Source: Acuticoccus sediminis (GTDB taxonomy: Bacteria > Pseudomonadota > Alphaproteobacteria > Rhizobiales > Amorphaceae). From it: a stretch of 64,000 bases of DNA. Positions 1 to 64,000 of this stretch are shown here, one piece after another. The stretch covers positions 124,001 to 188,000 of the forward strand of contig NZ_QHHQ01000006.1 in assembly GCF_003258595.1 (NCBI RefSeq). The letters run 5' to 3'. The number at the start of each line of letters is the position of its first letter. Within the stretch, counting starts at the first letter, position 1. The notes below the pieces were generated by a model. That model searched no databases. It saw only the letters and a program-made list of their open reading frames with translations, and was not told where the DNA came from. The translations under genes and the position numbers were made by a program.

Positions 1-3000
1 CGCTCTCGAAGTCCCAGATGTAGGCGAAATCCTCCTCGCCCGCCGTCGACGCGTTGCCGTCGTCGTAGAACAGGGTGTCGGCCGTCCCGAGCTGGAACGT
101 GTCGCTGCCGTCGCCGCCGCGGAACACGTCCGTCTCGCCGAGGCCCGGCAGCAGCGCCGCCATGTCGACGCCGGAGAGGACGTCGTCCCCGTCGGTCCCG
201 GCGATGATGTCGTTGCCCTCGATCGCGGTCACCGTGAGGTCGTTGAAGGCGACGTCGTAATAGTGCGCGTTGAGATAGATCGACCCGGTCGCCGGCGCCT
301 CGTCGATGGAGAAGGTCTCGACGCCCTGGATCGTCCAGCCCGACGGCTCGGCCGTGCCGGCTTCCCAGATCTTCAGGCTGTACTGGCGGTCGTACAGGCC
401 GACCTGCTCCACCTTCATGCGCAGCTCGTAGGTGACGCCTTCCGCGAGCGGGTTGCGCTGCACCGCGATGGTCTCGCTGAAGTCGTGGTAGGAGGTCAGC
501 TTCACCTTCTTGCCGGTGTAGAAGAACGTCGCGCCCGGCTCGTAGCCCGCGAAGGGCTGGACGCCCAGCCGGTCGTCCTCGGTGTGCCCGCCCCACAGCA
601 TGCCGATGGCGAAGCCGCCACCGTCGCGGCCCCTGGGGTCCACGTTCTGCAGGTCGTGCGTCGTGATGGACATCGTGAGCTCGTAGTTGTCCCACGACTC
701 GTCGCCGAGCACGACGAGCCGGTCGTAGCCGAGCTCAGTCGGGCGGATGCCTGAGCCGTCCGGCTCGATCGCCCACTGGCCGTCGACGATCTGCGCCACG
801 TCCTGGATCGAGCCGACGGCGTCCCAGTCGATGCTGTAGTCTTCCGGCCAGAGGTGGCCGGACTCGTACTCGACCGTGACGTCCCTCGTGTACGTCGACC
901 CATCCGAGTAGGCGGCGGTGATCGTGACGATATCGTCGTTCGGGCTGCCGTCGAGCGCGGCGTAGGCGATGTCGACGTTGAAGTCGCCGGGGTCGTTGAG
1001 CCGCCGAGTGTCCGGGCCGACCGAGAGGGTCTGCGAGGGGCCGTCGTTGAGCTGGTAGGTGAGGCTCGTCAGGCCGTCGGTGACGACGTTGCCGAGGATG
1101 TTGATCCAAGCCTGCGGCTCGCCGACGGCGCCGAACTCCTGCGTGTCGCCGTACCATACGTCGATCGCCGGCCGCACCGCGACGTCCACCGTGCCGACGA
1201 CCTCCTCGATGCCGTCCGTGACGGTGTACTGGAAGCTGTCGATTCCGTTGAAGTTGCCGTTCGGCGTGTAGGTCAGCGTCCCGTCGCCGTTGTCCACCAG
1301 CGTCCCGGAGGCGGGGATGCCAAGGGCGGCGATCGTGAGGGTGTCCCCGTCGACGTCGCTGTCGTTCGCCAGGAGGTCGGCGATCGAGATCGTGATCGCC
1401 CCGCCGGTGGGCGAGAACACGGTATCGTTGACGACCACCGGCGCGTCGTTCACCGGCGTGACCGTGATGTCGACCGTGCCGGCGGTCTCGGCGAGGCCGT
1501 CCGAGACCGTGTAGCTGATGCTGTCGGGCCCGTTGTAGTTCGCGTTCGGCGTATAGACGATCTGGTTGCCGACCAGCTCGACGGTGCCGTGCGCGGCCGT
1601 GCCGACGCCGGTGAGCTGGAGCGTGTCGCCGTCGGCGTCCGAATCGTTGCCGAGCGGCGTGATGACGACGGAGCCGTCCTCGTCGACCGCCACCGCGTCC
1701 GTGCTCGCGGTCGGCGCGGTGTTCTCCACGTCGATCCAGACCGTCGCCGTCGACGTCCGACCGCCTGCCGCAGCGCCCTCGGTGATCGTGTAGGAGAGCT
1801 GACCCACGCCGCTGGTGTTCGACAGGTACGTGTAGGTGCCGTCGCCGTTGTCGGTCACCGTGCCGCGGCCGGTCGAGGAGATGGCGGCGATGCTGAGCGG
1901 ATCGCCGTCGAGGTCGTGGTCGTTGGCGAGGAGGTCGGCTGCGGTGAAGACCAGCGCGGCGCCGACCGAGGCGGCCAGCTCGTCGTCCATCGCCACGGGG
2001 CCGGACGTGACGCCGCCGTCCTCGTTGAGGGTCTGCCCGTCGAGCAGGATGTAGTCCGCCTCGACGACGAAGCCCGGCGCGGTGTGCGCCGTCCCGCCGA
2101 AGAGGCCGGCGCTCGTGATCGAGAGGGCCGAGGTCAGCGTTCCCGCCGTCGTCCAGTCCGACCCGTTGGCCGAGTATTCGAAGAGGTAGCTCTCCCCGCT
2201 GCGGGTGACGCGCAGGAACTCCGCCGCCCCGACGGCAATGGTGACGTTGATCTCGGCGGCCGAGCTTCCGTTCACCGTCTCCGCGGCGAACACCTTCATG
2301 GTGGTGCCGTCGAAGCTCACGTCGAAACGCAGCCAGTTGCTGGCGTCCTGCTCGAACAGGAAGCCCTGCATCTGGGTGCGGGCGCTGGGGGTCGAGAGGA
2401 ACCGCGCGGACATCGAGAAGTCGATATCGGCGATATCCTGCATGTAGCGCACGGCACCGTTGGTGTTCCAGGGGTCGTGCTTGCCGGTGGGGACGGTCAG
2501 CCGCAGGAACGCCTCGCTGCCGTCGGAGGCCAGTTCGGCCGTGCCGTCCGGGCCCTCGAGGCGCCAGTCGGCGTTGGTGATTGCGCCGCTGAAGTCGTCC
2601 GAGACGAAGCCGATCGGCGGGGCCACGTTGATCGCCACCACCCCGTTGGAGCTGAGCGTCCCGTCGCCGATGCTGTAGGTGAAGCCGTCGAGACCCATGT
2701 AGCCGGCGTCGGCGATGTAGGTGAGCGTACCGTTGCCGTTGTTCACCAGTGTGCCGTGGAGCGGATTGGTGAACCCGCCGAAGACCAGCGCGTCGCCATC
2801 CGGGTCGCTGTCGTTGGCGAGGAGTCCGGAGATGGAGATCGTGGTGACTGTGCCGGCGGTGGTGACGACGGTGTCGCGCCCGGCGACCGGGGCGTCGTTC
2901 ACCGGCTCGACGACGACCTCGACGCTCGAGGTCGCGAGCCCGCCGTTGCCGTCCGAGACGATGACGTCGAACGTGTCGGTCCCGGTGAACCCGGCGTCCG

Positions 3001-6000
3001 GGGTATAGGTCAGGACGCCGCCGTTGAGGGAGACCGTGCCGGAGCCGGCCTGCGTGAACGCCTCGACCGTGAGGTTGTCGCCGTTGCCGTCCGTGTCGTT
3101 GGCGAGGACGTCGATCGCGACCGGCGTGCCTTCGTCGGTCGTCAACGTGTCGTCGTTGGCGACGGGCGCCGCGTTGCCGGGCGCCGACACGCCGACCAGC
3201 GCGACCCCTGCAACCTGCGTGACGCCATCGCTGATGAGATAGGTGAAGCGCGCCGTGCCGGCGAAGCCGTTGGCGGGCGTATACGTCAGCGTGCCGTTGC
3301 CGTTGTCGACGAGGGTGCCGCTGTCGGGCTGGCTGAAGCCCGCGAAGGACAGCGGGTCGCCGTCCGGGTCCGCGTCGTTGCCGAGGAGCGTGGCGACGTC
3401 GATGATCAGCGGCGTGTTGGCGCTCGTGCCCAGCGCGTCCGGGGTGGCGACCGGGGCGGCATTGTCCTCCGCGACGATCGGGTCGCTCGACACCTCGAAC
3501 CAGTCCACCTGCGAGGTGAAGCCGGGGACGCTGCCGTCGTAGGTGGTGCTGCCGGCGAACACGCCGACCTCGGTCGGGATGATGTCGCTCGCGGCGGTGT
3601 GCTGCGTCGTCCAGGTCTCGCCGTCGCTGGACGTCTCGAAGATGTAGGTCGAGCCCTCACGGCGGATCCGCAGATACGAGATCTCGCCGGAATCCATGCT
3701 CTTGAAGAGGTCGATGCTGGAATCGCCGTCGTCGATGAAAGCAACGATCAGCCGCAGACCCGACGTCGTGTACGCGAGGTCGTAGCGGATCCAGGTGTCG
3801 ACGTCCTCGACCACGAGCAGCCCGTGCTCCTGGTAGGGCTGCTGCGGTTCGTTGAGGAAGCGGGCCGAGACGTCGAAGTCGCCGTCCTCGACCGACTGCA
3901 GCAGGCGCGGCGAGTTGAGCTGCCGCAGCGCGTCCACCGCGATCCCGGCCGGCGACTCGATCTCGAGGTAGGACTCGCCGCCCGCGGTGTGCAGCGACGC
4001 GCCGCCGGCGAGGCCGGAGAACTCCCAGCCGTCGCCGATGCCGGAGCCCGAGAAGTCATCCGAGAAGCCGCCTGCGCCGGTGCCGCCGACGTCGATGGTG
4101 ACGGTTCCCTGCGCCGTGTCGCGTCCGTCGCCGACCGTGTAGGTGAAGGTGTCCTCGCCGCTGAACCCGGCGGCCGGCGTGTAGAGGAGCGTCCCGTCGC
4201 CCGCGTCGACCAGCGTGCCGGAGAGCGGGTTGGAGAACGAGAGCAGGCTGAGAAGATCGCCGTCGGCGTCGGCGTCGTTGCCGAGCAACGCCGCGATGGA
4301 GATCGAGATCGGGCTCCCGACGTCGGCCGAGAACGCGTCGTCGATGGCGACCGGCAGGGCGTTGATGGCCCCGCCATCCTCGCCCGACAGCGGCGCACCG
4401 GTGTCCATGATGTAGTCGAGCTGCGCCTCGAACCCCTCGAGGCTGACGGCGTAGGCGCCGATATTGTCGGGGAAGACACCCGGATCGAACGTCGCGAGCG
4501 CCTCCCACGTGACGCCGTCCGCCGACGCGCTGACCGTCCAGGTCGCCCCGTCGCTGGTGATGCGGAAGGCGCGGGCGTCGCCGGCGTCGATCGGGGTCTG
4601 GGCGACCACCTCGGCCGACCCGCCGATGTTGACGATGACGATGAGTTGGTAGCCGGCGAGCGTCGACTCGAGGCCGAAGGAGACGTAGTCGCCCGTCGCC
4701 TCGTCGACGGCGATCAGGCCCTGGCCGTCGCCCGGCGCGATGGGCGTCGTCAGGAAGCTCCCGACGATGTCGAACGCGCCCGCGACGCTCTGCAGCGCCG
4801 TGGCGGCCGTGTTGCTGTTCCACAACTCGTTCGAACCGTCCGCGTGCAGCGCGAGGTAGGCCTGGCCGCCCGCGCTCGCGACGTTGACGGAGGTGTCCGG
4901 CGCGTCGCCGACGATCCAGTGCCCCGCCAGCGATCCGCCCGAGAAGTCGTCGGCGGCGATCAGCTCGGCGGTGGGCGTGACCGTCACGGTGAAGGTCGCG
5001 GTGTCGGTCACCGTCCCGTCCGTGATCGTGTACTGGAAGGTGTCCGTCCCGGAGAAGTTCGCAGGCGCCGTGTAGGTGTAGGTCCCGTCGCCGTTGTCGG
5101 TCAGCGTCCCGAACGCGGGGTTGGTCAGCCCGACGAAGCTGATGCTGTCGCCATCGGCGTCCGTGTCGTTCGCCATGAGGTCGTTGACGTCGATGACGAG
5201 GATCCCGTCGGGCGCGACGAGGTTGCCGTCGTCCACCGCGTCGGGTGCCGTGTTCTGCGGCGGGTTGCCGGTGCCGCCGTCGTCGAACGGAACGGTCGAG
5301 ACGTCGAAGGAATCGATCTGCGCGACGAACCCGTCGCTGGAACCCGAGCTGCCGCCCAGGAGACCGACGGCCGCGACCGGCATGACGAAGTTGAAGCTGC
5401 CGCCGAGGGTCCACGTCGCGCCGTCGCTGGAGGTCCAGATGGTCCACGTGTCGCCGGAACGCTCGAGCGTGACGTAAGGCGCCTCACCGCCCGGCAGCGT
5501 GACGCTGAGGAGGGCGGTGGACTTGCCGCCGACCGTCTTGGCCGCGAACAGGCGGAGCTGGCTGCCGTCCGAATAGGTGTCGACGCGGAGCCAGCTCCCG
5601 TCGGACCCCTCGATGGCGAAGCCCTGCATCTCGTAGCGCTGCGTCGGTACCGACAGGAAGTGCGCGGTGACGACGAAGTCGTCGTCCGGCGCGTCCTGCA
5701 TGAGGCGGCCGGCGTTGAGGGTCGTGTTCCAGAAATCGAAGTTTCCGGCGGGCGTCGTGATCTCGAGGATCCCGTCGCCGACGCTGGCGAGGGACGCGCC
5801 CGAGCCCGCCGCGCCCTCGAAGGACCAGTCGGCGGAGATCGTGCCGCCGGAGAAGTCGTCGGAGTCCAGCACCGGGGACGGATCGGGGTCCGGGCCCGGA
5901 TCGCCGGAGGAGACGGTGATGGTGACGGTGGCGCTGTCGGAGTTCGTTCCGTCGGACACCGAGTAGGTGAACGTATCCGTCCCGACGTAGCCGTCGGCGG

Positions 6001-7711
6001 GCGTGTAGGTCAGCGTTCCGTCGCCGTTGTCGGTGAGCGTGCCGTGGAGCGGGCTCGTGGTGCCGCCGAACACCAGCGCGTCGCCGTCCGCGTCGGTGTC
6101 GTTGGCGAGGAGGTCGGCGACCGCGATGAGGATGCCCCCGGGACCGGAGGCGAGGGCATCGTCGACGGCGTCCGGCGGCGAGCTCGCATCGACCCCGTCC
6201 TCCATCGTGATGGGATCGGAGCCGATCTCGAACCAGTCCACCTCGGTGACGAAGCCGCCGCTGGTGGCGGTGCTGCCGCCGAGGAGGCCGACGCCCGTGA
6301 CCTCGATCGCGAAATTGAAGCTGCCCCCGGTGATCCAGGACTGGCCGTCCAGCGAGTAGGACACCGTCCAGGTGTCGCCGACCCGCTCCAGTGCGAGATA
6401 GGGGGCGATGTCGCCGGCGACACGCACGCTGAGAAGCGTGTTCGACGTGCCGTCGACCGTGCTTGCCGCGAAGAGCGTGAGCTTCTTGCCGTCGGAAAAG
6501 GTGTCGACGCGCATCGACCGCCCGTCGGCGCCCTCGACGACGAAGCCCTGCAGCTCGTGCTTCTCGCTCGGGACGGAGAGGAAGCGCGCCTTGAGGACGA
6601 AGTCCTCGTCCGGAGCGTCCTGCACCAGCCGGCCGGCGTTCTGCGTGCCGTTCCAGAAGTCGTAGTTGCCGGACGGGGTGGTGATGCGAAGGACCTCGTC
6701 GGCGCCGACGTCGGCGAGTGTCGCCGTCGCGCCCGCCGCGCTCTTGAAGGTCCAGACCGACGACAGCGAATCGCCGGCGAAGTCGTCGGACACGACTTCG
6801 GCGGCGATGGGCCCGGTCCCGTCGGACACGCTGACGGTGACGGTTGCGGTGTCGGTCACCGACCCGTCGGAGATGGTGTAGGTGAAGGTGTCCGTTCCGA
6901 CGAACCCGGCCGGGGGCGTATAGGTGAGGGTGCCGTCGCCGTTGTCGATGAGCGTGCCGCTCGCCGGCGTGTCGGCGCCGACGAAGGTGAGGGGGCCGTC
7001 GTCGGTGTCGTTCGCCATCAGGTCGGCGATCGCGATCACGATGCCGTCGGGGCCCGACGCCACGGCATCGTCGCCGGCGACCGGGTCGACCGTGGCCGGC
7101 GTGCCGCCGTCCTCGCTGACCAGCGGGTCGGAGGCGATCTCGAACCAGTCCACCTCGGCGGTGAAGCCGTCGCCCGAGCCGGCGCTCCCGCCCATCAGGC
7201 CGACGCCCGTCACGTCCATGGCGACGGTGAAGCTGCCGCCCGTGGTCCACGTGGCGCCGTCGTTGGAATAGAGGACCGTCCACACGTCGCCCGCGCGTTC
7301 GAGCGACAGGAAGGGCGCCTGGCCTTCGGGAATGCGCACCTTCAGGAGGGTGGTGGACGTGCCGCCGGTGGTGCTGGCGGCGAAGAGCCAGAGCGCCTTG
7401 CCGTCGGAATAGGTGTCGACCCGGAGCCAGTCACTCCCGGCGCCTTCGATCACGAAACCTTGAATTTCGTAGCGCTCCGTCGGGATCGACAGGAAGCGGG
7501 CAGTAATCACGAAGTCTTCATCAGGCGACGCCTGGACGAGGCGTCCGGCATTGGTCGCCGTTCCCCAGAAATCGTAGTTCCCGGTGGGAGTCGTGATCCG
7601 CAGGATATCGTCGTCGCCGACGGTCGCGAGGCCGGCGCTCGCGCCGGCGGCACTCTTGAAGGTCCACCCTTCGAACAGCACGCCGCCGGAGAAGTCGTCG
7701 GAGGCACTCAT
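1..7711 (-). CDS. Giant modular RTX-like secreted protein (LamG-like and cadherin-like repeats), 3' end outside window
   Basis: The frame is open from ATG at 7711 to the left edge, about 2570 codons; frame was checked near 7700, 2839 and 250. The protein has no signal peptide (MSASDDFSGG...). It alternates concanavalin/LamG-like (DUF1349-like) modules, each opening with a DDFSGG-type motif, with cadherin-like Tandem-95 modules (LLANDxDxDGD ... TLTYTP..GF.G.D.F.Y...DG). I count six LamG-like and ten cadherin-like units, then a further lectin-like domain (about 860-270) and, at about 200-60, an RTX-like stretch (GNDIIAGTDGDDVLSG and FRGGDGSDTF). Family knowledge: such proteins are exported by type I secretion through a C-terminal signal and act as adhesins or matrix proteins. 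Divergent exopolysaccharide genes fit a biofilm role, which is inference. The long plus-strand frame over it is an antisense shadow. Confidence 0.9.
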   Translation of the reverse strand, partial: MSASDDFSGGVLFEGWTFKSAAGASAGLATVGDDDILRITTPTGNYDFWGTATNAGRLVQASPDEDFVITARFLSIPTERYEIQGFVIEGAGSDWLRVDTYSDGKALWLFAASTTGGTSTTLLKVRIPEGQAPFLSLERAGDVWTVLYSNDGATWTTGGSFTVAMDVTGVGLMGGSAGSGDGFTAEVDWFEIASDPLVSEDGGTPATVDPVAGDDAVASGPDGIVIAIADLMANDTDDGPLTFVGADTPASGTLIDNGDGTLTYTPPAGFVGTDTFTYTISDGSVTDTATVTVSVSDGTGPIAAEVVSDDFAGDSLSSVWTFKSAAGATATLADVGADEVLRITTPSGNYDFWNGTQNAGRLVQDAPDEDFVLKARFLSVPSEKHELQGFVVEGADGRSMRVDTFSDGKKLTLFAASTVDGTSNTLLSVRVAGDIAPYLALERVGDTWTVSYSLDGQSWITGGSFNFAIEVTGVGLLGGSTATSGGFVTEVDWFEIGSDPITMEDGVDASSPPDAVDDALASGPGGILIAVADLLANDTDADGDALVFGGTTSPLHGTLTDNGDGTLTYTPADGYVGTDTFTYSVSDGTNSDSATVTITVSSGDPGPDPDPSPVLDSDDFSGGTISADWSFEGAAGSGASLASVGDGILEITTPAGNFDFWNTTLNAGRLMQDAPDDDFVVTAHFLSVPTQRYEMQGFAIEGSDGSWLRVDTYSDGSQLRLFAAKTVGGKSTALLSVTLPGGEAPYVTLERSGDTWTIWTSSDGATWTLGGSFNFVMPVAAVGLLGGSSGSSDGFVAQIDSFDVSTVPFDDGGTGNPPQNTAPDAVDDGNLVAPDGILVIDVNDLMANDTDADGDSISFVGLTNPAFGTLTDNGDGTYTYTAPANFSGTDTFQYTITDGTVTDTATFTVTVTPTAELIAADDFSGGSLAGHWIVGDAPDTSVNVASAGGQAYLALHADGSNELWNSNTAATALQSVAGAFDIVGSFLTTPIAPGDGQGLIAVDEATGDYVSFGLESTLAGYQLIVIVNIGGSAEVVAQTPIDAGDARAFRITSDGATWTVSASADGVTWEALATFDPGVFPDNIGAYAVSLEGFEAQLDYIMDTGAPLSGEDGGAINALPVAIDDAFSADVGSPISISIAALLGNDADADGDLLSLLSFSNPLSGTLVDAGDGTLLYTPAAGFSGEDTFTYTVGDGRDTAQGTVTIDVGGTGAGGFSDDFSGSGIGDGWEFSGLAGGASLHTAGGESYLEIESPAGIAVDALRQLNSPRLLQSVEDGDFDVSARFLNEPQQPYQEHGLLVVEDVDTWIRYDLAYTTSGLRLIVAFIDDGDSSIDLFKSMDSGEISYLRIRREGSTYIFETSSDGETWTTQHTAASDIIPTEVGVFAGSTTYDGSVPGFTSQVDWFEVSSDPIVAEDNAAPVATPDALGTSANTPLIIDVATLLGNDADPDGDPLSFAGFSQPDSGTLVDNGNGTLTYTPANGFAGTARFTYLISDGVTQVAGVALVGVSAPGNAAPVANDDTLTTDEGTPVAIDVLANDTDGNGDNLTVEAFTQAGSGTVSLNGGVLTYTPDAGFTGTDTFDVIVSDGNGGLATSSVEVVVEPVNDAPVAGRDTVVTTAGTVTTISISGLLANDSDPDGDALVFGGFTNPLHGTLVNNGNGTLTYIADAGYMGLDGFTYSIGDGTLSSNGVVAINVAPPIGFVSDDFSGAITNADWRLEGPDGTAELASDGSEAFLRLTVPTGKHDPWNTNGAVRYMQDIADIDFSMSARFLSTPSARTQMQGFLFEQDASNWLRFDVSFDGTTMKVFAAETVNGSSAAEINVTIAVGAAEFLRVTRSGESYLFEYSANGSDWTTAGTLTSALSITSAGLFGGTAHTAPGFVVEADYILLDGQTLNEDGGVTSGPVAMDDELAASVGAALVFTAADLLANDHDLDGDPLSIAAISSTGRGTVTDNGDGTYTYLSNTSGVGQLSYTITEGAAAGGRTSTATVWIDVENTAPTASTDAVAVDEDGSVVITPLGNDSDADGDTLQLTGVGTAAHGTVELVGNQIVYTPNANYNGPDSISYTVSDGLAETAGTVDITVTPVNDAPVVVNDTVFSPTGGAITISIADLLANDSDVDGDTLTIAALGIPASGTLVDNGDGTLTYTPNGNFNGIDSFQYTVTDGIEEVVGTVDVAVRPAIDVWYGDTQEFGAVGEPQAWINILGNVVTDGLTSLTYQLNDGPSQTLSVGPDTRRLNDPGDFNVDIAYAALDGSPNDDIVTITAAYSDGSTYTRDVTVEYESGHLWPEDYSIDWDAVGSIQDVAQIVDGQWAIEPDGSGIRPTELGYDRLVVLGDESWDNYELTMSITTHDLQNVDPRGRDGGGFAIGMLWGGHTEDDRLGVQPFAGYEPGATFFYTGKKVKLTSYHDFSETIAVQRNPLAEGVTYELRMKVEQVGLYDRQYSLKIWEAGTAEPSGWTIQGVETFSIDEAPATGSIYLNAHYYDVAFNDLTVTAIEGNDIIAGTDGDDVLSGVDMAALLPGLGETDVFRGGDGSDTFQLGTADTLFYDDGNASTAGEEDFAYIWDFES
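4980..7711 (-). repeat. Three tandem about 0.9-kb composite modules inside the giant gene
   Basis: The DDF(S/A)G motif that opens each LamG-like module falls at 7699, 6787 and 5860, giving periods of 912 and 927 nt. Each unit is one LamG-like plus one cadherin-like domain. Units share long near-identical protein stretches (for example ..NAGRLVQ.(S/A)PDEDFV..ARFLS(I/V)P in units 1 and 2), suggesting recent internal duplication. The fourth LamG-like unit, beginning near 4957, is clearly more diverged. Confidence 0.75.
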
Positions 7712-8246
7712 CGCTCAAGCCCCGTAATGGAGAAAATCGGAACCAGTCCACAGAGCGTATTCGGGGGCCTCTTCGCGGCTTTGAATCCGCCGCGCTTCGG
7801 CGCAGGACCGTACAGTCCCGCACCGTTGGGGTCGAAACGCCCCATGTTGAGCCTCAAAAACGTCGACGCACCAAATTTGCCGGCCAGAAATATATGAAGA
7901 AACGTCCATTTTACTAACAATTTGTGGCGAAAGTGGTGATGCGGTTCTGGTCGTAGTATGAAATCTATAAGGTTTCCATGTGCAGTCAATTCAGGAAAAG
8001 GTTTAGTTTGCTTTTCAGGGAACCCCTGGTTGGCTGGATTCGGTTGTTTGAAGGTCTGTGCCGAACGAGAAGTTGTCCCGATGGCGCTCAGGAAGGACTC
8101 GACCCGTCGTTGAGCGGTGAACTCTCGGTTGGAGGTTCGGAAAACTAAATTATCCGGTAAATTGACTTATGTTTCTGCGGGGAACACCGTGGCGCCGTGA
8201 TTTGATTGAACGCGATCGTTCTTACTTTCTGATTTCGGAGGAGCGC
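7712..8246. promoter_or_regulatory. AT-richer divergent intergenic region between the giant gene and the polysaccharide genes
   Basis: About 535 bp with no convincing coding frame and markedly lower GC than its surroundings (notably 7870-8170). It must hold the promoter of the giant minus-strand gene and probably that of the divergent sugar transferase gene. I could not assign specific -35/-10 boxes. A small inverted repeat GAAAAG/CTTTTC lies at 7995-8016. Confidence 0.5.
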
Positions 8247-8990
8247 ATGAGGGGTCACCGCCATGAATTTCGGGGCGCCGACGCGCCGGCGGATGTCCTT
8301 TCGATGGGCGGGTCCACGGCGGTGGCGGCCTCCGCTTCGCCACAATTTCAACCCGTTCCCGCCTTGCCCCGCGAGGCGGACCATCAGGACACCATCCCTT
8401 CGGGTGAACTTCTGTTCCGTATCCGCGACCTGGTGCTCGCCACCGTTCTGGTCGTCGCCCTGGCGCCGCTGTTCGCGCTGATCGCCCTCGCCATCAAGCT
8501 CGATTCGTCCGGCCCGGTGTTCTTTCGACAACAGCGCGGCGGGCTTGGCGGCAAGGCCTTCACGTGCCTCAAGTTCCGCTCCATGCACGTCCTCGAGGAC
8601 GGGCCGGAGGTGCGGTGCGCCGAGCGCAAGGACAAGCGTGTCACCCGCATCGGGCACTTCCTGCGCCGCTCGAGCCTCGACGAATTGCCGCAGCTTTTCA
8701 ACGTCCTGCACGGCGACATGTCGCTCGTCGGCCCGCGTCCGCACGCTCTGGCGCACGACCGCGAGTATGCACGCACCATCCCGAGCTACACCGAGCGCTT
8801 TCGTGTGAAGCCGGGCATGACCGGGCTGGCCCAGATCCTCGACCTGCGCGGCGAGGTCAATGACGACATCAAGATCACCGGCCGTGTGGCCGCGGATGTC
8901 CACTACGTCGAGCGTCGGAGTCTGATGCTGGACTTTGTCATCATGGCGATGACGCCGATTATGTTGGTTTTCTGTCGTTCTGCGTACTGA
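8247..8990 (+). CDS. Undecaprenyl-phosphate sugar-1-phosphate transferase (ExoY/WcaJ C-terminal type)
   Basis: Polyprenyl glycosylphosphotransferase that would load the first sugar phosphate onto undecaprenyl phosphate at the cytoplasmic membrane. Seen: one hydrophobic segment (LVLATVLVVALAPLFALIAL), then the family signature KFRSM...D, RVTRIGHFLRRSSLDELPQ, NVLHGDMSLVGPRP, and Y..R..VKPGMTGLAQ. It is the short ExoY-like form without the four extra N-terminal TM helices of WcaJ. I chose ATG 8247 because GGAGGA lies at 8237-8242 just upstream; the frame extends to ATG 8169, which has no visible ribosome site. It starts a plus-strand set with the two genes downstream. Substrate sugar (glucose or galactose) cannot be told. 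Confidence 0.9.
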   Translation: MRGHRHEFRGADAPADVLSMGGSTAVAASASPQFQPVPALPREADHQDTIPSGELLFRIRDLVLATVLVVALAPLFALIALAIKLDSSGPVFFRQQRGGLGGKAFTCLKFRSMHVLEDGPEVRCAERKDKRVTRIGHFLRRSSLDELPQLFNVLHGDMSLVGPRPHALAHDREYARTIPSYTERFRVKPGMTGLAQILDLRGEVNDDIKITGRVAADVHYVERRSLMLDFVIMAMTPIMLVFCRSAY

Positions 8991-9016
8991 GATTACTAGA
9001 AGTCAGTAGGAATACC

Positions 9017-9502
9017 ATGGCGAACACACGCAAGAAGGTTTTAGCTGTGGCCTCCGGCGGGGGACATTGGGTCCAGTTGCTTCGGCTGCGTCAATCGTGG
9101 TCCCAGTGCGCGGTCACGTATGTGACGACGACGCCGGATTTCAAAAGCGAGATGCTCGAGGACGCCCGCCTTCGCGGTGAGCCCGAGCCCGACTACATCG
9201 TCGTTCCCGAAGCGAACCGCTGGCAGAAGCTGCGGCTCATGAAGCTCCTCGGCCAGATCGCCATGATCGTGCTGACCAAGCGGCCGGACGTCGTCATCTC
9301 CACCGGCGCCGCGCCCGGCTACTTCGCGCTGCGGTTCGCGCGTCTCCTCGGCGCCAAGACCATCTGGATCGATTCCATCGCCAACGCGGACGAGCTCTCC
9401 CTCTCCGGCCAGCGCATCGGCCCGCACGCCGACGTCTGGCTGACCCAGTGGGAGGACCTCTCCACGCCCGGCGGACCCCGCTTCTGGGGGGCGGTGATAT
9501 GA
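9017..9502 (+). CDS. Alg14/PssD-like glycosyltransferase subunit
   Basis: 161 aa, the usual size for the Alg14/PssD/EpsE half of a split GT28-type glycosyltransferase. Seen: the N-terminal glycine loop VASGGGHWVQLLRLR, a following hydrophobic strand pattern, and PDVVISTGAAPGYF, the family's conserved second motif. Family knowledge: Alg14 anchors to the membrane and binds the acceptor while the Alg13 partner binds the nucleotide sugar. The stop codon overlaps the ATG of the partner gene (ATGA at 9499-9502), so the two are translationally coupled. Role inferred: adds an early sugar to the lipid-linked exopolysaccharide unit begun by the upstream transferase. Confidence 0.88.
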   Translation: MANTRKKVLAVASGGGHWVQLLRLRQSWSQCAVTYVTTTPDFKSEMLEDARLRGEPEPDYIVVPEANRWQKLRLMKLLGQIAMIVLTKRPDVVISTGAAPGYFALRFARLLGAKTIWIDSIANADELSLSGQRIGPHADVWLTQWEDLSTPGGPRFWGAVI

Positions 9503-10038
9503 TCTTCCTGACCTTGGGCACGCACCAGCCGTTCGACCGGCTGGTGGAAGGGGTCGACCGCTGGTGCGCCGCCAACCCGGATGCGCGCGTGATCGGTCAG
9601 GTCCCGCTGGAACGCGGCAGCTACCACCCGAAGCACTTCGAGACGATGCCGCATCTCCACATCAACGAGTACCGCGCGCTGTTCCAGAAGTCCGAGTTCA
9701 TCGTCGCGCATGCGGGGATGGGGTCGATCATCACGGCGCTGTGCCTGTCGCGGCCGATCGTGATCTTCCCGCGCCGGGCCGACCTGCGCGAGCAGCGCAA
9801 CGACCACCAGCTCGCGACCGTGCGGCGCTTCCGCGGCAAGACGGGCGTCCACGTCGCGGAGGAGGTCGAAACGCTGTTCGACGCGATGGACACCCTGCAC
9901 GGCGCGGCCAGACAGGCGGCCGCCCCGTGCGCGGACGGCGCGGGCAACGCGGCGGCGAGCCAGTTTGCCGACCCGGCCTTCGTCGCCGCGCTGCGCGACG
10001 TCATCGCGGCGGGCGCGGGCCCCCGGTCCGTCAACTAG
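9499..10038 (+). CDS. Alg13/PssE-like glycosyltransferase subunit (GT28 C-terminal domain)
   Basis: 179 aa from ATG 9499, which overlaps the Alg14-like stop as ATGA; the frame extends upstream to 9448 but MIFLTLGTH is the canonical start of Alg13/PssE proteins (V/IFVTxGT). Seen: the donor-binding motif FIVAHAGMGSIITALCLSRPIVIFPR, matching the GT28 nucleotide-sugar site, followed by EQRNDHQ. It would pair with the preceding Alg14-like protein as one heterodimeric transferase. The C-terminal 40 residues are alanine-rich and poorly conserved-looking. Confidence 0.88.
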   Translation: MIFLTLGTHQPFDRLVEGVDRWCAANPDARVIGQVPLERGSYHPKHFETMPHLHINEYRALFQKSEFIVAHAGMGSIITALCLSRPIVIFPRRADLREQRNDHQLATVRRFRGKTGVHVAEEVETLFDAMDTLHGAARQAAAPCADGAGNAAASQFADPAFVAALRDVIAAGAGPRSVN

Positions 10039-10151
10039 TCATGTCGAGGGCGTTCGGGGCCGCGTCGCGCGGCGCCACCAGACGAGATCGTTCCTGCGGG
10101 CCCGCCGCTCTCACCCAGCGCGCGGCGCCCGTGGGGGCTTGTCGGCCGTCC

Positions 10152-11030
10152 TCAGGGGCGACCGGTCGCGGCCTGGTTCAGCATCCACACCATCCGCAGT
10201 GTCCTGAGGCGGGCGAGAGTCGCGAAGGCGCGCCACTTCTCGCCGCCGCCGAGGCCGCTCGCCGCCACCACGCGCGGCGTGTGGGCGAGGACGCTCACCG
10301 GCATGGCGAGCGCGCGGAGCGCCCAGCCGAGTCGCGAGCCGCCGGAGGCCTGCCGCAGCGCGAACCCCTCCGCCGTCAGCCGGCGCCACTTGCGCTTCAG
10401 CGCCGGCCAGTCCGCGCGGGCGGGGTGGTCCACCGCGAGGTCGGGCGCGTAGCGGAGGTCGGCACCGGCGGCACGCGCGCGATGGCACCAGTCGACGTCC
10501 TCGCTGACGCCGTCGCGGAAGGGGCCGACGCGCGCGAACGTCTCACGCGACACGACGAGGTTCGCGGTGACGGCGAAGCCCTTGGTTTCGACGTAGCCCT
10601 TCTGGTCGAACGCGAAGACACGCTCGAAGGCCTCGGCGCCGGAGCGCGGCGGCGGCGATTCGAAACAGATGTCCACGCGTCCGCCCAGCACCAGCGCCGA
10701 TCGGCCGACCTCCTCGGCATGGCCGCGGATCGTCGTGAGCCAGTCCGGCATCGGGATGCAGTCGGAATCGAGGAAGGCGATCACCGGCGCGTCCGTCTCG
10801 GCGACGCCGCGGTTGCGCGCGTTCGCCGCTCCGCGCCGGCTCTCCACCGCGATGCGCACGCCGTCCGGCGTGGCGACGTCGGCGAGGCCCCCCGGGGTGT
10901 TGTTGTCCACCACCACGACCTCGACGTCGGTGCCGAGCTGCGGGGCGAGCGCCTCCAGGCAGCGCCGCAGACGGACGCGGTCGTCGTAGTGCGGGATGAC
11001 CACCGCAATGGTGTTGCAGGTCGCCGACAT
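10152..11030 (-). CDS. Family 2 glycosyltransferase (GT-A)
   Basis: 292 aa. Seen: N-terminal GT2 start IAVVIPHYDDRVRLRRCLEA, then VEVVVVDNNTPGG, then VIAFLDSDCIPMPDWL carrying the metal-binding DSD (DxD-type) motif, and NLVVSRETFARVGPFRDGVSEDVDWCHRA with the ED(V)DWC catalytic-base region. The start at 11030 places MSATCNTIAVVIP at the fold's first strand; the frame extends to 11123, but that addition looks non-domain. No clear Shine-Dalgarno is visible. It is opposite in strand to the Alg13/14 pair and divergent from the methyltransferase, so it has its own promoter. Likely adds a residue to the same surface glycan (inference). Confidence 0.85.
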   Translation of the reverse strand: MSATCNTIAVVIPHYDDRVRLRRCLEALAPQLGTDVEVVVVDNNTPGGLADVATPDGVRIAVESRRGAANARNRGVAETDAPVIAFLDSDCIPMPDWLTTIRGHAEEVGRSALVLGGRVDICFESPPPRSGAEAFERVFAFDQKGYVETKGFAVTANLVVSRETFARVGPFRDGVSEDVDWCHRARAAGADLRYAPDLAVDHPARADWPALKRKWRRLTAEGFALRQASGGSRLGWALRALAMPVSVLAHTPRVVAASGLGGGEKWRAFATLARLRTLRMVWMLNQAATGRP

Positions 11031-11176
11031 GGGAGCGTCTCGGCTGATCGGGGAACCAAACGGACATGCCCCGAAAGCAATCATAAGGAAAGCCCGTCCG
11101 TCCGGGCGGCAGCGAATATTCAATTGATAGTGCCGGGTCGCGCGCGGCCTCGGGTTCAGGAATAGGAATTAGGCGT

Positions 11177-11977
11177 ATGGAACACATCCGGCAGGTCACC
11201 ACGATGATCCCGCAGCCGATGCGCTTCGGGCTCCGGAAAATTCTGTTTTACGGCGACACCGCCCGCTGCGTCCTGTGCGGCAATGCCGTGCGCAAGTTCG
11301 CCCCCCACGGCGGCGGAGCGGACGTCCTGGAGCGCCGCAGGGTCGTCGGCGGCATGCGGCGGGACGATGACCGCTGCCCGGTCTGCCACGCCACCGACCG
11401 CACGCGTATGATGATGCGTTATCTGCAGACCCATGCCGGCGTCGGCAGCCGGCCCGTCCGCCTCCTCCATGTCGCGCCGGATTTCGGCCTGTACCTCTGG
11501 CTCAGGCGCCAGCACGCGATCGACTATGTGGCGACGGACCTCGACGCGGCGCGCTACCGCCACATCGACGGCATTCGCGCGGCCGATCTCACCAGGCTGC
11601 CGTTCGGGGACATGTCGTTCGACATCATCGTCTGCTCGCACGTGCTGGAGCATATCCCGGACGACTATGCGGCCTTCCGCGAGATGCACCGTGTGCTGGC
11701 GCCCGGCGGTCACGCGCTGCTGCTGACGCCGTTCGCGCGGGACGGCATGGGGACCGACGAGGACCCGTCGATCGCCGAGCCCGCGGAGCGGGACCGCCGC
11801 TTCGGCCAGTGGGACCATGTGCGGATCTACGACCGCGACGACTTCATGGCGCGGATGAGAAGCGTCGGCTTCGCGACCGAGCTCTACGAGCCGTACGCGG
11901 ACGACGCGGAGATGGCGGAGGCGCTGCATCTCAACAGGGAAGAAGCGCTGCCGGTCGGTCGCCGAACCCAGGCCTGA
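11177..11977 (+). CDS. SAM-dependent methyltransferase with N-terminal zinc-ribbon-like cysteines
   Basis: 266 aa. The N-terminus has two CxxC pairs (CVLCG near residue 33 and CPVCH near residue 69), resembling a zinc ribbon. The rest is a Methyltransf_11-type Rossmann domain: LLHVAPDFGLYLWL (degenerate motif I), DYVATDLDAARYRHID (motif II acidic residue), LPFGDMSFDIIVCSHVLEHIPDD (motif III/IV) and EMHRVLAPGGHALLLTPF. Known relatives occur in polysaccharide clusters and methylate sugars or lipid-linked intermediates; the substrate here is unknown. It lies between a GT2 gene and a LuxR-type regulator. Confidence 0.85.
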   Translation: MEHIRQVTTMIPQPMRFGLRKILFYGDTARCVLCGNAVRKFAPHGGGADVLERRRVVGGMRRDDDRCPVCHATDRTRMMMRYLQTHAGVGSRPVRLLHVAPDFGLYLWLRRQHAIDYVATDLDAARYRHIDGIRAADLTRLPFGDMSFDIIVCSHVLEHIPDDYAAFREMHRVLAPGGHALLLTPFARDGMGTDEDPSIAEPAERDRRFGQWDHVRIYDRDDFMARMRSVGFATELYEPYADDAEMAEALHLNREEALPVGRRTQA

Positions 11978-11987
11978 CGGAACGAGC

Positions 11988-12020
11988 AGGCGGCGGGTCC
12001 GGTCGCGGGCTGCGCCGCCT
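11988..12020. terminator. Hairpin between convergent genes
   Basis: Perfect 8-bp inverted repeat AGGCGGCG (11988-11995) and CGCCGCCT (12013-12020) between the methyltransferase stop and the convergent LuxR-type gene, whose stop it touches. No T-tract, so at most a weak bidirectional terminator. Confidence 0.4.
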
Positions 12021-13116
12021 AGCTCAGGGAGGTGAAGAAACGGATGATGTCCGCCTGCGTGCGCAGGCCCGTCTTGCTGGCGAGACTCGCGAGCTGATTG
12101 CGAGCGGTATTGTATTTCACGTTGTTGTCCTGGGCGATCTCCTGGACCGTCCGGCCGTTGAGCAGGCCTTCCAGCAGGCGGAATTCCGCAGGCGTGATGC
12201 CGAGCGCCTTGATGGTATCGAACGGGATGACGTCCACCACCCGCCGCGCGATCTTCAGCTTGACGACGAAGGCCGGAAAGGGGAGGCGGAACGGAGCGGG
12301 GACGACATCCGAAAAGCTCTGCGGAATGTGGCGGATGATCTCGGCGAGGACGAAGTTGCCGCGCGAATCCGTGAAGGCACCCATGGTGCTCTCGTCGCCC
12401 GAGAGCTCGGTGCGCTTGATCAGCTCGTGGATGATCCCGCCGTCGAGCTTGGCGAGGAAGCGGCGGTCGGACAGATCGGCGGCGTGGCCGAGGGACTGCT
12501 CGAAATAGCGGCGGGCGAGCATGTTTGCGCCGATGACGGCGTACTCCGCGTCGCACAGCATCGCGGGCTCGGAGAACGCCTCCAGCAGGTAGTTCATCTG
12601 CTTCCGGAGCTGCTCGGAGTGCTCCACGTGCAGGTACATCGTCCGCTCGACGACCGGGGCCAGGATGGTCAGGACCGGCAGGGTGGCCGCCCTGTGGCGC
12701 TGCTCGTGCTCGGCCGGATAGGCGACGACGATGAGACCGCTCTCGTTCTCGCCGGTCGCGAGCCGCATGTAGTCGACGGTGTTGCAGGCGCCCATGGACC
12801 TGGCGCACGCCTCGCGGCCGGCCGGCGAGAAGGCTGCCTGCATGGGGAGCCCGGTGGGCATCATCTCGACCGATGTGAAATGCGGTTCCAATACGGCCGT
12901 AATCTGGTCGATGATCCCGTCGACGTCACCCAGCTTTCCTGCCGAGTAAATTATTTGTCCAATGCCGGTGTGGTGGTTGATCGCATAGAGAATGACGATG
13001 CCGTATGGATTTGTGTTGTGAAGTTCGTCGAGCACCAGCGCCATCGAGGGGGGATACTCGAACGATCCTTCTCGTGTGTTGCTCTGTCCGGACATGTGAG
13101 TCTTGTTTGGATGCAA
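12019..13116 (-). CDS. LuxR-type helix-turn-helix transcriptional regulator
   Basis: 365 aa. The C-terminal 65 residues form a GerE/LuxR HTH: ITPAEFRLLEGLLNGRTVQEIAQ then NNVKYNTARNQLASLASKTGLRTQADIIRFF, with the expected turn and recognition helix. The N-terminal 290 residues have no signature I recognise as an acyl-homoserine-lactone domain; the middle (..LLEAFSEPAMLCDAEYAVIGANMLARRYF..) looks like a PAS fold. Such PAS-like LuxR solos are seen near exopolysaccharide genes in alphaproteobacteria. Start could be 13116 or the second ATG at 13095. A noncoding stretch of about 800 bp lies upstream. Target genes are unknown; the polysaccharide set and giant surface protein are candidates (inference). 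Confidence 0.8.
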   Translation of the reverse strand: MHPNKTHMSGQSNTREGSFEYPPSMALVLDELHNTNPYGIVILYAINHHTGIGQIIYSAGKLGDVDGIIDQITAVLEPHFTSVEMMPTGLPMQAAFSPAGREACARSMGACNTVDYMRLATGENESGLIVVAYPAEHEQRHRAATLPVLTILAPVVERTMYLHVEHSEQLRKQMNYLLEAFSEPAMLCDAEYAVIGANMLARRYFEQSLGHAADLSDRRFLAKLDGGIIHELIKRTELSGDESTMGAFTDSRGNFVLAEIIRHIPQSFSDVVPAPFRLPFPAFVVKLKIARRVVDVIPFDTIKALGITPAEFRLLEGLLNGRTVQEIAQDNNVKYNTARNQLASLASKTGLRTQADIIRFFTSLS

Positions 13117-13934
13117 ATGATTGTCGCCAAAATAGAACCGCCGCGTAATGTTCGCAAGATCGTGGCGTAATTACAGCTTAGACATGACGCGGTGCCCAAG
13201 CATGCACGATACTGCGGACCTCGCCCGGCGCTCGACTGCGCACGTTGCCTTGGTTTGTACTCCCTCGTCGGTCGACTCGAGTCACGCCAGAACAGGTCTC
13301 CGCAGGTCAGGGAGTGCGGAGCGGTCGATCGGGTCCGCTGGTCTGAACGCGACGCAAGCAAGTCACGCGCCAAGGTATTGTTCTAAAGGTCCCCCCGTCG
13401 CCCGCGGTTCCGTCTGACCGATCCGGTCAGGGGCGCAAATATGAAGCAGATGGCGTGCAAAAGCGAATCACGTACCGAGACGTGAGTGTTTCAAATCGCC
13501 ATCCAGAGGTTGACGTCGCGGGGTGACGGGCATGCAGAGATTGTTCTCCGCATTGAATCAACCGCGCTTTCCCCCCGGTCCCTCGGCGCTTTGGGGCGGA
13601 TGGTCCAGATTTGTCACAATCGCGCGATCTGCCCGGGCTGACGGCAAAACCGTGGCGATCGTGACGTGTCGTTGCGCACGGGCCGAACAATCGTAGACAT
13701 GCTAACAATTTAGGGGCGATGGATCTTGCCCTGGATTGCGTCGGCAATCTGGCGCGGAATCGATCAGACGCCTGCCCGGACGACCACTGTTCGCGCCGCT
13801 GGGCCCCGGTCTGGGCGAGACTGTGGCGTCTGTCATGTCGACGTTTCGGGCAGCGGCAGCCCGTCGCCGGGCCATGTCACGAGTGGAGCGCGCCCGACAT
13901 CGAACAGTATAGGCGAAGCTTTGGTCCGGGTGTT
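13117..13934. other. Noncoding gap with one inverted repeat
   Basis: About 820 bp without a convincing gene; the short frames here have atypical composition. The stretch around 13430-13700 is less GC-rich than its flanks. The only distinct signal is the inverted repeat at 13414-13430, listed separately. Confidence 0.5.
13414..13430. promoter_or_regulatory. Perfect 7-bp inverted repeat, possible operator
   Basis: CTGACCG-ATC-CGGTCAG, a perfect inverted repeat with 3-nt centre, about 300 bp upstream of the LuxR-type gene. The CTG...CAG ends and GATC centre recall lux-box-like operators, but the spacing is one base longer than a canonical lux box. No T-tract follows, so a terminator is less likely. 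Confidence 0.35.
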
Positions 13935-15476
13935 TCAGCCGGTCGGCGAGTCGTCCCGGGACCCGTTGCGCGCGGCGTAGCGGCCGCCGTCGATGCTGCC
14001 GAGCCCCTTGATCTGGCTGAGGTCGGGATGGACCCAGTGCGGCGAGTTCGGCGCGGACTTGTAGAGCGACGTGTTCTCGCTCGACTTCGACTGCACCCCG
14101 AAGAACGTGTTGATGTGATGCCCCATGCAGAGCGACGCCACGCCGTCCTCGCGCGCGACGGCCTCGATCAGGGGGAGCCCGTAGCAGCCGCACGAGGCGA
14201 TGAAGAGGTCCGCTTCGCTCCGGCGCACCGCCTCGCGGCTCTGCTCCAGGACGTCCTGAAACGACTGGGACCAGCTCTCGCGCGGCATGTTGGGAAACAC
14301 CGACACCGGCGCCCGCACCGTCTCGACGTGCTGGAGGCGGAAGGGGACCTCGGCGTCCTCCCACAGCCGGTGCAGCCCGCCGGACGCGAAGTTGCTCTGG
14401 ATCACGTCCGCATAGACCGACACGAGGACGACGCGCGCGCCGTCCAGCCTGCGGATGAAGCTGCGGTCGGTCCAGGACGCCGAGACGTTTCCGGCGAGCT
14501 CGTCGATGAACGGGGCCATCGTGGCGAGGTGCGGGAGGAACGCGTCGAAGATCCTGCCGCGGCGGATCGCATCGGTGTAGCGCTGCGCCCAGTCCGCGAA
14601 GGCCTCCCGCGCCAGGGAGGGCGTACTGTACCAGCCGGCGTTGCGGCTGAGCCGGAGGATGTTGTTGTAGGCATCGAGCCGGGGCCAGCCCGGCTCGTCG
14701 ATGTGGATCGTCGGCGCGTCGGTCAGCTTGAGCCGTTCCGCGTCCTCGGCGACCCGGACGGCGGCCTCGAGCGCCCCCACCCGGTCGTTGTGGTAGGACC
14801 ACAGGGCGCCGAGTTCCGTCGGACCCACCCGGACCCAAGGGGCGCGCCCGGAATAATCGGGCTCGCCATGGTGCCGCTGGGCGCGGCGCTGGGACACGAG
14901 GATCTGCTTGCGCGGGTCGGACGCGGTGTCGGCCACCAGCATCAGGAGCTTCGCCAGCCAGAGGCGGTCCCGTCCGCCAAGGTGGGGCAGGGCCGACGCG
15001 CAGCCGTCATTGACGAATTTCGGCGATCCGAGGGAGATCTGCAGCGAGTCGAGGACGTACCGCGCCCTGTCCCGGTCGATGCCCGTGACGCTGTCGAGGT
15101 GCAGGGGAGTCAGGTTGACGATGGCGACCTTCTGCTCGCGCAGCAGATAGCCGTCGTCGGCGCTGCGTGCCGATATGGTCCATTCCTTCGGCGCCGGCGC
15201 CTCGCCGGCCTGCTCGCGCACCGCCCCGCAGAGGTCGGTCAGCGCAGCCAATGTGCGCTTTTCGTCGTCATCGAGAAGCGCGACCCGGGCGATCAGCTGC
15301 CGAGCGTCAGTATTGCCGGAGCAGAGGGCTGCCCGAATGACAACGTTGAGGTTGCGAGGTGTCACCCGTCCCGGCATTTGCAACAGCGCGGCGACCAGAA
15401 GATCGCTGGCGGTACGCCGGGAGGCGTCGGAACCTTGCTCGACAAGGGCCCAAAGCTTGTTCAACGGAAGATCCAT
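13935..15476 (-). CDS. Uncharacterised protein with GT-D-like C-terminal glycosyltransferase signature
   Basis: 513 aa from ATG 15476 (GTG 15494 is possible). The N-terminal 300 residues are helical and unrecognised. Residues about 315-500 read RRLDGARVVLVSVYADVIQ, then ADLFIASCGCYGLPLIEAV and GVASLCMGHHINTFFGV, ending NSPHWVHP. This order (strand, glycine loop, I/LG..LQ.FFG-like motif, WV.P) matches my recollection of conserved hypothetical proteins related to the GT-D fold (DUF1792) glycosyltransferases, which end in a similar ..YWxRP motif. That assignment is from memory and moderate. It sits in the polysaccharide region but is separated from other genes on both sides by noncoding DNA. Minus-strand reading is clearly protein-like; the long plus-strand frame is a shadow. 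Confidence 0.7.
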   Translation of the reverse strand: MDLPLNKLWALVEQGSDASRRTASDLLVAALLQMPGRVTPRNLNVVIRAALCSGNTDARQLIARVALLDDDEKRTLAALTDLCGAVREQAGEAPAPKEWTISARSADDGYLLREQKVAIVNLTPLHLDSVTGIDRDRARYVLDSLQISLGSPKFVNDGCASALPHLGGRDRLWLAKLLMLVADTASDPRKQILVSQRRAQRHHGEPDYSGRAPWVRVGPTELGALWSYHNDRVGALEAAVRVAEDAERLKLTDAPTIHIDEPGWPRLDAYNNILRLSRNAGWYSTPSLAREAFADWAQRYTDAIRRGRIFDAFLPHLATMAPFIDELAGNVSASWTDRSFIRRLDGARVVLVSVYADVIQSNFASGGLHRLWEDAEVPFRLQHVETVRAPVSVFPNMPRESWSQSFQDVLEQSREAVRRSEADLFIASCGCYGLPLIEAVAREDGVASLCMGHHINTFFGVQSKSSENTSLYKSAPNSPHWVHPDLSQIKGLGSIDGGRYAARNGSRDDSPTG

Positions 15477-15795
15477 GGGATTGCCGGCTCGCACGACGCA
15501 AATTTTTAGTTCAAAAGGCTCGGCGCCTTAATTGCCAGCCGCACGGGATCGCGTCAATCAGCCGCCCCCATCACCCGTCGCCTTTGACCCGACCCGAACG
15601 CGCCTACGGCGCCTCAGGCTCACGGGAGGTCCCGATGGTGGTCTGGTACCGACACGCGGCAGGGAACGCCAAGCACGACCGGAGGGGTGCACGAGTCGAT
15701 GACGGCTCTGTCCGATGCGGGACGCGGCAGCTCCACACTGAGATACCGCCGAAAGTAGATCGGCGGCTAAACTGTCAGCGCGTTTTCGGGGAAAA
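15477..15795. other. Noncoding gap between surface gene and tRNA-Phe
   Basis: About 320 bp. I see no gene, no clear hairpin terminator and no repeat. It should contain the promoter of the minus-strand 13935-15476 gene and the 3' trailer of the tRNA. Confidence 0.4.
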
Positions 15796-15871
15796 TGGTG
15801 CCCAGGGGCGGGATCGAACCACCGACACTGCGATTTTCAGTCGCATGCTCTACCAACTGAGCTACCTGGGC
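15796..15871 (-). tRNA. tRNA-Phe (anticodon GAA)
   Basis: 76 nt on the minus strand. Acceptor arm GCCCAGG pairs with CCTGGGC; D-arm contains AGCTCAGTTGGTAGAGC; anticodon loop TGAAAAT gives GAA; T-loop GGTTCGATCC is canonical; discriminator A and CCA are encoded (15796-15799). No integrase or direct repeat of its 3' end was noticed nearby, so there is no sign of an element inserted at this tRNA. Confidence 0.97.
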
Positions 15872-15915
15872 GGGGGCGGCAATCAATGCCGCCGAGGCCG
15901 GGTATATACTGAGGC

Positions 15916-18435
15916 TCAGACGGCCTGTCCAGCACCCACAGGCGATTGATTCAGCGCCAATTGCAGATTCTCCGTTTTCTCCGAGACGCGGTCGGTTTCG
16001 GCGCGGCGCTGGCGGGCGACGGCGACGATCTCCCGGCGCAGCTCCTCGTTGGTATTGAGGAGGGCGCGGAAGACGCGGCCCGGCAGGACCAGCAGCTCGC
16101 CGAAGCCGAGCATCGTCACGTCGGCGCTGCGCGGCACGCCGAGGACGGCGGAAATCTCGCCGACGCAGCTCCCACGGCCCAGCGTCACCTTCAGCGACCC
16201 GGTGTCGACCTCGACGGCGCCGGAGGCGATGAAATAGACCTCGTCGTCCGTGTCGCCGCGGCGGATGATGCGCTCGCCCGGCACCACGAAGCGCGTGCGC
16301 AGGCTGCGCACCAGTGCCGAAAGGGCGGCATCCGGCACCTTCGCGAACAGCGGCACGGCGGCGACCATCGCGCGCTTGTCGACCGAGAGGTCGAGGGTCA
16401 GGGCGCCGGTGAAGCGGCGGTTCGCGGCGGCGAGCTCGTCCGCCAGCGCGCTGGAGACGTCGGCGGCCAGGATCCCTTCCTCGCGCAGGATCTGGTAGGC
16501 CTGATGCTCCTCCGTCAGCGCGATGCGCTCCAGGAAGCGCTGCTCCAGCCGGCGGGCGAAGTGGGGGTACTGCAGCGTCAGCGCGTCGAGCGCCGCGGCG
16601 ACGTTGGTGCGCCGCCGTTCCAGGATGCGCGCGCACACCTGGCCGACGCGGTGCCCCATCACCGGGGCGATGCGGTCCTCGCAGAATGTGACGAGCTCGG
16701 ACAGCACGAGGCGGTGGACGATGAGCTTCTCGAAGCGGTCCGAGACGACCGCCGCGAGCGGGCGCCGGGCGCCGAACCAGCGCTGCGCCAGGAGCGCGCC
16801 GCGGAAGGCGAGGGAGTAGCGCGTCGCCCGCTCGGCGGCGGCGAGATAGCCGCGCCGCCCGTTGACGCGAGCCGCCTCGCGCACCCGCTGCACCTCGCGG
16901 TTGAGGAGCTCGGCGACGCGCGGCGAGATCACCGCGTTTTCCGCATGCCGCGACAATGCGGCCCGCTCCGCCTGCGCCAGCACCACGAGGGCGAGGTGGG
17001 AGCGCGCCGTGACCGAGACCGCGTTCTCCGGCGTCGCCACCTCGCTGTAGGCCTCGAGCGCCTTCTCGGCGATGTCGGTCTCGATCCCGTACTGGTCGGC
17101 CGCGGAGGAGACACGCTCGGTGGCGCGCTGCCGGGCGAAGGCGCGCGCGCCGGCACTGAGGTGCTGCTCGAACGGGGACAGGCGGTGGAGGCCGACGAGG
17201 CCGGTCAGCGGTCGCAGGGTGAGGCCGCTGACGAAGATGGTGAAGAGCGTGAAGGCCGTCGCGAGGACCGCGATGAATTCCTGGTCGGACGGCTGGACCG
17301 CGTCGATCTCGGTCACCGAGAGTGCCAGCAGGAGCGTCAGCGCCCCGCGCATCCCGCCCCACCACAGCAGCACCTTGGCCCGGTGCTCGATGCTCTGGGC
17401 GAGGGCCATCTTCTGCAGGATCGGCAGGAAGCCCCACAGGATCAGCGCCCGCGCGCCGAATGCCGCAACCACCACCACGCCGGTCGCGAGCGCGAACTCG
17501 GGGTCGAAGCGCGACAGGAGCGTCGGCACGAGGAAGGCGGCGAGCACGAAGACGAGGCTGTTGGACCAGAACGCGAGCTGGTCCCAGATCTCGTGCACGT
17601 GCCGCCAGGAGGCGACGGCGCGGCCGGACTGCGCGCGCCGGGCCGTCGCGAGGCCCGACACCACGACTGCCATGGCGCCCGAGATGCCGAGCTGCTGCTC
17701 GCACAGGACCCAGGTCAGGTAGGGGAGCGCCACGGTGATGGACGTCAGCGCCGCGGCGTGCCCGCGGGTGAGGGCGATCAGCGCGCTCGCCAGGGTCCCC
17801 GTCGCCGCCCCGACCGCCGCGCCGCCGACGCCGCTCATCAGGAACACGATCACCCCGTCCGTGAACGAGACGTTCTGCGCCGCCACCGCCGCCACCAGGA
17901 TGGTGAAGAGGGCGATCGCGGCGGCGTCGTTGAAGAGGCTCTCCCCCTCGACGATGCGCACCAGCCGCGCCGGCGCCCCGACGTCGCGGAAGATGGAGAG
18001 GACCGCCAGCGGGTCCGTCGTCGAGATGATGGCGCCGAGGAGCAGGCAGACCGAGAGCGACATCCCCGTCACCGGTGCCAGCGCGAAGCCGACCGCGAAG
18101 GTGGAGAAGGCGACCGCCACCACCGCCAGCAGCACGATGGGCGCGACGTCGTCCAGCATCCGCCGCGCGTCGATGCGGAAGGCGGCATCGAAGAGGAGAG
18201 GGGGGAGCAGGATGAGGGTGAGCGCGTCGGCCGAGATCGGCAGCTCGGAGAAGAGCTCGGCGAGCGGCGTCAGCGGTTCCGGCGCGTTACCGGCCGCCGC
18301 CAGCAGGCCGAGGGTGATCCCGAGCCCGGCGAGCGCCACCGATTGCGGCAGCGCGAGACGGCTCGTGACCGCCTCGACGAGGGCGATCAGGACGAAGAGG
18401 ACGACGACTGCGGTCAGTACAAGAGCCAGGGGCAT
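15916..18435 (-). CDS. CPA1-type Na+/H+ antiporter with C-terminal cyclic-nucleotide-binding domain
   Basis: 839 aa. Residues 1-420 are a twelve-helix-type NHE/CPA1 domain with LLPPLLFDAAF, the TDPLAVLSIFRDVGAP motif and EGESLFNDAAAI carrying the paired acidic residues for cation exchange, plus WGGMRGALTLLLALS. Residues 420-690 are arginine/alanine-rich helices without a visible voltage-sensor. Residues about 700-810 are a CNB domain: FAKVPDAALSALVRSLR, VPGERIIRRGDTDDEVYFIASGAVEVD and GEISAVLGVPRSADV, the last resembling the phosphate-binding cassette (GE...L...R.A). Role: pH/sodium homeostasis at the inner membrane, probably gated by a cyclic nucleotide (inference). Stand-alone gene, 45 bp from tRNA-Phe. 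Confidence 0.9.
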   Translation of the reverse strand: MPLALVLTAVVVLFVLIALVEAVTSRLALPQSVALAGLGITLGLLAAAGNAPEPLTPLAELFSELPISADALTLILLPPLLFDAAFRIDARRMLDDVAPIVLLAVVAVAFSTFAVGFALAPVTGMSLSVCLLLGAIISTTDPLAVLSIFRDVGAPARLVRIVEGESLFNDAAAIALFTILVAAVAAQNVSFTDGVIVFLMSGVGGAAVGAATGTLASALIALTRGHAAALTSITVALPYLTWVLCEQQLGISGAMAVVVSGLATARRAQSGRAVASWRHVHEIWDQLAFWSNSLVFVLAAFLVPTLLSRFDPEFALATGVVVVAAFGARALILWGFLPILQKMALAQSIEHRAKVLLWWGGMRGALTLLLALSVTEIDAVQPSDQEFIAVLATAFTLFTIFVSGLTLRPLTGLVGLHRLSPFEQHLSAGARAFARQRATERVSSAADQYGIETDIAEKALEAYSEVATPENAVSVTARSHLALVVLAQAERAALSRHAENAVISPRVAELLNREVQRVREAARVNGRRGYLAAAERATRYSLAFRGALLAQRWFGARRPLAAVVSDRFEKLIVHRLVLSELVTFCEDRIAPVMGHRVGQVCARILERRRTNVAAALDALTLQYPHFARRLEQRFLERIALTEEHQAYQILREEGILAADVSSALADELAAANRRFTGALTLDLSVDKRAMVAAVPLFAKVPDAALSALVRSLRTRFVVPGERIIRRGDTDDEVYFIASGAVEVDTGSLKVTLGRGSCVGEISAVLGVPRSADVTMLGFGELLVLPGRVFRALLNTNEELRREIVAVARQRRAETDRVSEKTENLQLALNQSPVGAGQAV

Positions 18436-18663
18436 GGATGGGCATGTGCCTCAACGGAGGCCCGATGTGGAAGCAAATTTACGAGGGCCAGTTTTGCGCA
18501 AGTTCGCGGTCGTGGCCCCTTGCAAAATGGACGCGCATCAAGCATATACGCCGTGCCCAATTTCGCACGTGCCTGTGGTCGCGTGCCGGTCACGTTGGCG
18601 GTGAGCGTCGGAAACGAGCTCGGTGTCAGCGGGGCATGACCGGTCTTCCGGATTGAACCGGAC
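18436..18663. other. Noncoding gap upstream of the ornithine decarboxylase leader
   Basis: Holds the promoter of the antiporter (minus) and likely that of ornithine decarboxylase (plus). Short frames across it look non-coding. No specific boxes assigned. Confidence 0.4.
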
Positions 18664-18890
18664 CCTGCGGTGAGTGTTGGTCGCGAGGAGCGACCGTCCC
18701 GATCCGCAGCGCGACTTGAAGCAACGACGTAGAGGGCTTCCTTGGTCTCTTCCGGCTGTCCAAAAGCCGGGGTCACTGAAGAGGCGACTACATCCTTGCC
18801 AGGCGTGCGGGTCGCGGGGTCTCCCCAACTCCCAAAGCGCTAGCATCACGGGACTGTGAGCATCTGCTGCCACCAGCAGAATGCCATCCC
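18664..18890 (+). ncRNA. Hairpin-rich 5' leader of ornithine decarboxylase, candidate speF-type RNA
   Basis: The start codon is 200-420 nt downstream. Several perfect stems lie in order: GGTCGC/GCGACC (18679-18684, 18690-18695; loop GAGGA) nested in CTGCGG/CCGCAG (18665-18670, 18704-18709); CCGGCT/AGCCGG (18752-18757, 18765-18770) extended by CTCTT/AAGAG; CTGCTG/CAGCAG (18864-18869, 18874-18879) extended by GCAT/ATGC. Known: a conserved RNA element (Rfam speF) occurs upstream of ornithine decarboxylase genes in alphaproteobacteria. I did not match its consensus, so position and hairpin density are the basis. A GTG-started 68-codon frame (18856-19062) lies downstream and could be a leader peptide, but its composition is not persuasive. 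Confidence 0.45.
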
Positions 18891-19081
18891 GGTCCAAATC
18901 GCCCCGCCGGGCGGATCTTCTTTCGTGGAGATTCGTTTGCGCGGATCGTGTGACGCGACGCGTCCCCGCCGGACAGGCCAGAGCGGGGGCCTTCGGTTCG
19001 ACAGACGACGGTGCGCGCCTCCACAGCGTGCCCGCCGAATGACGCGCCGACGCAACATCTGAAGACTTTGGGGTTGCGCCA

Positions 19082-20206
19082 ATGACCGACCGCATCATGA
19101 ACTTCCTCCGCGACACCCGACCGGAGGGCCCGTGCCTCGTCGTCGACCTCGAGGTCGTGCGCGAGAACTATATCCGCTTTGCAAAGGCCATGCCGGATAG
19201 CCGGATCTTTTACGCGGTCAAAGCCAATCCCGCGCCCGAGATCCTGTCGCTGCTCGCCGGCCTCGGCTCCAACTTCGACTGCGCCTCGGTCCAGGAGATC
19301 GACATGGCGCTCGCCGCCGGCGCCACGCCCGACCGCATCTCCTTCGGCAACACCATCAAGAAGGAGCGCGACGTCGCCGCCGCGCACGCCCGTGGCGTGA
19401 CCATGTACGCCGTGGACTGCGAGGCCGAGGTCGACAAGATCGCCCGCTCCGCGCCGGGCGCGCGCGTCTACTGCCGCATCCTGTGCGACGGCGATGGTGC
19501 CGAGTGGGCCCTGTCGCGCAAGTTCGGCTGCGAGCCCGCGATGGCGATCGACGTGCTGGACCACGCCCACCGTAGCGGCCTCGTCGCCTACGGCGTGTCC
19601 TTCCATGTCGGCTCGCAGCAGAAGAACCCGCGCGCCTGGGACCAGGCCCTGGCCTCCTCGGCCGAGATCTTCCGCACGCTCTCCTATCGCGGGATCGAGC
19701 TGAAGATGGTCAACCTCGGCGGCGGCTTCGCCACCCGCTACCTCGAGGACATCCCCGAGGAGGGCGAGTACGGCCACGAGATCAACGAGTCGATCCGCGC
19801 CCACTTCGGCAACCGGATCCCCGAGACGATCATCGAGCCGGGCCGCGGCATGGTCGGCAACGCCGGCGTCATCAAGACCGAGGTGATCCTCGTGTCGCAG
19901 AAGGCGCAGGACGATATCCGATGGGTCTACCTGGACATCGGCAAGTTCAACGGCCTCGCCGAGACGATGGACGAGGCGATCCGCTATCCGATCACCTCCA
20001 GCCGCGGTGGTGACGCGACCCCGTGCATCCTCGCCGGCCCGACCTGCGACTCGGTCGACGTGATGTACGAGAAGAAGCCCTATCCGCTCCCGGTGAGCCT
20101 CGAGATCGGCGACGAGCTCTTCATCGGCGGCACCGGCGCCTACACGACGACCTACTCGGCGATCGCGTTCAACGGCTTCCCGCCGCTGGCGTCCTACGTG
20201 ATCTGA
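19082..20206 (+). CDS. Ornithine (lysine/ornithine) decarboxylase, PLP fold type III
   Basis: 374 aa, the normal size of alphaproteobacterial alanine-racemase-fold decarboxylases. Seen: PLP lysine in FYAVKANP (K47), NFDCASVQEIDMALAAGA, ISFGNTIKK, the pyridine-side SFHVGSQQ, the phosphate-binding LGGGFATRY, EPGRGMVGNAG, and the C-terminal CDSVD with the catalytic cysteine and substrate aspartate. It would make putrescine (or cadaverine) in the cytosol, the first step of polyamine synthesis. ATG 19082 is adjacent to the canonical N-terminus. It is monocistronic, preceded by a long leader rich in hairpins and followed by a strong hairpin. Substrate preference between ornithine and lysine cannot be read from sequence alone. 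Confidence 0.92.
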   Translation: MTDRIMNFLRDTRPEGPCLVVDLEVVRENYIRFAKAMPDSRIFYAVKANPAPEILSLLAGLGSNFDCASVQEIDMALAAGATPDRISFGNTIKKERDVAAAHARGVTMYAVDCEAEVDKIARSAPGARVYCRILCDGDGAEWALSRKFGCEPAMAIDVLDHAHRSGLVAYGVSFHVGSQQKNPRAWDQALASSAEIFRTLSYRGIELKMVNLGGGFATRYLEDIPEEGEYGHEINESIRAHFGNRIPETIIEPGRGMVGNAGVIKTEVILVSQKAQDDIRWVYLDIGKFNGLAETMDEAIRYPITSSRGGDATPCILAGPTCDSVDVMYEKKPYPLPVSLEIGDELFIGGTGAYTTTYSAIAFNGFPPLASYVI

Positions 20207-20250
20207 AACCGTCGCGGCAGCGCCGCGACGGACCGCCGGCGGACGATACG

Positions 20251-20283
20251 ACGCCGCGCCCCGGACACCCCGTGGCGCGGCGT
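20251..20283. terminator. Bidirectional hairpin between convergent genes
   Basis: Perfect 10-bp stem ACGCCGCGCC (20251-20260) and GGCGCGGCGT (20274-20283), 13-nt loop, between the decarboxylase stop and the convergent hydrolase. Followed by only two Ts on the plus strand. Confidence 0.6.
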
Positions 20284-20323
20284 TGTCATGTCCGGCGCCG
20301 CGCGGACCAGGCCCCGCCCGCCT

Positions 20324-21625
20324 TCAGTCTCCGCTCGCCGCCTCGCGGGGGAGCAGCGCGCCGTAGACCATGTTGCGCAGGAGCTCGCGGTAGGGGGCCG
20401 CTTCCCGGACGGACTGGACCATGAAGACCACGGCGAGGTCCTGCCGCGGGTCGATCCAGAAGTAGGTGCCGGCGTAGCCGCCCCAGAAATAGTCGCCCAC
20501 CGTCCCCTGCAGCGGGGAGACGCCCGCGTCCGTGCGCACCGCGAAGCCGAGGCCGAAACCGTAGCCCGGTCCCGGAAGGTAGCCGGTGGTCGGCACTCCC
20601 TCCGGCGCACGGTGCGGAATGTCGCCCAGGTGGTCGGAGGTCATGTAGGCGACCGTCCGGGGGCCGAGGATGCGCGCGCCGTCGAGGGTGCCGCCGTTCA
20701 TCAGCGCCAGCACGAAGCGCGCATAGTCCGTCGCGGTCGAGAAGAGGCCGCCGCCTCCCGAAAGCTGCACCGGCTCCTTCGCCGGGTCGAGCAGGAACTC
20801 GCGCCCGCTGACCGTGCTGTCGAGCGGGTGCGCGACGCGCGCCCGGTCGGCCTCGTCCGCCACCCAGAAGGCGGTGTCCTCCATCCGGAGCGGCCCGAGG
20901 ATCCGCTCCCGGAACACCTCCGACAGCGGCTTGCCCTCGACCACCTCGATCACGGCACCGAGGACATCGGTCGAGCGGCCGTATTCCCAGCCCGTTCCCG
21001 GCTCGAAGGCGAGCGGGGTCTCGCCGATGGCGCTCGCCTGATCGAAGGCGGTGAGGGTCGTCCCGGTGATCCGCTTCTCGGCGTAGATGTCGCGGATCGC
21101 GCCGCGCCCGAAGGCGCCGTAGACCACGCCCGACGTGTGGCGCAGGAGGTCGTGCACCGTCGGGCCCCGTGTGGCCGGCGCCTCGCCCTCCAGCACCGGC
21201 TCGCCGGCATCGTCCTTGCCCTCGATGCCGATGCGCGGGTTCGCGAACGCGGGGATATACTTCTCCACCGGGTCGGACAGCTTCAGCCGCCCTTCCTCCA
21301 CGAGCTGCATCGCGACGACGCTCGTGATCGGCTTGGTCATCGAGTAGATGCGGAAGATCGAATCGGGCGCCATCGCGGTGTGGTCGCGCGTGTCGCTCTC
21401 GCCGAAGGCCTCGAAATAGGCGACCTTGCGGTTGCGCAGGATCATCAGCACCGCGCCGGGGATGACCCCGTCGTCGACGTCGGCGGTCAGCCGCGCGCCG
21501 ATCGCCTCCAGCCGCTCCGGCAGCAGCCCGACCGCCTCCGGCGTGGCCGTGGGCAGCGGCTCGGCGGCGGCCGGCGCGGCCGCGAGGAGGCAAAGGACGA
21601 GCGCTCCGATCGATCGGACCATCAT
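20324..21625 (-). CDS. Serine hydrolase of the class C beta-lactamase/family VIII esterase fold
   Basis: 433 aa with a typical Sec signal peptide (MMVRSIGALVLCLLAAAPAAA, cleavage after about residue 21). Active-site SxxK is S95-M-T-K98 in FRIYSMTKPIT; the second tyrosine motif is in WEYGRSTDVLGAVIE; LLRHTSG is the usual conserved segment before it. These are hallmarks of family VIII esterases and beta-lactamase-like peptidases, which act in the periplasm on esters, lactams or peptides. No particular substrate can be named. A 65-bp gap separates it from the extensin-like gene on the same strand, so the two may be cotranscribed. Confidence 0.88.
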   Translation of the reverse strand: MMVRSIGALVLCLLAAAPAAAEPLPTATPEAVGLLPERLEAIGARLTADVDDGVIPGAVLMILRNRKVAYFEAFGESDTRDHTAMAPDSIFRIYSMTKPITSVVAMQLVEEGRLKLSDPVEKYIPAFANPRIGIEGKDDAGEPVLEGEAPATRGPTVHDLLRHTSGVVYGAFGRGAIRDIYAEKRITGTTLTAFDQASAIGETPLAFEPGTGWEYGRSTDVLGAVIEVVEGKPLSEVFRERILGPLRMEDTAFWVADEADRARVAHPLDSTVSGREFLLDPAKEPVQLSGGGGLFSTATDYARFVLALMNGGTLDGARILGPRTVAYMTSDHLGDIPHRAPEGVPTTGYLPGPGYGFGLGFAVRTDAGVSPLQGTVGDYFWGGYAGTYFWIDPRQDLAVVFMVQSVREAAPYRELLRNMVYGALLPREAASGD

Positions 21626-21689
21626 GGGATCTCCCGCATGTCGACGCGTGCGGAGAGGTATGGCTCGGCCGCCGGGCCGGCAAGGAAGG

Positions 21690-22808
21690 TCAGCGGCAGT
21701 AGACCGAGCCGTTCCCGCGCGGCGCCGAATCGAGGTGCAGGTGGTCGTCGTGGTAGGCGACCGTGCGCGGGCCGAGCACGGTCTTGAAGACGCCGCACGC
21801 TCCTTCGCGCACCTCCGCCTGGAACGCCTTCTCGGCGCCGCGGTGGTCGGGCTCGACCATCACCACGGTTCCGTCCTTCAGCTTGAAGCCGGCGATGTCG
21901 ATGGCGTTGGCGAAGGCGTGCTCGGAGAGCCGCGTCGTCGCGGTGCCGTTGCGGCGCCGCCTGCAGGCGTAGCTGGGGCCGATCAGATAGCTGGAGATCT
22001 CCTGCCGGAAGTGCTTCTTCGCGGCCGGGTTCACAACCGTCCTGGTCCAGTCCGCCAGCGCCGTCGCGACGGGGCAGCGCAGGGTCGCCGTCGTCGACAG
22101 CGACACGCCCTCGACGAGGGACACCGCGAGCGGCCGCGGCGCGCCGCATGAATTCTCCTGGAACGTCGGCTCGACCTTGAACGACACGCGTTTCGACAGC
22201 AGCGCCTCGCAGGCCTTGCCCTCGCCCGGGTCGAGCTGGCCGGCGCGGATGCTGGTGTTGACTCGCGCCTGGGTCCTGGGGCGCGACGCCGAGGGAGCGG
22301 TCCTTGCCGCGACCTGCCGCTTCTCGGGTTTGGGGCGGGGGATGCCGGGATTGGACTGGTCGTCGATCTCCTCGGCGAGATTGGCGGTCTCTTCGGGAGC
22401 CTTTTCAGGAGCCTTTTCAGGAGCCTTGTCGGGAGCCTTTTCGGGGGCCTTGGCTTCGGGCAGGGCCCGGTGCGCGGCTGCCGGGACGACGGTGGATTTC
22501 AGGATCGGCAGCGGCGGCGCGACGTCCGCCGGGGCGAAGCCCAGTGCCGCGCTGCCGCCCGGGCGGGCCGGATTTGTCGTCAGCGCCAGCGCGTGGGCCG
22601 CCTCGATCGCGCTCGCGGACAACGGCTTCGGTGCCGGGGGCTCCGGCACGGCGGCTTCGGCCTGCGCGTCGGTTCCGGGGGGCTGGGGGGAGTCGGCGTG
22701 TTCGGGGGGCCTGGGGGCGGGCTCGGGCACTTGTCCCATCGCGCTTCCGGCCAGGGCATAGGCCAGAATGCACGCCACGAGACCAGCGATCGACGCCCGA
22801 CGTACCAT
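21690..22808 (-). CDS. Extensin-like protein with proline-rich region
   Basis: 372 aa. Signal peptide at the N-terminus (ASIAGLVACILAYALAGSAMG). Residues about 30-170 are Pro/Ala/Glu-rich and include five KAPE/KAPD tetrapeptides in a row, encoded by near-identical 12-bp units at about 22396-22450. The C-terminal 170 residues match the bacterial extensin-like domain: CPVATALADWTRTVV, SYACR, LSEHAFANAIDI and the terminal DDHLHLD. The conserved His/Asp set (SEHAFANAID ... HLHLD) resembles LAS-type zinc peptidases (M15), so a cell-wall role in the periplasm is likely but unproven. Cysteines in the domain probably form disulphides. Confidence 0.88.
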   Translation of the reverse strand: MVRRASIAGLVACILAYALAGSAMGQVPEPAPRPPEHADSPQPPGTDAQAEAAVPEPPAPKPLSASAIEAAHALALTTNPARPGGSAALGFAPADVAPPLPILKSTVVPAAAHRALPEAKAPEKAPDKAPEKAPEKAPEETANLAEEIDDQSNPGIPRPKPEKRQVAARTAPSASRPRTQARVNTSIRAGQLDPGEGKACEALLSKRVSFKVEPTFQENSCGAPRPLAVSLVEGVSLSTTATLRCPVATALADWTRTVVNPAAKKHFRQEISSYLIGPSYACRRRRNGTATTRLSEHAFANAIDIAGFKLKDGTVVMVEPDHRGAEKAFQAEVREGACGVFKTVLGPRTVAYHDDHLHLDSAPRGNGSVYCR

Positions 22809-22914
22809 GCGGCTCTCCGCGCCCGGAGTGGGCGGTGGGCATCATACCCACAGCCGATCCGCATGTATAAGTGACCGATCTAGGTCAACAAGTCGTTGAT
22901 GACGTCCACGCAAA

Positions 22915-23433
22915 TTAAACGGTAACGGCGAGCTCGCGCTGGGCTGCCGTCAGCAGCGCCTCGAGGAACGGGGCGTAGGAGCGCCAGACGTCGACCTCGA
23001 AGCCGTCCTCGACGTGCCACAGCACGACGCTGAGCCCGTCGAACACCGTGCGGGCACCGCGACCGGGGGCCATCCTCGAGAGGTCCCGCGGGCATCCGTG
23101 GGCGAGGAGGTCCTCCGCCGCGGGGCCCGACACCGCGAACGAGACCTCGCGGTTGCTGATCTCGACGAGGCTGCCGGCGATCCCGGACGCGGCGAAGGCG
23201 CCGGCCATCGGCGCGGCGTCCTCCAGCGGCGCGACGACGACCCACTCGTCCGGTCCCAGCCGCAGCGAGCGGCGGTCGCCCGCGACGGCGATCTCGCCGA
23301 TGGTCGCGCCCAGCGGCACCGCCAGCGCCTCGCCCGCCGCGGCCGCGTCCGCCTCGGTGGCGCGCAGGCTGAAGCGCGCGCGCGCCGGCAGGGCCTCGAC
23401 CGTCGTGCTCATGGTCTTCACCGGCTCATCCAT
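22915..23433 (-). CDS. soxG: Sarcosine oxidase gamma subunit
   Basis: 172 aa, last gene of a soxBDAG operon. Seen: the SoxG pattern RLGPDEWVVVAPLED, GSLVEISNREVSFAVSGP, LLAHGCPRDLS and FEVDVWRSYAPFLEALL. Family knowledge: the small gamma subunit completes the heterotetramer that oxidises sarcosine to glycine. Its ATG at 23433 lies inside the end of soxA (8-nt overlap), giving translational coupling. Confidence 0.93.
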   Translation of the reverse strand: MDEPVKTMSTTVEALPARARFSLRATEADAAAAGEALAVPLGATIGEIAVAGDRRSLRLGPDEWVVVAPLEDAAPMAGAFAASGIAGSLVEISNREVSFAVSGPAAEDLLAHGCPRDLSRMAPGRGARTVFDGLSVVLWHVEDGFEVDVWRSYAPFLEALLTAAQRELAVTV

Positions 23434-26400
23434 TGAGGCGCGCTCCTTCGGCGTCGAAAAACACGGTCCCGGTCACCGTCGCGGCGACGGTCCCGCCGGG
23501 CATCGGAACGTAGAGGGTCTCGCCCGTCCGGGCCGCGCCGCCCGACACGACCGCGAGCGCGATCGACCGGCCGAGCGTCGCGCTCCGGTACGACGACGTG
23601 ACGTGGCCGAGCATCGTCATGGGCAGCGGCTCGGCCGGGTCGGCGACGATCTGCGCCCCTTCCTCCAGAACGACGTCCGGGTCCTCGGTCAGCAGGCCGA
23701 CGAGCTGCTTGCGGTCGTCCTTCAGCATGTCCGGCCGCGTCAGCGCGCGCATGCCGACGAAGTCCGGCTTGGTCTTGCCGATCGCCCAGGAGAGGCCCGC
23801 GTCGTGCGGCGTGACGGTGCCGTCCGTCTCCTGGCCGACGATGATGTAGCCCTTCTCGGCGCGCAGGACGTGCATCGTCTCGGTGCCGTAGACGCAGGCA
23901 CCATGCGCCCGGCCGGACCCGACGATCCTCTCCCAGACCTCGAGCCCGTGCGCCGCGCCGACGTTCACCTCGAACCCCAGCTCCCCGGTGAAGCTGACGC
24001 GGAAGAGGCGGCAGGGGACGCCCGCGAAGGTGCACGCGGCGACCGACATATGCGGGAACGCCTCGGCGGAGATGTCGAGGCCGGTCACATAGGGCGCGAT
24101 GATCTCGCGCGCCTTCGGGCCGTTGACGGCGATGGTGGCCCATTCCTCCGTCGTCGACGTCAGCCAGACCCTGAGATCCGGCCACTCGGTCTGGAGGTAG
24201 TCCTCCATCGTGGCGAGGACGCGCGGCGCGCCGCCGGTCGTCGTGGTGACGTGGAAGCGGTCCTCGGCGATGCGGGCGATGATGCCGTCGTCGCGGATGA
24301 ACCCGTCGTCGCCCAGCATCAGCGCGTAGCGGCACTTGCCGACGCCGAGCTTCAGCATCGGGTTCGTGTACATGCGGTTCAGGAACTCGGCGGCGTCCGG
24401 CCCGACCACCTCGATCTTGCCCAGCGTGGACGCGTCGAAGATGCCCGCCGTCTGGCGCGTCTTGCGGCACTCGCGCGCGACCGCCTCGTCCATGGTCTCG
24501 ACGCCCTCGGGGAAGTAGCGCGCCCGGCGCCACAGCGAGACCGCCTCGAACACTGCCCCGTGCGCGGTGGCCCACGGGTCGATGGGCGTCTTGCGCTCCA
24601 CCTCGAACGTGGCGCCGCGGCGGGGGCCGGCGAGGGCGCCGAAGGTGGTCGGCGTGTAGGGCGGGCGGAAGGTGGTGAGACCCACCTCCGGCGGCGTCCT
24701 GCCGAGGGCCTCCGCGGCGATCATCAGGCCGTTGATGTTGGAGAGCTTGCCCTGGTCGGTGGCCATGCCGGTCGTGGTGTAGCGCTTGATGTGCTCGATC
24801 GAGCGCATGCCCTCCTTGACCGCCAGGCGGATGTCCTTGGCGGTCACGTCGTTCTGGAAGTCGACGAAGGCCTTGCGGGCGTAGTGGTCGGAGGGGAGGG
24901 CACCTTCGGGCGCGCCCGTTCCGGCGTGGTCGTGGGTGACGGCGAACCGCGCCGGGGCGGCGTCCGTCCCGGTGGCCGCGGCGCCCGCGTCGGCGCCGCT
25001 CGAAAGCGCCTCGGCGAGGCCCCACACGCCCGCGCCCGCGCCCGCGACGAGGCAGGCCTCGGGCGAGGTGTCCGGCAGGAAGCGGCCCGACGCGGCGTCC
25101 CAGGCGAGCTTGCCCTTGGTGTGGGAGAAGAGGCTGACCGCCGGGGTCCATCCGCCGGACATCAGCACCGCGTCGCAGCGCACGATGTTCGCCTCGCCCA
25201 CGCGGCTGCCGCGGCGCTCGGCGATCCACACGGCCTTGACCCGCTTGGCGCCCTGCGTGGCGACGGGAACGCTGGAGAGCGCGATCCTGATGCCGCGGCC
25301 GGAGGCGGCGTCGCGCAGATCCTCCGCGACGTCGGCGCGCGTGTCGGCGATGACGGCGATCTCGACGCCCGCGTCCGCGAGGTCGAAGGCGGCGTACCAG
25401 GCGCTGTCGTGCGAGGTCGCGACCGCGACGCGACGCCCGATGGCGACGCCGTAGCGGTTGAGGTAGGTCTGCGCGGCGCCGGCGAGCATCACGCCCGGCC
25501 GGTCGTTGCCGTCGAACACCAGCGGCTTTTCGATCGCGCCCTGGGCGAGGACGACGCGGGTCGCGCGAACGCGCCACAGACGCTCGCGCGGGGCACCCTC
25601 GGGGCGCACGGCGAGGTGGTCCGTCACCCGCTCGACGAGGCCGACCATGTTCTCGTGGTCGTAGGCGATGGCGGTGGTGCGCGGCAGGATCCGGACCCCC
25701 GCCTCGGCAAGCGTGGCGAGCGACTGGCGCAGGAACGCCCATGCCGGCGCGCCGTCGATCCGGGCGCCGGGTGTCGAGAGGAGGCTCCCGCCCGGCTCGC
25801 TGCCTTCGTCGGCGAGGATCACGCGGCCGCCCGCCCGGGCCGCCTGCAGCGCCGCGGCGATGCCGGCCGGCCCCGCGCCCACCACGAGCACGTCGCAGTA
25901 GGCGTAGCGCGCGGCGTAGTGGTCGGGATCGTCGCTGGCCGGCGCGCGGCCGAGACCGGCGGCGGCGCGGATCACCGGTTCGTAGACGCTGTCCCAGAAG
26001 GAGCGCGGCCACTTGAAGGTCTTGTAGTAGAAGCCTGCGCCGAGGACGCGCGAGAGGCGGTCGTTCACCGCGCCGACGTCGAACGCGAGCGAGGGCCAGC
26101 GGTTCTGGCTCTCGACCTTCAGCCCCGGGACGGCCTCCTGCATGGTGGCGCGCGTGTTCGGCTCGGCCCGGCCGGGGCCGCGCGACACGTTGATCAGCGC
26201 GTTGGGCTCTTCGGAGCCGGCTGTCACCACGCCGCGCGGGCGGTGGTACTTGAACGAGCGCCCGACGAGGTGGATGCCGTGCGCCAGCAGCGCCGAGGCG
26301 ACGGTGTCGCCCTCGGCGGCGACGATCTCGCGTCCATCGAAGGTGAAGCGCACAGCGCGAACGTCATTGATGCGGCCCCTGCCGGCGACGCGGAAGGGGG

Positions 26401-26464
26401 CCGGCGCGACGTGATCGTAGCTCGCGGTCTCGAACGAGGTGCCGGAGAGGGTGGCGTCGGTCAT
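23426..26464 (-). CDS. soxA: Sarcosine oxidase alpha subunit
   Basis: 1012 aa from ATG 26464 (MTDATLSGTSF), whose ATGA overlaps the soxD stop; the frame extends further but into soxD. Domain order: N-terminal ferredoxin-like Fer2_4 segment (RFTFDGREIVAAEGDTVASA, then GRSFKYHRPRGV), a Rossmann FAD/NAD domain with VVGAGPAGIAAALQAARAGG near residue 175, and a C-terminal aminomethyltransferase (GcvT-like) domain from about residue 610 with TAGIFDASTLGKIEV and GELGFEVNVG. The GcvT-like part transfers the methyl-derived carbon to tetrahydrofolate. Cytosolic heterotetramer with SoxB, SoxD and SoxG; terminal step of the betaine pathway encoded nearby. Confidence 0.96.
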   Translation of the reverse strand: MTDATLSGTSFETASYDHVAPAPFRVAGRGRINDVRAVRFTFDGREIVAAEGDTVASALLAHGIHLVGRSFKYHRPRGVVTAGSEEPNALINVSRGPGRAEPNTRATMQEAVPGLKVESQNRWPSLAFDVGAVNDRLSRVLGAGFYYKTFKWPRSFWDSVYEPVIRAAAGLGRAPASDDPDHYAARYAYCDVLVVGAGPAGIAAALQAARAGGRVILADEGSEPGGSLLSTPGARIDGAPAWAFLRQSLATLAEAGVRILPRTTAIAYDHENMVGLVERVTDHLAVRPEGAPRERLWRVRATRVVLAQGAIEKPLVFDGNDRPGVMLAGAAQTYLNRYGVAIGRRVAVATSHDSAWYAAFDLADAGVEIAVIADTRADVAEDLRDAASGRGIRIALSSVPVATQGAKRVKAVWIAERRGSRVGEANIVRCDAVLMSGGWTPAVSLFSHTKGKLAWDAASGRFLPDTSPEACLVAGAGAGVWGLAEALSSGADAGAAATGTDAAPARFAVTHDHAGTGAPEGALPSDHYARKAFVDFQNDVTAKDIRLAVKEGMRSIEHIKRYTTTGMATDQGKLSNINGLMIAAEALGRTPPEVGLTTFRPPYTPTTFGALAGPRRGATFEVERKTPIDPWATAHGAVFEAVSLWRRARYFPEGVETMDEAVARECRKTRQTAGIFDASTLGKIEVVGPDAAEFLNRMYTNPMLKLGVGKCRYALMLGDDGFIRDDGIIARIAEDRFHVTTTTGGAPRVLATMEDYLQTEWPDLRVWLTSTTEEWATIAVNGPKAREIIAPYVTGLDISAEAFPHMSVAACTFAGVPCRLFRVSFTGELGFEVNVGAAHGLEVWERIVGSGRAHGACVYGTETMHVLRAEKGYIIVGQETDGTVTPHDAGLSWAIGKTKPDFVGMRALTRPDMLKDDRKQLVGLLTEDPDVVLEEGAQIVADPAEPLPMTMLGHVTSSYRSATLGRSIALAVVSGGAARTGETLYVPMPGGTVAATVTGTVFFDAEGARLNG

Positions 26465-26751
26465 TGTCCGTGCTCCCCGGCGATCGCCGGCCGGGGCTCG
26501 CCGGCCTTGTAGGTGACGAGGACGCGATCGCTCACCGTGTCGCGAATGGCGTTGAAGTACCGCGCGCAGCCGTGGGCGTGCCGCCAGCGCTCGGCGTGCG
26601 GTCCCTTCGGGTTGGAGCGGATATAGAGGAAGTCGCGCCACGTCTCGTCCGAGACGGACGGATCGGGCCGCACGATGTGCGCTTCGCCCGCGTAGGTGAA
26701 CTCCGCCTCGGGGAGCGTCTCGTCGCAGTAGGGGCAGTGGATGAGGAGCAT
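26461..26751 (-). CDS. soxD: Sarcosine oxidase delta subunit (zinc-binding)
   Basis: 96 aa, normal for SoxD. The N-terminus MLLIHCPYCD gives the zinc cysteines C6 and C9; the second half of the site is in ERWRHAHGCARYFNAIRD (histidine plus C62). These match the known SoxD zinc site. Located between soxB (17-nt gap) and soxA (4-nt overlap) in the standard soxBDAG order. Confidence 0.95.
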   Translation of the reverse strand: MLLIHCPYCDETLPEAEFTYAGEAHIVRPDPSVSDETWRDFLYIRSNPKGPHAERWRHAHGCARYFNAIRDTVSDRVLVTYKAGEPRPAIAGEHGQ

Positions 26752-26768
26752 GGTGCGTCTCGTCTCCG

Positions 26769-28022
26769 TCAGTGCGCGACGGCGGCGGCGGCGGCCTCGT
26801 CGATGAGGCGGCCGGTGGTGAAGCGTTCCAGGGTGAACGGGGCGTTGATCGGGTGCGGCTCGCCGGTCGCGACCGTGTGCGCGAGGAGGTGCGCCGAGCC
26901 GGGCGTCGCCTTGAACCCGCCGGTGCCCCAGCCGCAGTTCACGAAGAGTCCCGGGACCGGCGTCTTGCCGATGATGGGCGAGCGGTCCGGCGTCACGTCG
27001 ACGATGCCGCCCCAGAGCCGCAGCATCCGCATGCGCGAGAACTGCGGGAACATCTCCACGATCGCCGCCAGCGTGTGCTCGATGAGGGCGAGGCCGCCGC
27101 GCTGGGAGTAGGACGTGTACTGGTCCGTGCCCGAGCCGATCACCAGTTCGCCCTTGTCGGACTGGGAGATGTAGGCGTGCACGGTGTTCGACATGACGAC
27201 GCACGGGAAGATCGGCTTCACCGGCTCCGATACCAGCGCCTGCAGCGGGTAGGATTCCAGCGGCATGCGCACCCCGGCGGTGTCCATCAGCACCGAGGTG
27301 TGGCCGGCGGCCGAAACGGCGACCTTCTTCGCCCTGATGAAGCCCTTCGCCGTCTCGACGCCCGCGACCCGCCCGTCCGGCCCGCGGCGGATCGCCGTGA
27401 CGGGGCAGTTCTGGATGATGTCGACGCCGCGCGAGGAGGCGGAGCGGGCATAGCCCCAGGCGACCGCGTCGTGCCGCGCGGTGCCGGCGCGGCCCTGCCA
27501 GGCGGCGCCCACCACCGGGTAGCGCGCGTCGGGCCGGATGTTCAGCGGCGGGCAGATCGCCTTCGCCTCTTCCCTGGTGATCCAGCGGTTGTCGACGCCG
27601 TTGAGGCGGTTGGAATGGATGTGCCGCTTGAAGGACTGCACGTCGTGGACGGTGTGGGCGAGCATCATGCAGCCGCGCCGAGAGAACATGACGTTGTAGT
27701 TGAGGTCCTGCGAGAGGCCCTCCCACAGGTCCACGGCGTGGTCGTAGAGCCGGGCGGACTCGTCGTAGAGGTAGTTTGAGCGGATGATGGTGGTGTTGCG
27801 GCCGGTGTTGCCGCCGCCGAGCCAGCCCTTGTCGATCACCGCGACGTTGGTGATCCCGTGCTCCTTGGCGAGGTAGTGCGCGCAGCCGAGGCCGTGGCCG
27901 CCGGCGCCGACGATGACGACGTCGTATTCGGCTTTGGGCTCGGCTTCCGGCCACTGGGCGGTCCAGTGGCGGTCGCCGGTGACGGCGCTTTTGAGGAGTT
28001 CTAAGGCGGAGAAATAGGTCAT
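26769..28022 (-). CDS. soxB: Sarcosine oxidase beta subunit
   Basis: 417 aa. Seen: N-terminal dinucleotide-binding YDVVIVGAGGHGLGCAHYLA, the GGGNTGRNTTIIRSNYL segment typical of SoxB near the covalent FMN/FAD region, and the C-terminal LWGGIVDVTPDRSPIIGKTP with NCGWGTGGFKATPGSA. SoxB carries the sarcosine-oxidising FAD and the FMN site. First gene of the operon; divergent from the GlxA-type regulator. Confidence 0.96.
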   Translation of the reverse strand: MTYFSALELLKSAVTGDRHWTAQWPEAEPKAEYDVVIVGAGGHGLGCAHYLAKEHGITNVAVIDKGWLGGGNTGRNTTIIRSNYLYDESARLYDHAVDLWEGLSQDLNYNVMFSRRGCMMLAHTVHDVQSFKRHIHSNRLNGVDNRWITREEAKAICPPLNIRPDARYPVVGAAWQGRAGTARHDAVAWGYARSASSRGVDIIQNCPVTAIRRGPDGRVAGVETAKGFIRAKKVAVSAAGHTSVLMDTAGVRMPLESYPLQALVSEPVKPIFPCVVMSNTVHAYISQSDKGELVIGSGTDQYTSYSQRGGLALIEHTLAAIVEMFPQFSRMRMLRLWGGIVDVTPDRSPIIGKTPVPGLFVNCGWGTGGFKATPGSAHLLAHTVATGEPHPINAPFTLERFTTGRLIDEAAAAAVAH

Positions 28023-28235
28023 GGCGGCCCCATCCGACCGGATCACAGGATGGGACCATTGCGCCAAGTGCGCACGCAGGTACAGTACCGGCGCGTCGGC
28101 GCAATGGTCGATTTGCGACACGGTGGGCGAGGCGACGTCCCGCCGCCGGTCGAAGGTGCGCCCGGCGCGGAGGCGGAGCGGCGCGCCGCACCCTCGGCGG
28201 CACGGATGGGACCGGAACGAAGGGAGCCAGATGGG
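28023..28235. promoter_or_regulatory. Divergent control region of soxBDAG and its probable regulator
   Basis: 213 bp between the soxB ATG and the AraC-type gene. Expected to carry both promoters and the regulator's operator. I saw no clean repeat that I would call the site. Confidence 0.45.
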
Positions 28236-29210
28236 ATGACGCAGCCCCGCCTCTCGGTCGGCTTCCTGCTGACGCGCCGCTTCACCTTGTGCGCCTTCGC
28301 CAACTTCGTCGACGTGCTGCGCCTCGCCGCAGACGAGGGGGACCGCTCCCGCCCGATCCTGTGCCGCTGGTCGATTCTGTCGGCGACGATGGAGCCGGTC
28401 CGGTCCTCCTGCGGCCTCGCCGTGCAGCCGGACGCCAGGCTCGGCGACCCGACGCGGTTCGACTACATCGTCGTGGTCGGCGGGCTGATCGACGAGATGG
28501 ACCGGCTCGACGCCGCGTCGGTCGCCTTCCTGCGGCACGCGGCCGGGGCGGGGGTGCCGCTGGTGGGGCTCTGCACCGGGGCCTTCGTGCTGCACGAGGC
28601 GGGGCTGATGCAGGGCTACCGCTGCTGCGTGTCCTGGTTCCACCGCAACGACTTCCTGGAGCGGTTCGACGGGCTGGAGCCGGTGGCCGACCGCATCTTC
28701 GTGGTCGACCGGGACCGGCTGACCTGCTCCGGCGGGGTCTCGGCGGCGCACCTCGCGGCCTATCTGGTGGACAAGCACGTCGGCCGGGCGCCGGCGCGAA
28801 AGTCGCTCTCCATCATGATCATCGACGAGGTGCTGTCGCCGGACCGGCCGCAGCCGTCCGTGACGGACGACCTCTACACCGTCGACCCGCTGGTGCGGCG
28901 CGCGCTGGGGCTGATGCGCGAGACGATGGCGGCGCCGCTGCCGGTCACGCTGATGGCCGACCGGCTCGGCGTGTCCCGCCGGCGCCTCGAGCGGCACTTC
29001 CAGAAGACGCTCGGCCTGACGCCGCACGAGGCGGCGCGCAAGGTGCGCCTCGGCCAGGCCAAGCAGCTCCTCGCCTCGACCGAGCGGTCCGTCACCGACA
29101 TCGCCGCCGAAACCGGCTTCTGCGACGCCTCCCATCTCATCCGCGTCTTCCGCGCCGAGGAGGCGACGACGCCGGAGGCGTGGCGCCGGCAGGCGGTGGC
29201 GAGCTGCTGA
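28236..29210 (+). CDS. GlxA-family AraC transcriptional regulator (GbdR/SouR-like)
   Basis: 324 aa from ATG 28236 (MTQPRLSVGFLL), with AGGGAG at 28220-28225; a longer frame to 28050 is unlikely. N-terminal DJ-1/PfpI-like domain: FDYIVVVGGLID, and GLCTGAFVLHEAGL with the nucleophile-elbow cysteine, then CSGGVSAAHLAAYLV. C-terminal AraC HTH: MADRLGVSRRRLERHFQKTLGLTP and DIAAETGFCDASHLIRVFR. Family knowledge: Pseudomonas GbdR and SouR have this architecture and activate betaine/dimethylglycine and sarcosine catabolism. Its position, divergent from soxBDAG and close to gbcAB, suggests the same role here. Effector (sarcosine or dimethylglycine) is inferred. Confidence 0.9.
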   Translation: MTQPRLSVGFLLTRRFTLCAFANFVDVLRLAADEGDRSRPILCRWSILSATMEPVRSSCGLAVQPDARLGDPTRFDYIVVVGGLIDEMDRLDAASVAFLRHAAGAGVPLVGLCTGAFVLHEAGLMQGYRCCVSWFHRNDFLERFDGLEPVADRIFVVDRDRLTCSGGVSAAHLAAYLVDKHVGRAPARKSLSIMIIDEVLSPDRPQPSVTDDLYTVDPLVRRALGLMRETMAAPLPVTLMADRLGVSRRRLERHFQKTLGLTPHEAARKVRLGQAKQLLASTERSVTDIAAETGFCDASHLIRVFRAEEATTPEAWRRQAVASC

Positions 29211-29219
29211 CGGGCCGCC

Positions 29220-30131
29220 TCAGGCGCAGCTCTCGAACCCGGCGGTGATCCAGTCGACGAAGGCGTCGACCGGCGTGTGGTCCAGCTTGTCGCTCGCGAC
29301 CACCACGTGGTGGCCCTCCTCGGTCTTGACCGAGGTGGTGCCGATCCGGGTCAGCCGCCCGTCGGTCAGCGGCCGCTGCAGTAGCTGGTGCCAGCCGACG
29401 ATCACGCCTTCCCCGGTGATCGCGGCGTAGACGGCGTCGGAGTAGTGGTTGAACGTCATCACGCCGCGGCGGGGTGTCGCGTCGATCCCGGCGAGGGAGA
29501 ACCACTTGGGCCAGCTCAGCCACTGCCGCTCGCGCGGCTCCGCCTCGATGAGGGGGAGGGTGGTGAGGAGCTCCTTGTCGACGCGGTCCGGGAGCGCCTC
29601 CACCAGCGACGGGCTCGCGACCGGGTAGGCGATCTCCTCCAGGCAGGCGACGCTGTAGCCGTCCCGGAACGGGGGCTTGCCGTAGCGGATGGCGACGTCC
29701 GCCTCGCCGAGCCGCAGGTCGACGGCATAGTCGGAGGAGAGCACCGACAGCTTCACGTCCGGGTGCGCCACGCGGAAGGACGGCAAGCGTGGCAGCAGCC
29801 AGAAGTGCGAGAACGCGAGGGAGGTCGACACCGTCAGCGTCGAGACGTCGCGCCCCTCGCGGATCTCGTCGATGGCCGCGGCCATGCGCGTAAAGGATTC
29901 GGAGACAGCCTCGGCGAGGAGACGGCCGGCCGCGGTCAGCTCCACCTGACGGTTGCCGCGCACGAAGAGCGGCTTGCCGAGATCGGTCTCCAAGGCCCTG
30001 ATTTGGCGGGAGATGGCCGCTTGTGTCACGCCCAGTTCGCCGGCCGCCTTGGTGAACCCCTCGAGACGCGCGGCGGCTTCGAACGCCGCCAGGGCGCCGA
30101 GCGAGGGAACGCTGCGCCTCAACCGTGACAT
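29220..30131 (-). CDS. LysR-type transcriptional regulator (GcvA-like)
   Basis: 303 aa from ATG 30131; ATG 30155 adds eight residues. N-terminal HTH: SLGALAAFEAAARLEGFTKAAGELGV then TQAAISRQIRALETDLGKPLF, a typical LTTR. The C-terminal effector domain has VDLRLGEADVAIRYGKPP and EGVIVGWHQLLQRPL, the GcvA/AmpR-like subgroup pattern. Divergent from gbcA with a 144-bp shared promoter region, so it is a plausible regulator of gbcAB-dgcA. It is convergent with the GlxA-type gene (9-bp gap). Confidence 0.9.
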   Translation of the reverse strand: MSRLRRSVPSLGALAAFEAAARLEGFTKAAGELGVTQAAISRQIRALETDLGKPLFVRGNRQVELTAAGRLLAEAVSESFTRMAAAIDEIREGRDVSTLTVSTSLAFSHFWLLPRLPSFRVAHPDVKLSVLSSDYAVDLRLGEADVAIRYGKPPFRDGYSVACLEEIAYPVASPSLVEALPDRVDKELLTTLPLIEAEPRERQWLSWPKWFSLAGIDATPRRGVMTFNHYSDAVYAAITGEGVIVGWHQLLQRPLTDGRLTRIGTTSVKTEEGHHVVVASDKLDHTPVDAFVDWITAGFESCA

Positions 30132-30160
30132 GGCACCAACCCCGTCAAAACACATAACCC

Positions 30161-30171
30161 CACATCATGTG
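30161..30171. promoter_or_regulatory. Palindrome in the lysR-gbcA divergent promoter region
   Basis: CACAT-C-ATGTG, a perfect 5-bp inverted repeat, 30 nt upstream of the LysR ATG and 105 nt upstream of gbcA. The surrounding 30145-30240 is AT-rich for this genome. A LysR or AraC operator is possible. Confidence 0.4.
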
Positions 30172-30275
30172 TCGGACGAGTTTTTATCCGATTGCAGATT
30201 CCGTTTGTCGAGCCAAAATACTTCCAGTATCGGCGCTGGACATGGTCCACCAAGAAGAATTGAGGGTGCTTGTTA

Positions 30276-31562
30276 ATGCAGCAAGTCGTGCGTCCACGGC
30301 GGGCAGTAGACCCCGCCGACGATGACCTGGGTGCCCTGATCGCCGCACGGCGCCCCGGATATTCGCTGCCAGCCGCCCTGTACACCGGGGCGGCAGCCTT
30401 CGAGGCGGACATCAGCGTCGTGTTCCATCATCACTGGATCGTGGTCGGCGTCGAGGCCGATGTCCCCGAGCCCGGTGACGTCTACGCCGTGGATATCGGC
30501 CCCACACCGATCATCCTCGTGCGCGACGACGAGGGGCAGATTCGCGCCTTCCACAACGTGTGCAGCCACCGCGGGGCGAAGATCGTCCCGTCCGGCCGCG
30601 CCATCGTCGGCAAGCTGGTGTGCCCCTACCACCAGTGGACCTACGAGCTGACGGGCGAGCTCACCGGCGCGACCCACATGGGCCTCGACTTCGACAAGGC
30701 GCTCCATCACCTCCAGCCGGTCGCGCTTCGCAACATCGGCGGGCTCATCTACGTGTGCCTGTCGAACGATCCGCCGGAGGACATCGCCGCGTTCGAGGCG
30801 ATCATGGGCCCGCGTCTCGCCCCCTACGATCTCGCGAACACGAAGATCGCCTACGAGACGGACCTCATCGAGGAGGGCAACTGGAAGCTCACGATGGAGA
30901 ACAATCGTGAGTGCTACCACTGCGCCGGCAACCACCCGGAGCTCGCGCTCTCCTACTACTCCACTGACCTCGGCTTCGACCCGTCGGAGCTGTCGGACGA
31001 GGAGCGCGAGCAGGCCGACTGGCTCTCCGCGCAGTATGCCGAGCGCACCGCCCTCTGGGAGGCCTGCGGGCTGCCCTCGTCGACGGTGAACAACGTCGTC
31101 GGCCACCCGACCCAGTTCCGCACCCAGCGCCTCATCATCGCCGGCGCCGGCGAGTCGCAGACGCTCGACACCCGCGCCGCCTGCCGCCTGCCGCTGTCGG
31201 AAGAGGTCGCCACCGGCTCGGGCGACACGCACCTGTGGACGGTGAACGGCTGGAACCACTTCATGGGCGACCACGCGGTGGTCTTCACCGTGCTGCCGCT
31301 CGGTCCGGACAAGAGCCTCCTGCGCACCAAGTGGCTGGTCCACAAGGACGCCGTGGAGGGCGAGGACTACGACCTGGCCAACCTCATCTCGGTCTGGGTC
31401 GACACCAACCGGGAAGACGCCGACCTCGTGCGCATCGCCCACCAGGGCGCCATGTCGGCCGGTTATCGCCCCGGTCCCTATTCCCGCTTCACCGAACGTA
31501 CCCTCGACGAGTGGTCGACCTGGTACGTCGAACGCATGCAGGCACACGGTTACGGGGTTTGA
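30276..31562 (+). CDS. gbcA: Glycine betaine monooxygenase, Rieske oxygenase subunit
   Basis: 428 aa from ATG 30276, with GAGGG about nine nt upstream; an in-frame TTG at 30270 is less likely. Rieske [2Fe-2S] ligands are C96-x-H98 and C116-x2-H119 in CSHRGAKIV...CPYHQW. The mononuclear iron histidines are H215 and H220 in NNRECYHCAGNHPE. This second motif is typical of GbcA and related quaternary-ammonium demethylases rather than aromatic dioxygenases. Reaction: betaine + O2 + NADH to dimethylglycine + formaldehyde, with electrons from the reductase encoded next. Carnitine or stachydrine demethylase is the main alternative; nearby dgcA and sox genes favour betaine. Confidence 0.92.
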   Translation: MQQVVRPRRAVDPADDDLGALIAARRPGYSLPAALYTGAAAFEADISVVFHHHWIVVGVEADVPEPGDVYAVDIGPTPIILVRDDEGQIRAFHNVCSHRGAKIVPSGRAIVGKLVCPYHQWTYELTGELTGATHMGLDFDKALHHLQPVALRNIGGLIYVCLSNDPPEDIAAFEAIMGPRLAPYDLANTKIAYETDLIEEGNWKLTMENNRECYHCAGNHPELALSYYSTDLGFDPSELSDEEREQADWLSAQYAERTALWEACGLPSSTVNNVVGHPTQFRTQRLIIAGAGESQTLDTRAACRLPLSEEVATGSGDTHLWTVNGWNHFMGDHAVVFTVLPLGPDKSLLRTKWLVHKDAVEGEDYDLANLISVWVDTNREDADLVRIAHQGAMSAGYRPGPYSRFTERTLDEWSTWYVERMQAHGYGV

Positions 31563-32611
31563 GTTCATTCAGTTTACCTGCCACGCGGGCCGAGTGGCGT
31601 ACCGATCGTTGGGCCCGGATGCGTTGCCTCGCCGCCTGGGACGAGACGCACGACGTGCGCTCGTTCCTCCTCGCACCCGAGGACGGCGGGCGCATCGCCT
31701 ATAGCCCCGGCCAGTTCATCACCATCCGCGTCCCGGGACCGGACGGCGAATTGGTGGAGCGCTGCTACACGCTGTCGTCCTCCGCCGCCGGGGAGCGCAC
31801 CGCCACCATCACCGTGAAGAGGAAGGAGGGCGGCGTCCTCTCCGGCCATCTTCACGCGACGCTGACGCCGGGCACGGTGATCGAGGCGTTCGGCCCGTCC
31901 GGCCAGTTCGGCCCGACGAAGGCCGACGACAAGTATCTCCTGCTCTCGGCCGGCAGCGGCGTGACGCCGATGCTGTCGATGGTGCGCACCGCCGTCGACC
32001 TCGGCATCGACCTCGACGCCGTGTTCATCCACGCCGCGCGCACGGAGGCGGACATCATCGCCGCCCACGACCTCGCCGCCCTGGCACGGCGCCTGCCGAA
32101 CCTGCGGATCGTCACGGTGGCGAGCCGCGCCAACGGGGCGTGGGACGGCGAACGGGGCCGCATCGACGCCCATGCGCTGGCGCGGCTGGTGCCGGACCTC
32201 GCGCAGCGGACGGTCCTGTGCTGCGGCCCCGAGGGGTTCATGAAGGCGATGCACGAGGCCGCGCTGGCGCTCGGCGTGCCGGACAGCCGCTACCTCGAGG
32301 AGTCGTTCGACTTCGGCGAGGTCGATGTCGACGTGCCGGCCGACGGTCGCCTCTTCCGCATCACCTTCGCCAGGTCCGGCAAGAGCTTCGACTGCCCGGA
32401 GAACCTCACCATCCTCCAGGCGGCGAAGCTGGCGGGCATCCCGATGGCCTCGTCCTGCGCCAAGGGCGTGTGCGGCACGTGCAAGTGCCTCAAGACCTCC
32501 GGCTCCGTGGACATGAACCACGGCGGGGGGATCCGCGACCGCGAGGTGGCGCGGGGCTTCATACTGCCCTGCTCAAGCCGTCCGCAAACTGATATCGTTC
32601 TAGACCGCTGA
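31559..32611 (+). CDS. gbcB: Glycine betaine monooxygenase reductase subunit
   Basis: 350 aa. Domains: FAD-binding ferredoxin-reductase barrel (GQFITIRVPG, RCYTLSSSA), NAD-binding domain (LLSAGSGVTPMLSMVR and CCGPEGFM) and a C-terminal plant-type [2Fe-2S] ferredoxin (SSCAKGVCGTCKCLK ... LPCSSRP, four cysteines). It passes electrons from NAD(P)H to GbcA. The best start is TTG 31559, which overlaps the gbcA stop (TTGA) and gives a full N-terminus (SSFSLPATRAEW); the first ATG, 31619, would cut 20 residues. Both are in frame. Confidence 0.93.
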   Translation: MSSFSLPATRAEWRTDRWARMRCLAAWDETHDVRSFLLAPEDGGRIAYSPGQFITIRVPGPDGELVERCYTLSSSAAGERTATITVKRKEGGVLSGHLHATLTPGTVIEAFGPSGQFGPTKADDKYLLLSAGSGVTPMLSMVRTAVDLGIDLDAVFIHAARTEADIIAAHDLAALARRLPNLRIVTVASRANGAWDGERGRIDAHALARLVPDLAQRTVLCCGPEGFMKAMHEAALALGVPDSRYLEESFDFGEVDVDVPADGRLFRITFARSGKSFDCPENLTILQAAKLAGIPMASSCAKGVCGTCKCLKTSGSVDMNHGGGIRDREVARGFILPCSSRPQTDIVLDR

Positions 32612-32639
32612 GCCTGATCCGCTCGCTTAAAGGAAGCTC

Positions 32640-34685
32640 ATGTTGAAGCGCGCCGACCCGCTTCTCGATCCGTACACGTTCAAGCACCTGACGCTGAGAA
32701 ACCGGATCATCTCCACCGCGCACGAGCCGGCCTACACCGAGGGCGGCCTGCCGAAGGAGCGCTACCGCCTCTACCACACGGAAAAGGCGAAGGGCGGCAT
32801 CGGGCTGACGATGATCGGCGGCTCCACCTGCATCGCGCCGGACTCGCCGCAGTCGTTCGGCAACATCGAGCTCTGGCGCGACGAGTCGGTGCGCTGGCTG
32901 AAGGAACTCTCCGACGAGAGCCACGAGCATGGCGCCGCGGTGATGATCCAGATCACCCACCTCGGCCGCCGCTCCTACTGGTCGCGCGCCAACTGGCTGC
33001 CGCTGATCGCGCCGTCCTCGGTGCGCGAGGCCGCCCACCGCGGCTACCCGAAGGCGATGGAGGACTGGGACATCGCCCGGGTCCTCAAGGCCTACGCCGA
33101 CGGCGCGGAGAAGGTGCAGGCCGCCGGCCTCGACGGCATCGAGATCACCGCCTACGGCCATCTCTTCGACCAGTTCCTCTCCCCCCTCACCAACAAGCGG
33201 GACGACGAGTACGGCGGCAGCCTCGAAAACCGCATGCGCTTCGGCTTCGAGGTGCTGCAGGCGATCCGCGAGCGCGTCGGGCCGGAGATGATCCTCGGCC
33301 TGCGCCTCGTCTGCGACGAGGATGTGAAGAACGGCATCTCCCGCGACGAGGGGATGACGATCGCCAAGACCTACACGGACTCCGGGCTGATCGACTTCAT
33401 CAACGTCATCCGCGGCCACCTCGACACGGAGGAGGGCCTTTCCAAGGTCATCCCCGGCATGGGGGCGCGGTCCGCCCCGCACCTCGACTTCGCGGGCGAG
33501 GTGAAGGCGGCGACGAAGAAGGTGACGATCATGCACGCCGCGCGGATCCAGGATGTCGCGACGGCGCGCCACGCCATCGAGTCCGGCAAGCTCGACCTCG
33601 TCGGCATGACGCGGGCGCACATCGCCGATCCGCACATCGTCGAGAAGATCAGGGCCGGGATCGAGGAGCGTATCCGCCCGTGCGTCGGCATGGGCTACTG
33701 CATCGACTCCATCTACGCCGGCGAGGCGTCGTGCGTGCACAACGCGGCGACCGGTCGCGAGGCGACGATGCCCCACCACGCGAGCCCGTCCAACGGGCCG
33801 AAAAAGAAGGTGGTTGTGGTCGGTGCTGGCCCTGGTGGCCTTGAAGCTGCTAGAGTCGCCGCGGAACGGGGCCACGATGTCGTCGTCTTCGAGGCTCAGG
33901 ATCAGCCCGGCGGCCAGGTCCGCCTGACGGCCGGCCTGCAGCGTCGCAAGGAAATCCTCGGCATCGTCGACTGGCGCGTGTCCGAGTGTGAACGGATGGG
34001 CGTCGAGTTCCGTTTCAATACGTGGGCCGAGCACGACGACGTCGTCTCGGAGAGCCCCGACGTGGTGGTGGTCGCCACCGGGGGCATGCCCGACTTCTCC
34101 TTCCTCGAGGAGGGGGAAGATCTTGCCACTTCGTCCTGGGATATTCTGTCCGGTGCGACCAAACCGGCAAAGGAGGCAATCCTTTATGATGACAATGGCG
34201 CACACCCTGGCCTCACGACGGCCGAATTTCTCGCCCGTAGCGGTTCATCCGTACGTGTTGTCACCCCGGAGAGAACCGTGGGTCCGGAGGTCGGAGGCAC
34301 CTCCTTCCCGCCTTATTTCAAGGCTTTCTCGGATTATGGTGTCGAGGTTACGCTGAATCTCCGGCTGACCGGGATCCGCCGCGTGGGCAACCGCCTCACC
34401 GCCGTCTTCTGGGACGAGTACGGTGAGCGGGAGGTCACGCGGGAGGCCGATCAGGTGGTGATCGAGAACGGCACCCAGCCCCTCGATCAGCTCTATTTCG
34501 ACCTCAAGGCGGGTTCGAAGAACCACGGCGAGGTGGACCTTGCCGAGGTGATGACCGGGGCACCCCAGACCGTCGAACGCAACGCCGAGGGCGCCTACAC
34601 GCTCTGGCGTGTCGGCGACGCGGTCGCGAGCCGCAACATCCACGCCGCTGTGTTCGACGCCCTGCGTCTCGTCAAGTCCATCTGA
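32640..34685 (+). CDS. dgcA: Dimethylglycine demethylase-like flavoprotein (TMADH/OYE family)
   Basis: 681 aa, very close to Pseudomonas DgcA and trimethylamine dehydrogenase in length. N-terminal OYE barrel (LTLRNRIISTAHEP, DGIEITAYGHLFDQFLSPLTNKRDDEYGG), then an iron-sulphur segment RPCVGMGYCIDSIYAGEASC, then a Rossmann domain (VVVVGAGPGGLEAARVAAERGH). Relative to the TMADH 4Fe-4S motif the second cysteine is methionine (CVGM), leaving three obvious cysteines here. Inferred reaction: dimethylglycine to sarcosine. The partners dgcB (Fe-S protein) and electron-transfer flavoproteins are not in this window. 28 bp after gbcB, so likely one operon. Confidence 0.85.
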   Translation: MLKRADPLLDPYTFKHLTLRNRIISTAHEPAYTEGGLPKERYRLYHTEKAKGGIGLTMIGGSTCIAPDSPQSFGNIELWRDESVRWLKELSDESHEHGAAVMIQITHLGRRSYWSRANWLPLIAPSSVREAAHRGYPKAMEDWDIARVLKAYADGAEKVQAAGLDGIEITAYGHLFDQFLSPLTNKRDDEYGGSLENRMRFGFEVLQAIRERVGPEMILGLRLVCDEDVKNGISRDEGMTIAKTYTDSGLIDFINVIRGHLDTEEGLSKVIPGMGARSAPHLDFAGEVKAATKKVTIMHAARIQDVATARHAIESGKLDLVGMTRAHIADPHIVEKIRAGIEERIRPCVGMGYCIDSIYAGEASCVHNAATGREATMPHHASPSNGPKKKVVVVGAGPGGLEAARVAAERGHDVVVFEAQDQPGGQVRLTAGLQRRKEILGIVDWRVSECERMGVEFRFNTWAEHDDVVSESPDVVVVATGGMPDFSFLEEGEDLATSSWDILSGATKPAKEAILYDDNGAHPGLTTAEFLARSGSSVRVVTPERTVGPEVGGTSFPPYFKAFSDYGVEVTLNLRLTGIRRVGNRLTAVFWDEYGEREVTREADQVVIENGTQPLDQLYFDLKAGSKNHGEVDLAEVMTGAPQTVERNAEGAYTLWRVGDAVASRNIHAAVFDALRLVKSI

Positions 34686-34787
34686 CCGCCAAGCCGACCG
34701 TCCCTTCCGGATCGGGCCGTGTGAGACCCGCAGGGCCTCTCCTTTCGGTCCGGCAGGAGATCCGGTCGAGCGACAGACCGCTACCCG

Positions 34788-34813
34788 CCTCGCGCGGCAC
34801 CTGCCGCGCGGGG
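34788..34813. terminator. GC-rich hairpin downstream of dgcA
   Basis: Stem CGCGCGGC/GCCGCGCG (34791-34798, 34803-34810) with tetraloop, extended by CCT/GGG. About 105 nt after the dgcA stop. No T-tract. Confidence 0.35.
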
Positions 34814-35210
34814 CGCCACGCCGGTTCCGGCCGGTGAGGAGGCCCGCCGACCACTGCTCGCGCCGGCCGCCCGCCGATTGCCCCATCACCATTTGCCGCC
34901 CCGCAGCCGCACGAACGGTCGTCGCTGCACCCGCATAGGGCGATTTGCGGCCGGGCGCCGCACCATCCGCACCATCACCGACTTGAGCTTCGTCAACGCG
35001 TCCCGGCGCGCCGTCCCGCATGGTTGGCGCAGGCGCCGCCGGCGGTGACGGGCGAGGGCGCGTGCGTCATCTCGCCCCCGTGACTGCGCGCGGCGAGAGC
35101 GAGGCGGGACTGCGCCGCGAACTTGGCAAGGCGCACCACGGTCAGTAAGGATCGTCCATGAGACGACAAGCTCTTGGACTTATTCTAGTTTGCGCCGGGC
35201 GGAAACTTCC
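34814..35210. other. Noncoding gap before the ABC permease
   Basis: No gene recognised. An ATG-started 18-codon frame (35158-35214) ends in the first codons of the permease in another frame; it may be a leader peptide or chance. Confidence 0.35.
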
Positions 35211-36938
35211 GTGACGGGCGCGCGCGGGACCGGGACCTCCATTCTCGTCGGCGTCGCCACCCTCCTGTGCGTGGCAACCCTGCTGCCGCTCGCGGCGCTC
35301 ATCGTCTCGGCCTTCGCCGGCAGCACCGACGCCGTCGCCCACTACGCCTCGACGGTGCTGCCGCAGTACATCCTCAACACCGTCACCCTGGTGATCATCG
35401 TCGCCGTGCTGGCGACGACGGCGGGCGTCTCCTCGGCGTGGCTCGTCACCATGTGCCGCTTTCCGGGGCGGGAGATCTTCTCCTGGGCGCTGGTGCTGCC
35501 GCTGTCGATGCCGGCCTACGTCAGCGCCTACGCGTACACCTACCTGCTGTCCCACCCCGGCCCGGTCCAGACGGGCCTGCGCAACGTCACCGGGTGGGGC
35601 CCGCACGAGTACTGGTTTCCGGACATACGCAGTCTCGGCGGGGCCGCCTTCGTCATCTCGATGGTGCTCTTTCCCTACGTCTACCTGATGGCGCGGACGG
35701 CGTTCCTGCAGCAGTCGGCGAGCGCGTTCGAATCGGCGCGCATCATGGGCCGCTCGCCCTGGCGCGCGTTCATCGGCGTCGCCGTGCCGCTCGCCCGTCC
35801 CGCCATCGTCGCGGGCGTCGCTCTCGTCGTGATGGAGACGCTCGCCGACTACGGCGCGGTGTCGTTCTTCGGCGTCCAGACCTTCACCACGGCGATCTAC
35901 CGCACGTGGTTCTCGCTCGGCGACCGCACGGCCGCGGTGCAGCTCGCCCTCGTCCTCGTCTCGCTGGTGCTGCTGGTGGTGGCGCTGGAGCGGGTCGGGC
36001 GGCGCGGCAAGCGCTTCTCCGAGGCGGGGCGTCCGTTCCGCGGGCTGCACCTGTCGGGCTGGCGCGCCGGGCTCGCCGTCCTCGCCTGCACGCTCCCCGT
36101 CGCGCTGGGCTTCCTGGTGCCGGTCCTGACGCTGGTCGGCCTCGGCGTCTCGCTCGACGTGTCCTGGCTCGACGCGCGCACCACCGGCCTCATCGCCAAC
36201 ACGGTGACGCTCGCCACCGTCGGCGCCATCGCAACGGTGAGCGTCGCGGTCGTGATCGCCTACGCGCGGCGCCTGTCGGGCGGGCGGATGACACAGGCCC
36301 TCGGCCAGCTCGCGAGCTTCGGCTACGCGGTGCCGGGCGCCGTCATCGCCGTCGGCCTGCTCATCCCCTTCGGCGCGTTCGACCGCTGGCTCCACCACCT
36401 CATGATGGCGACCTTCGGCTTCGGCACCGGGCTTCTCCTGACCGGGACCATCGCGGCGGTGGTGTTCGCCTACGTGGTGCGCTTCCTCGCTGTCTCGCTC
36501 AACGGGGTGGAGGCGGGGATGGCGCGCATCTCCCCCTCGCTCGATTCCGCCTCGCGCACGCTGGGGGCGGGGCAGGGGCGGACGTTCCTGCGCATCCACG
36601 CGCCGCTCCTCTCCGGCGGCCTGCTGACGGCGTTCCTGATCACGTTCGTCGACATCATGAAGGAGCTGCCGGCGACGCTCATCCTGCGCCCCTTCAACTT
36701 CGACACCCTGGCGATCCGCGCCAACCGCCTCGCGTCGGACGAGCGGCTCGCCGAGGCGGCGGTGCCGTCGCTGATGATCATCGCCGTCGGCCTCATCCCG
36801 GTGGTGCTCCTGTCGCGACAGATCGCGCGGACGAACCGGCGGCGCGGGGAGGTGTCGGCGGCCGACGCCAGCGCGATCGAGGTCATCGCCTCCGGCGAGG
36901 CCAAGCCCGACGAGGTCGCCCCGAGCGTCCCGGCGTGA
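35211..36938 (+). CDS. Fe3+/thiamine-type ABC transporter permease (double BPD_transp_1)
   Basis: 575 aa from GTG 35211 (GGCGGA seven nt upstream); TTG 35190 would add seven residues. Two fused permease halves, each with an EAA-type loop: ESARIMGRSPWRAFIGVAVPLARP in the first and DSASRTLGAGQGRTFLRIHAPL in the second. About twelve TM helices. KELPATLILRPFNFDTLA near the end is typical of FbpB/SfuB iron permeases. It would work in the inner membrane with a periplasmic binding protein and an ATPase, neither of which is adjacent; the gene is an orphan in this window. Confidence 0.9.
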   Translation: MTGARGTGTSILVGVATLLCVATLLPLAALIVSAFAGSTDAVAHYASTVLPQYILNTVTLVIIVAVLATTAGVSSAWLVTMCRFPGREIFSWALVLPLSMPAYVSAYAYTYLLSHPGPVQTGLRNVTGWGPHEYWFPDIRSLGGAAFVISMVLFPYVYLMARTAFLQQSASAFESARIMGRSPWRAFIGVAVPLARPAIVAGVALVVMETLADYGAVSFFGVQTFTTAIYRTWFSLGDRTAAVQLALVLVSLVLLVVALERVGRRGKRFSEAGRPFRGLHLSGWRAGLAVLACTLPVALGFLVPVLTLVGLGVSLDVSWLDARTTGLIANTVTLATVGAIATVSVAVVIAYARRLSGGRMTQALGQLASFGYAVPGAVIAVGLLIPFGAFDRWLHHLMMATFGFGTGLLLTGTIAAVVFAYVVRFLAVSLNGVEAGMARISPSLDSASRTLGAGQGRTFLRIHAPLLSGGLLTAFLITFVDIMKELPATLILRPFNFDTLAIRANRLASDERLAEAAVPSLMIIAVGLIPVVLLSRQIARTNRRRGEVSAADASAIEVIASGEAKPDEVAPSVPA

Positions 36939-37041
36939 TAGGAGGTTGACGACTCCCACCCTGCGGTCCCTCCGGCGTCTTCCGGGACTCCCCGTCTCCA
37001 CCCGCGCCTCCGGCCGTCGACCATAGGACTTTCCGACCGGA

Positions 37042-38100
37042 ATGGCGTTCTTCACTCGCGCGCGTCTCGTCACGTTCGCCGTCGCGGCCGCGGGTGCGGC
37101 CATGTTCCTGCTGCTCGGACTGCCGCTGCCTTTCCTGTTCGGACCGATGACGGCCTGCCTCGTCGCCGCGCTGCTGGGCGCGCGGCTGCAGCGCGCGGGG
37201 ACGCTCGGGACGGCGGCGCGGACGGTGCTGGGCCTCGCGGTCGGCGCGTCGATCACGCCGGAGGTCGTCGACCGGCTGCCGTCCATGGCGGCCTCGCTCG
37301 CCCTCGTTCCGCTCTACGTCCTCCTCATCGGCGCGGTGGGCGTGCCGTACTTCCACCGCGTTGCGAAGTTCGACCTGCCGACGGCCTACTACAGCGCCAT
37401 GCCCGGCGGCATGCAGGACATGATCGTCTTCGGCGAGGTGGCGGGGGCCAACGTGCGCGCCCTGTCGCTGGTGCAGGCGACGCGCGTGCTGACCATCGTC
37501 ACCGTCGCGCCGTTCCTGCTGATCAACGTCTACGGGGTGGAGTTCGTCAATCCGGTGGGGGCGCCGGCCGGCGACCTGCCGCTCAGCGAGATCCTCATCA
37601 TGATCGCGGCCGCGCTGATCGGCTGGAAGGGCGGCGAGCGCATCGGCCTCTTCGGCGCGTCGATCATCGGGCCGATGGTGCTGGCGGCGATCCTGTCGCT
37701 CACCGGCCTCCTGCATGACCGGCCGCCGCGCGAGGCGGTGCTCGCCTCGCAGTTCCTGATCGGCCTGTCGGTCGGCGTCTACTATGTCGGCGTGACACTG
37801 CGCGAGTTGCGGCACATCGTCGTGGTCGGCGCGGTGTTCGTGCTGGTGCTGGCCGCCCTCGCGGCCGCGTTCACGGAGATCGTCGTCCTCTCCGGCCTCG
37901 CGCCCGCGGTGGAGGGCTTCCTCGCCTTCGCGCCCGGCGGACAGGCGGAGATGGCGATCATCGCCATCGTCGCCGGCGCCGATCTCGGCTACGTCGTCAC
38001 GCACCATCTGGCGAGGATGGTCCTCGTCATCGTCCTCGCGCCCATCGTGGCGGCGATGGCCAGGATCCGGCCGCGCCGGCCGGACGAGGAGGGCCCGTGA
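37042..38100 (+). CDS. AbrB-family membrane protein (duplicated AbrB domain)
   Basis: 352 aa, about ten TM helices. Two repeats of the AbrB_dom signature: LPLPFLFGPMTACLVAALLGARLQ with AMPGGMQDMIVFGEVAGANV in the first half, and GLFGASIIGPMVLAAILSLTGL with FAPGGQAEMAIIAIVAGADLGYV in the second. The family is often mislabelled ammonia monooxygenase or AbrB regulator; it is a membrane protein whose transport substrate is unknown. Start ATG 37042. Located 103 bp downstream of the permease on the same strand and 68 bp before the thiolase. Confidence 0.88.
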   Translation: MAFFTRARLVTFAVAAAGAAMFLLLGLPLPFLFGPMTACLVAALLGARLQRAGTLGTAARTVLGLAVGASITPEVVDRLPSMAASLALVPLYVLLIGAVGVPYFHRVAKFDLPTAYYSAMPGGMQDMIVFGEVAGANVRALSLVQATRVLTIVTVAPFLLINVYGVEFVNPVGAPAGDLPLSEILIMIAAALIGWKGGERIGLFGASIIGPMVLAAILSLTGLLHDRPPREAVLASQFLIGLSVGVYYVGVTLRELRHIVVVGAVFVLVLAALAAAFTEIVVLSGLAPAVEGFLAFAPGGQAEMAIIAIVAGADLGYVVTHHLARMVLVIVLAPIVAAMARIRPRRPDEEGP

Positions 38101-38168
38101 AAGCCATTTCCGAACAGCGGAACGGCTGTTAAGTTCCGCACCCGACAAGAAACACAAGGACGAGCGAC

Positions 38169-39371
38169 ATGACGGAAGCGCTGCTGTGCGAGGGCCTGAG
38201 AACGCCGATCGGGCGCTATGGCGGAGCGCTCAGCCCGGTGCGGCCCGACGACATGCTGGCCCACGTCATCGCCAGGCTGATGGAGCGCGTGCCGGGGCTG
38301 GACCCGGCGGCGATCGACGACGTGATCATGGGCTGCGCCAACCAGGCGGGCGAGGACAACCGCAACGTGGCGCGCATGTCCGCGCTGCTCGCGGGGCTCC
38401 CCGAGTCGGTCTCCGGCGCCACGATCAATCGCCTGTGCGGCTCCGGGCTCGACGCGGTGGGGAGCGCGGCACGGCTCATCCAGTCCGGCGACGCCGAGGT
38501 GGTTCTCGCCGGCGGCGTCGAGAGTATGTCGCGCGCGCCGTTCGTGATGGGCAAGGCCGACACCGCCTTCTCCCGCAACGCCGAGATCTTCGACACCACG
38601 ATCGGCTGGCGTTTCGTCAACAAGGCGATGAAGGCGCGCTACGGCATCGATTCGATGCCGGAGACCGCCGAGAACGTCGCCGAGGAGTTCCAGGTCGGCC
38701 GTGAGGACCAGGACGCCTTCGCGGCGCGCTCCCAGGCACGGGCGATCGCGGCGCGGTCGAGCGGGCGGCTCGCCAGGGAGATCGTCCCGGTCGAGATCAG
38801 GCAGCGCAAGGGCGACCCGATCATCGTGTCCGACGACGAGCACCCGCGCGAGACCTCGGTGGAGAAGCTCGCGAAGCTGCCGACGCCCTTCCGCGAGGGC
38901 GGCTCGGTGACGGCGGGCAACGCGTCCGGCGTCAACGACGGCGCTGCGGCGCTCCTCGTCGCCTCGCCGGCGGCCGCTGAGCGCTACGGCCTGACGCCGA
39001 TCGCGCGCATCGCGGGTGGTGCGACGGCGGGCGTGCCGCCGCGGATCATGGGGATCGGCCCGGCGCCGGCGACCGCAAAGCTGCTGGAGCGCAAGGGGCT
39101 AAAGATCTCCGACGTCGACGTCATCGAGCTGAACGAGGCGTTCGCGGCGCAGGCGCTGGCGACGCTGCGCCAGCTCGGCCTTCCCGACGACGCCGAGCAC
39201 GTCAACCCGAACGGCGGGGCCATCGCGCTCGGCCACCCGCTCGGCATGTCCGGCGCGCGGCTGGCGCTGACGGCGGCGATCGAGATGAAGGAGCGCGACG
39301 CGGGCCGCGCCGTCTGCACGATGTGCATCGGCGTCGGCCAGGGTATCGCGCTCATGCTGGAGCGCGTCTGA
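38169..39371 (+). CDS. Thiolase, 3-oxoadipyl-CoA (PcaF/PaaJ) type
   Basis: 400 aa, the PcaF length. N-terminus [26 protein letters not shown], active-site cysteine in [12 protein letters not shown] (near residue 90), NEAFAAQAL, the general-base histidine in [17 protein letters not shown], and the second cysteine in [14 protein letters not shown]. The N-terminal RTPIGRYGG...RPDD motif is characteristic of beta-ketoadipyl-CoA thiolases, which release succinyl-CoA and acetyl-CoA in aromatic degradation. No other pca/paa gene is in the window, so a general acetyl-CoA acyltransferase remains possible. Confidence 0.88.
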
Positions 39372-39380
39372 CGCGCGGGG

Positions 39381-39409
39381 CGCGCCACCCGGTGGAGCCG
39401 GGCGGCGCG
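39381..39409. terminator. Hairpin between convergent thiolase and CoxG-like genes
   Basis: CGCGCCACCCGG (39381-39392) and CCGGGCGGCGCG (39398-39409) form a 12-bp stem with one A-C mismatch and a 5-nt loop. No T-tract; bidirectional terminator by position. Confidence 0.5.
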
Positions 39410-39414
39410 TCCGG

Positions 39415-40104
39415 TCAGGAGTAGAAGTAGGCGAGCGCGGCGACGACCACCGCCGCCAGAACGACAGCGGCCCACAGGAAGGTCGGTCCCTTGCCCTGAG
39501 CGGCCTGCACCTCGATCGCCGCCTCGTCGGGGATCGAGGTCGGGGCGATGGCCGCCGTCGGGGCGGCCGCCGGTGGCGCCGCGGCGGCCGGAGCCGGAGC
39601 GGGCGCCTCGCTCGGGGCAACCGCCTCGACGGTCGTCTCGCTGGCGGCCTCGGCGGGCGCCGCGCCCGCGCCGACCTTTGCGGACAGGCAGGTGAAGAAG
39701 TCGGACGCGTATTTCTTTGCCGTCGAATCGACGAGGCGGGAGCCGAGCTGGGCGAGCTTGCCGCCGATCTTGGCCTCCGCGCTGTAGGCGAGGATGGTGT
39801 CGGCCCCGTCCTCGGTGAGCGTCACGTCCGCCTTGCCCTTGGCAAAGCCGGCCACGCCGCCCTTGCCCTCGCCCTGCAGCGTGTAGCTGACGGGGGCGTT
39901 CTCGTTCACGATCTCAACGTCCGCGTCGAAGGTCGCCTTCACCGGGCCGACCTTGGCAGTCACCTTGGCCTTCATGGTGCCGTCTTCGGCCATGTCGAGC
40001 GACTGGCACCCGGTGATGCATTCGCGCAGGATCTCGGGGTCGTGCAGCGCCTCCCACACGACCTGGCGCGGGGCGGGAATACGGTGTTCGCCGGTAAGCT
40101 CCAT
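39415..40104 (-). CDS. CoxG-like SRPBCC protein with C-terminal membrane anchor
   Basis: 229 aa from ATG 40104, GAGGA seven nt upstream. Residues 1-150 match the CO dehydrogenase subunit G family: [33 protein letters not shown], then [19 protein letters not shown] and [11 protein letters not shown], ending [17 protein letters not shown]. Then an Ala/Pro-rich linker (150-205) and a final hydrophobic helix ([22 protein letters not shown]). Family knowledge: CoxG tethers molybdenum CO dehydrogenase to the inner membrane. It is not next to the hydroxylase genes (53.3-58.5 kb) but could serve that or another hydroxylase. Confidence 0.88.
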
Positions 40105-40337
40105 CGGATGTCCTCGTGAACTCGTGTTCTGCGTTCGGCCCGGATCGGTCCGACGTCGTTGAGGGCAAATTGAGCACTCAACCCGCTCGCGGCAAGCGTC
40201 CGAACGTCGATCATCCGGCAAACTGGCGCGGGAGTGCGCCAATGTTTGAAACGCCGGGCGCTTTACACCGCCACAAACTGCTGCCCTAATCACAATCAGA
40301 GAGAGCAAAAATGCTCCGATATCTAGGGAGGGTGGTG

Positions 40338-41180
40338 ATGAGTACGGCGATCGCCGTGTTTCATGGTGCCTTCGGTCGTGCCGCACTTTACCGGCTGAAC
40401 CGGCCGCTGGCACCGCACGCGCACCGCGAAGGGCACTTGATCTTCCTCGTCCGCGGCATCGCCGGAAGCGTCGCGGTGGACGGCGAACGGCACGCCGTGC
40501 ACTCCGGCCAGGCGATCGCGATCAGCCCGTGGCAGCCGCACGACTTCCAGCCCGGCGATATCGGCGAGGGCGCGCTGTTCCTGACGCTCTACATCAAGCC
40601 GCGCTGGTTCGAGGACCTGTCGCGGGCAATGGGCCAGGCGATGCGTTTCGGCGCGCCGACCCTTCCGGTGGACGGGGCGATGCGCGTCCGCGTGGAGCGG
40701 ATCGCCGATCTCCTCGCCTCCGGCCACCAGACGACGGCGCTCGCCGAGGTGACGGCGCTCACCCGCGCCGCATTCGACCGCACTTGGTTCGCCGAGACGC
40801 CCGGCGCGCTGTGCGCGCTGCGGACCCGGCAGATGCCCAGTGTCCGCGACTTCCGCATCCGCAACGCGCTCGCCCTGATGAACGAGCGTGTGGCGGACGT
40901 GTGCGCGCTCGACCGGATCGCGCGGGACGCTGGGATGTCCCGCCCGCACTTCTACAAGCTGTTCCGTCAGAACCTCGGCGTGACGCCCAACATGTACCTC
41001 AACACGCTGCGCCTCGAGCGGTCGATCGACCGGCTGGTGTGGTCGAGCGACGCGGTGACGTCGATCGGCCTCGACCTCGGCTTCGCCAGCCAGGCGAGCT
41101 TCACGCGTTTCTTCTCCAACAATGTCGGCATCGCGCCGACGGACTATCGTCGGTGCGCGCTGGTGGCGGCCGCCGCCTGA
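40338..41180 (+). CDS. AraC-family regulator with cupin sensing domain
   Basis: 280 aa from ATG 40338 with GGGAGGG upstream. N-terminal cupin: PHAHREGHLIFLVRG and ISPWQPHDFQPGD. C-terminal AraC HTH pair: LDRIARDAGMSRPHFYKLFRQNLGVTPNMY and SIGLDLGFASQASFTRFFSNNVGIAPTDYR. Divergent from the CoxG-like gene (233-bp gap), so it may control that gene or the neighbouring thiolase/transporter genes; ligand unknown. Confidence 0.88.
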   Translation: MSTAIAVFHGAFGRAALYRLNRPLAPHAHREGHLIFLVRGIAGSVAVDGERHAVHSGQAIAISPWQPHDFQPGDIGEGALFLTLYIKPRWFEDLSRAMGQAMRFGAPTLPVDGAMRVRVERIADLLASGHQTTALAEVTALTRAAFDRTWFAETPGALCALRTRQMPSVRDFRIRNALALMNERVADVCALDRIARDAGMSRPHFYKLFRQNLGVTPNMYLNTLRLERSIDRLVWSSDAVTSIGLDLGFASQASFTRFFSNNVGIAPTDYRRCALVAAAA

Positions 41181-41199
41181 CGGGGCGCGGGCGGGACGC

Positions 41200-41436
41200 T
41201 CAGAAGATCGCGCCGTCGATGTCCGGCGGCATGAAGTGGAATCCGTCCGACGCGCCGGCGTCCGGCCCGGCGCCGTCGTCGTCCGCCGCCGCGAGGTCCG
41301 GGTTCGTCCGGTCGTCGTCGTCCGCGGCGGCGGTGCGGCGGATGGGAACGTATTTCCATTCGCTGCCCGACGATCCCGCCGCCGCGGTGCTGTCGTTTCC
41401 GCTCGCGTACAGGAAGCTCAAAAGCTTTTGTGCCAT
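41200..41436 (-). CDS. Small acidic hypothetical protein
   Basis: 78 aa, start ATG 41436. N-terminus MAQKLLSFLYASGND, then Ser/Gly/Ala linker, EWKYVPIRR, a run of aspartates and FHFMPPDIDGAIF at the end. Codon third positions are GC-rich as in real genes here, but there is no good Shine-Dalgarno and I recognise no family. It fills an otherwise empty 500-bp gap. Confidence 0.42.
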   Translation of the reverse strand: MAQKLLSFLYASGNDSTAAAGSSGSEWKYVPIRRTAAADDDDRTNPDLAAADDDGAGPDAGASDGFHFMPPDIDGAIF

Positions 41437-41676
41437 CGTGGTGCTCAAATCCGTTGCGGGCCGCAAGTCTCGGCCGGATGAAACAATCCGGCGTGATTTG
41501 GAGAGGGGCTGTGGCGACCGCCAAACACGGTTGCGTCAACCCGATGTGTTGAGCCGGGCCGGACCGATGGACCAGCGCCAAAAGACGAGACTGTTGGGAA
41601 TGCTGGGGGCCGCCGTTCCGGTACGCTGAAGTGCCGTCGCGACACGGCCAGGACGAAAAAGGAAACGCATCGCCTC

Positions 41677-42693
41677 ATGGGGAGATTCGCCGCGCGTCAC
41701 CCGATCTGGTCGGCCATCATCGTCCTCGCGGCGGCGGTGCTGATCTGGGCGATCTTCGCGCCCTGGCCGGAGGCGCTGGAGGATGCGATCGGCCGCAAGA
41801 AGATCTTCCTCAACGCGCTCTTCAACGGCATCACGCTGGGGGCGCTCTATTTCCTCGTCGCCTCGGGCTTCACGCTGATCTTCGGGCTGATGAAGAACGT
41901 GAATCTCGCGCACGGCTCGCTCTACATGCTCGGCGGCTACCTCGGCTACGAGACCGCGGCGGCGACCGGCTGGTGGCTCCTCTCCTTCGTCGTCGCCTTC
42001 GTGGTGGTGGGGCTGATCGGCGTCCTGCTGCAGGTCCTGGTCTTCCGCCGGATGGAGGGGGAGGACCTCAAGCAGACGCTGGTGACGATCGGCATCTCCA
42101 TCGTCATCGCCGACCTGATGATGTGGATCTGGGGCGGCGACTTCTACCAGATCCTGACGCCGGCGTGGCTCTCCGGTCCGATCGACCTGCCGCTGATCAC
42201 CGGGGTGAGCCGGCGCACGGGCGAGTACATCTACCTGACCTACCCGGTGGTCCGGCTCGTCATCCTGCTCGCGGCCATCGCCATCGGGGTCGGCATGTGG
42301 CTGGCGCTGAACCGGACGCGGATCGGCATGCTGGTGCGTGCCGGCGTCGACGACCGCGACATGCTCTCGGCGACGGGCGTGCGCATCCAGCGCGTCTTCG
42401 TCCTGGTGTTCGCCTTTGGCGCGGGACTGGCGGGGATCGCCGGCGTCATCGGCGGGACCTTCCAGTCGGTGGCGCCGGGTGAGGACACGCGCTTCCTGCT
42501 CGCCTCGCTGGTGGTCGTCATCGTCGGCGGCATGGGCTCGATCCCCGGCGCGGCCCTTGGGGCGTTGCTGATCGGCCTGGCGGAGCAGTTCGGCTCGGTC
42601 TACGCGCCGACCTACGCGGTGGTGCTGACCTTCCTCATCATGGTGCTGGTTCTCGCCTTCCGGCCGCAGGGCCTCGTCGCGGTGCGGCGCTGA
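41677..42693 (+). CDS. livH: Branched-chain amino acid-type ABC permease, LivH family
   Basis: 338 aa, eight to nine TM helices. Seen: NALFNGITLGALYFLVASGFTLIFGLMKNVNLAHGSLYMLGGY, the LivH hallmark, and RAGVDDRDMLSATGVRIQRVFVLVFAFGAGLAGIAG, the cytoplasmic EAA-like loop. First gene of a livH-livM-livG-livF order; stop overlaps the livM ATG by one base (TGATG). No substrate-binding protein gene lies nearby, so the ligand cannot be named; the family carries amino acids, amides, urea and aromatic compounds. Confidence 0.92.
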   Translation: MGRFAARHPIWSAIIVLAAAVLIWAIFAPWPEALEDAIGRKKIFLNALFNGITLGALYFLVASGFTLIFGLMKNVNLAHGSLYMLGGYLGYETAAATGWWLLSFVVAFVVVGLIGVLLQVLVFRRMEGEDLKQTLVTIGISIVIADLMMWIWGGDFYQILTPAWLSGPIDLPLITGVSRRTGEYIYLTYPVVRLVILLAAIAIGVGMWLALNRTRIGMLVRAGVDDRDMLSATGVRIQRVFVLVFAFGAGLAGIAGVIGGTFQSVAPGEDTRFLLASLVVVIVGGMGSIPGAALGALLIGLAEQFGSVYAPTYAVVLTFLIMVLVLAFRPQGLVAVRR

Positions 42694-43766
42694 TGGCGAT
42701 CCTCGACGCCCCCACCGACGCCGCGACCGACTCCGGGTCGCGTGCCGAGCGCCGCTGGTGGCAGCTCTCGGGCATTCCGCCGGCGTACTGGATCGTCGGG
42801 CTGATCCTTCTCTTCATGCCGGTGGTCGCCTCGGGCTTCGTGCTGTCGCAGCTCCTCGCGTGGTCATTCATCCTGGGCATGATCGCGCTGTCGCTGATGT
42901 TCCTCGCCGGCTACGGCAACATGGTCAGCCTGGTGCAGATGACGGTGGCGGGCGTCGCGGCCTACATGGTGGCGATCTTCGGCACCTCCGCCGTGGACAC
43001 GATCTCGCTCGGCTGGCCGTGGTGGGTCGCCGCGCCGGTGGCGATCCTCGTGGCGGTGCTCTTCGGCACGCTCTCCGGCGCTCTGGCGGTGCGCACGGAG
43101 GGGATCTACACGATCATGATCACCCTCGCGATCGCCGCCGCGATGTTCTACCTGGTGCGGCAGAACTACAGCCTCTTCAACGGCTTCTCCGGTCTCAACC
43201 AGGTGAGCGCGCCGGTCTTCTGGGGCGTCAACTGGCGCGCGGCGGTGCCGTTCTACTACCTCTGCCTGGTCTGCGCGGCGCTGTCCTACCTCGCGGTGAT
43301 CTACGTGAAGCGCTCTCCGTTCGGGCTGGCGCTGCAGGGTGTGCGCGACAATCCGCGCCGCATGGCGGCGCTGGGCTTCAACGTCACCGCCCACCGGATC
43401 GCCGCGTACGCGTTCGCGAGCCTCATCGCCGGTGTCGCGGGCGTGCTCCTCGTGTGGCTCAACGGGCAGGTCTCGCCGGGGACGATCGCGGTGGGGCCGG
43501 CGATCGACATCCTGATCATCGCCGTCGTCGGCGGCCTCGCGCATCCGATCGGCCCGTTCCTGGGCGCGCTCCTCTACGTGTTCCTGCGGACCTTCGCGCT
43601 CGACGTGCTGGTCTCCGTCGGGCTCGCGGGCGAGCGGTTCCAGCTCCTCATCGGGCTCGGTTTCCTGGTCGTGGTGTTCTTCTCTTCCGACGGGCTCCTC
43701 GGCATCTGGCGGCGCCTGCGCGAACGCTCGCGCCGCGACCCGCTGACGGGAGAGACCGATGGCTGA
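42693..43766 (+). CDS. livM: Branched-chain amino acid-type ABC permease, LivM family
   Basis: 357 aa. Seen: MIALSLMFLAGYGNMVSLVQMTVAGVAAYMVAI, GTLSGALAVRTEGIYTIMITLAIAAAMFYLV, and the EAA-type GLALQGVRDNPRRMAALGFNVTAHRIAAYAFAS. Pairs with the LivH protein in the inner membrane. Overlaps livH by 1 nt and livG by 8 nt. Confidence 0.92.
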   Translation: MAILDAPTDAATDSGSRAERRWWQLSGIPPAYWIVGLILLFMPVVASGFVLSQLLAWSFILGMIALSLMFLAGYGNMVSLVQMTVAGVAAYMVAIFGTSAVDTISLGWPWWVAAPVAILVAVLFGTLSGALAVRTEGIYTIMITLAIAAAMFYLVRQNYSLFNGFSGLNQVSAPVFWGVNWRAAVPFYYLCLVCAALSYLAVIYVKRSPFGLALQGVRDNPRRMAALGFNVTAHRIAAYAFASLIAGVAGVLLVWLNGQVSPGTIAVGPAIDILIIAVVGGLAHPIGPFLGALLYVFLRTFALDVLVSVGLAGERFQLLIGLGFLVVVFFSSDGLLGIWRRLRERSRRDPLTGETDG

Positions 43767-44550
43767 GACCGTTGCCTCGCGCCTGTCGACCACCGGAACC
43801 GCGAACGCGCTGGAGCTGAGGGGCGTCTCCCGGCTCTTCGGCGCGCTGGCCGCGCTGACCGACATCACGATGACGGTCCGTCCCGGCGAGCGGCGGGCGG
43901 TGCTCGGCTCCAACGGCGCGGGCAAGACGACGCTCTTCAACTGCATCACCGGCGACTTCGGCCCCTCGGCCGGCACGATCCGCCTGTTCGGCGAGGACGT
44001 GACGGCGTTTCCGCCCTACGAACGGATCCGCCGTGGTCTGCGCCGCACCTACCAGATCTCGCTGCTCTTCACCGGCCTCTCGGTGATCGACAACGTGTAC
44101 CTCGCGTGCCGCGGCGTCTCGCGCGGGCGCTTCTCGTTGATGCGTCCGCGCCGGGGCGACCCTCTGCTCGCCTCCGCGCGCGACCTCGTCGACGCGGTGC
44201 ACCTCACCCATGTTCGCGACACGGCGGTCGCCAACCTCGCCTACGGCCAGCAGCGGCAGCTCGAGATCGCTCTGGCGCTCGCCGGCGCGCCGCGCTTCAT
44301 CCTCTTCGACGAGCCGGCGGCCGGCCTCTCGCCGACCGAGCGGCGCGAGCTGGTGGAGATCCTGACGGGGCTGCCGGAGCACATCGGCTACATGATCATC
44401 GAGCACGACATGGACGTCGCGCTGCGCGTCGCCGACCGGGTGACGATGATGCACAACGGGCGCATCTTCAAGGAGGGCCTGCCGCACGAGATCGAGGACG
44501 ATCCGGAGGTGCAGGAGCTCTACCTCGGAGGCGCCCATGGCGGGCACTGA
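43759..44550 (+). CDS. livG: Branched-chain amino acid-type ABC ATPase, LivG family
   Basis: 263 aa. Walker [13 protein letters not shown], LivG-type insert [26 protein letters not shown], a degenerate ABC signature ([15 protein letters not shown] in place of LSGGQ), Walker [14 protein letters not shown], and the H-loop [19 protein letters not shown]. Energises uptake with the fused LivF protein encoded next. Confidence 0.93.
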
Positions 44551-44615
44551 GGCCATCGCGGTCCGGCGCCGGTCATGCGCGCCCCCCCTCGGCCGGGGCG
44601 CGGGGAGGGGCTCTC

Positions 44616-46766
44616 ATGGCGCGTGACGCCGCCGGTCCGCCGATCCTCGAGGTCAAGGGGCTCAACGTCTACTACGGGGCCTCGCACGCGCTGCAGGGCG
44701 TGGACCTGACGCTGCAGTCGGGCGTCCTCTCGGTGGTCGGGCGCAACGGCATGGGCAAGACCACGCTGTGCAAGGCCATCATGGGAATCGTGCCGTCCTC
44801 GGGCTCCATCCGCCTCGGCGGCGAGGAGATCCGTGGCCGCAGCTCCACCGAGATCGCGCGGATGGGCGTCGGCTACGTCCCGCAGGGCCGGCGGCTGTGG
44901 CGCTCGCTGACGGTCGACGAGCACCTGAAGCTGATGGCGCGCGGCAACGGCTCGTGGTCGGTGGAGCGCATCTACGCGACGTTCCCGCGCCTCGCCGAGC
45001 GCAAGAACAACGGCGGCGGCCAGCTCTCGGGCGGCGAGAGCCAGATGCTGGCGATCAGCCGGGCGCTGCTCCTCAACCCGCGCCTTCTGGTGATGGACGA
45101 GCCGACGGAGGGGCTGGCTCCGGTCATCGTCGCCCAGGTCGAGGACATGCTCGTCCGTCTCGCTGAGGAGGGCGTCCACGTTCTCGTCATCGAGCAGAAC
45201 ATCGGCGTCGCGTGCGAGGTGGCGCCGAACGTCGCGATCATGGTCAACGGCCGGGTGGACCGGCTGCTCGACGCGGGTCAGCTCGCCGCCGACCGCGACC
45301 TGCAGCAGCGCCTCCTCGGCGTCGGCCGCCATGCGCACGACGACACGCCCCGGCCCGCTCCCGAGGCCGCCGCGCCCGAAGGCGGGCACGCCGCGTCGAC
45401 CGTCGCCAAGGTCTACCTCTCCAACCCTGTCGCGCCGACGCGCTGGTCGAGGCCGGTGCCGGTGCGCCTCATCGAGCAGGCCGCCCGCACCGTCTCCATG
45501 ACACAGGGGCGCTCCACCGTGGAGGCGGAGCTGCGCCCGCTCGCGGGACCGGGCGAGGAGGTCGTCATCGTCGCCGGCACGCTCGACACCAAGGGCGAGG
45601 AGCTGCGCTACATCCGCGACATCATCCGCGCGCGCGGCCACGCGGTGCGGCTCGCCGACCTCTCCACGTCGGGCGCGCACTCGGGCGCGGAGATCCCCGC
45701 GCACCAGATCGCCGCCTTTCATCCGCGCGGCGCGTCGGGCGTTTTCGTCTCCGATCGCGGCGAGGCGGTGGCCGGGATGACCCTCGCGTTCGAGCGCTGG
45801 ATCGCCCGCCAGTCGGGGATCTCCGGCATCGTCTCGGCCGGCGGGTCCGGCGGCACGGCGATGGTCGCCCCGGCGATGCGGCGCCTGCCGGTGGGCGTCC
45901 CGAAGCTCATCGTCTCGACGATGGCCTCGGGCAGCATCGCCCAGTATGTCGGCGCCTCCGACATCACGATGATGCACTCCGTGGCCGACATCGCCGGGCT
46001 CAACGCGATCACCCGGCGCGTCCTCGCCAACGCCGCCAACGGCATCGCCGGCATGGTGGAGAGCCGCGCGGCGATCCCGGCGGGCCTGCCGCCGGTCGGC
46101 ATCACCATGTTCGGCGTCACCACCCCTTGCGTCCGCCAGGTGACCGAGGCGCTGAAGCGCGACCACGAGTGCCTCGTCTTCCACGCCACGGGGACGGGCG
46201 GGGCGGCGATGGAGGCGCTGGTCGACCAGGGCCTCGTGAAGGGCGTCATCGACGTCACCACAACCGAGATCGCCGACATGATGATGGGCGGCATCCTCGC
46301 CGCGACCGAGGACCGGTTCGGCGCCGTCATCCGCCGCAAGGTTCCGTGGGTGGGCTCGCTCGGCGCGCTCGACATGGTGAACTTCGGCGCGCCGGACACG
46401 GTGCCGCCGCGCTACGCCGGCCGCCGCCTCCACCGCCACAACCCGCAGATCACCCTGATGCGCACGACGGCGGAGGAGAACGCCGCGATGGGCCGCTGGA
46501 TCGGCGAGCGCATCAACCGGATGGACGTCGCGCGGCTTCTCATCCCCGAGGGAGGGCTCTCGGCGCTCGACGCGCCGGGCGAGGCCTTCCACGACCCGGC
46601 CGCCGACCGCGCCCTGTTCGAGGCGCTGGAGGCGACGGTCCGCCAGACCGCGGCGCGGACCATCGAGCGTCTGCCGCACCACATCAACGACCCGGCCTTC
46701 GCCGCGGCGCTGGTGGCGGCGTTCCGGACGCTCTCCGGCGGGGAGCGCAAGCGGCGGGCGTCCTGA
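44616..46766 (+). CDS. LivF-type ABC ATPase fused to a Tm-1-like (UPF0261) domain
   Basis: 716 aa from ATG 44616 (GGGGAGGGG upstream). Residues 1-240: LivF ATPase with [45 protein letters not shown] and VLVIEQNI. Residues 240-300: Pro/Ala linker. Residues about 310-705: Tm-1-like ATP-binding domain, opening with [21 protein letters not shown] and containing [33 protein letters not shown] and [14 protein letters not shown]. Stand-alone Tm-1-like proteins are about 400 aa, so the whole domain is present, and both parts are in one uninterrupted frame. Tm-1 relatives bind ATP; their bacterial reaction is unknown. The fusion couples it to a transporter (inference: processing of the imported compound). 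Confidence 0.88.
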
Positions 46767-46829
46767 CGCGCGTGCGGTGCTCGGATACCGGCGCTTGCAG
46801 GCGCCGCGTCAAGGGCCTACGAGGCGCCG

Positions 46830-47507
46830 ATGCGCACCCGGATCAAGATCTGCGGCATCGCCTCGCGCGAGGAGGCAGGGACGGCCATCTCGGCCGGGGC
46901 GGACGCGCTCGGCTTCGTGTCGCCGATGCCGGGCGGCACGGGGACGATCCCCGACGCGACGATCGCCGCGATCGCCGCCGACGTGCCGCCGCCGGTCGCG
47001 ACCGTGCTGCTGACGGCCGAGACCACCGCGGCCGCGATCTCCGACCACGTCCGCCGGACGCGAACCACGGCGGTGCAGATCGTCACCCACATCGACCCCG
47101 ACGAGGCCGCGCGCCTCGCCGAGCTGGAGCCGGCGGTGCGGCGGATCCAGGTGGTCCACGTCGAGGGACCGGAGGCGCTCGGCCTGCTGGCGCCATACGA
47201 GCCCCACGTCCACGCCTTCCTGCTCGATTCGGGCCGGCCCAGCCTCGACGCCACCGACCTCGGCGGCACGGGGCGGACCCACGACTGGACGGTGAGCGCG
47301 CGCATCGTCGCGGCGAGCGCGCGGCCGGTGTTCCTCGCCGGGGGCCTCAACGCCCGCAACGTGGGGGAGGCGATCGGCAGTGTCCGACCGTTCGGCGTCG
47401 ATCTCTACTCCGGCGTGCGGACCGGCACTCGGCTCGACCGGCACAAGCTCGCCGACTTCGTGAGGGCGGTGGGCGCGGGCACGAACGCGCGCGAGCGCGC
47501 CGCCTGA
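46830..47507 (+). CDS. TrpF-like (phosphoribosylanthranilate isomerase fold) protein
   Basis: 225 aa (beta/alpha)8 barrel. Seen: RIKICGIASREEA with catalytic-type C8, LLDSG with D133, GGTGRTHDW, FLAGGLNARNVGEAI (phosphate-binding loop) and GVDLYSGVR. However, the substrate-contacting F..(K/R)SPR motif of true TrpF after strand 2 is replaced by GFVSPMPGGTGTIPD. With no trp genes nearby and a position 63 bp after the Tm-1 fusion, a different isomerase/aldolase-like function on the transported compound is likelier than tryptophan synthesis. Confidence 0.78.
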   Translation: MRTRIKICGIASREEAGTAISAGADALGFVSPMPGGTGTIPDATIAAIAADVPPPVATVLLTAETTAAAISDHVRRTRTTAVQIVTHIDPDEAARLAELEPAVRRIQVVHVEGPEALGLLAPYEPHVHAFLLDSGRPSLDATDLGGTGRTHDWTVSARIVAASARPVFLAGGLNARNVGEAIGSVRPFGVDLYSGVRTGTRLDRHKLADFVRAVGAGTNARERAA

Positions 47508-47564
47508 GCACGGCCCGCTCGCCCGTATTGACGACCGCGCGGCGGATCGACAAAGGTTTTGTCT

Positions 47565-48317
47565 ATGGATACTGCAGCCAAAGACTTGAGTCGCGTCGTC
47601 TACTTCACGACGTGGAAGTGCGCCTCCACCTTCCTTCTGCGCCTCTGCACGGACATCGCCCGGCATCGCGGGGTCCCGCTCTATACGGCAGGCGTGAAGG
47701 AGGGACGGATCAAGACCGCGGACATGGCGGCGCACCCGTTCTGGCAGGAGAAGGCGTTCGTGGCCGGTCCCGTCCGGCGCCGCATCTTCGCCCCGGCGGA
47801 CTTTCCGTTCGACCGCGTCGGCACCATCATCCACCTGCGCGACCCGAGGGACGTCCTCGTCTCGCTCTATTTCCATAAGCTCTACTCCATGCGCGACACG
47901 ATGCCGGGCCGCATCGGTCCGGAGGAGGTGCGGGCGTGGGAGGAGCGGGGGATCGACGACTTCGTCCTGTCGCACATCCACCAGTACCTCGCGGTCTACG
48001 ACGAGTATCTCGACCTGTCGCGCACCTATCAGGTACCGATCCTGACCTACGAGGAGCTCGTGACCTCAACCGCGACGTACCTCGCCAAGGTCGGCGCGCA
48101 TCTCGGTCTCGAGGACGACTTCGTCGCGACGCTGGTGGAGCGGCACACGAAGGCCTTCGCCCCGCGCGAGGAGTCGGCGGACCAGCACATCCGCAAGATC
48201 ACGCCGGGCGATCACCGCGAGAAGCTGCAGGAATCCACCATCCGCGCGCTGACGGAACGCTTCGGCGCATACTTCGACGCCGTGCCGCAGTTCGAACCGG
48301 CGGCCGCCGCCTCCTGA
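47565..48317 (+). CDS. Sulfotransferase-family protein
   Basis: 250 aa from ATG 47565 (AAAGG nine nt upstream); TTG 47559 is possible. The 5'-PAPS loop position is occupied by FTTWKCASTFLLRLC, and IIHLRDPRDVLVSLYFHKL matches the 3'-phosphate-binding motif (R-D-P-R/x-D...S). Cytosolic transfer of sulfate from PAPS to a hydroxylated acceptor, perhaps a glycan; substrate unknown. Stands alone between the transporter operon and the flotillin-like gene. Confidence 0.82.
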   Translation: MDTAAKDLSRVVYFTTWKCASTFLLRLCTDIARHRGVPLYTAGVKEGRIKTADMAAHPFWQEKAFVAGPVRRRIFAPADFPFDRVGTIIHLRDPRDVLVSLYFHKLYSMRDTMPGRIGPEEVRAWEERGIDDFVLSHIHQYLAVYDEYLDLSRTYQVPILTYEELVTSTATYLAKVGAHLGLEDDFVATLVERHTKAFAPREESADQHIRKITPGDHREKLQESTIRALTERFGAYFDAVPQFEPAAAAS

Positions 48318-48327
48318 CCCCGGCCCC

Positions 48328-48348
48328 GGCGCCGGCCCGCCCGGCGCC
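48328..48348. terminator. Hairpin after the sulfotransferase gene
   Basis: Perfect 8-bp stem GGCGCCGG (48328-48335) and CCGGCGCC (48341-48348), 5-nt loop, 10 nt after the stop. No T-tract. Confidence 0.4.
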
Positions 48349-48521
48349 CTGCCGTCCCGCGGCACGCCCGGTCCGGCCGCCGCGCGAATACCGGGCGCCC
48401 GCCGCGCCGCGGCACTGATCAGGGCGTCTGGTCTTCCGCCCAAAATCAGACCCACTGCAACGCACGGTTCCCAAAACCGCGTCACCATGTCCGGCAAAAT
48501 AAACCGGGAGTGACGCGCATC

Positions 48522-51500
48522 ATGACAGGGGAACTCATCGGCGAGCTCATCTTGTGGCTCGTCCTGGCCGTCATCGTCATCTTCGTCGTCTACTGGGTGA
48601 TGAACTGGCTCTACCGCCGGTCCACCAAGGAACACGCGTACGTGCGGACCGGCTTCCTCGGTGAAAAGGTCGTCATCGACGGCGGCGCCTTCGTCTGGCC
48701 CATCATCCACGACATCACGCCCGTCGCGATGCACACCCTGCCGCTCGACGTCACGCGTGAGCGCGAGCACGCCCTCATCACCAAGGACCGGATGCGCGTG
48801 GACGTCGAGGCGGAGTTCTACGTCCGCGTCCGTCCGGAGCGCGCCGCGGTCTCCCGCGCGGCCTCCACGCTGGGCCGGCGCACGCTGGAGCCGGAGCGGC
48901 TGCAGCCGCTGCTGGCGGGCAAGTTCGAGTCCGCGCTGCGCATCGCCGCCGCCGAGATGGCGATGGGCGACATCCACGAGCAGCGCGGCACCTACGTGAA
49001 GCGCGTCAAGGAGCTCGCGCAGGAATCGCTGGAGCAGAACGGCCTGGAGCTGGAATCGGTCGCCATCAAGGACATCGACCAGACCGCGCTCGAGTACTTC
49101 AACCCCTCCAACCGCTTCGACGCCGAGGGTCTCACCGCCCTGATCCGCGAGATCGAGGAGCGGCGCACGCTGCGCAACGAGATCGAGCAGGCGTCCATGA
49201 CGCGGATCCGCACGCGCAACCTGGAGGCGGAGAAGGACGCCCTCGCGATCGAGCGCGACTCCGAGCAGGCGCGCCTCGAGCAGGAGCGCGAGATCGAGTT
49301 CCGCCGAGCCCAGCAGCGCGCCGAGATCGCCCGCGAGCGGGCCGAGCGGCAGACCGACGCCGAGCGCGCCGAAATCACCGCGCGCGAGACGATCGAGCTG
49401 GCGCGCATCGCCAACGACCAGTCCATCGCCGAGGTGCGGATCCAGTCCGAAAGGGAGATCCGTCAGCGCGAGATCGACCGCCAGCGCGCCCTCGACAGCG
49501 CCGAGATCTCCGCCCGGCGCGACACCGAGACCGCCCGCATCGAGCAGGAGCGGGCGGTGTCGGAATCGCGGATCATCAACGAGCAGGACATCGAGGCGCG
49601 CGAGATCGCCCGCCGCCGCACCATCGACGAGACCGAGATCGCCGCGCGCGAGGCCACCGATCGCGCCCGCATCGAGCAGGAGCGCGCCGTCGCCGAGGCC
49701 CGGATCGCCAGCGACGAGGCGACCCGTGCCCGCGAGATCGCCCGCCAGAAGCTCCTGGAAGCGGCCGAGATCGCCGCCCGGGAGGAGACCGAGAAGGCCC
49801 GCATCCTCCAGGATCAGGCGATCGTCGACGCGCGCATCGCCAGCGAGGAGGGGATTCGCCGCCGCGAGATCGCCCGCACCCGCGCCGTGGACGAGGCCGA
49901 GATCGAGGCGCGCGAGACCGTCGAGAAGATGCGCATCGCCGAGGCCGCCGCGACGTCCGAGGAGCGCATCGTCACCGACCGCCGCGTGCGGGAGCTGGAG
50001 ATCGCCCGCCAAGAAGCGGTGGAGGCGGCCGAGATCGCCGCCCGGCAGGCCGTCGAGGCGGCGCAGATCGCCCGGGACAAGGCGATCGCCGCCGACCGCA
50101 TCGCCTACGAGCAGGACGTGCGCGAGCGTGAGATCGCCCGGAGCCGCGCCGTCGACCAGGCGGACATCTCCGCCCGCAGGACCGTCGAGGAGGCGCGCAT
50201 CACCACCGACGCCCGGATCGACGAGGCCCGCATCTCCGCCCGCGAGGAGGTCGCCATCAACCAGACCGCGTCGGAGGAGCGGACCGAGACCGCCCGCATC
50301 TCGCTCACCAAGATCCTGCGCGCCGAGCGGATCGCGGCCGAGCAGGACGCCTCCGAGCGCGAGATCAGCAGCGGCGCGGCCCTCGAAGCGGCCGACATCC
50401 GCCGCCGCGAGTCGACCGAGCGCCAGCGCATCGAGATGGAACTCGGCCTCGAGATGGAGCGGATCGCCGCCAGCCAGGAGCGCGAGGTCTCCGACATCGA
50501 CCGCAAGCGCATGGTGGAAGAGGCCGAGGAGGCCCGGGTCATCGAACTCGCGACCAAGCGGACCGAACGGGCCGCGGCCGAAGCCCGCGTCAAGCGCGCC
50601 GAGATCGAGGCGGGTCGTGACGTGGAGAAGACCGGGATCGAGCGGGAGAAGGTCATCGACGCCGCCAGGCTGGAGCGGCGCCGCGCGACCGAGCAGCTCG
50701 AGATCGCCCGCGTCCAGGCGCTGCGTGAGGCCGAGATCGCCTCGACGGAGGACATCGAGCGCGCCCGCATCGCCTCCGAGCGGGGTCTCGACGAGGCCCG
50801 CATCGGCCACGAGACGGAGCGGCGCCGCCGCGAGGTCGCCCGCGAGCGCGACGTCGAGATGGCGCAGATGGAGAAGGCCATCACCCTCTACGCCAAGTCG
50901 CTGGAGGAGAGCGCGGCGCGCATCGCCGCCGACAACGAGCTCGCCCGCGCCGCGGAGGCCGAGGAGCGCGTCAAGACGGTGCGCCAGACCGAGGAGGCGC
51001 AGCGCCGCAAGACCATCGACGTGCTGATGGCCGAGAAGGCCGCGCAGGAGGCGCGCCACGCCGCCGACGCGGAGAAGGTGCGCACCGCCGTGGAGGCCGA
51101 GGCGCAGAAGCTCATCAACGAGGCCGAGAACGTCCTCTCCGACGGCGCCCGCGCGTCCGTCTTCCGCCGCCGCCTGCTGGAGCGGATCGAGGGCATCGTC
51201 GCCGCGTCCGTCAAGCCGATGGAGAAGATCTCCGACATCCGCATCGTCCAGCTCGACGGGGCGAACGGATACGGCCATGGCGGCGAGGGCGGCCGGCAGA
51301 ATGCCACCGACGAGGTGATCAACTCGGCGCTGCGCTACCGCATGCAGGCGCCGCTGGTGGATTCGCTGCTCGCCGACATCGGCATCGAGGGCGGAACGCT
51401 CGCCAAGATGCCGGGCCTCATCCGCGAGGCAAGCGACATGCAGCGCATCGCCCGCGAGTCCGGCGGCGGTGGCGGCTCGGGCAGCTCCGGCGGCGAGAAG

Positions 51501-51536
51501 GGCGACAGGGGCTCCAAAGAGCCGAAGGGAGCGTGA
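48522..51536 (+). CDS. Very long flotillin-like SPFH protein with expanded coiled-coil repeats
   Basis: 1004 aa from ATG 48522; GTG 48510 is the frame limit. One N-terminal TM helix (residues 8-30, LILWLVLAVIVIFVVYWVM), then an SPFH/band-7 domain to about 240: KEHAYVRTGFLGEKVVIDGGAFVWPIIHDI, LDVTREREHALITKDRMRVDVEAEFYVRV and NGLELESVAIKDIDQT. From about 245 to 860 it is uninterrupted charged helix built on 11-residue units, including six in-register 44-residue repeats (283-546). The C-terminus (ALRYRMQAPLVDSLLADIG) and a Gly-rich tail follow. Typical flotillins are about 450-650 aa. Family knowledge: flotillins oligomerise at the inner face of ordered membrane domains. Directly followed by SRPBCC/methyltransferase genes, suggesting a scaffold for those or for the downstream hydroxylase (inference). 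Confidence 0.9.
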   Translation: MTGELIGELILWLVLAVIVIFVVYWVMNWLYRRSTKEHAYVRTGFLGEKVVIDGGAFVWPIIHDITPVAMHTLPLDVTREREHALITKDRMRVDVEAEFYVRVRPERAAVSRAASTLGRRTLEPERLQPLLAGKFESALRIAAAEMAMGDIHEQRGTYVKRVKELAQESLEQNGLELESVAIKDIDQTALEYFNPSNRFDAEGLTALIREIEERRTLRNEIEQASMTRIRTRNLEAEKDALAIERDSEQARLEQEREIEFRRAQQRAEIARERAERQTDAERAEITARETIELARIANDQSIAEVRIQSEREIRQREIDRQRALDSAEISARRDTETARIEQERAVSESRIINEQDIEAREIARRRTIDETEIAAREATDRARIEQERAVAEARIASDEATRAREIARQKLLEAAEIAAREETEKARILQDQAIVDARIASEEGIRRREIARTRAVDEAEIEARETVEKMRIAEAAATSEERIVTDRRVRELEIARQEAVEAAEIAARQAVEAAQIARDKAIAADRIAYEQDVREREIARSRAVDQADISARRTVEEARITTDARIDEARISAREEVAINQTASEERTETARISLTKILRAERIAAEQDASEREISSGAALEAADIRRRESTERQRIEMELGLEMERIAASQEREVSDIDRKRMVEEAEEARVIELATKRTERAAAEARVKRAEIEAGRDVEKTGIEREKVIDAARLERRRATEQLEIARVQALREAEIASTEDIERARIASERGLDEARIGHETERRRREVARERDVEMAQMEKAITLYAKSLEESAARIAADNELARAAEAEERVKTVRQTEEAQRRKTIDVLMAEKAAQEARHAADAEKVRTAVEAEAQKLINEAENVLSDGARASVFRRRLLERIEGIVAASVKPMEKISDIRIVQLDGANGYGHGGEGGRQNATDEVINSALRYRMQAPLVDSLLADIGIEGGTLAKMPGLIREASDMQRIARESGGGGGSGSSGGEKGDRGSKEPKGA
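49368..50159 (+). repeat. Six tandem 132-bp (44-residue) hendecad repeats in the flotillin-like gene
   Basis: Units begin at 49368, 49500, 49632, 49764, 49896 and 50028 with exact 132-bp period and no gaps; a seventh, decaying unit starts at 50160. Each encodes four 11-residue blocks of the form (A/T)EIxARxxxEx, ARIxxExAxxE, xRIxxExxxRx, REIARxRxxDE. Isoleucine at position 3 of each block defines the 11-residue period expected for a right-handed coiled coil. Confidence 0.88.
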
Positions 51537-51537
51537 C

Positions 51538-51975
51538 GTGCCGCGCGTCTACGTCTCCAGCGTGATCAATGCGCCCGCGCCCGAGGTCTGGGCACGGGTG
51601 CGGGACTTCAACGCGCTGCCGCGCTGGCACCCGCGCATCCGCGAGAGCCGCATCGAGGACGGCCTGCCGTCCGACAAGATCGGCTGCGTGCGTGACTTCC
51701 GCCTGCAGAACGGCGACCGGCTGCGCGAGAAGCTCCTCGGCCTTTCCGACTACGACATGTTCTGCACCTACGCGATCCTCGAGAGCCCGATGCCGCTGAC
51801 GGACTATGTCGCCACGCTCCGGATCACCCCGATTACCGACGGCGACCGAACTTTCGCCGAATGGTCGGCGGATTTTGAGTGCGCCGAAGACGACGTGGAC
51901 GACCTCGTGAGCGGTATCGGGACCAACGTGTTCCAAGGGGGCTTCGACGCTCTGAAGCGGCACTTCACGCGCTGA
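51538..51975 (+). CDS. SRPBCC-family protein (polyketide cyclase/START-like), copy 1
   Basis: 145 aa from GTG 51538, one base after the flotillin-like stop, with GAAGGGAG upstream. Seen: RVYVSSVINAPAPEVWARVRDFNALPRWHP, KIGCVRDFRL.NGD.LREKLL, then LRITPITDGDRTFAEWSADFE. This is the helix-grip fold of small hydrophobic-ligand-binding proteins. Clear paralogue of the gene at 52834 (shared WA.VRDFN...RWHP, DK.G.VR.F, LREQLL/LREKLL, TDGD.TF). Ligand unknown. Confidence 0.85.
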   Translation: MPRVYVSSVINAPAPEVWARVRDFNALPRWHPRIRESRIEDGLPSDKIGCVRDFRLQNGDRLREKLLGLSDYDMFCTYAILESPMPLTDYVATLRITPITDGDRTFAEWSADFECAEDDVDDLVSGIGTNVFQGGFDALKRHFTR

Positions 51976-51995
51976 GGAAGGCGGAGGAAAGCGCC

Positions 51996-52805
51996 ATGGC
52001 CGACCCATTCCAGAACGTCTCGGACGCCGGACAGGAGCTGATCGACATCATGGTCGAAACGCTCGAGAACCGTGGCGCCGATCCGCAGATGGTACCCGTC
52101 ATCGACGCCTATCTGGATGATCTGACGGTCGCCCCGGGGGCCCGGATCGTCGAGATCGGGGCCGGGACGGGTCCCGTGTCGCGTCGCATCGCCGACCGCT
52201 TCCCCGACGCCTCGGTGCTCGGCGTCGAGCCCTCGCCGGAGCTGGTGGCGGAGGCCGACAAGCGGGTCGGCGGCCGGGCCAACCTCGCCTTCGCCGTCGG
52301 CAGCGGCGACCGCCTCGCCGAGGTGGACGGCGGCATCGATATCGCGGTGCAGCACACGGTGCTCTCCCACGTGCCGGACCCTGCTGTCCTGGTGGCGGAG
52401 GCCGCACGCGTCCTGAAGCCGGGCGGCAGGCTCGTCATCTGCGACGCGGACTTCTCCAAGCAGTCCGCCGGCGCGTTCGAGGACGACCCGCTGCAGGCCT
52501 GCTTCGACCTCTTCAGGAAGACGTTCGTGACCGACGCCTTCCTCGCGGCGAAGCTGCCGCGCCTGATCGCGGACGCCGGGCTCACTCTCGACATCTTCCG
52601 CGTTGCCAACCGCCTCACGCTGACCGGACCCGGCGTCCTCGGGCCGGTGCGGATGGCGACGAAGTACATGCTCGACAACGGCATGATCGGAGAGCCGCTC
52701 GCCGTTGCGCTCGTCGGCGAGTACGAGCGGCGCGACAGAGACGGCACGCTCTACGCGCTGACACCGTTCGTGACCGCCATCTCCACCAGGCCGAGGGCGA
52801 CATGA
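51996..52805 (+). CDS. Class I SAM-dependent methyltransferase
   Basis: 269 aa from ATG 51996 with GGAGG upstream. Motif I VEIGAGTGPVSRRIAD, motif II VLGVEPSPELVAEAD, then IAVQHTVLSHVPDPAVLVAEAARVLKPGGRLVICD. Typical Methyltransf_11/25 domain; substrate unknown. It lies between two paralogous SRPBCC genes (20-bp and 28-bp gaps), so the three are almost certainly cotranscribed with the flotillin-like gene. Confidence 0.88.
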   Translation: MADPFQNVSDAGQELIDIMVETLENRGADPQMVPVIDAYLDDLTVAPGARIVEIGAGTGPVSRRIADRFPDASVLGVEPSPELVAEADKRVGGRANLAFAVGSGDRLAEVDGGIDIAVQHTVLSHVPDPAVLVAEAARVLKPGGRLVICDADFSKQSAGAFEDDPLQACFDLFRKTFVTDAFLAAKLPRLIADAGLTLDIFRVANRLTLTGPGVLGPVRMATKYMLDNGMIGEPLAVALVGEYERRDRDGTLYALTPFVTAISTRPRAT

Positions 52806-52833
52806 GCGGCACTGGCAGGGACGGGCGGCCGGC

Positions 52834-53283
52834 ATGGTGAAGATCGTCACCTCGACCGTCATCGACGCGCCGATCGAGGCGGTGTGGGCGGTCGTGCGCG
52901 ACTTCAACGGGCACGACCGCTGGCACCCGGCGGTCGCCGACTCGGTCATGGAGCGCGGCGCGCCGACGGACAAGGTCGGCGGCGTGCGGCGCTTCCACCT
53001 CGCCGACGGGGCGGAACTGCGCGAGCAACTCCTGGCGCTCGACGATGCCGAGATGACGATGAGCTACTGCCTGCTCGACACGCCGGTGCCGCTCTTCAAC
53101 TACGTCGCCCACTGCCGGCTGCTGCCGGTCACCGACGGCGACATGACCTTCTGGCACTGGGAGTCGCGCTTCGACACGCCCCGGGGCCGCGAGAGCGAAC
53201 TGAAAACCATGGTCACCAACGACATCTACTACGCCGGCATGAACGCGGTGCGCGCGTTCGTCGGCGAGCGGGGGGGCGCATGA
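52834..53283 (+). CDS. SRPBCC-family protein, copy 2
   Basis: 149 aa. KIVTSTVIDAPIEAVWAVVRDFNGHDRWHP, TDKVGGVRRFHLADGAELREQLL and LLPVTDGDMTFWHWESRFDTP match copy 1 throughout. Same fold and probably related ligand. Duplicated SRPBCC genes around a methyltransferase next to a molybdenum hydroxylase suggest chaperone-like or substrate-carrier roles as with CoxG (inference). Confidence 0.85.
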   Translation: MVKIVTSTVIDAPIEAVWAVVRDFNGHDRWHPAVADSVMERGAPTDKVGGVRRFHLADGAELREQLLALDDAEMTMSYCLLDTPVPLFNYVAHCRLLPVTDGDMTFWHWESRFDTPRGRESELKTMVTNDIYYAGMNAVRAFVGERGGA

Positions 53284-53344
53284 GCCGACCGACGACCCGA
53301 CCGGGCACACCGCCCCGTCACGTGCGCGCATCGGAGGCACGGCC

Positions 53345-54133
53345 ATGCCGGTGAGCGTCGCCACCTACGCCTCGCTCGCCGAGGCGGGCCGGGCCTTCGC
53401 GGACCGCCGCACCGCCCGCGTCTACTCGGGCGGCACCATCGTCATGCGCGCGGTCAACGAGGGGGACACCTCGTTCGACACGCTCATCCGCATCACCGAC
53501 CGCGCCTACACGGAGATTGCCGTCGGCAGCGAGGTGCGGCTGGGCGGCGGCGTCACCATGGGCGCGATCGCCGCCCACCGCGACCTCGCCTTCCTGGCGC
53601 CCGTCGCACGGGTCATCGGCGGGCCGCAGGTCCGGTCCGTGGCGACGGTGGCGGGCAACCTCTTCGCCCCGGCGCCCTACGGCGACCTCGCGGGCGCGCT
53701 CATGGCCCTCGGCGCGCAGGCCGAGCTGGCCGGCGGTGGCCGCGTCGCGGTGGACGAGCTGGTGCGGGGCGGGGGGAGCCGCGCCCTCGTCGCTGCGGTC
53801 AACTTCCCGCGCCCGCAGGGGGAGCTGCGGTTCGCCAAGGTCTCCCGCGTCAGGCCGAAGGGCGTCGGGCTGATGTCGATCTCGGCGCTGCTGCCGCGCG
53901 GCGGCGGGGGCGGGGACGTGCGCATCGTCTTCAACGGGATGGGGCCGCACCCGGTCCGCGCCACGGCTGCCGAGCGGGCACTCTCGGGCCGGGCGGGCGA
54001 CCGGCAGGCGATCGAGCGGGCGGCGGCCAGCGCGGCGGAGGGCCTGTCGCCGGTCGACGACGCCCTCGCCTCCGCCTGGTACCGGCGCGAGGTCGCGGGC
54101 GTTCACCTCAAGCGTCTCCTGGAGGCCCGGTAA
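53345..54133 (+). CDS. Molybdenum hydroxylase FAD subunit (CoxM-like)
   Basis: 262 aa. VAO/PCMH-type FAD domain: YSGGTIVMRAVN, then VRLGGGVTMGAIAAH and VIGGPQVRSVATVAGNLFAPAPYGDL (the second FAD motif), with the CO_deh_flav C-terminal domain after about 165. It takes electrons from the 2Fe-2S subunit. Somewhat short for CoxM (usually about 285 aa). Its stop overlaps the small-subunit start (TAATG). Confidence 0.9.
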   Translation: MPVSVATYASLAEAGRAFADRRTARVYSGGTIVMRAVNEGDTSFDTLIRITDRAYTEIAVGSEVRLGGGVTMGAIAAHRDLAFLAPVARVIGGPQVRSVATVAGNLFAPAPYGDLAGALMALGAQAELAGGGRVAVDELVRGGGSRALVAAVNFPRPQGELRFAKVSRVRPKGVGLMSISALLPRGGGGGDVRIVFNGMGPHPVRATAAERALSGRAGDRQAIERAAASAAEGLSPVDDALASAWYRREVAGVHLKRLLEAR

Positions 54134-54621
54134 TGGCCAAGACACCCATCCGCTTCACGCACAACGGCGACGAGCGCGCGGTCTTCGTCGACGACGGGCA
54201 GAACCTCCTCGACATGCTGCGCCGCACCGCCGGCGACCTCACGCCCAAGTACGGCTGCGGGCAGGGCACCTGCGGCGCCTGCACCGTCCTCGTCGACGGC
54301 GAGCCGCAGCTCTCGTGCCTGACGCTCGCCGAGACGGTGGACGGGCGCGCGATCGACACCGTCGCCGGTCTCGGTAACGGCCGCCTCTCGCCGCTGCAGA
54401 AGGCCTTCATGGACAACTTCGCCGCCCAGTGCGGCTACTGCACCGACGGCATGCTGATGTCCGCCACCGCGCTCCTGAAGAAGAACCCGCGGCCGACGCG
54501 CGAGGAGGTGGTGGAGGCGATCTCCGGCAACCTCTGCCGCTGCACCGGCTACGAGGCGATCATCAACGCCGTCCTCGCCGCCGCCGGCGGCGCGGGCGCG
54601 GCGTCCGCGGGACGGAGGTAG
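54133..54621 (+). CDS. Molybdenum hydroxylase 2Fe-2S subunit (CoxS-like)
   Basis: 162 aa. N-terminal plant-type cluster: KYGCGQGTCGACTVLVDGE with the later LSC (four cysteines). C-terminal all-alpha cluster: AQCGYCTDGMLMSATALL and GNLCRCTGYEAIINAVL. Both 2Fe-2S sites are complete. Overlaps the FAD-subunit gene by 1 nt and precedes the large-subunit gene by 5 nt. Confidence 0.94.
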   Translation: MAKTPIRFTHNGDERAVFVDDGQNLLDMLRRTAGDLTPKYGCGQGTCGACTVLVDGEPQLSCLTLAETVDGRAIDTVAGLGNGRLSPLQKAFMDNFAAQCGYCTDGMLMSATALLKKNPRPTREEVVEAISGNLCRCTGYEAIINAVLAAAGGAGAASAGRR

Positions 54622-54626
54622 CGACG

Positions 54627-56342
54627 ATGCCCATTGAGTTTCGCAAGGAATATTTCGCGGACGAGCGTGACGACAATCTCAACGAGATCGGCAAGCCGAC
54701 GCAGCGGCAGGACATGCTGGGGCACGTCACCGGCCGCTCGCCCTTCTACGACGACCACCTGTTCGACGGGCTGCTCCACATCCGCTGCGTGCGCTCGCCG
54801 CACCACCATGCCCGCGTGCGCCGGATCGACACCTCCGAGGCCGAGCGCGTTCCCGGGGTGAAGCGGGTGATCCTCGCCCGCGACGTGCCGCACAACCTCA
54901 ACACGCTGCTCTCGCTGATGGACTTCGGCCTCGACGACGAGCCGATGATCGCCGCCGAGGGCGAGGAGGTGCGCTACAAGGGCGAACCGGTCGCGGCCAT
55001 CGTCGCCGACACCGAGCGGATCGCCCGGGAGGCCGTCGCGAGGGTGCGCGTCGACTACGAGCTGCTGCCCCACGTCCTCGACGTGGAGGAGGCGATCAAG
55101 CCGGGCGCGGTGGCGGTGAACCCCGCGTACCCGGCCAACAAGTTCGTCTACCACGGCAAGTACGATCACCAGAAGCTGCGCTACGGCGACGTCGACGCCG
55201 CCTTTCGCCAGTGCGACCGGGTGATCGAGGGCCGCTACCAGATGAGCCCCATCGAGCAGGCGCCCATCGAGACCTGCGGCGCCATCGCCGCGCCCGAAAC
55301 CAACGACCGCTGGGTCTGCTACACCTCGACCCAGGCGCTGTTCTTCTCCCTCGGCACCGCCGCCAAGCTCCTCGACCTCTCCTCCGCGCGGCTGCACCTC
55401 ATCGGCGGCACGGTGGGCGGCGGCTTCGGCGGCAAGGTCGATTCCATCCACGAGCCGCTCGCGATCCTCGGCGCGGTCCTCACCGGGCGGCCCTGCAAGG
55501 CGATGTTCGACCGCGAGGAGGAGATGCAGGTCGGCGCCCCCCGCGGCGCCGAGCGCTGGTACGTCACCGACGGCGTGATGAACGACGGGCGCATCATGGC
55601 CCGCAAGTTCGTCGGCTACTTCGACGCCGGCGCCTACACGCGCCTCTCCTCGTACGCGATCATCAAGTCGGTCGGCCATCTTCCGGGGCCGTACACGATC
55701 CCGAACGTCTACGCCGACGTCTACTGCGTCTTCACCAACCGCACGCCGGCGACGGCGATGCGCGGCTTCGGCGTCACCGGCGTCGACTTCGCGATCGAGA
55801 GCCACATGGACGTCGTCGCCCACGAGCTGGGGCTCGACCCGATCGAGATGCGCATCCTCAACGCCTACCGCGACGGGGACATGAAAGCCCACCGGCGCCT
55901 TGCCAAGAACACGGCCCTCGTCGAGTGTTGCCATGTCGCTGCGGAGAAGGCGGGTTGGCCGCTGTCGGCGGAGGCGCGAGCGGCCTCGTCGCTACACGGC
56001 GGCGGGGGACAGCGGGGCGAGCTGCCGGCCTTCACGGCGCAGGACGAGAACGGCCGGGTTTCCGGCTACGCGTCCGGGTCGTACGCGCAGGGCGAGCGCC
56101 CCCGCGAGCCGGTCGGGACCGGGCGGGACGCCGTGCCGCCGCGTCCGTCGCACCAGCCTCCGCGCGCACCTCAGCCGGCACGGGCGGACCTGCGCCGGAC
56201 GCCAGAGCCGGCGGGGTCGGCCGGTCCGCCTCCTTCTGCGCCGCGACCGGAGCGCGCACCCGAGCCGGCCGCCAACCCCGACGGGGCGGCGCCGCGCCGC
56301 GGGCCACGCTTCGCCTCGATTTCCGGCCTCCGGCGGAGGTAA
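54627..56342 (+). CDS. Molybdenum hydroxylase large subunit, N-terminal part (split CoxL/XdhA-like)
   Basis: 571 aa from ATG 54627 (GGAGG upstream). Residues 1-430 hold the first part of the large subunit: GKPTQRQDMLGHVTGRSPFYDDH, VRYKGEPVAAIVAD, QAPIETCGAIAA, GGTVGGGFGGKVDS (molybdopterin loop) and the active-site loop ATAMRGFGVTGVDFAIE. Form I CO dehydrogenases have AYRCSFR and form II AYRGAGR, so this is neither. After AEKAGWPL the protein turns into a 130-residue Pro/Arg-rich tail ending SISGLRRR instead of the second half of the fold, which is encoded at 57490-58530. A bona fide split subunit is likelier than a broken gene because both parts start and stop cleanly. Confidence 0.87.
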   Translation: MPIEFRKEYFADERDDNLNEIGKPTQRQDMLGHVTGRSPFYDDHLFDGLLHIRCVRSPHHHARVRRIDTSEAERVPGVKRVILARDVPHNLNTLLSLMDFGLDDEPMIAAEGEEVRYKGEPVAAIVADTERIAREAVARVRVDYELLPHVLDVEEAIKPGAVAVNPAYPANKFVYHGKYDHQKLRYGDVDAAFRQCDRVIEGRYQMSPIEQAPIETCGAIAAPETNDRWVCYTSTQALFFSLGTAAKLLDLSSARLHLIGGTVGGGFGGKVDSIHEPLAILGAVLTGRPCKAMFDREEEMQVGAPRGAERWYVTDGVMNDGRIMARKFVGYFDAGAYTRLSSYAIIKSVGHLPGPYTIPNVYADVYCVFTNRTPATAMRGFGVTGVDFAIESHMDVVAHELGLDPIEMRILNAYRDGDMKAHRRLAKNTALVECCHVAAEKAGWPLSAEARAASSLHGGGGQRGELPAFTAQDENGRVSGYASGSYAQGERPREPVGTGRDAVPPRPSHQPPRAPQPARADLRRTPEPAGSAGPPPSAPRPERAPEPAANPDGAAPRRGPRFASISGLRRR

Positions 56343-56363
56343 GCCGAAAGGGTATGCTCAGGC

Positions 56364-57353
56364 GTGGCGATTCCATACGAGCAGAGCGAAGACCGCTCCG
56401 GACAGGGCATGGCCCTGTTCGCGGCGGCGATGTTGATCATTCCGGCGATCGACGCGTGCGGTAAGGTCCTGTCGACGCAGATCTCGCCGTTCGAGGTCGG
56501 CCTGTTCCGAAATCTCATCCAGACCGGAATTCTCTTCGTGGCGCTGCCCCTCATGGGCCGCGCCATTTTCACGCCGGAGGTCCGCGCCTACCTCGGCCGC
56601 ATCGCCCTGTGCGGGATGTTCCTCTCCGTCTGCGGCGGCTTCATGTTCTGGGGCCTGCAGACCCTGCCGCTCGCGAACGCCATCGCCATCTTCTTCGCCG
56701 AGCCGCTGATCCTGACGATCTTCAGCGTCCTGTTCCTGGGCGAGAAGGTGGGCCGGCACCGGACCATCGCGGTGCTGGTCGGGCTTCTCGGCGCGCTCGT
56801 CGTGATCCGCCCGAACTTCGCGGCGTTCGGCTGGGCCGCGCTGATGCCCCTCGCGTCCGCCACGCTCTTCGCCGGAGCGATGACCATCCTGCGCAGCCTC
56901 TCCGGACGGGTGGACGCGATGCGCATCCAGGCGATGGCCGGCGTGTTCGGCTCGCTGACGCTCAGCGTGCTGCTCATCGTCGGCGGGATCTACTCCGTCG
57001 GGATCCTCGAATTCACGACGCCGACGGCGGAGCTCTGGGTGCTTGTGCTGGCGGTCGGCCTCGGGGCGACGCTGGTGCAGCTCATGATGACGGTGGCTCT
57101 GCGGATGGCGGAGGCGAGCATGCTGGCCTCCTTCCAGTACCTCGAGATCGTCAGCGCCACGGCCATCGGGTATCTGGTGTTCGGCGAATTCCCGGATCCG
57201 CTGACCTGGCTCGGCACCGCGATCATCCTCGGCGCCGGACTTTACGTGGTGCATCGCGAGCGGCGCCGTGCCGTCGAGCTTCGCCTCGCCGCGCGCCGCT
57301 ACGGGGTCGGCGCCCCGCAGCCGCCGGAGCTGACAACCGAGCCGATGCCCTGA
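56364..57353 (+). CDS. EamA/DMT-family transporter
   Basis: 329 aa from GTG 56364. Ten TM helices in two EamA halves: the first with LSTQISPFEVGLFRNLIQTGILF and ANAIAIFFAEPLILTIFSVLFLGEKVGRHR, the second with AEASMLASFQYLEIVSATAIGYLVFGEFPDPLTWLGTAIILGAGLYV. Both (F/L).GE motifs are typical. Inner-membrane carrier of metabolites, substrate unknown. It sits between the two halves of the hydroxylase large subunit, same strand, 21 bp after the first; it may move that enzyme's substrate or product (inference). Confidence 0.88.
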   Translation: MAIPYEQSEDRSGQGMALFAAAMLIIPAIDACGKVLSTQISPFEVGLFRNLIQTGILFVALPLMGRAIFTPEVRAYLGRIALCGMFLSVCGGFMFWGLQTLPLANAIAIFFAEPLILTIFSVLFLGEKVGRHRTIAVLVGLLGALVVIRPNFAAFGWAALMPLASATLFAGAMTILRSLSGRVDAMRIQAMAGVFGSLTLSVLLIVGGIYSVGILEFTTPTAELWVLVLAVGLGATLVQLMMTVALRMAEASMLASFQYLEIVSATAIGYLVFGEFPDPLTWLGTAIILGAGLYVVHRERRRAVELRLAARRYGVGAPQPPELTTEPMP

Positions 57354-57489
57354 CGGCGCCTCGTTCGCCCCGGCGCCGACGCCCGTCCGCCCCGGCGGTC
57401 GCGGCCCGGCGCGATCAATGAGACTGAAGGCAATGCGCCGGCGGCGCGGACGCATCACTCTAACCCGCTCTTGAAACGGGGAGGGTGTC

Positions 57490-58530
57490 GTGGCGATCCA
57501 CAAGGGCCGGGGTTTTGCCTGCATCAACTACCCCATCGGCATGAACCTCGGGGGCGACCCGTCCCAGGCGCTCGTCCACTCCAATCCGGACGGGAAGTTC
57601 ATGGTGGCGCTGTCCTCCATCGACCTCGGCCAGGGGATGAAGTCCGTCACCCGCCAGATCGCCGCCGAGACGCTGGGGGTGCCGGTGGAGGACGTCTACG
57701 TCGACACCGCCGACAGCGACACCGGCCCACACTGCATGGGCTCCTTCGCCTCGCGCGGGACGCACCGCGTCGGCAACGCCGTGATCCAGGCGGCCAGGGA
57801 GGCGAGGGCGGTCATGCTCGAGGCGGCCGCCGAGGAACTTGAGGTCAACGCCTCCGACCTCGTGACCGACGGTCGCGGCAACATCCACGTCAACGGCGCG
57901 CCGTCCCGCTCCATCACCACCGGAGAGGCGTGCGAGGCGGCGCAGTTCAAGCACGGCAAGACCGTGTCGGGGCGGGGGATCTTCCTCATCCCGCTGTCGG
58001 AGGTGAGCCCCGAGACGGGGGAGATGACGCCGGTCTCCTGCTTCGCCCACGCCGCGGTCATCCTCGACCTCGAGGTCGACGACGAGACCGGCGAGGTGCG
58101 CGTCCTGGAGGTGAACTCGGCCTACGAGCTGGGCCGGGCGCTGAACCCGCGCCTCGTCGAACAGCAGCTCATCGGCGGTGCGTGGATGGGCCTCTCCCAC
58201 GCCCTCTACGAGACGACCGAGCCCTACTACCCGAACCGCGACCACGGCCCGACCGACTTCAACCACTACCTGATGCCCGGGCCCGGCGACATCGCCCCCC
58301 ACAACGTCGCCGTCCTGGAGCGGCCGGCGCCGGACGGTCCCTACGGCGGCAAGGGGCCCGGCGAGATGTGCGCCAACCCGCTGCTCCCCGCCGCCGCCAA
58401 CGCCGTCTTCGACGCGGTCGGCGTGCGCATCACCGACCTCCCGATCACCCCGGAAAAGATCCTGCGCGGCATCCGCGACAACGGCGGTACCCGGCCGGGA
58501 CGTCACGCCAGGGCCGGGAGCCGTCAGTGA
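57490..58530 (+). CDS. Molybdenum hydroxylase large subunit, C-terminal part (split)
   Basis: 346 aa from GTG 57490 (GGGGAGGG upstream). Begins at a natural domain boundary (HKGRGFACINYPIGMNLGGD), then SSIDLGQGMKSVTRQIAAETLGV (DxGQG cofactor motif), FASRGTHRVGNAV, LNPRLVEQQLIGGAWMGLSHALYE and GPYGGKGPGEMCANPLLPAAANAV with the catalytic glutamate of the GxGE motif. It therefore supplies the active-site base that the N-terminal part lacks; both are needed for one active site. 147 bp after that part's neighbour EamA gene stop to start is 136 bp. Confidence 0.88.
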   Translation: MAIHKGRGFACINYPIGMNLGGDPSQALVHSNPDGKFMVALSSIDLGQGMKSVTRQIAAETLGVPVEDVYVDTADSDTGPHCMGSFASRGTHRVGNAVIQAAREARAVMLEAAAEELEVNASDLVTDGRGNIHVNGAPSRSITTGEACEAAQFKHGKTVSGRGIFLIPLSEVSPETGEMTPVSCFAHAAVILDLEVDDETGEVRVLEVNSAYELGRALNPRLVEQQLIGGAWMGLSHALYETTEPYYPNRDHGPTDFNHYLMPGPGDIAPHNVAVLERPAPDGPYGGKGPGEMCANPLLPAAANAVFDAVGVRITDLPITPEKILRGIRDNGGTRPGRHARAGSRQ

Positions 58531-58931
58531 GCGAACTCTCCGACGTCTGGCGCAGCCATCTCATCGGGTCCGTCCTCGAGGGTGCCATGATCGGGCGCCG
58601 GGGATTTGACCACTACGGCTTTGCCGGGCGAGGCTATGGCCTGATCCTTTTTTCGGATGCCGGGATCGAATTCACTCTCCGCACGGCGGAATGCGTCAGC
58701 GTCTCGCGAGACGGGAAGGACAAGACCGACTCGGGAGAGGCCTTCTCGAGGCAGGTCTGGACCCTGATCGGGTCACGGCTGGCGGCGATAGACGAAGGCC
58801 TGCTGCCCTACGAGATCCGGCTGAAGTTCGACACCGACGAGACGCTGACCATCTGGTCCGACGGCGAGCCGGAGGACCGACTGATCCAGGTCACCGTGAA
58901 GCTCGACACGAACTGGTTCGAGATGGGCTGA
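58527..58931 (+). CDS. Hypothetical protein in hydroxylase operon
   Basis: 134 aa from GTG 58527, overlapping the preceding stop (GTGA). Sequence begins SELSDVWRSHLIGSVLEGAMIGRRGFDHYGFAGRGYGLILFS and ends VTVKLDTNWFEMG; soluble, mixed alpha/beta composition. I do not recognise the family. Tight coupling to the C-terminal hydroxylase gene and a 9-bp gap to the MoxR gene argue for a role in hydroxylase assembly or function. Confidence 0.72.
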   Translation: MSELSDVWRSHLIGSVLEGAMIGRRGFDHYGFAGRGYGLILFSDAGIEFTLRTAECVSVSRDGKDKTDSGEAFSRQVWTLIGSRLAAIDEGLLPYEIRLKFDTDETLTIWSDGEPEDRLIQVTVKLDTNWFEMG

Positions 58932-58940
58932 GTACCTAGC

Positions 58941-59822
58941 ATGCCCGTCCGCCCCTCCATCGTCGGGATCGACTCGCCAGAGCGGCTCGCCATCGCCCTG
59001 CGGGACGCGCAGTACCTGGCCGGCGACGATCTCGCGACCGCAGCCTACCTCGCGCTCGCGCTCGGCAAGCCGCTGCTGCTGGAGGGCGCGCCCGGCGTCG
59101 GCAAGACCGAGGCGGCGAAGGCCATCGCCTCGATCCTCGGGCGCGAGCTCCTGCGCCTCCAGTGCTACGAGGGGATCGATTCCGCCGCCGCCCTCTACGA
59201 ATGGAACTATCCGCGGCAGATGCTGGCGATCCGCCAGGCGGGCGAGGCCTACGTCAACATCTACGCCGACGACTACCTCATCGCCCGCCCCATGCTGGAA
59301 GCGCTGCGCCACCCCCGCGATACGGTGCTCCTGATCGACGAGATCGACCGCGCGGACCACGAGTTCGAAGCCTTTCTGCTCGAATTCCTGTCCGACTTCT
59401 CGATCTCGATCCCCGAGCGCGGCACCGTGCGCGCGGAGGAGCATCCCGTCGTGATCCTCACCTCCAACCGCACCCGCGAGCTGCACGAGGCGCTGCGCCG
59501 CCGCTGCATCTACCACTGGATCGACTACCCCGACGCCCGCCGGGAGGCCGACATCGTCATGATGCGCGCCTCCACCGTCGCCCGGGACACGGCCGACAAG
59601 GTCGTCGCCGCCGTCACGGCCCTGCGCGCCGAGCCGCTCGCCAAGGCCCCCGGCATCGCCGAGACGGTCGAGTGGGCCGAGGCCGCGACGCTCCTGCACG
59701 CGCAGGGCAACCCGTGGCCGACCGCCTTCCGCCGCGCCATCGGCGTCGCCCTCAAGGACCAGGACGACCTCACCTTCCTGGACGGGCGACTGGAGGACAT
59801 GATCGAGGAGGCCGTGGCGTGA
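58941..59822 (+). CDS. MoxR/CoxD-like AAA+ ATPase
   Basis: 293 aa. Walker A LLLEGAPGVGKTEAAKAIA, Walker B TVLLIDEIDRADHEFEAFLLEFLSD, sensor-1 VILTSNRTRELHEALRRRCIYHWIDYP. The CoxD branch helps mature the sulfurated copper/molybdenum site of CO dehydrogenase; in related hydroxylase clusters it is thought to act as a chaperone with the VWA partner. Followed after 99 bp by the CoxE-like gene. Confidence 0.92.
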   Translation: MPVRPSIVGIDSPERLAIALRDAQYLAGDDLATAAYLALALGKPLLLEGAPGVGKTEAAKAIASILGRELLRLQCYEGIDSAAALYEWNYPRQMLAIRQAGEAYVNIYADDYLIARPMLEALRHPRDTVLLIDEIDRADHEFEAFLLEFLSDFSISIPERGTVRAEEHPVVILTSNRTRELHEALRRRCIYHWIDYPDARREADIVMMRASTVARDTADKVVAAVTALRAEPLAKAPGIAETVEWAEAATLLHAQGNPWPTAFRRAIGVALKDQDDLTFLDGRLEDMIEEAVA

Positions 59823-59921
59823 GCGGCGGGGTCGTGCCCCGGCTGCGGGCCTCCGGACGGAGGGCGCCCCGGTCCGCCGACGCCGGGGCGTGCCGCCGCG
59901 CCCTCACGTGCGGGCGCTGAC

Positions 59922-61028
59922 ATGGCGGCGATCGAGCCATTGCCCCGGGCCGCGCGGCCCCTCGTCGGCTTCGCGACGCGGCTGCGCCGTGCCGGCTTCG
60001 CGGTTGCGCCCGAGCAGACGCAGAGCTTCGTCGCCGCCGTGGGCCTCCTCGGCCCCCGCGCGATGGCCGACATCCACGCCGCGGCGCTCGCCACGCTCGC
60101 CCCGCCGCCCGACCGCCGCGCCGAGTTCGACGCGCTCTACCGCGCGCACTTTCTCGGACACACCGTCGCCGCCCCCGTCACCAGCGACGAGGAGCCGGAT
60201 GTCACCGAGCCGGAGGAGGGCGCGGTCGAGGCCATCGAACCCGAGGAGCTGACCGAGAGCGGCGCCGAGGCCACCGCCACGGAGGCTCTCGCCGGCCGAG
60301 CCTTCGCCGACCTCTCCGAGGCCGACGCCCTCCGCCATTTCCGCCGCGCGGCCCCGGGCCGTCTGCCGCGCCGCACGTCGCGCCGCCTCGTCAGCCGGCG
60401 CCGCGGCGACCGGCCGGACATGCGCCGGGCCCTCAGGGACGCCGTCCGGCGCGACGGCGAGGTGGTCCGACTGCCGCAGCTGAAGCGGCGTACGCGGCAA
60501 CGGCGCATCCTTCTGCTGATCGACGTGTCCGGCTCGATGGCCGCACAGACCGACGCGGCCCTCCGATTCGCCCACACCCTCGCCCGAAGCGCCGAGAGGG
60601 TGGAGATCTTCACCCTCGGCACGCGGCTCACGCGCATCACCCGCGCCATTGGGCGCCGCCATCAGGGCGCCGCCCTCGCCGCCGCGTCCGCCGCCGTGTC
60701 CGACTGGGACGGCGGCACCCGGCTCGGCGACGCGCTGGCCGCCTTTCTCGCCGTCCCCCGCTACGCCGGGTTCGCCCGCGGCGCGGCCGTGGTCGTCCTG
60801 TCCGACGGCCTGGAGCGCGGCGACCCGGCCGTGCTGGTCGGCGCGATGGAACGCCTGTCGCGCCTCTCCTGGGCGGTCCTGTGGCTCTCACCGCTGGCCG
60901 CCGATCCGAACTACGAGCCGCGCACCGCGGCCATGGCCGCGATCCGCCCGATGCTGGCACGTCTGGGGGACGGCTCGTCCCCTGGCAGGATCGCCGCCGA
61001 AATCCTGGGACTAGCGAGGGCTGCATGA
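59922..61028 (+). CDS. CoxE-like VWA-domain protein
   Basis: 368 aa. N-terminal CoxE region (RPLVGFATRLRRAGFAVAPEQTQ), an acidic linker (residues 90-130), RRRGDRPDMRRALRDAVRRDGEVV, then a von Willebrand A domain with the MIDAS RILLLIDVSGSMAAQTDAALRFA (DxSxS), GGTRLGDALAAFL and VVVLSDGLERGDP. Partner of the MoxR ATPase in CO-dehydrogenase-type maturation. Its stop overlaps the amidohydrolase ATG (ATGA). Confidence 0.92.
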   Translation: MAAIEPLPRAARPLVGFATRLRRAGFAVAPEQTQSFVAAVGLLGPRAMADIHAAALATLAPPPDRRAEFDALYRAHFLGHTVAAPVTSDEEPDVTEPEEGAVEAIEPEELTESGAEATATEALAGRAFADLSEADALRHFRRAAPGRLPRRTSRRLVSRRRGDRPDMRRALRDAVRRDGEVVRLPQLKRRTRQRRILLLIDVSGSMAAQTDAALRFAHTLARSAERVEIFTLGTRLTRITRAIGRRHQGAALAAASAAVSDWDGGTRLGDALAAFLAVPRYAGFARGAAVVVLSDGLERGDPAVLVGAMERLSRLSWAVLWLSPLAADPNYEPRTAAMAAIRPMLARLGDGSSPGRIAAEILGLARAA

Positions 61029-61906
61029 AGATCGTCGACGCGCACCACCACATCTGGCGACGGGCCGACCTGCCCTGGCTGCTCGGGCCGACGGTGCCGC
61101 GCATCTTCGGCCCCTACGACGGCGTGAAGCGCGACTACCTCATCACCGAGTACCTCAAGGACATCGAAGGCACCGGCGTCGAGAAGTCGGTCTACGTGCA
61201 GGCCAACTGGTCGCCGAACTGGTTCGTGGACGAGGTCGCCTGGGTCTCCCACGCCGCCGACCGCAGCGGCTGGCCGCACGCGATCACCGGCTACGTCGAC
61301 ATGACCCAGGAGGACGCCCGCCGCGACCTCGACCGCCTCGCCGGCTACCCGCTGATGCGCGGCGTGCGCCACCAGATGCACCACCACACCAACCCCCTCT
61401 ACCGCTTCGCGAGCGGGCCGGACGTGGTCGGCTCCGACGCGCTGATCGCCAACGTGCGCCACCTCGCGGCCTACGAGTACGCGTTCGAGCTGCAGATCTT
61501 CGCCCATCAGGTCGAGGCTGCGCTGCGCCTCGTCGACGCCTGCCCGGACGTCACCTTCATCCTGCAGCACGCGGGCATGCCGGAGGACCTCTCCACTCCG
61601 GGCAAGGCCTACTGGCGCCGCGAGATCGCGCGCCTCGCCGAACGCCCGAACGTCGTCTCGAAGGTCTCGGGCTTCGGCACGTTCATCCGCCAGAACGATC
61701 CGGAGCACGTCCGCTGGGCCACGCTGGAGACGGTGGAGATCTTCGGGTCGGACCGCTGCCTCTACGGCTCCAACTTCCCGATCGAGAAGCTCTGGACCGA
61801 CTACGCCTCGCTGATCGCCGCCTTCAGGGACGCCCTCGCGGAGCTTCCCAAGGAGGACCGCGCGAACGTCTTCCGCGCCACCGCGGAGCGCGTCTACCGC
61901 ATCTGA
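61025..61906 (+). CDS. Amidohydrolase family protein (Amidohydro_2, 2-pyrone-4,6-dicarboxylate lactonase-like)
   Basis: 293 aa from ATG 61025. Metal-site start KIVDAHHHIWRR, then GVRHQMHHH, FELQIFAHQVEAA, DVTFILQHAGMPE (H), and the terminal YGSNFPIEKLW. TIM-barrel hydrolases of this branch open lactones or cyclic amides. Because it is coupled to the hydroxylase maturation genes, it may act on the hydroxylated heterocycle or lactone the hydroxylase makes (inference). Confidence 0.9.
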   Translation: MKIVDAHHHIWRRADLPWLLGPTVPRIFGPYDGVKRDYLITEYLKDIEGTGVEKSVYVQANWSPNWFVDEVAWVSHAADRSGWPHAITGYVDMTQEDARRDLDRLAGYPLMRGVRHQMHHHTNPLYRFASGPDVVGSDALIANVRHLAAYEYAFELQIFAHQVEAALRLVDACPDVTFILQHAGMPEDLSTPGKAYWRREIARLAERPNVVSKVSGFGTFIRQNDPEHVRWATLETVEIFGSDRCLYGSNFPIEKLWTDYASLIAAFRDALAELPKEDRANVFRATAERVYRI

Positions 61907-62053
61907 CCGCGCGCACGTCCCGCAGCGCGTGGGCCGATCACATCGCCGTGGCGGCCGCGCCAGCCCGCATGAACGTGTTTCGCGTCACTGCGCCCGGCGC
62001 CCGCGGCAGCCAGCTTCCGAGTGTTCCGCATTGGCGCACAGGAGGAGGATGCT

Positions 62054-62536
62054 ATGAGCGGAGTGATCGGACAGACACTCGGCATGACGCGGCTCTATAC
62101 CGACGGCGGCGAGCAGACATTCCTGGTCGACGATTCCGGCCTGCACTTCGGCGACGGCACGACCGGCCAAAGGCCCGCCCCGTCGGAGAGCTTCGGGATC
62201 TACGGTGAGGGGGGCGGCTCGCACTTCGGGGGCGTCTTCCAGCAGCAGGGGCGCATGACCACCGACGCCGACCTCAATTCCGCCTCCGACTTCGGTTTCG
62301 ACACCGGTGGCGACGGCGAGGCGGCGGCGAAGATCCCCGGGCTTCACAAGGTCGGGGACGTCACGCTGAAGCGCGGGATCGTCGGCTCGTCCGTTCCCGG
62401 TCACACGCCCGAATGGACGAACCACAACGACAGCGATCCGGGGACGACGGTGGTCGAGGCGGTCGTCTACACGGTGGACGAGCTGCAGTCGCACACGCTG
62501 TTCCACGGGTTCGACGATCACCTCTTCATTCTGTGA
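62054..62536 (+). CDS. Lone protein with phage gp19 tail-tube-like motif
   Basis: 160 aa; excellent ribosome site GGAGGAGGA at 62041-62049. Gly/Asp/Ser-rich, no TM or signal. Residues about 95-115 read KIPGLHKVGDVTLKRGIVG, which resembles the conserved segment of gp19/Afp1-type contractile-tail tube proteins (PGL.K.GnitLkRG). The rest is not obviously a tube protein and no sheath, baseplate or spike gene is visible. Function unknown. Confidence 0.7.
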   Translation: MSGVIGQTLGMTRLYTDGGEQTFLVDDSGLHFGDGTTGQRPAPSESFGIYGEGGGSHFGGVFQQQGRMTTDADLNSASDFGFDTGGDGEAAAKIPGLHKVGDVTLKRGIVGSSVPGHTPEWTNHNDSDPGTTVVEAVVYTVDELQSHTLFHGFDDHLFIL

Positions 62537-62546
62537 CGTGATCCCC

Positions 62547-62576
62547 GGCGCGGCGCAGTGAACGGCGTGCCGCGCC
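62547..62576. terminator. Hairpin 11 nt after the gp19-like gene
   Basis: GGCGCGGC (62547-62554) and GCCGCGCC (62569-62576), perfect 8-bp stem, 14-nt loop. No T-tract. Confidence 0.45.
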
Positions 62577-62773
62577 AAGGTGTGCGAAATGCTCGGACCG
62601 CGATCGCCGGTCGCGCGGCAGGTCGCGCCAGTCGAGGGACGCCGGTTCACGGCGGCCGGCGGGCTTACCCTGTCGTCTGATTTTGCGTCTTCTGGCGGTG
62701 CGCCGAGAAGTTCGCGTTGTTAGCCTTTCCCACAACGGGGCGGACGATCCCGACGACACGGATGGGGGAAGGC

Positions 62774-63622
62774 ATGGCACTCGAAATCAAGGTGCTCGAC
62801 TTCGGCGATATCGAGCTGGAGTCGTCCTTCCTCGTCCTGGGGCGCGACTGCGGGCGCACCCGCCGAGTGTACACCTACGGCTTCCTCATCCTCGGCGGGG
62901 ACTACCCGATCCTCGTCGACACCGGTTTCCGCGACAATGCGATCATGGAGACGCTCGGCATGCGGGGCCTGTCGTTCCACGAGAACCAGGTCGAGAACCA
63001 GCTCGCCCGCCATGGCCTGAAGCCGGGGGACATCCGCTACATCTGCCACACGCACCTTCACATCGACCACGCCGGCAAGGACGACCACTTCCCGATGACG
63101 ACCACCGTGGTCGTCAACCGGCGGGAGATGGAGCATTCGGTCTCGGGACTGATGCACCCGCAGTACCCCAAGCCGGACGTCATGCACCTCGTGGAGCGGC
63201 TGCACACGCCCGGAGCCCTGCGCTTCGAGGACACCGAGCTGACCGGCGAGGTCGAGCTGATCCCCGGCGTCACCCTCGACTGGGCGGGCGCGCACACCGA
63301 GGGGTCGATGAACGTCCATGTCGAGACCGCCGAGGGCCGGGTGACCATCTGCGGCGACGTGATCTACGACATCAACGACCAGGTCGTGCGCCCCTTCAAC
63401 GAGATTCACGAGAACGAGCCGCGCGTGACCGGCAACCACTCGACCACGAAGCGGCAGGAGAAGGCGGCGATCAAGAAGCTCCTGTCCGGGTCGAAGTTCC
63501 TGCTGCCGGTGCACGACAAGCCGGCCAAGGTGGAGCGCGGCAGGATCGTCGGCCGCCTCGACATGGAGGTGCCGGGGCCGCTTCGCGAGACGGTCCCGCA
63601 GCGCCAGTGGTTCCCGGCCTGA
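62774..63622 (+). CDS. Metallo-beta-lactamase-fold hydrolase (N-acyl homoserine lactonase family)
   Basis: 282 aa from ATG 62774 (GGGGGAAGG upstream). Zinc motif ICHTHLHIDHAGKDDHF (HxHxDH), GAHTEGSMNVHVET (third histidine region), TICGDVIYDIN (bridging aspartate) and LLPVHDKPAK (last histidine). N-terminal YTYGFLILGGDYPILVDTGF is typical of AiiA-like lactonases. Real substrate may be another lactone; a gluconolactonase-type gene follows after 10 bp. Confidence 0.9.
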   Translation: MALEIKVLDFGDIELESSFLVLGRDCGRTRRVYTYGFLILGGDYPILVDTGFRDNAIMETLGMRGLSFHENQVENQLARHGLKPGDIRYICHTHLHIDHAGKDDHFPMTTTVVVNRREMEHSVSGLMHPQYPKPDVMHLVERLHTPGALRFEDTELTGEVELIPGVTLDWAGAHTEGSMNVHVETAEGRVTICGDVIYDINDQVVRPFNEIHENEPRVTGNHSTTKRQEKAAIKKLLSGSKFLLPVHDKPAKVERGRIVGRLDMEVPGPLRETVPQRQWFPA

Positions 63623-63632
63623 GGCTGCGGCG

Positions 63633-64000
63633 ATGGCCCACGACGCGCTGACACCCGCCTTCCGCGCCCTCGTCGACGAGCACGCCCCCGTCGCCCAGGT
63701 CGGCTCCGGCTTCCAGTTCACCGAGGGCCCCGTCTGGCACCCGGACGGCTACCTCCTCTTCTCCGACATCCCGGCCGACGTGCGCCGCCGCGCCGACGCG
63801 TCGGGGGTGCGCGAGGTGAAGCGCGGCACCAACAAGGGTAACGGCCAGACCTTCGACACCGACCTCAACCTCGTCGTCTGCGAGCACGCGACGTCCTCGC
63901 TGGTGCGCCTGACGCCCGGCGGCACGCGCGAGGTGCTGGCCTCGCACTTCGAGGGGCGGGAACTGAACAGCCCGAACGACGTTGTCGTCTCGTCGAAGGG
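63633..64000 (+). CDS. SMP-30/gluconolactonase-family protein, 3' end outside window
   Basis: 122 codons visible from ATG 63633. Seen: GSGFQFTEGPVWHPDGYLLFSDIPAD, the metal-binding glutamate motif (EGPVW) of the six-bladed propeller, NGQTFDTDLNLVVCEH and LNSPNDVVV (SPND). Calcium- or zinc-dependent sugar-lactone hydrolases share this. Coupled to the upstream metallo-hydrolase. Confidence 0.88.
   Translation, partial: MAHDALTPAFRALVDEHAPVAQVGSGFQFTEGPVWHPDGYLLFSDIPADVRRRADASGVREVKRGTNKGNGQTFDTDLNLVVCEHATSSLVRLTPGGTREVLASHFEGRELNSPNDVVVSSK

Follow-up and report, generated by a model that had tools for sequence, protein, structure and literature searches.

Flotillins are membrane-scaffold proteins of the SPFH superfamily. 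In the human FLOT1/FLOT2 cage (PDB 9bq2 and 9l3g), an SPFH domain is followed by a long helix. Helices of 186 aa stand side by side there in a single-layer right-handed barrel that contains no heptads and is held together by charges inside and outside the wall (PMC11260169). HflK/C, prohibitin, erlin and stomatin form domed rings, where the number of subunits rises with the length of the CC1 helix (PMC12624060). The SPFH wall helices compared in these two reports measure 44-189 aa.

The window analysed here, a whole stretch of 64,000 nucleotides from an Acuticoccus species, encodes a protein with a similar but much extended layout, consisting of a membrane helix, an SPFH domain, a hendecad stalk and a Flot C-terminal domain (Table 1). 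The initial annotation of a flotillin-like, much lengthened protein is borne out by its 1008 aa and by matches to Band_7 PF01145 (E 4.3e-16, 59.9 bits against a cut-off of 23.6) and Flot PF15975 (E 6.7e-33, 113.9 bits against a cut-off of 27). Judged from its sequence, it is a genuine flotillin and a member of a long-stalked clade; against the NCBIfam FloT equivalog NF058507 it reaches 38.5 bits, far under the curated cut-off of 700. The 19-residue hydropathy maximum (3.04 at residue 9) predicts an N-terminal membrane anchor, whereas FLOT1 and FLOT2 have no transmembrane helix. The true start may be ATG 48522, as the earlier reader had it, because many relatives begin with M-T/S-G at the equivalent residue; this evidence is mild, as the relatives' starts had been chosen near the expected place.

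Short bacterial flotillins, which we take to be of the FloT/YqiK type, likewise combine an SPFH domain, a stalk and a flotillin C-terminus, and their stalks of 224-268 residues also differ in steps of 11. These stalks are about one third as long, and only 3 of the 19 genes adjoin SRPBCC protein 1. The Acuticoccus genome itself also carries a short flotillin, in a 563-aa frame (G000:C4). The long stalk, in turn, comprises about 667-669 residues or about 60 hendecads, with no proline between residues 209 and 877. The wall of 186 aa in FLOT1/2 compares with about 668 residues between anchors here, the two being measured differently (ordinary bacterial forms give 224-268 by the same anchors), and the longest stalks of the clade reach up to about five times the FLOT1/2 wall length. 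At 667 residues between anchors, the Acuticoccus wall lies beyond the 44-189 aa given in the cited reports, a difference of degree that is compatible with SPFH membership. The AlphaFold2 monomer model is mostly helix at low confidence (mean pLDDT 59.8, pTM 0.23), with breaks at 417-435 and 582-592. A PDB search with the single flotillin sequence gave two weak matches alone, neither of them a flotillin; a profile built from 12 members, most of them short, retrieves FLOT1/2 from the PDB.

Table 1. Positions of the flotillin, its parts and the neighbouring genes within the window
Feature	Position	Strand	Details
LivH, LivM, LivG of LIV-type ABC importer	41677..44550	+	conserved cluster
LivF-type ATPase (about 44616-45305) fused to UPF0261/Tm-1-like (about 45561-46745)	44106..46766	+	one open frame
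PRAI-like protein	46830..47507	+	local addition (2/72 other distinct long loci)
Sulfotransferase-like protein	47559..48317	+	local addition (0/72)
Long flotillin, 1008 aa	48510..51536	+	GTG start 48510 (1004 aa if ATG 48522); Pfam Band_7 and Flot PF15975
N-terminal membrane helix (predicted), residues 6-37, then RRSTKE	48525..48620	+	hydropathy; helix 6-37 in low-confidence AlphaFold2 model
SPFH / Band_7 domain, residues 51-202	48660..49115	+	Pfam
Stalk between FDAEGL (residue 203) and NEAEN (residue 870), a distance of 667 residues	49116..51119	+	
In-register hendecads, about residues 291-670, position-9 charges ++--	49380..50519	+	
3-residue phase shift of length class 7 (mod 11), approximate position	50520..50651	+	
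Shifted-phase hendecads, about residues 715-800	50652..50909	+	
Flotillin C-terminal domain PF15975, residues 841-959	51030..51386	+	Pfam
Charged Gly/Ser-rich tail, residues 984-1008	51459..51533	+	
SRPBCC protein 1	51469..51975	+	conserved cluster; frame from GTG 51469
Methyltransferase-like protein	51984..52805	+	local addition (1/72)
SRPBCC protein 2	52834..53283	+	conserved cluster
Molybdenum hydroxylase FAD (CoxM-like) and 2Fe-2S (CoxS-like) subunits	53345..54621	+	
Molybdopterin subunit, N-terminal half	54639..56342	+	Ald_Xan_dh_C, MoCoBD_1
Molybdopterin subunit, C-terminal half	57490..58530	+	MoCoBD_2
CoxD-like AAA ATPase and CoxE-like VWA protein	58941..61028	+	

Repeats, periodicity and composition of the stalk

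The six exact 132-bp units noted in the initial annotation are present, beginning at 49338, 49470, 49602, 49734, 49866 and 49998 with a spacing of exactly 132 bp; a seventh copy follows out of step at 50700, 702 bp further on, and TRF reports a period of 132 over 49466-49916 with 72% matches. The array was said to abut the SPFH domain, but Band_7 extends only to residue 202, with the copies beginning near residue 277; the 11-residue register already begins upstream of that point. Rather than simply decaying, as had been supposed, the pattern continues after about residue 670 with its phase shifted by 3 residues. The proposed recent tandem amplification in this gene is not supported, because the copies are too diverged (61-72% identity to the reference copy, and 79% for the best 66-bp match inside the gene), and long forms also occur in relatives throughout the class.

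The annotated order in hendecads, as opposed to heptads, is confirmed. In the spectrum of large hydrophobics (residues 231-560), peaks at 5.50 (11/2) and 2.75 (11/4) have powers of 5.99 and 4.57, the highest value among 20 shuffles being 1.30. The residue autocorrelation of the Acuticoccus stalk peaks at 11, 22, 33, 44, 88 and 132, and heptad power is at background level (0.43-0.68) in 89 long stalks.

These 89 stalks, with one proline in 58,351 residues, share a characteristic composition. Of 1958 blocks, 1859 have Ile at hendecad position 10, which is hydrophobic in 99%; position 5 is hydrophobic in 75%, positions 4, 8 and 11 are mostly Ala or small residues, and positions 2, 3, 6 and 9 are charged in 72-96%; position 1, which would belong to the small face, has a mixed composition with 28% K/R. 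The predicted stalk helix is thus one without a single hydrophobic seam, in which Ile lies amid charges and Ala and Val/Ile lie opposite. One continuous apolar face was sought through the coherent hydrophobic moment of the long stalks and was not found (0.038 versus 0.042+-0.023 when shuffled). Large hydrophobics have a power of 45.0 at a period of 2.75, 27.2 at 5.5 and 4.4 at 3.67, and charged residues 11.7 at 3.67. Once Ala is counted as hydrophobic, the power at 3.67 is 10.7 against a null of 2.7, beside 29.8 at 2.75, so that a weak one-sided component exists.

The human FLOT1 wall has a moment of 0.041, and its strongest non-polar period (A, G and large hydrophobics) is 2.21, near 11/5, which is a harmonic of two opposite faces. 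FLOT1 and the long stalks have in common a near-zero moment, an absence of heptads and a component at 2.2. The likeness is partial, because the main peaks of the long stalks, at 5.5 and 2.75, are missing from FLOT1, where large hydrophobics taken alone have their maximum at 2.22 and next to no power at exactly 2.20.

The autocorrelation of charge at position 9 is -0.82 at 22 and +0.71 at 44 residues, and both signs are found in 88 of the 89 long stalks. Read from these charges, the 44-residue unit is a ++-- super-period and not a length quantum. The same periodicity also serves i to i+4 pairs inside one helix. Charge-match offsets between helices are attractive near +14 and +11 on the two flanks; an exact offset is not claimed, because others, such as -4, score alike.

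Stalk length in steps of eleven residues

Long flotillins recur in many genomes across Alphaproteobacteria, by which an assembly artefact or a lone aberrant copy is rejected. All five same-genus homologues uncut by a contig end are 960-1092 aa. A dominance of normal-length homologues, which the initial annotation had regarded as speaking against its reading, is thus not found among near relatives; farther out normal lengths do dominate, an E below 1e-80 together with an open frame of 730 or more being seen in only 15 of the 48 phylum-draw matches listed. A second long SPFH family (L153, L155-L158) is unmatched by the C-terminal HMM used here and is excluded from the counts. Six stretches among the viral_contigs matched a peptide pattern, and none encodes a relative. 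Within the open-licence PMC literature, nothing was found on flotillin with hendecad or with SRPBCC, on bacterial flotillin with coiled coil and Rhizobiales, or, by title or abstract start among the matches listed, on the long-stalked clade.

Stalk length was taken as the distance between HMM anchors. In an earlier locus set 66 of 80 were measured (5 had no regex anchor, and 9 were cut by contig ends or had no C anchor); in the stalk set 120 of 131 frames were measured, 6 being cut or broken and 5 belonging to the second family, which gave 115 distinct stalks. Modulo 11, 66 of these fall in class 7, 47 in class 4 and 2 elsewhere. Their 39 distinct lengths (224-920) include 37 within two of the eleven classes, against a mean of 12.4 and a maximum of 20 in 20,000 chance draws, and of the moduli from 3 to 30 none but 11 and, as its double, 22 is conspicuous. 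On the SPFH tree at least 49 changes of length compare with 6 changes of class, and 28 of 33 branch-disjoint, independent pairs differ by a multiple of 11, while 5 break the rule. The quantum is accordingly 11 and not the 44 suggested by the annotated unit; 44 is rejected, as the 28 pairs that obey the rule of 11 include 7 differing by a multiple of 44, the number expected by chance.

Multiples of 11 could be a mutational by-product of slippage or recombination between 33-bp-phased DNA repeats, with no selection on helix phase. Long genes do carry such repeats (on-lag DNA identity 0.417 versus 0.322 off-lag), and recent-looking duplications occur in relatives, such as one in L073 with 97% identity over 66 bp at 264 bp. 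However, the 19 short genes have no 33-bp repeat (0.345 on-lag versus 0.339 off-lag), and their stalk lengths (224, 246, 257 and 268) are nevertheless 11s apart, which points to selection on helix phase. Together with the few class changes on the tree, this makes the by-product explanation unlikely, and slippage and selection may both act together.

Proposed assembly of the stalk into a cage wall

The best explanation, to which we assign a probability of roughly 0.58, is that subunits stand side by side as an unusually long single-layer cage wall, whose length is kept in 11s and which encloses products of the gene cluster. The sequences themselves show the order of the domains, the 11-residue periodicity, the two-sided composition, the quantum of length, the pattern of charges and the conservation of the cluster; cage assembly, cage size and cargo are inferred. 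The N-terminal helix would anchor the flotillin in the inner membrane, SPFH domains would make a ring there, and about 60 hendecads would give one long helix per subunit. Neighbouring helices would run alongside each other without coiling into a rope, each packing its Ile ridge against the Ala and Val/Ile face of its neighbour, with flanking charges (++--, 44-residue period) fixing the sliding register and the Flot domain sealing the narrow end. As every residue has to stay opposite the same neighbour, such a wall would grow or shrink almost only by whole hendecads, each of three helical turns, which would account for the length quantum of 11. Such a basket would exceed the known SPFH cages in size. 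The line y = 0.1782x + 10.22 published for subunit number against CC1 length (PMC12624060) gives about 129 subunits at 669 aa, far beyond the line's data. In B. subtilis, flotillin is reported to oligomerise via its PHB domain, which counts against the wall model (PMC4312047).

Other readings of the stalk agree with some of these observations. The spacer or filament beneath the membrane imagined in the initial annotation would be a classical right-handed hendecad coiled coil of two to four chains, whose core is formed by positions a, d, e and h. The 11-residue period, shared with such coiled coils as the rotary-ATPase peripheral stalk (PMC6131620), the absence of heptads, the mostly helical low-confidence model and the 3.67 component with Ala agree with it; however, with Ile (position 10) as a, the residues at d, e and h (positions 2, 3 and 6) are 72-77% D/E/K/R in the 89 stalks, and the net hydrophobic moment does not exceed that of shuffled sequences. 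This rod is therefore improbable, and a cage wall of helices packed alongside one another is a better fit than a free spacer or filament. Of the annotated superhelix over 80 nm long, the helix stands, with a contour of about 100 nm if straight, while its classical coiling is disfavoured.

A stiff monomeric spacer, in the form of a free ER/K-type single alpha-helix, would account for the 44% D/E/K/R content and the many i to i+4 opposite-charge pairs. It is hard to reconcile with the nearly invariant Ile at position 10 and the hydrophobic position 5, and a free helix needs no length in multiples of 11, which makes this reading very improbable. The 11-mers of synuclein and the apolipoproteins form lipid-binding amphipathic 11/3 helices. 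That the stalk likewise lies on the membrane would suit 11-residue repeats in a membrane protein and the weak 3.67 component, but hardly the shuffle-level moment or the low power of large hydrophobics at 3.67 beside 2.75 and 5.5, and we consider it the most far-fetched of these readings.

The conserved gene cluster and its possible meaning

Counts of neighbouring genes used the 74 of 93 long loci with at least 5 kb upstream and at least 4.5 kb downstream; two places were duplicated, leaving 72 distinct loci on the same strand. Both numbers exclude the window, and the 72 include L052, an outsider to the clade. In 70 of the 72 the flotillin lies with importer genes, UPF0261 and PEP hydrolase, and in 71 with SRPBCC and CoxM/S/L. 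For SRPBCC protein 1, relatives suggest a start near 51538, directly past the flotillin stop. The cluster is divided in G007, where the flotillin has remained beside the SRPBCC/Cox half; G053 has the cluster with no flotillin. Stalks measure at least 488 residues in all 78 scored clusters that contain the hydroxylase and at most 403 in all 8 that lack it, an association that counts as one event because both changed together once on the tree. In this scoring, 10 of the 115 stalks, with less than 3 kb downstream, were set aside, and the window was added manually as a cluster containing the hydroxylase.

On the strength of this gene cluster, the proposed cage might corral a membrane patch with SRPBCC proteins and the molybdenum hydroxylase, perhaps also the importer. 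A bolder and distinctly tentative extension is that a giant basket, perhaps of more than 100 subunits and several tens of nm across, serves alphaproteobacteria as a membrane-delimited metabolic compartment. It would enclose a molybdenum-hydroxylase pathway with SRPBCC carriers, its wall height set by an 11-residue ruler and its register by a ++-- charge code.

The clade bears on how the size of SPFH cages is determined and on the contents of bacterial flotillin cages. Its natural stalks range from 488 to 920 residues and differ in steps of 11, and its conserved gene cluster points to a candidate cargo, which makes the size and contents of such cages testable. Moreover, it offers a straightforward sequence rule for helices that may stand alongside one another, which is of use in designing protein barrels. 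These questions can be addressed directly in soil and marine bacteria.

The window flotillin and its relatives

The flotillin of this Acuticoccus species (Alphaproteobacteria, Hyphomicrobiales) has a single N-terminal membrane helix, as judged from hydropathy, and the two Pfam domains listed in the table. Its residues 209-877 contain 0 proline and are 44% charged, and 667 residues separate the FDAEGL and NEAEN motifs that anchor the stalk. An AlphaFold2 model (17 sequences) has helices at 209-416, 436-581 and 593-877. With a mean pLDDT of 59.8 and a pTM of 0.23, it backs the helix only and says nothing on assembly. The long frame opposite the gene is probably a by-product of GC-rich repeated codons.

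Features of the window (window coordinates unless residues or another contig are named)
Feature	Position	Strand	Remark
Flotillin ORF	48510-51536	+	open frame, 1008 residues
Band_7 domain	residues 51-202		Pfam
Flot domain PF15975	residues 841-959		Pfam
Antisense open frame	48066-51278	-	1070 aa, opposite flotillin
CoxG-family (PF06240) protein	39415-40413	-	about 8 kb upstream of flotillin
LivF-type ATPase with UPF0261/Tm-1-like protein	44106-46766		one open frame
PEP-hydrolase-like gene, absent	46766-46830		place filled by PRAI-like and sulfotransferase genes
Molybdopterin subunit	54639-58530		two genes
EamA-type transporter	56364-57350		between the molybdopterin-subunit halves
PEP-hydrolase match of the window's own genome	G000:C2:836607-837086		other contig; its one match at E 1e-10; beside second UPF0261

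The initial annotation described six exact units of 132 bp, hendecad in order, and took them as a sign of recent tandem amplification. The six copies are present at exact 132-bp spacing, and large hydrophobic residues give power at periods 11/2 and 11/4 with none at 7/2, confirming hendecad rather than heptad order. The amplification is not recent in this gene, as the copies are 61-72% identical to the reference copy and the top 66-bp match, over codon-phase lags, is 79%. Among 101 genes with stalks of at least 340 residues, 132 bp is the best overall DNA lag in 78, and the top 66-bp match reaches 97% (locus L073, lag 264 bp). The amplification is thus old here and may be recent in a few relatives.

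By its sequence, the long-stalked flotillin is a clade and no oddity. In a set of 61 genomes made up of the window's own and those around it, 23 give SPFH matches at E 1e-3. Six of the seven other genomes of the genus match; five intact proteins of 960-1092 aa share the unusual length there, and one is cut by a contig end. Class-wide, 27 of 240 genomes match at 1e-30, and phylum-wide 41 of 398 at 1e-50. The 15 phylum-wide matches with E <1e-80 all come from within the class, with open frames of 735-1072. In other classes the 10 genomes that match show frames of 552-597. Open frames sometimes exceed the real protein (967 in genome G088, with a stalk of 367). A possible exception to the class-only pattern is L101, a named-genome locus in a MAG labelled Granulosicoccus. 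The named-genome scan kept the best 80 of 524 relatives and is biased to near ones. The long form is also carried by at least two large plasmids, of Shinella zoogloeoides (54% identity over 97% of the query) and Yoonia (annotated as a flotillin domain-containing protein). A second long SPFH family (L153, L155, L156, L157, L158; open frames 858-956 aa) has an SPFH domain 33-40% identical, a charged stalk and a different C-terminus.

Stalk length in elevens and a two-sided helix

Stalk length obeys a rule of elevens. HMM anchors made 120 of 131 frames measurable, giving 115 distinct stalks of 224-920 residues, in classes 7 (66), 4 (47), 1 (1) and 0 (1) modulo 11. Regular-expression anchors placed 66 measurable loci of 80 named ones in classes 9, 6 and 3 (46, 19 and 1); the change of labels reflects a two-residue offset between the two sets of anchors. 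Two classes hold 37 of the 39 distinct lengths, against a mean of 12.4 and at most 20 in 20,000 random draws, and across moduli 3-30 the lengths are near-uniform except at 11 and 22. A quick ML tree built from the SPFH domain has at least 49 changes of length and 6 of class. In our own greedy pairing, 28 of 33 branch-disjoint pairs, some of them distant, differ by a multiple of 11, seven of the 28 by a multiple of 44. Classes 7 and 4 are separated by an internal 3-residue phase shift: 16 to 8 hendecads before the C anchor, isoleucine occupies position 2 in class 7 (63 of 64 long stalks) and position 10 in class 4 (23 of 24). The longest in-register runs comprise 63 hendecads. DNA slippage alone is insufficient to explain the rule, since 19 short genes carry no 33-bp signal (identity 0.345 at 33-bp lags vs 0.339 at others) and their stalks (224, 246, 257 and 268) are still multiples of 11 apart.

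Across blocks 8-30 of 89 long stalks, position 10 is hydrophobic in 99.1% (1859 of the 1958 blocks have isoleucine there) and position 5 in 75%. Alanine or small residues prevail at positions 4, 8 and 11, position 1 is mixed (42% alanine or small, 28% K/R), and charged residues make up 72-96% at positions 2, 3, 6 and 9. When 11 residues are drawn per three turns of a helical wheel, isoleucine sits amid charges, with an arc of Ala and Val/Ile opposite, a two-sided order. The window stalk has a coherent hydrophobic moment of 0.038 (mean of the 89, 0.041), at the level of shuffled sequence. A weak one-sided component is left, as power at period 3.67 is 10.7 (null 2.7) with alanine counted as hydrophobic; charged residues give 11.7.

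Charge adds a 44-residue pattern. At position 9 it runs ++--++-- along the stalk, with a mean autocorrelation of -0.82 at 22 residues (shuffled -0.04) and +0.71 at 44; both signs hold in 88 of 89 long stalks, the exception, L052, being outside the clade. Positions 2 and 6 share this rhythm, and 3 and 7 weakly. Between opposite flanks (88 stalks), attraction appears near +14 and +11 residues, but it is rivalled by -4 (pairs inside one helix) and by 44-residue aliases, and we therefore take it as a register signal only.

The surrounding gene cluster

We counted cluster genes lying on the flotillin's strand in 72 distinct long loci whose flanks extend at least 5 kb upstream and 4.5 kb downstream; an earlier count of 74 included two places twice. 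LivH, LivM, LivG, LivF, UPF0261 and the PEP-hydrolase-like TIM barrel each occur in 70 of these, SRPBCC1, SRPBCC2, CoxM, CoxS and both CoxL halves each in 71, and CoxD in 64; L052 is among the 72. In genome G007 (locus L038), the upstream half is absent beside the flotillin and present elsewhere, and the flotillin stays with the SRPBCC/Cox half. Genome G001 has the importer half without adjoining flotillin or SRPBCC. SRPBCC1 (E <1e-50) is found in 18 of 61 relatives, all with long or mid-length flotillins. G053 is a counter-example: no flotillin was found in this genome, which carries the importer, UPF0261, the PEP hydrolase and a pair of SRPBCC genes. CoxG, a putative membrane tether of CO dehydrogenase, is also an SRPBCC protein.

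Stalks measure 488-920 in all 78 hydroxylase-bearing clusters (window included) and 246-403 in all eight without hydroxylase; 19 outside the cluster measure 224-543, 16 of them 268 or less, and 10 were left unscored for short flanks. Since every scored hydroxylase member belongs to a single clade, the pattern counts as one historical coincidence of two changes, not as a repeated correlation.

The window's own arrangement has further features. Its split molybdopterin subunit recurs on the Yoonia plasmid (L173), and EamA is shared by 3 of the 72 compared loci. LivF/UPF0261 frames measure 644-999 aa in G001 and the flotillin-cluster genomes; at the other UPF0261 places listed, frames span 377-524 aa. 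The missing PEP-hydrolase-like gene is present in 70 of 72 other distinct long loci. Upstream flanks of the compared loci reach 7997 bp at most, short of the CoxG-family gene.

A probable cage wall and its possible cargo

According to Fu and MacKinnon (PMC11260169), the human flotillin wall consists of 44 helices of 186 aa that stand side by side in a single-layer right-handed barrel, held by charged clusters on both surfaces and without heptads; SPFH wall helices there range from 189 to 44 aa. The solved FLOT1 wall (181 residues) resembles the long stalks in its moment (0.041, the mean of the 89); its power at periods 3.67 and 3.5 stays within the null. Among its non-polar periods 2.21 is the strongest (power 18.2, null 6.6) and lies near 11/5, the wheel's second harmonic, where long stalks also have power (16.3, null 2.4). 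Unlike them, FLOT1 shows nothing above null at 5.5 or 2.75. Its large hydrophobics taken alone give a peak at 2.22 and a power of 0.1 at exactly 2.20, which makes the helix nearly, not exactly, hendecad.

We infer, with a probability of roughly 0.65, that the stalk forms the wall of a cage. This reading is weakened by the low AlphaFold confidence, by the partial FLOT1 likeness and by the B. subtilis flotillin, reported to oligomerise via its PHB domain (PMC4312047). The stalk contour would be about 100 nm (669 x 0.15 nm), and the height smaller if helices are inclined. The published line that relates subunit number to CC1 length (PMC12624060) would give about 129 subunits, extrapolated more than threefold beyond its data. 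With the same anchors, ordinary bacterial flotillins have stalks of 224-268, against 488-920 here, about two to four times as long; relative to the published human wall, the long stalks are about 2.6 to 5 times as long. That such a cage corrals the SRPBCC proteins and the hydroxylase is a tentative suggestion, somewhat less probable than not.

Our searches of open-licence papers turned up no account of the clade, its gene cluster or hendecads in any flotillin. As read from sequence, this is a variant of flotillin whose stalk follows a clear building rule and whose gene cluster suggests a candidate cargo.

Follow-up and report, generated by a model that had tools for sequence, protein, structure and literature searches.

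Giant SPFH2 proteins of 800 to 1000 amino acids were described in 2009 (Hinderhofer et al., PMC2636767), so length alone is not new in this group. In the portion of that report available, the giant SPFH2b proteins are flotillin-family members with a strongly expanded predicted coiled coil, and SPFH2 genes are usually paired with an NfeD homologue, some standing without one. For human flotillin, the accessible part of the source describes a wall in which 44 helices stand side by side, form a right-handed barrel and lack heptads (PMC11260169). Here we describe a flotillin gene in a 64,000-nucleotide stretch of Acuticoccus sediminis DNA (the window). Its product, 1004 aa with a coil of ~650 residues, is of equal size to the giant SPFH2b proteins, a subgroup to which it would be assigned by size and coil alone.

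A giant flotillin and its gene cluster

The gene is an intact frame of 1004 codons, from the ATG at 48522 to the TGA at 51536 on the forward strand (Table 1). Its Band_7 match scores 60 bits against a Pfam cut-off of 23.6 and its Flot match 113.9 bits against 27. Judged by these two domains, the product is a member of the Flotillin/SPFH2 family, in keeping with the original prediction of a flotillin-like protein. The FloT equivalog (NCBIfam NF058507) gives 38.4 bits, under its curated cut-off of 700. The SPFH domain is followed by a helix of ~650 residues and then by the Flot domain. Residues 4-33 are a predicted membrane anchor that, by the positive-inside rule, would leave the remainder of the protein in the cytoplasm. 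The same genome's second flotillin has an open frame of 563 codons; measured against it, the window protein is about double in length, as had been predicted.

Table 1. Features of the flotillin gene and its neighbors (window coordinates)
Feature	Coordinates	Strand	Basis
Branched-chain-type ABC transporter: permeases 41677, 42693; ATPase 43759	41677..44550	+	PF02653 twice, PF00005
Second ABC ATPase + UPF0261 protein, one frame, start approximate	44606..46766	+	PF00005, PF06792, PF23189 (frame 44106-46763)
Giant flotillin-family protein, 1004 aa	48522..51536	+	ORF; Band_7 and Flot matches
N-terminal hydrophobic helix, residues 4-33, then basic residues; predicted anchor	48531..48620	+	AlphaFold2, sequence
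SPFH / Band 7 domain, residues 47-199	48660..49118	+	Pfam PF01145, E 4.1e-16
Uninterrupted hendecad phase, residues 231-684, ~41 blocks of 11	49212..50573	+	Phase decoding
Six recognizable 44-residue (132 bp) units, residues 282-545	49365..50156	+	Unit identity matrix, Tandem Repeats Finder
Second hendecad phase, residues 685-782, past 3-residue phase step	50574..50867	+	Phase decoding
Flot domain, residues 837-955; putative cap / narrow end	51030..51386	+	Pfam PF15975, E 6.7e-33
SRPBCC protein, GTG start one base past flotillin stop	51538..51975	+	PF10604, also PF03364
Second SRPBCC protein	52834..53283	+	PF10604
Mo-hydroxylase FAD subunit (CoxM-like)	53345..54133	+	PF00941, PF03450
Mo-hydroxylase [2Fe-2S] subunit (CoxS-like)	54133..54621	+	PF01799, PF00111
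Mo-hydroxylase large subunit, N-terminal half	54627..56342	+	PF01315, PF02738
Mo-hydroxylase large subunit, C-terminal half	57490..58530	+	PF20256
AAA ATPase (CoxD/MadB-like)	58941..59822	+	PF00004, PF07728; NF047784 below cut-off
VWA protein (CoxE-like)	59922..61028	+	PF05762

An SRPBCC gene follows the flotillin gene in 96 of 98 loci with long forms and in 0 of 23 with standard forms; loci were scored with nine in-frame query pieces, the ABC2+Tm1 and CoxL columns being left out. Among 61 relatives, long flotillin and SRPBCC protein co-occur in the identical 18 genomes. This tie appears to be new in the literature that we searched. Most long-flotillin loci also hold a Mo-hydroxylase with a split large subunit, and the subunit is split in every locus that holds both halves (14/14). 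One long flotillin (L052) stands without the cluster. The loci are related by shared ancestry, and gene association is not physical contact. No NfeD-like gene was found in 21 neighboring window frames scanned with Pfam; these are a subset of the frames, and the available part of PMC2636767 notes that NfeD similarity can be very low.

Hendecads and a grid of coil lengths

Hydrophobic periodicity in the coil reaches a power of 39.1 at 2.75 residues and 18.7 at 5.5, where the maxima in 1000 shuffles were 5.6 and 9.1. The heptad signal is absent (0.1 at 3.5 residues, 0.5 at 7). The helix is hendecad and not heptad, which bears out the predicted order. In 34 of 35 consecutive 11-residue blocks the same position is isoleucine (positional composition, residues 282-666; position 4 in our register, position 3 in the original one), and V, I, L or T stands six residues beyond it in 33 of 35. 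The helix carries two hydrophobic stripes, 131 degrees apart, and between them a strongly charged face of both signs. Of 90 cluster representatives, 81 have a power above 5 at 2.75 residues and none has one at 3.5 residues. The 11-residue signal is weak in short coils, 2 of 10 of which exceed that power at 2.75 residues.

Larger units are superimposed on this order. Identity autocorrelation of the protein peaks at 44, 88 and 132 residues; the peaks fall on multiples of 11 and are strongest at 44, and Tandem Repeats Finder reports a period of 132 bp (3.4 copies, 72% matches). Six exact 132-bp units had been predicted. Six 44-residue units are indeed recognizable (39-61% pairwise protein identity), but they are not exact, their DNA being 55-75% identical. 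Nor do they directly abut the SPFH domain: the SPFH match ends at residue 199, the hendecad phase begins at ~231, and the first unit that can be set in register lies at ~282. A decay of the pattern to about residue 860 was half right. The three units after the first six do weaken, to 16-39% identity, but the phase runs as one from 231 to 684 and, after a 3-residue step, as a second to 782.

Across relatives, coil length is quantized. The SPFH-to-Flot anchor distances, which range from 261 to 957 residues, fall modulo 11 into two of the eleven classes (0 and 8) in 216 of 220 distinct coils. The count started from 278 proteins with both anchors; 29 were dropped (a non-proline at either anchor, or fell out alongside), leaving 249, or 220 once identical coils were removed. 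The dropped proteins contain 24 distinct coils, all of class 8, and hence the anchor filter did not create the grid. An earlier count without the proline filter had put 139 of 142 proteins in the two classes. P0001 and P0007, which lack a Flot anchor, fall outside the count, and P0003 is one of the four off-grid coils. We rejected P0003 as a flotillin-SRPBCC fusion (a Rosetta stone), since both its tail and its departure from the grid look like the result of frameshifts. The additional ends of P0001, P0007 and P0008 were compared as well and set aside. C-terminal tail lengths showed no modulo-11 rule. Quantized coil length appears to be new in the literature searched.

The grid advances by 11 and not by 44: sequence and charge similarity recur every 44 residues, but length changes in units of 11. 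Could mutation rather than selection have made the grid? Unequal recombination between repeats phased at 33 bp would shift length by multiples of 33 bp regardless of structure, and the coil is repetitive in DNA, with the 132-bp period and the identity peaks given above. However, recombination should prefer the register of highest similarity, at 44 residues (132 bp), and the lengths fill all four hendecad classes modulo 4 (9, 5, 5 and 6 of 25 lengths in class 0; 10, 7, 5 and 7 of 29 in class 8). Gaps in 80 compared pairs (at least 70% relatives; non-independent, many sharing one event) were exactly 11 in 63 of 98 and exactly 44 in 5. The 19 gaps that were not multiples of 11 (18 of 1-6 residues, one of 159) often formed cancelling pairs. 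Short coils with weak repeats are on the grid as well, 23 of 23 below 300 residues. We therefore consider recombination an unlikely cause, although these data do not cleanly separate mutation from selection.

A candidate cage wall and its rivals

We think it probable that the long-walled flotillin is a cage-wall stave on the inner membrane, capped by its Flot domain and serving a clustered oxidative pathway. The N-terminal anchor and SPFH domain would lie at the cytoplasmic membrane, on its inner face, the helix of ~650 residues would pack beside identical neighbors into a straight, uncoiled wall, and the Flot domain would shut the far end. Because 11 residues make three helical turns, stave length could change only by whole hendecads, as otherwise the two hydrophobic stripes would rotate off their neighbors. 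Wall height would thus evolve in 1.65-nm steps. A straight helix would give a wall of ~90 nm; the predicted superhelix of over 80 nm fits this, since one straight helix could span 80-100 nm. In its gene cluster the long form is accompanied by the ABC importer, the UPF0261 protein, the SRPBCC pair and, usually, the split Mo-hydroxylase. The cage may surround a membrane patch, with the SRPBCC carriers and the enzyme inside or on it; the carriers would shuttle an electron carrier or a hydrophobic substrate between the membrane and the oxidoreductase. Cage membership itself we infer from homology. The long form travels with oxidation-pathway genes, a hint that an unusually tall cage on the membrane may serve the pathway. 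For one group of bacterial flotillins, this association points to a specific biochemical partner.

A bolder reading, which we hold only tentatively and rather doubt, is a bacterial analogue of vaults or microcompartments: a membrane-capped dome ~90 nm high, of perhaps 120 subunits and with its height tuned per hendecad, that acts as a lipid-linked reaction chamber for the importer and the SRPBCC-fed split Mo-hydroxylase. A subunit rule from the literature, 0.1782 x CC1 + 10.22 (PMC12624060), is applied here far outside its data. By scaling, the dome of the longest relative may reach ~130 nm.

AlphaFold2 gave low-confidence models of the window protein and of P0025 (mean pLDDT 63.3 and 71.0, pTM 0.28 and 0.29). 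The helix breaks at low pLDDT, at 412-427, 579-589 and 681-709 in the window protein and at 354-360 and 570-573 in P0025, and the models therefore do not establish a single, straight, unbroken helix. The window break at 681-709 coincides with the 3-residue phase step. The best fold matches among solved structures were human flotillin cage chains, tied with prohibitin chains in one comparison. Whole-chain superposition on the flotillin chains gave an rmsd of 45-51 A; hence the helix direction is unmatched and the fold evidence comes from the SPFH part. In sequence searches of solved structures, the SPFH part alone found the human flotillin-1 chains 9bq2/9l3g, and the full-length query only two weak coil matches. 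Charge complementarity was rejected as a predictor of neighbor stagger: the best face-to-face value, -0.048, showed no preference beyond the shuffle minimum of -0.039 +/- 0.010.

Right-handed coiled coils typically show hendecads. A narrow, few-stranded coil of this kind, or fold-back hairpins, would leave the complex much below 90 nm, and the helix breaks in both low-confidence models, one of them at the phase step, would suit it. However, a narrow rope requires one main hydrophobic face and there are two, and the phase is unbroken for 454 residues, which makes this arrangement distinctly unlikely. A free rod or filament-forming spacer beneath the membrane, with no closed cage, was the original suggestion. 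Its attractions are the length and high charge of the helix. The end domains, SPFH and Flot, are nevertheless typical of the cage-forming family, two stripes suggest neighbors on two sides, and the closest structures are cage chains; a stave is likelier, and we regard a lone rod as improbable. Perilipins and synucleins also have an 11-residue period, but an amphipathic helix on a lipid surface is very hard to reconcile with two separate stripes and a mixed-sign charged face between, which leave no single lipid-binding face.

Recent amplification of the array at the DNA level, once proposed, was rejected. The same unit is 0.85 (G004) and 0.83 (G002) identical in DNA across genomes and different units are 0.55 and 0.54 identical, so the array predates these species. 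Left out is the row for residues 861-945, whose ungapped alignment enters a glycine-rich stretch past 905, where register was probably lost. The chance that the coil is an assembly or repeat-expansion artefact of one genome is negligible, as both these further genomes share its length and units, its dN/dS (0.21 and 0.27) indicates purifying selection, and long forms are present in many genomes. Normal-length forms exist but do not dominate the loci scored, 104 of 127 being long; the way in which this set was picked favored long forms, and five of its long loci are second copies of a counted contig.

Comparison with known systems

The available text on the Mo-CO dehydrogenase cluster with CoxG (PMC4240915, PMC13240472) describes CoxM/S/L-like subunits, AAA and VWA proteins and nearby SRPBCC-fold proteins, all shared with the window. 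There, CoxG is held to tie the soluble enzyme to membrane and quinone, and the form I large subunit carries the motif (A/S)YRCS(F/L)R (PMC13240472). The window cluster differs in its flotillin, its PF10604-type SRPBCC proteins and its split large subunit, which has RGFG and, in both halves, no YRCS, and which scores far below cut-off with CODH models. We considered and rejected CoxG and form I CO dehydrogenase membership. Neither SRPBCC neighbor matched the CoxG profile, which we take to be Pfam PF06240, at E 0.001, or any NCBIfam model. Among solved structures, the neighboring SRPBCC protein matched uncharacterized or SRPBCC-named chains.

The major vault protein is a fold match over its SPFH-like domain and the next helix. 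The vault, a thin-walled barrel of many copies in the accessible account (PMC13347060), is a closed two-shell particle, and the similarity is distant and lower-ranking; we do not take it to mean a common function. E. coli YqiK, a flotillin of 553 aa, lies on the length grid with an anchor distance of 272 residues. Its gene adjoins yqiJ with no such SRPBCC gene adjacent, and the window coil is 432 residues longer.

Hendecad order, the length grid and the SRPBCC/Mo-hydroxylase cluster were not found in the available part of the giant SPFH2b paper (PMC2636767). The grid is a sequence-only signature of possible SPFH wall packing, and suggests staves rotationally locked to their neighbors across dozens of hendecads. 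On the basis of a few structures, wall length has been proposed to set cage size and subunit number (PMC12624060); the anchor distances offer a natural series of wall lengths over which to examine this relation. In the accessible description of the human flotillin-1/2 cage (PMC11260169; PDB 9bq2, 9l3g), the wall is 186 residues long, the 44 subunits are of two kinds and there is no transmembrane helix, whereas the window protein starts with a hydrophobic helix. The two would share a membrane SPFH domain, a heptad-free wall of side-by-side helices and a C-terminal narrow end.

Architecture and order of the coil

A predicted helix of ~650 residues connects the SPFH/Band 7 and Flot domains of the window flotillin (table below). 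A second, ordinary flotillin is encoded elsewhere in the A. sediminis genome, as a 563-codon open frame on a different contig. The 1070-aa open frame antisense to the giant flotillin probably arose as a side effect of GC-rich codon usage within the repeats.

Features of the giant flotillin and its neighbourhood (window positions unless residues are stated)
Feature	Position	Strand	Basis
Giant flotillin, 1004 residues	48522-51536	+	open reading frame
Hydrophobic N-terminal helix, predicted	residues 4-33	+	AlphaFold2
SPFH/Band 7 domain	residues 47-199	+	Pfam match
Flot domain	residues 837-955	+	Pfam match
Antisense frame, 1070 aa	48066-51278	-	open frame
ABC ATPase and UPF0261 in a single frame	44106-46766	+	open frame
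PRAI-family protein and sulfotransferase	46830-48317	+	
Mo-hydroxylase large subunit, two separate genes	54627-58530	+	
EamA transporter, between the large-subunit halves	56364-57353	+	

Hydrophobicity along the window coil has periods of 5.5 and 2.75 residues, far over 1000 shuffles; periods of 3.5 and 7 were checked in the same coil and none was found. Between residues 282 and 666, Ile occupies block position 4 in 34 of 35 hendecads, and position 10 is V, I, L or T in 33. On a helix modelled as 11 residues per 3 turns, these two stripes lie 131 degrees apart; the face between them (positions 3, 7 and 11) is mostly charged, and the opposite face is alanine-rich. Phase decoding of the protein gave one continuous hendecad phase over residues 231-684 and a second over residues 685-782, entered via a 3-residue step. 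A 44-residue period is superimposed on the hendecads: identity autocorrelation is 0.31 at lags 44 and 88, and charge correlation is most positive at lag 44. We surveyed 90 representative coils (clusters at 70% identity), seeking the charge maximum at lags 12-79. It fell at lag 44 in 42/43 coils of at least 550 residues, 14/37 of 330-549 residues and 0/10 shorter ones, and power at 2.75 residues exceeded 5 in 43/43, 36/37 and 2/10, respectively.

Purifying selection acts on the repeat array, which is old. DNA identity among its first six 132-bp units is 55-75%. When the window gene was compared with those of two related genomes, G004 and G002, corresponding units shared 0.85 and 0.83 DNA identity and non-corresponding units 0.55 and 0.54. 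Coil length is equal in all three flotillins. For G004 and G002, dN/dS is 0.21 and 0.27 in the coil and 0.07 and 0.10 in the SPFH domain.

The 11-residue grid of coil lengths

We measured coil length as the distance from proline 195 of the YFNP motif, at the SPFH domain end, to proline 899 of KPMEK in the Flot domain; both anchors lie outside the coil. The set comprised 120 homologues among the matches listed (7928 found in 8000 scored) plus genome loci. The proline filter passed 249 proteins with 220 distinct coils, whose distances span 261-957 residues. Taken modulo 11, 85 coils belong to class 0 and 131 to class 8; the remaining 4 (P0003, P0017, P0031 and L140) lie outside both classes. Their 58 distinct lengths divide into 25, 29 and 4; with lengths taken as independent, the chance of 54/58 in two classes is, by a generous bound, at most 1e-33. 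The 24 distinct coils rejected by the filter were all class 8. In a wider-flank set, which overlaps the first and in which six loci duplicate another by contig, 126/127 loci are in classes 0 and 8; this set includes E. coli YqiK (distance 272). The C-terminal tail, from residue 899 to the stop, showed no grid, with all 11 classes occupied, and the coil lengths showed no 44-residue quantisation.

On a FastTree tree built from the SPFH parts of the 220 proteins with distinct coils, coil length changes at least 80 times and class 12 times. Class 0 and class 8 coils are set apart by a 3-residue step. Phase decoding, which is noisy and also yields other shifts, gave an advance of 3 in each of the ten commonest patterns, covering 35/38 class-0 representatives; 16/50 class-8 representatives had no phase change, and a few did have the 3-residue advance. 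In 80 pairs of relatives (at least 70%), many reflecting one event, a single 11 was the commonest gap (63/98), and multiples of 11 made up 79/98.

A proposed stave in a membrane cage

Solved structures ranked in the order human flotillin cage chains, prohibitin (tied on a second comparison), stomatin, HflK/C and erlin, with vault lower; the match is based on the SPFH part and the beginning of the helix. The excerpted text of PMC11260169 describes the flotillin cage wall as a right-handed barrel of 44 side-by-side helices, 186 residues long and without heptads. If each coil is a stave in such a wall, an 11-residue insertion would amount to three turns and raise the far end by ~1.65 nm with no rotation. 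A non-11 step would turn the remaining stave off both neighbours. Hence the grid could arise because non-11 steps rotate the stave, provided that each stave runs straight and is locked to two neighbours. Alternatively, the length grid may be purely mutational in origin.

The window coil exceeds that of YqiK by 432 residues. On the stave reading, if these extend the 186-residue wall, stave height would be ~93 nm. A published rule, as given in an excerpt of PMC12624060, predicts subunit number from wall length; extrapolated, it would give a cage of ~120 subunits. AlphaFold2 modelled the window protein (28 sequences; mean pLDDT 63.3, pTM 0.28) with a helix at 204-871 interrupted by low-confidence breaks, and a 685-residue relative, P0025 (42 sequences; 71.0 and 0.29), with a helix at 201-601 broken at 354-360 and 570-573.

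Partner genes and proposed function

Every listed neighbour is on the + strand, like the flotillin. Upstream lie the genes of a branched-chain-type ABC transporter (two permeases and an ATPase), then the ATPase-UPF0261 frame, the PRAI protein and the sulfotransferase. The flotillin is followed by an SRPBCC gene (possible GTG start one base past the flotillin stop), a methyltransferase, a second SRPBCC gene, the Mo-hydroxylase FAD and FeS subunits, the large-subunit N half, EamA, the C half, an AAA ATPase and a VWA CoxE-like protein. Locus L042 likewise has the ATPase and UPF0261 in a single frame (728 aa), and a PF09370 'PEP hydrolase-like' gene where the window has PRAI and sulfotransferase; among 115 sources, PRAI occurs in 3 and the sulfotransferase in the window only. 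The large subunit is split in 14/14 loci having both halves (22 sources examined), with an EamA match of >40% identity at this place in four (the window, L033, L035 and L039). The 22 other MoCoBD_2 matches in the A. sediminis genome lie within frames of 746-1209 aa.

The loci compared include the best 80 of 573 confirmed, ranked by similarity to the window N terminus, and 14 chosen as long frames; having been selected in this way, these loci are related by descent. The 80 include 3 Gammaproteobacteria and 6 unplaced, the others being Alphaproteobacteria of several orders. With relatedness ignored, a same-strand SRPBCC gene came next in 91/93 flotillins of distance >=480, 5/5 of 330-479 and 0/23 standard ones (loci with >=900 bp downstream). 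Likewise ignoring relatedness, CoxM-like genes lay downstream in 88/91, 0/5 and 0/23 (loci with 2.8 kb downstream), and a LivG-like ATPase upstream in 83/85, 5/5 and 0/20. Two long loci counted as lacking SRPBCC. In L088 the open SRPBCC frame extends far upstream, which placed it outside the distance rule; L052, the second long flotillin of genome G007, is on the grid (distance 580) without the SRPBCC cluster and may exemplify a second long-flotillin lineage. In L051, the G058 locus, one gene beside a mid-length flotillin (6330-7841, - strand) joins the second SRPBCC domain to a zinc-binding alcohol dehydrogenase.

The 61 genomes chosen by kinship are a less biased sample. A long flotillin occurs in 18/61 (G000, G002-G007, G009, G022, G027, G029, G032, G043-G046, G048 and G058; relatedness ignored), with that of G006 pieced from two contig parts, the G032 frame cut by a contig end, and G018, which has only a 112-residue fragment, scored as not long. 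SRPBCC matches of >=60% identity occur in the identical 18/61, and the large-subunit C half (>=67%) in 18/61, namely 16 with a long flotillin plus G001 and G024 (relatedness ignored in both); G009 and G058 have a long flotillin without the C half. The long flotillin therefore has SRPBCC as its constant partner and the Mo-hydroxylase as its usual one. We infer that SRPBCC would carry a hydrophobic ligand between the membrane and a soluble oxidoreductase, that both may work inside or on a flotillin-bounded membrane patch, and that the importer may feed this patch.

SPFH2 giants of 800-1000 aa have already been described, as excerpted from PMC2636767. In the literature searched, which covered few subscription papers, we did not find 'hendecad' together with 'SPFH' or 'flotillin', nor flotillin linked to CoxG or to xanthine dehydrogenase and operon. 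Flotillin and carbon monoxide dehydrogenase overlapped only via flotillin in a reference title; matches for flotillin, molybdopterin and gene cluster concern other subjects, as judged from titles and the beginnings of abstracts.

The window SRPBCC proteins were rejected as CoxG by profile, and the Mo-hydroxylase was rejected as form I CO dehydrogenase. According to excerpts of PMC4240915 and PMC13240472, CoxG, which has the SRPBCC fold, is held to recruit the soluble CO dehydrogenase to the membrane and also to handle quinone. The gene arrangement in the window nevertheless suggests the same task as in the CoxG system.
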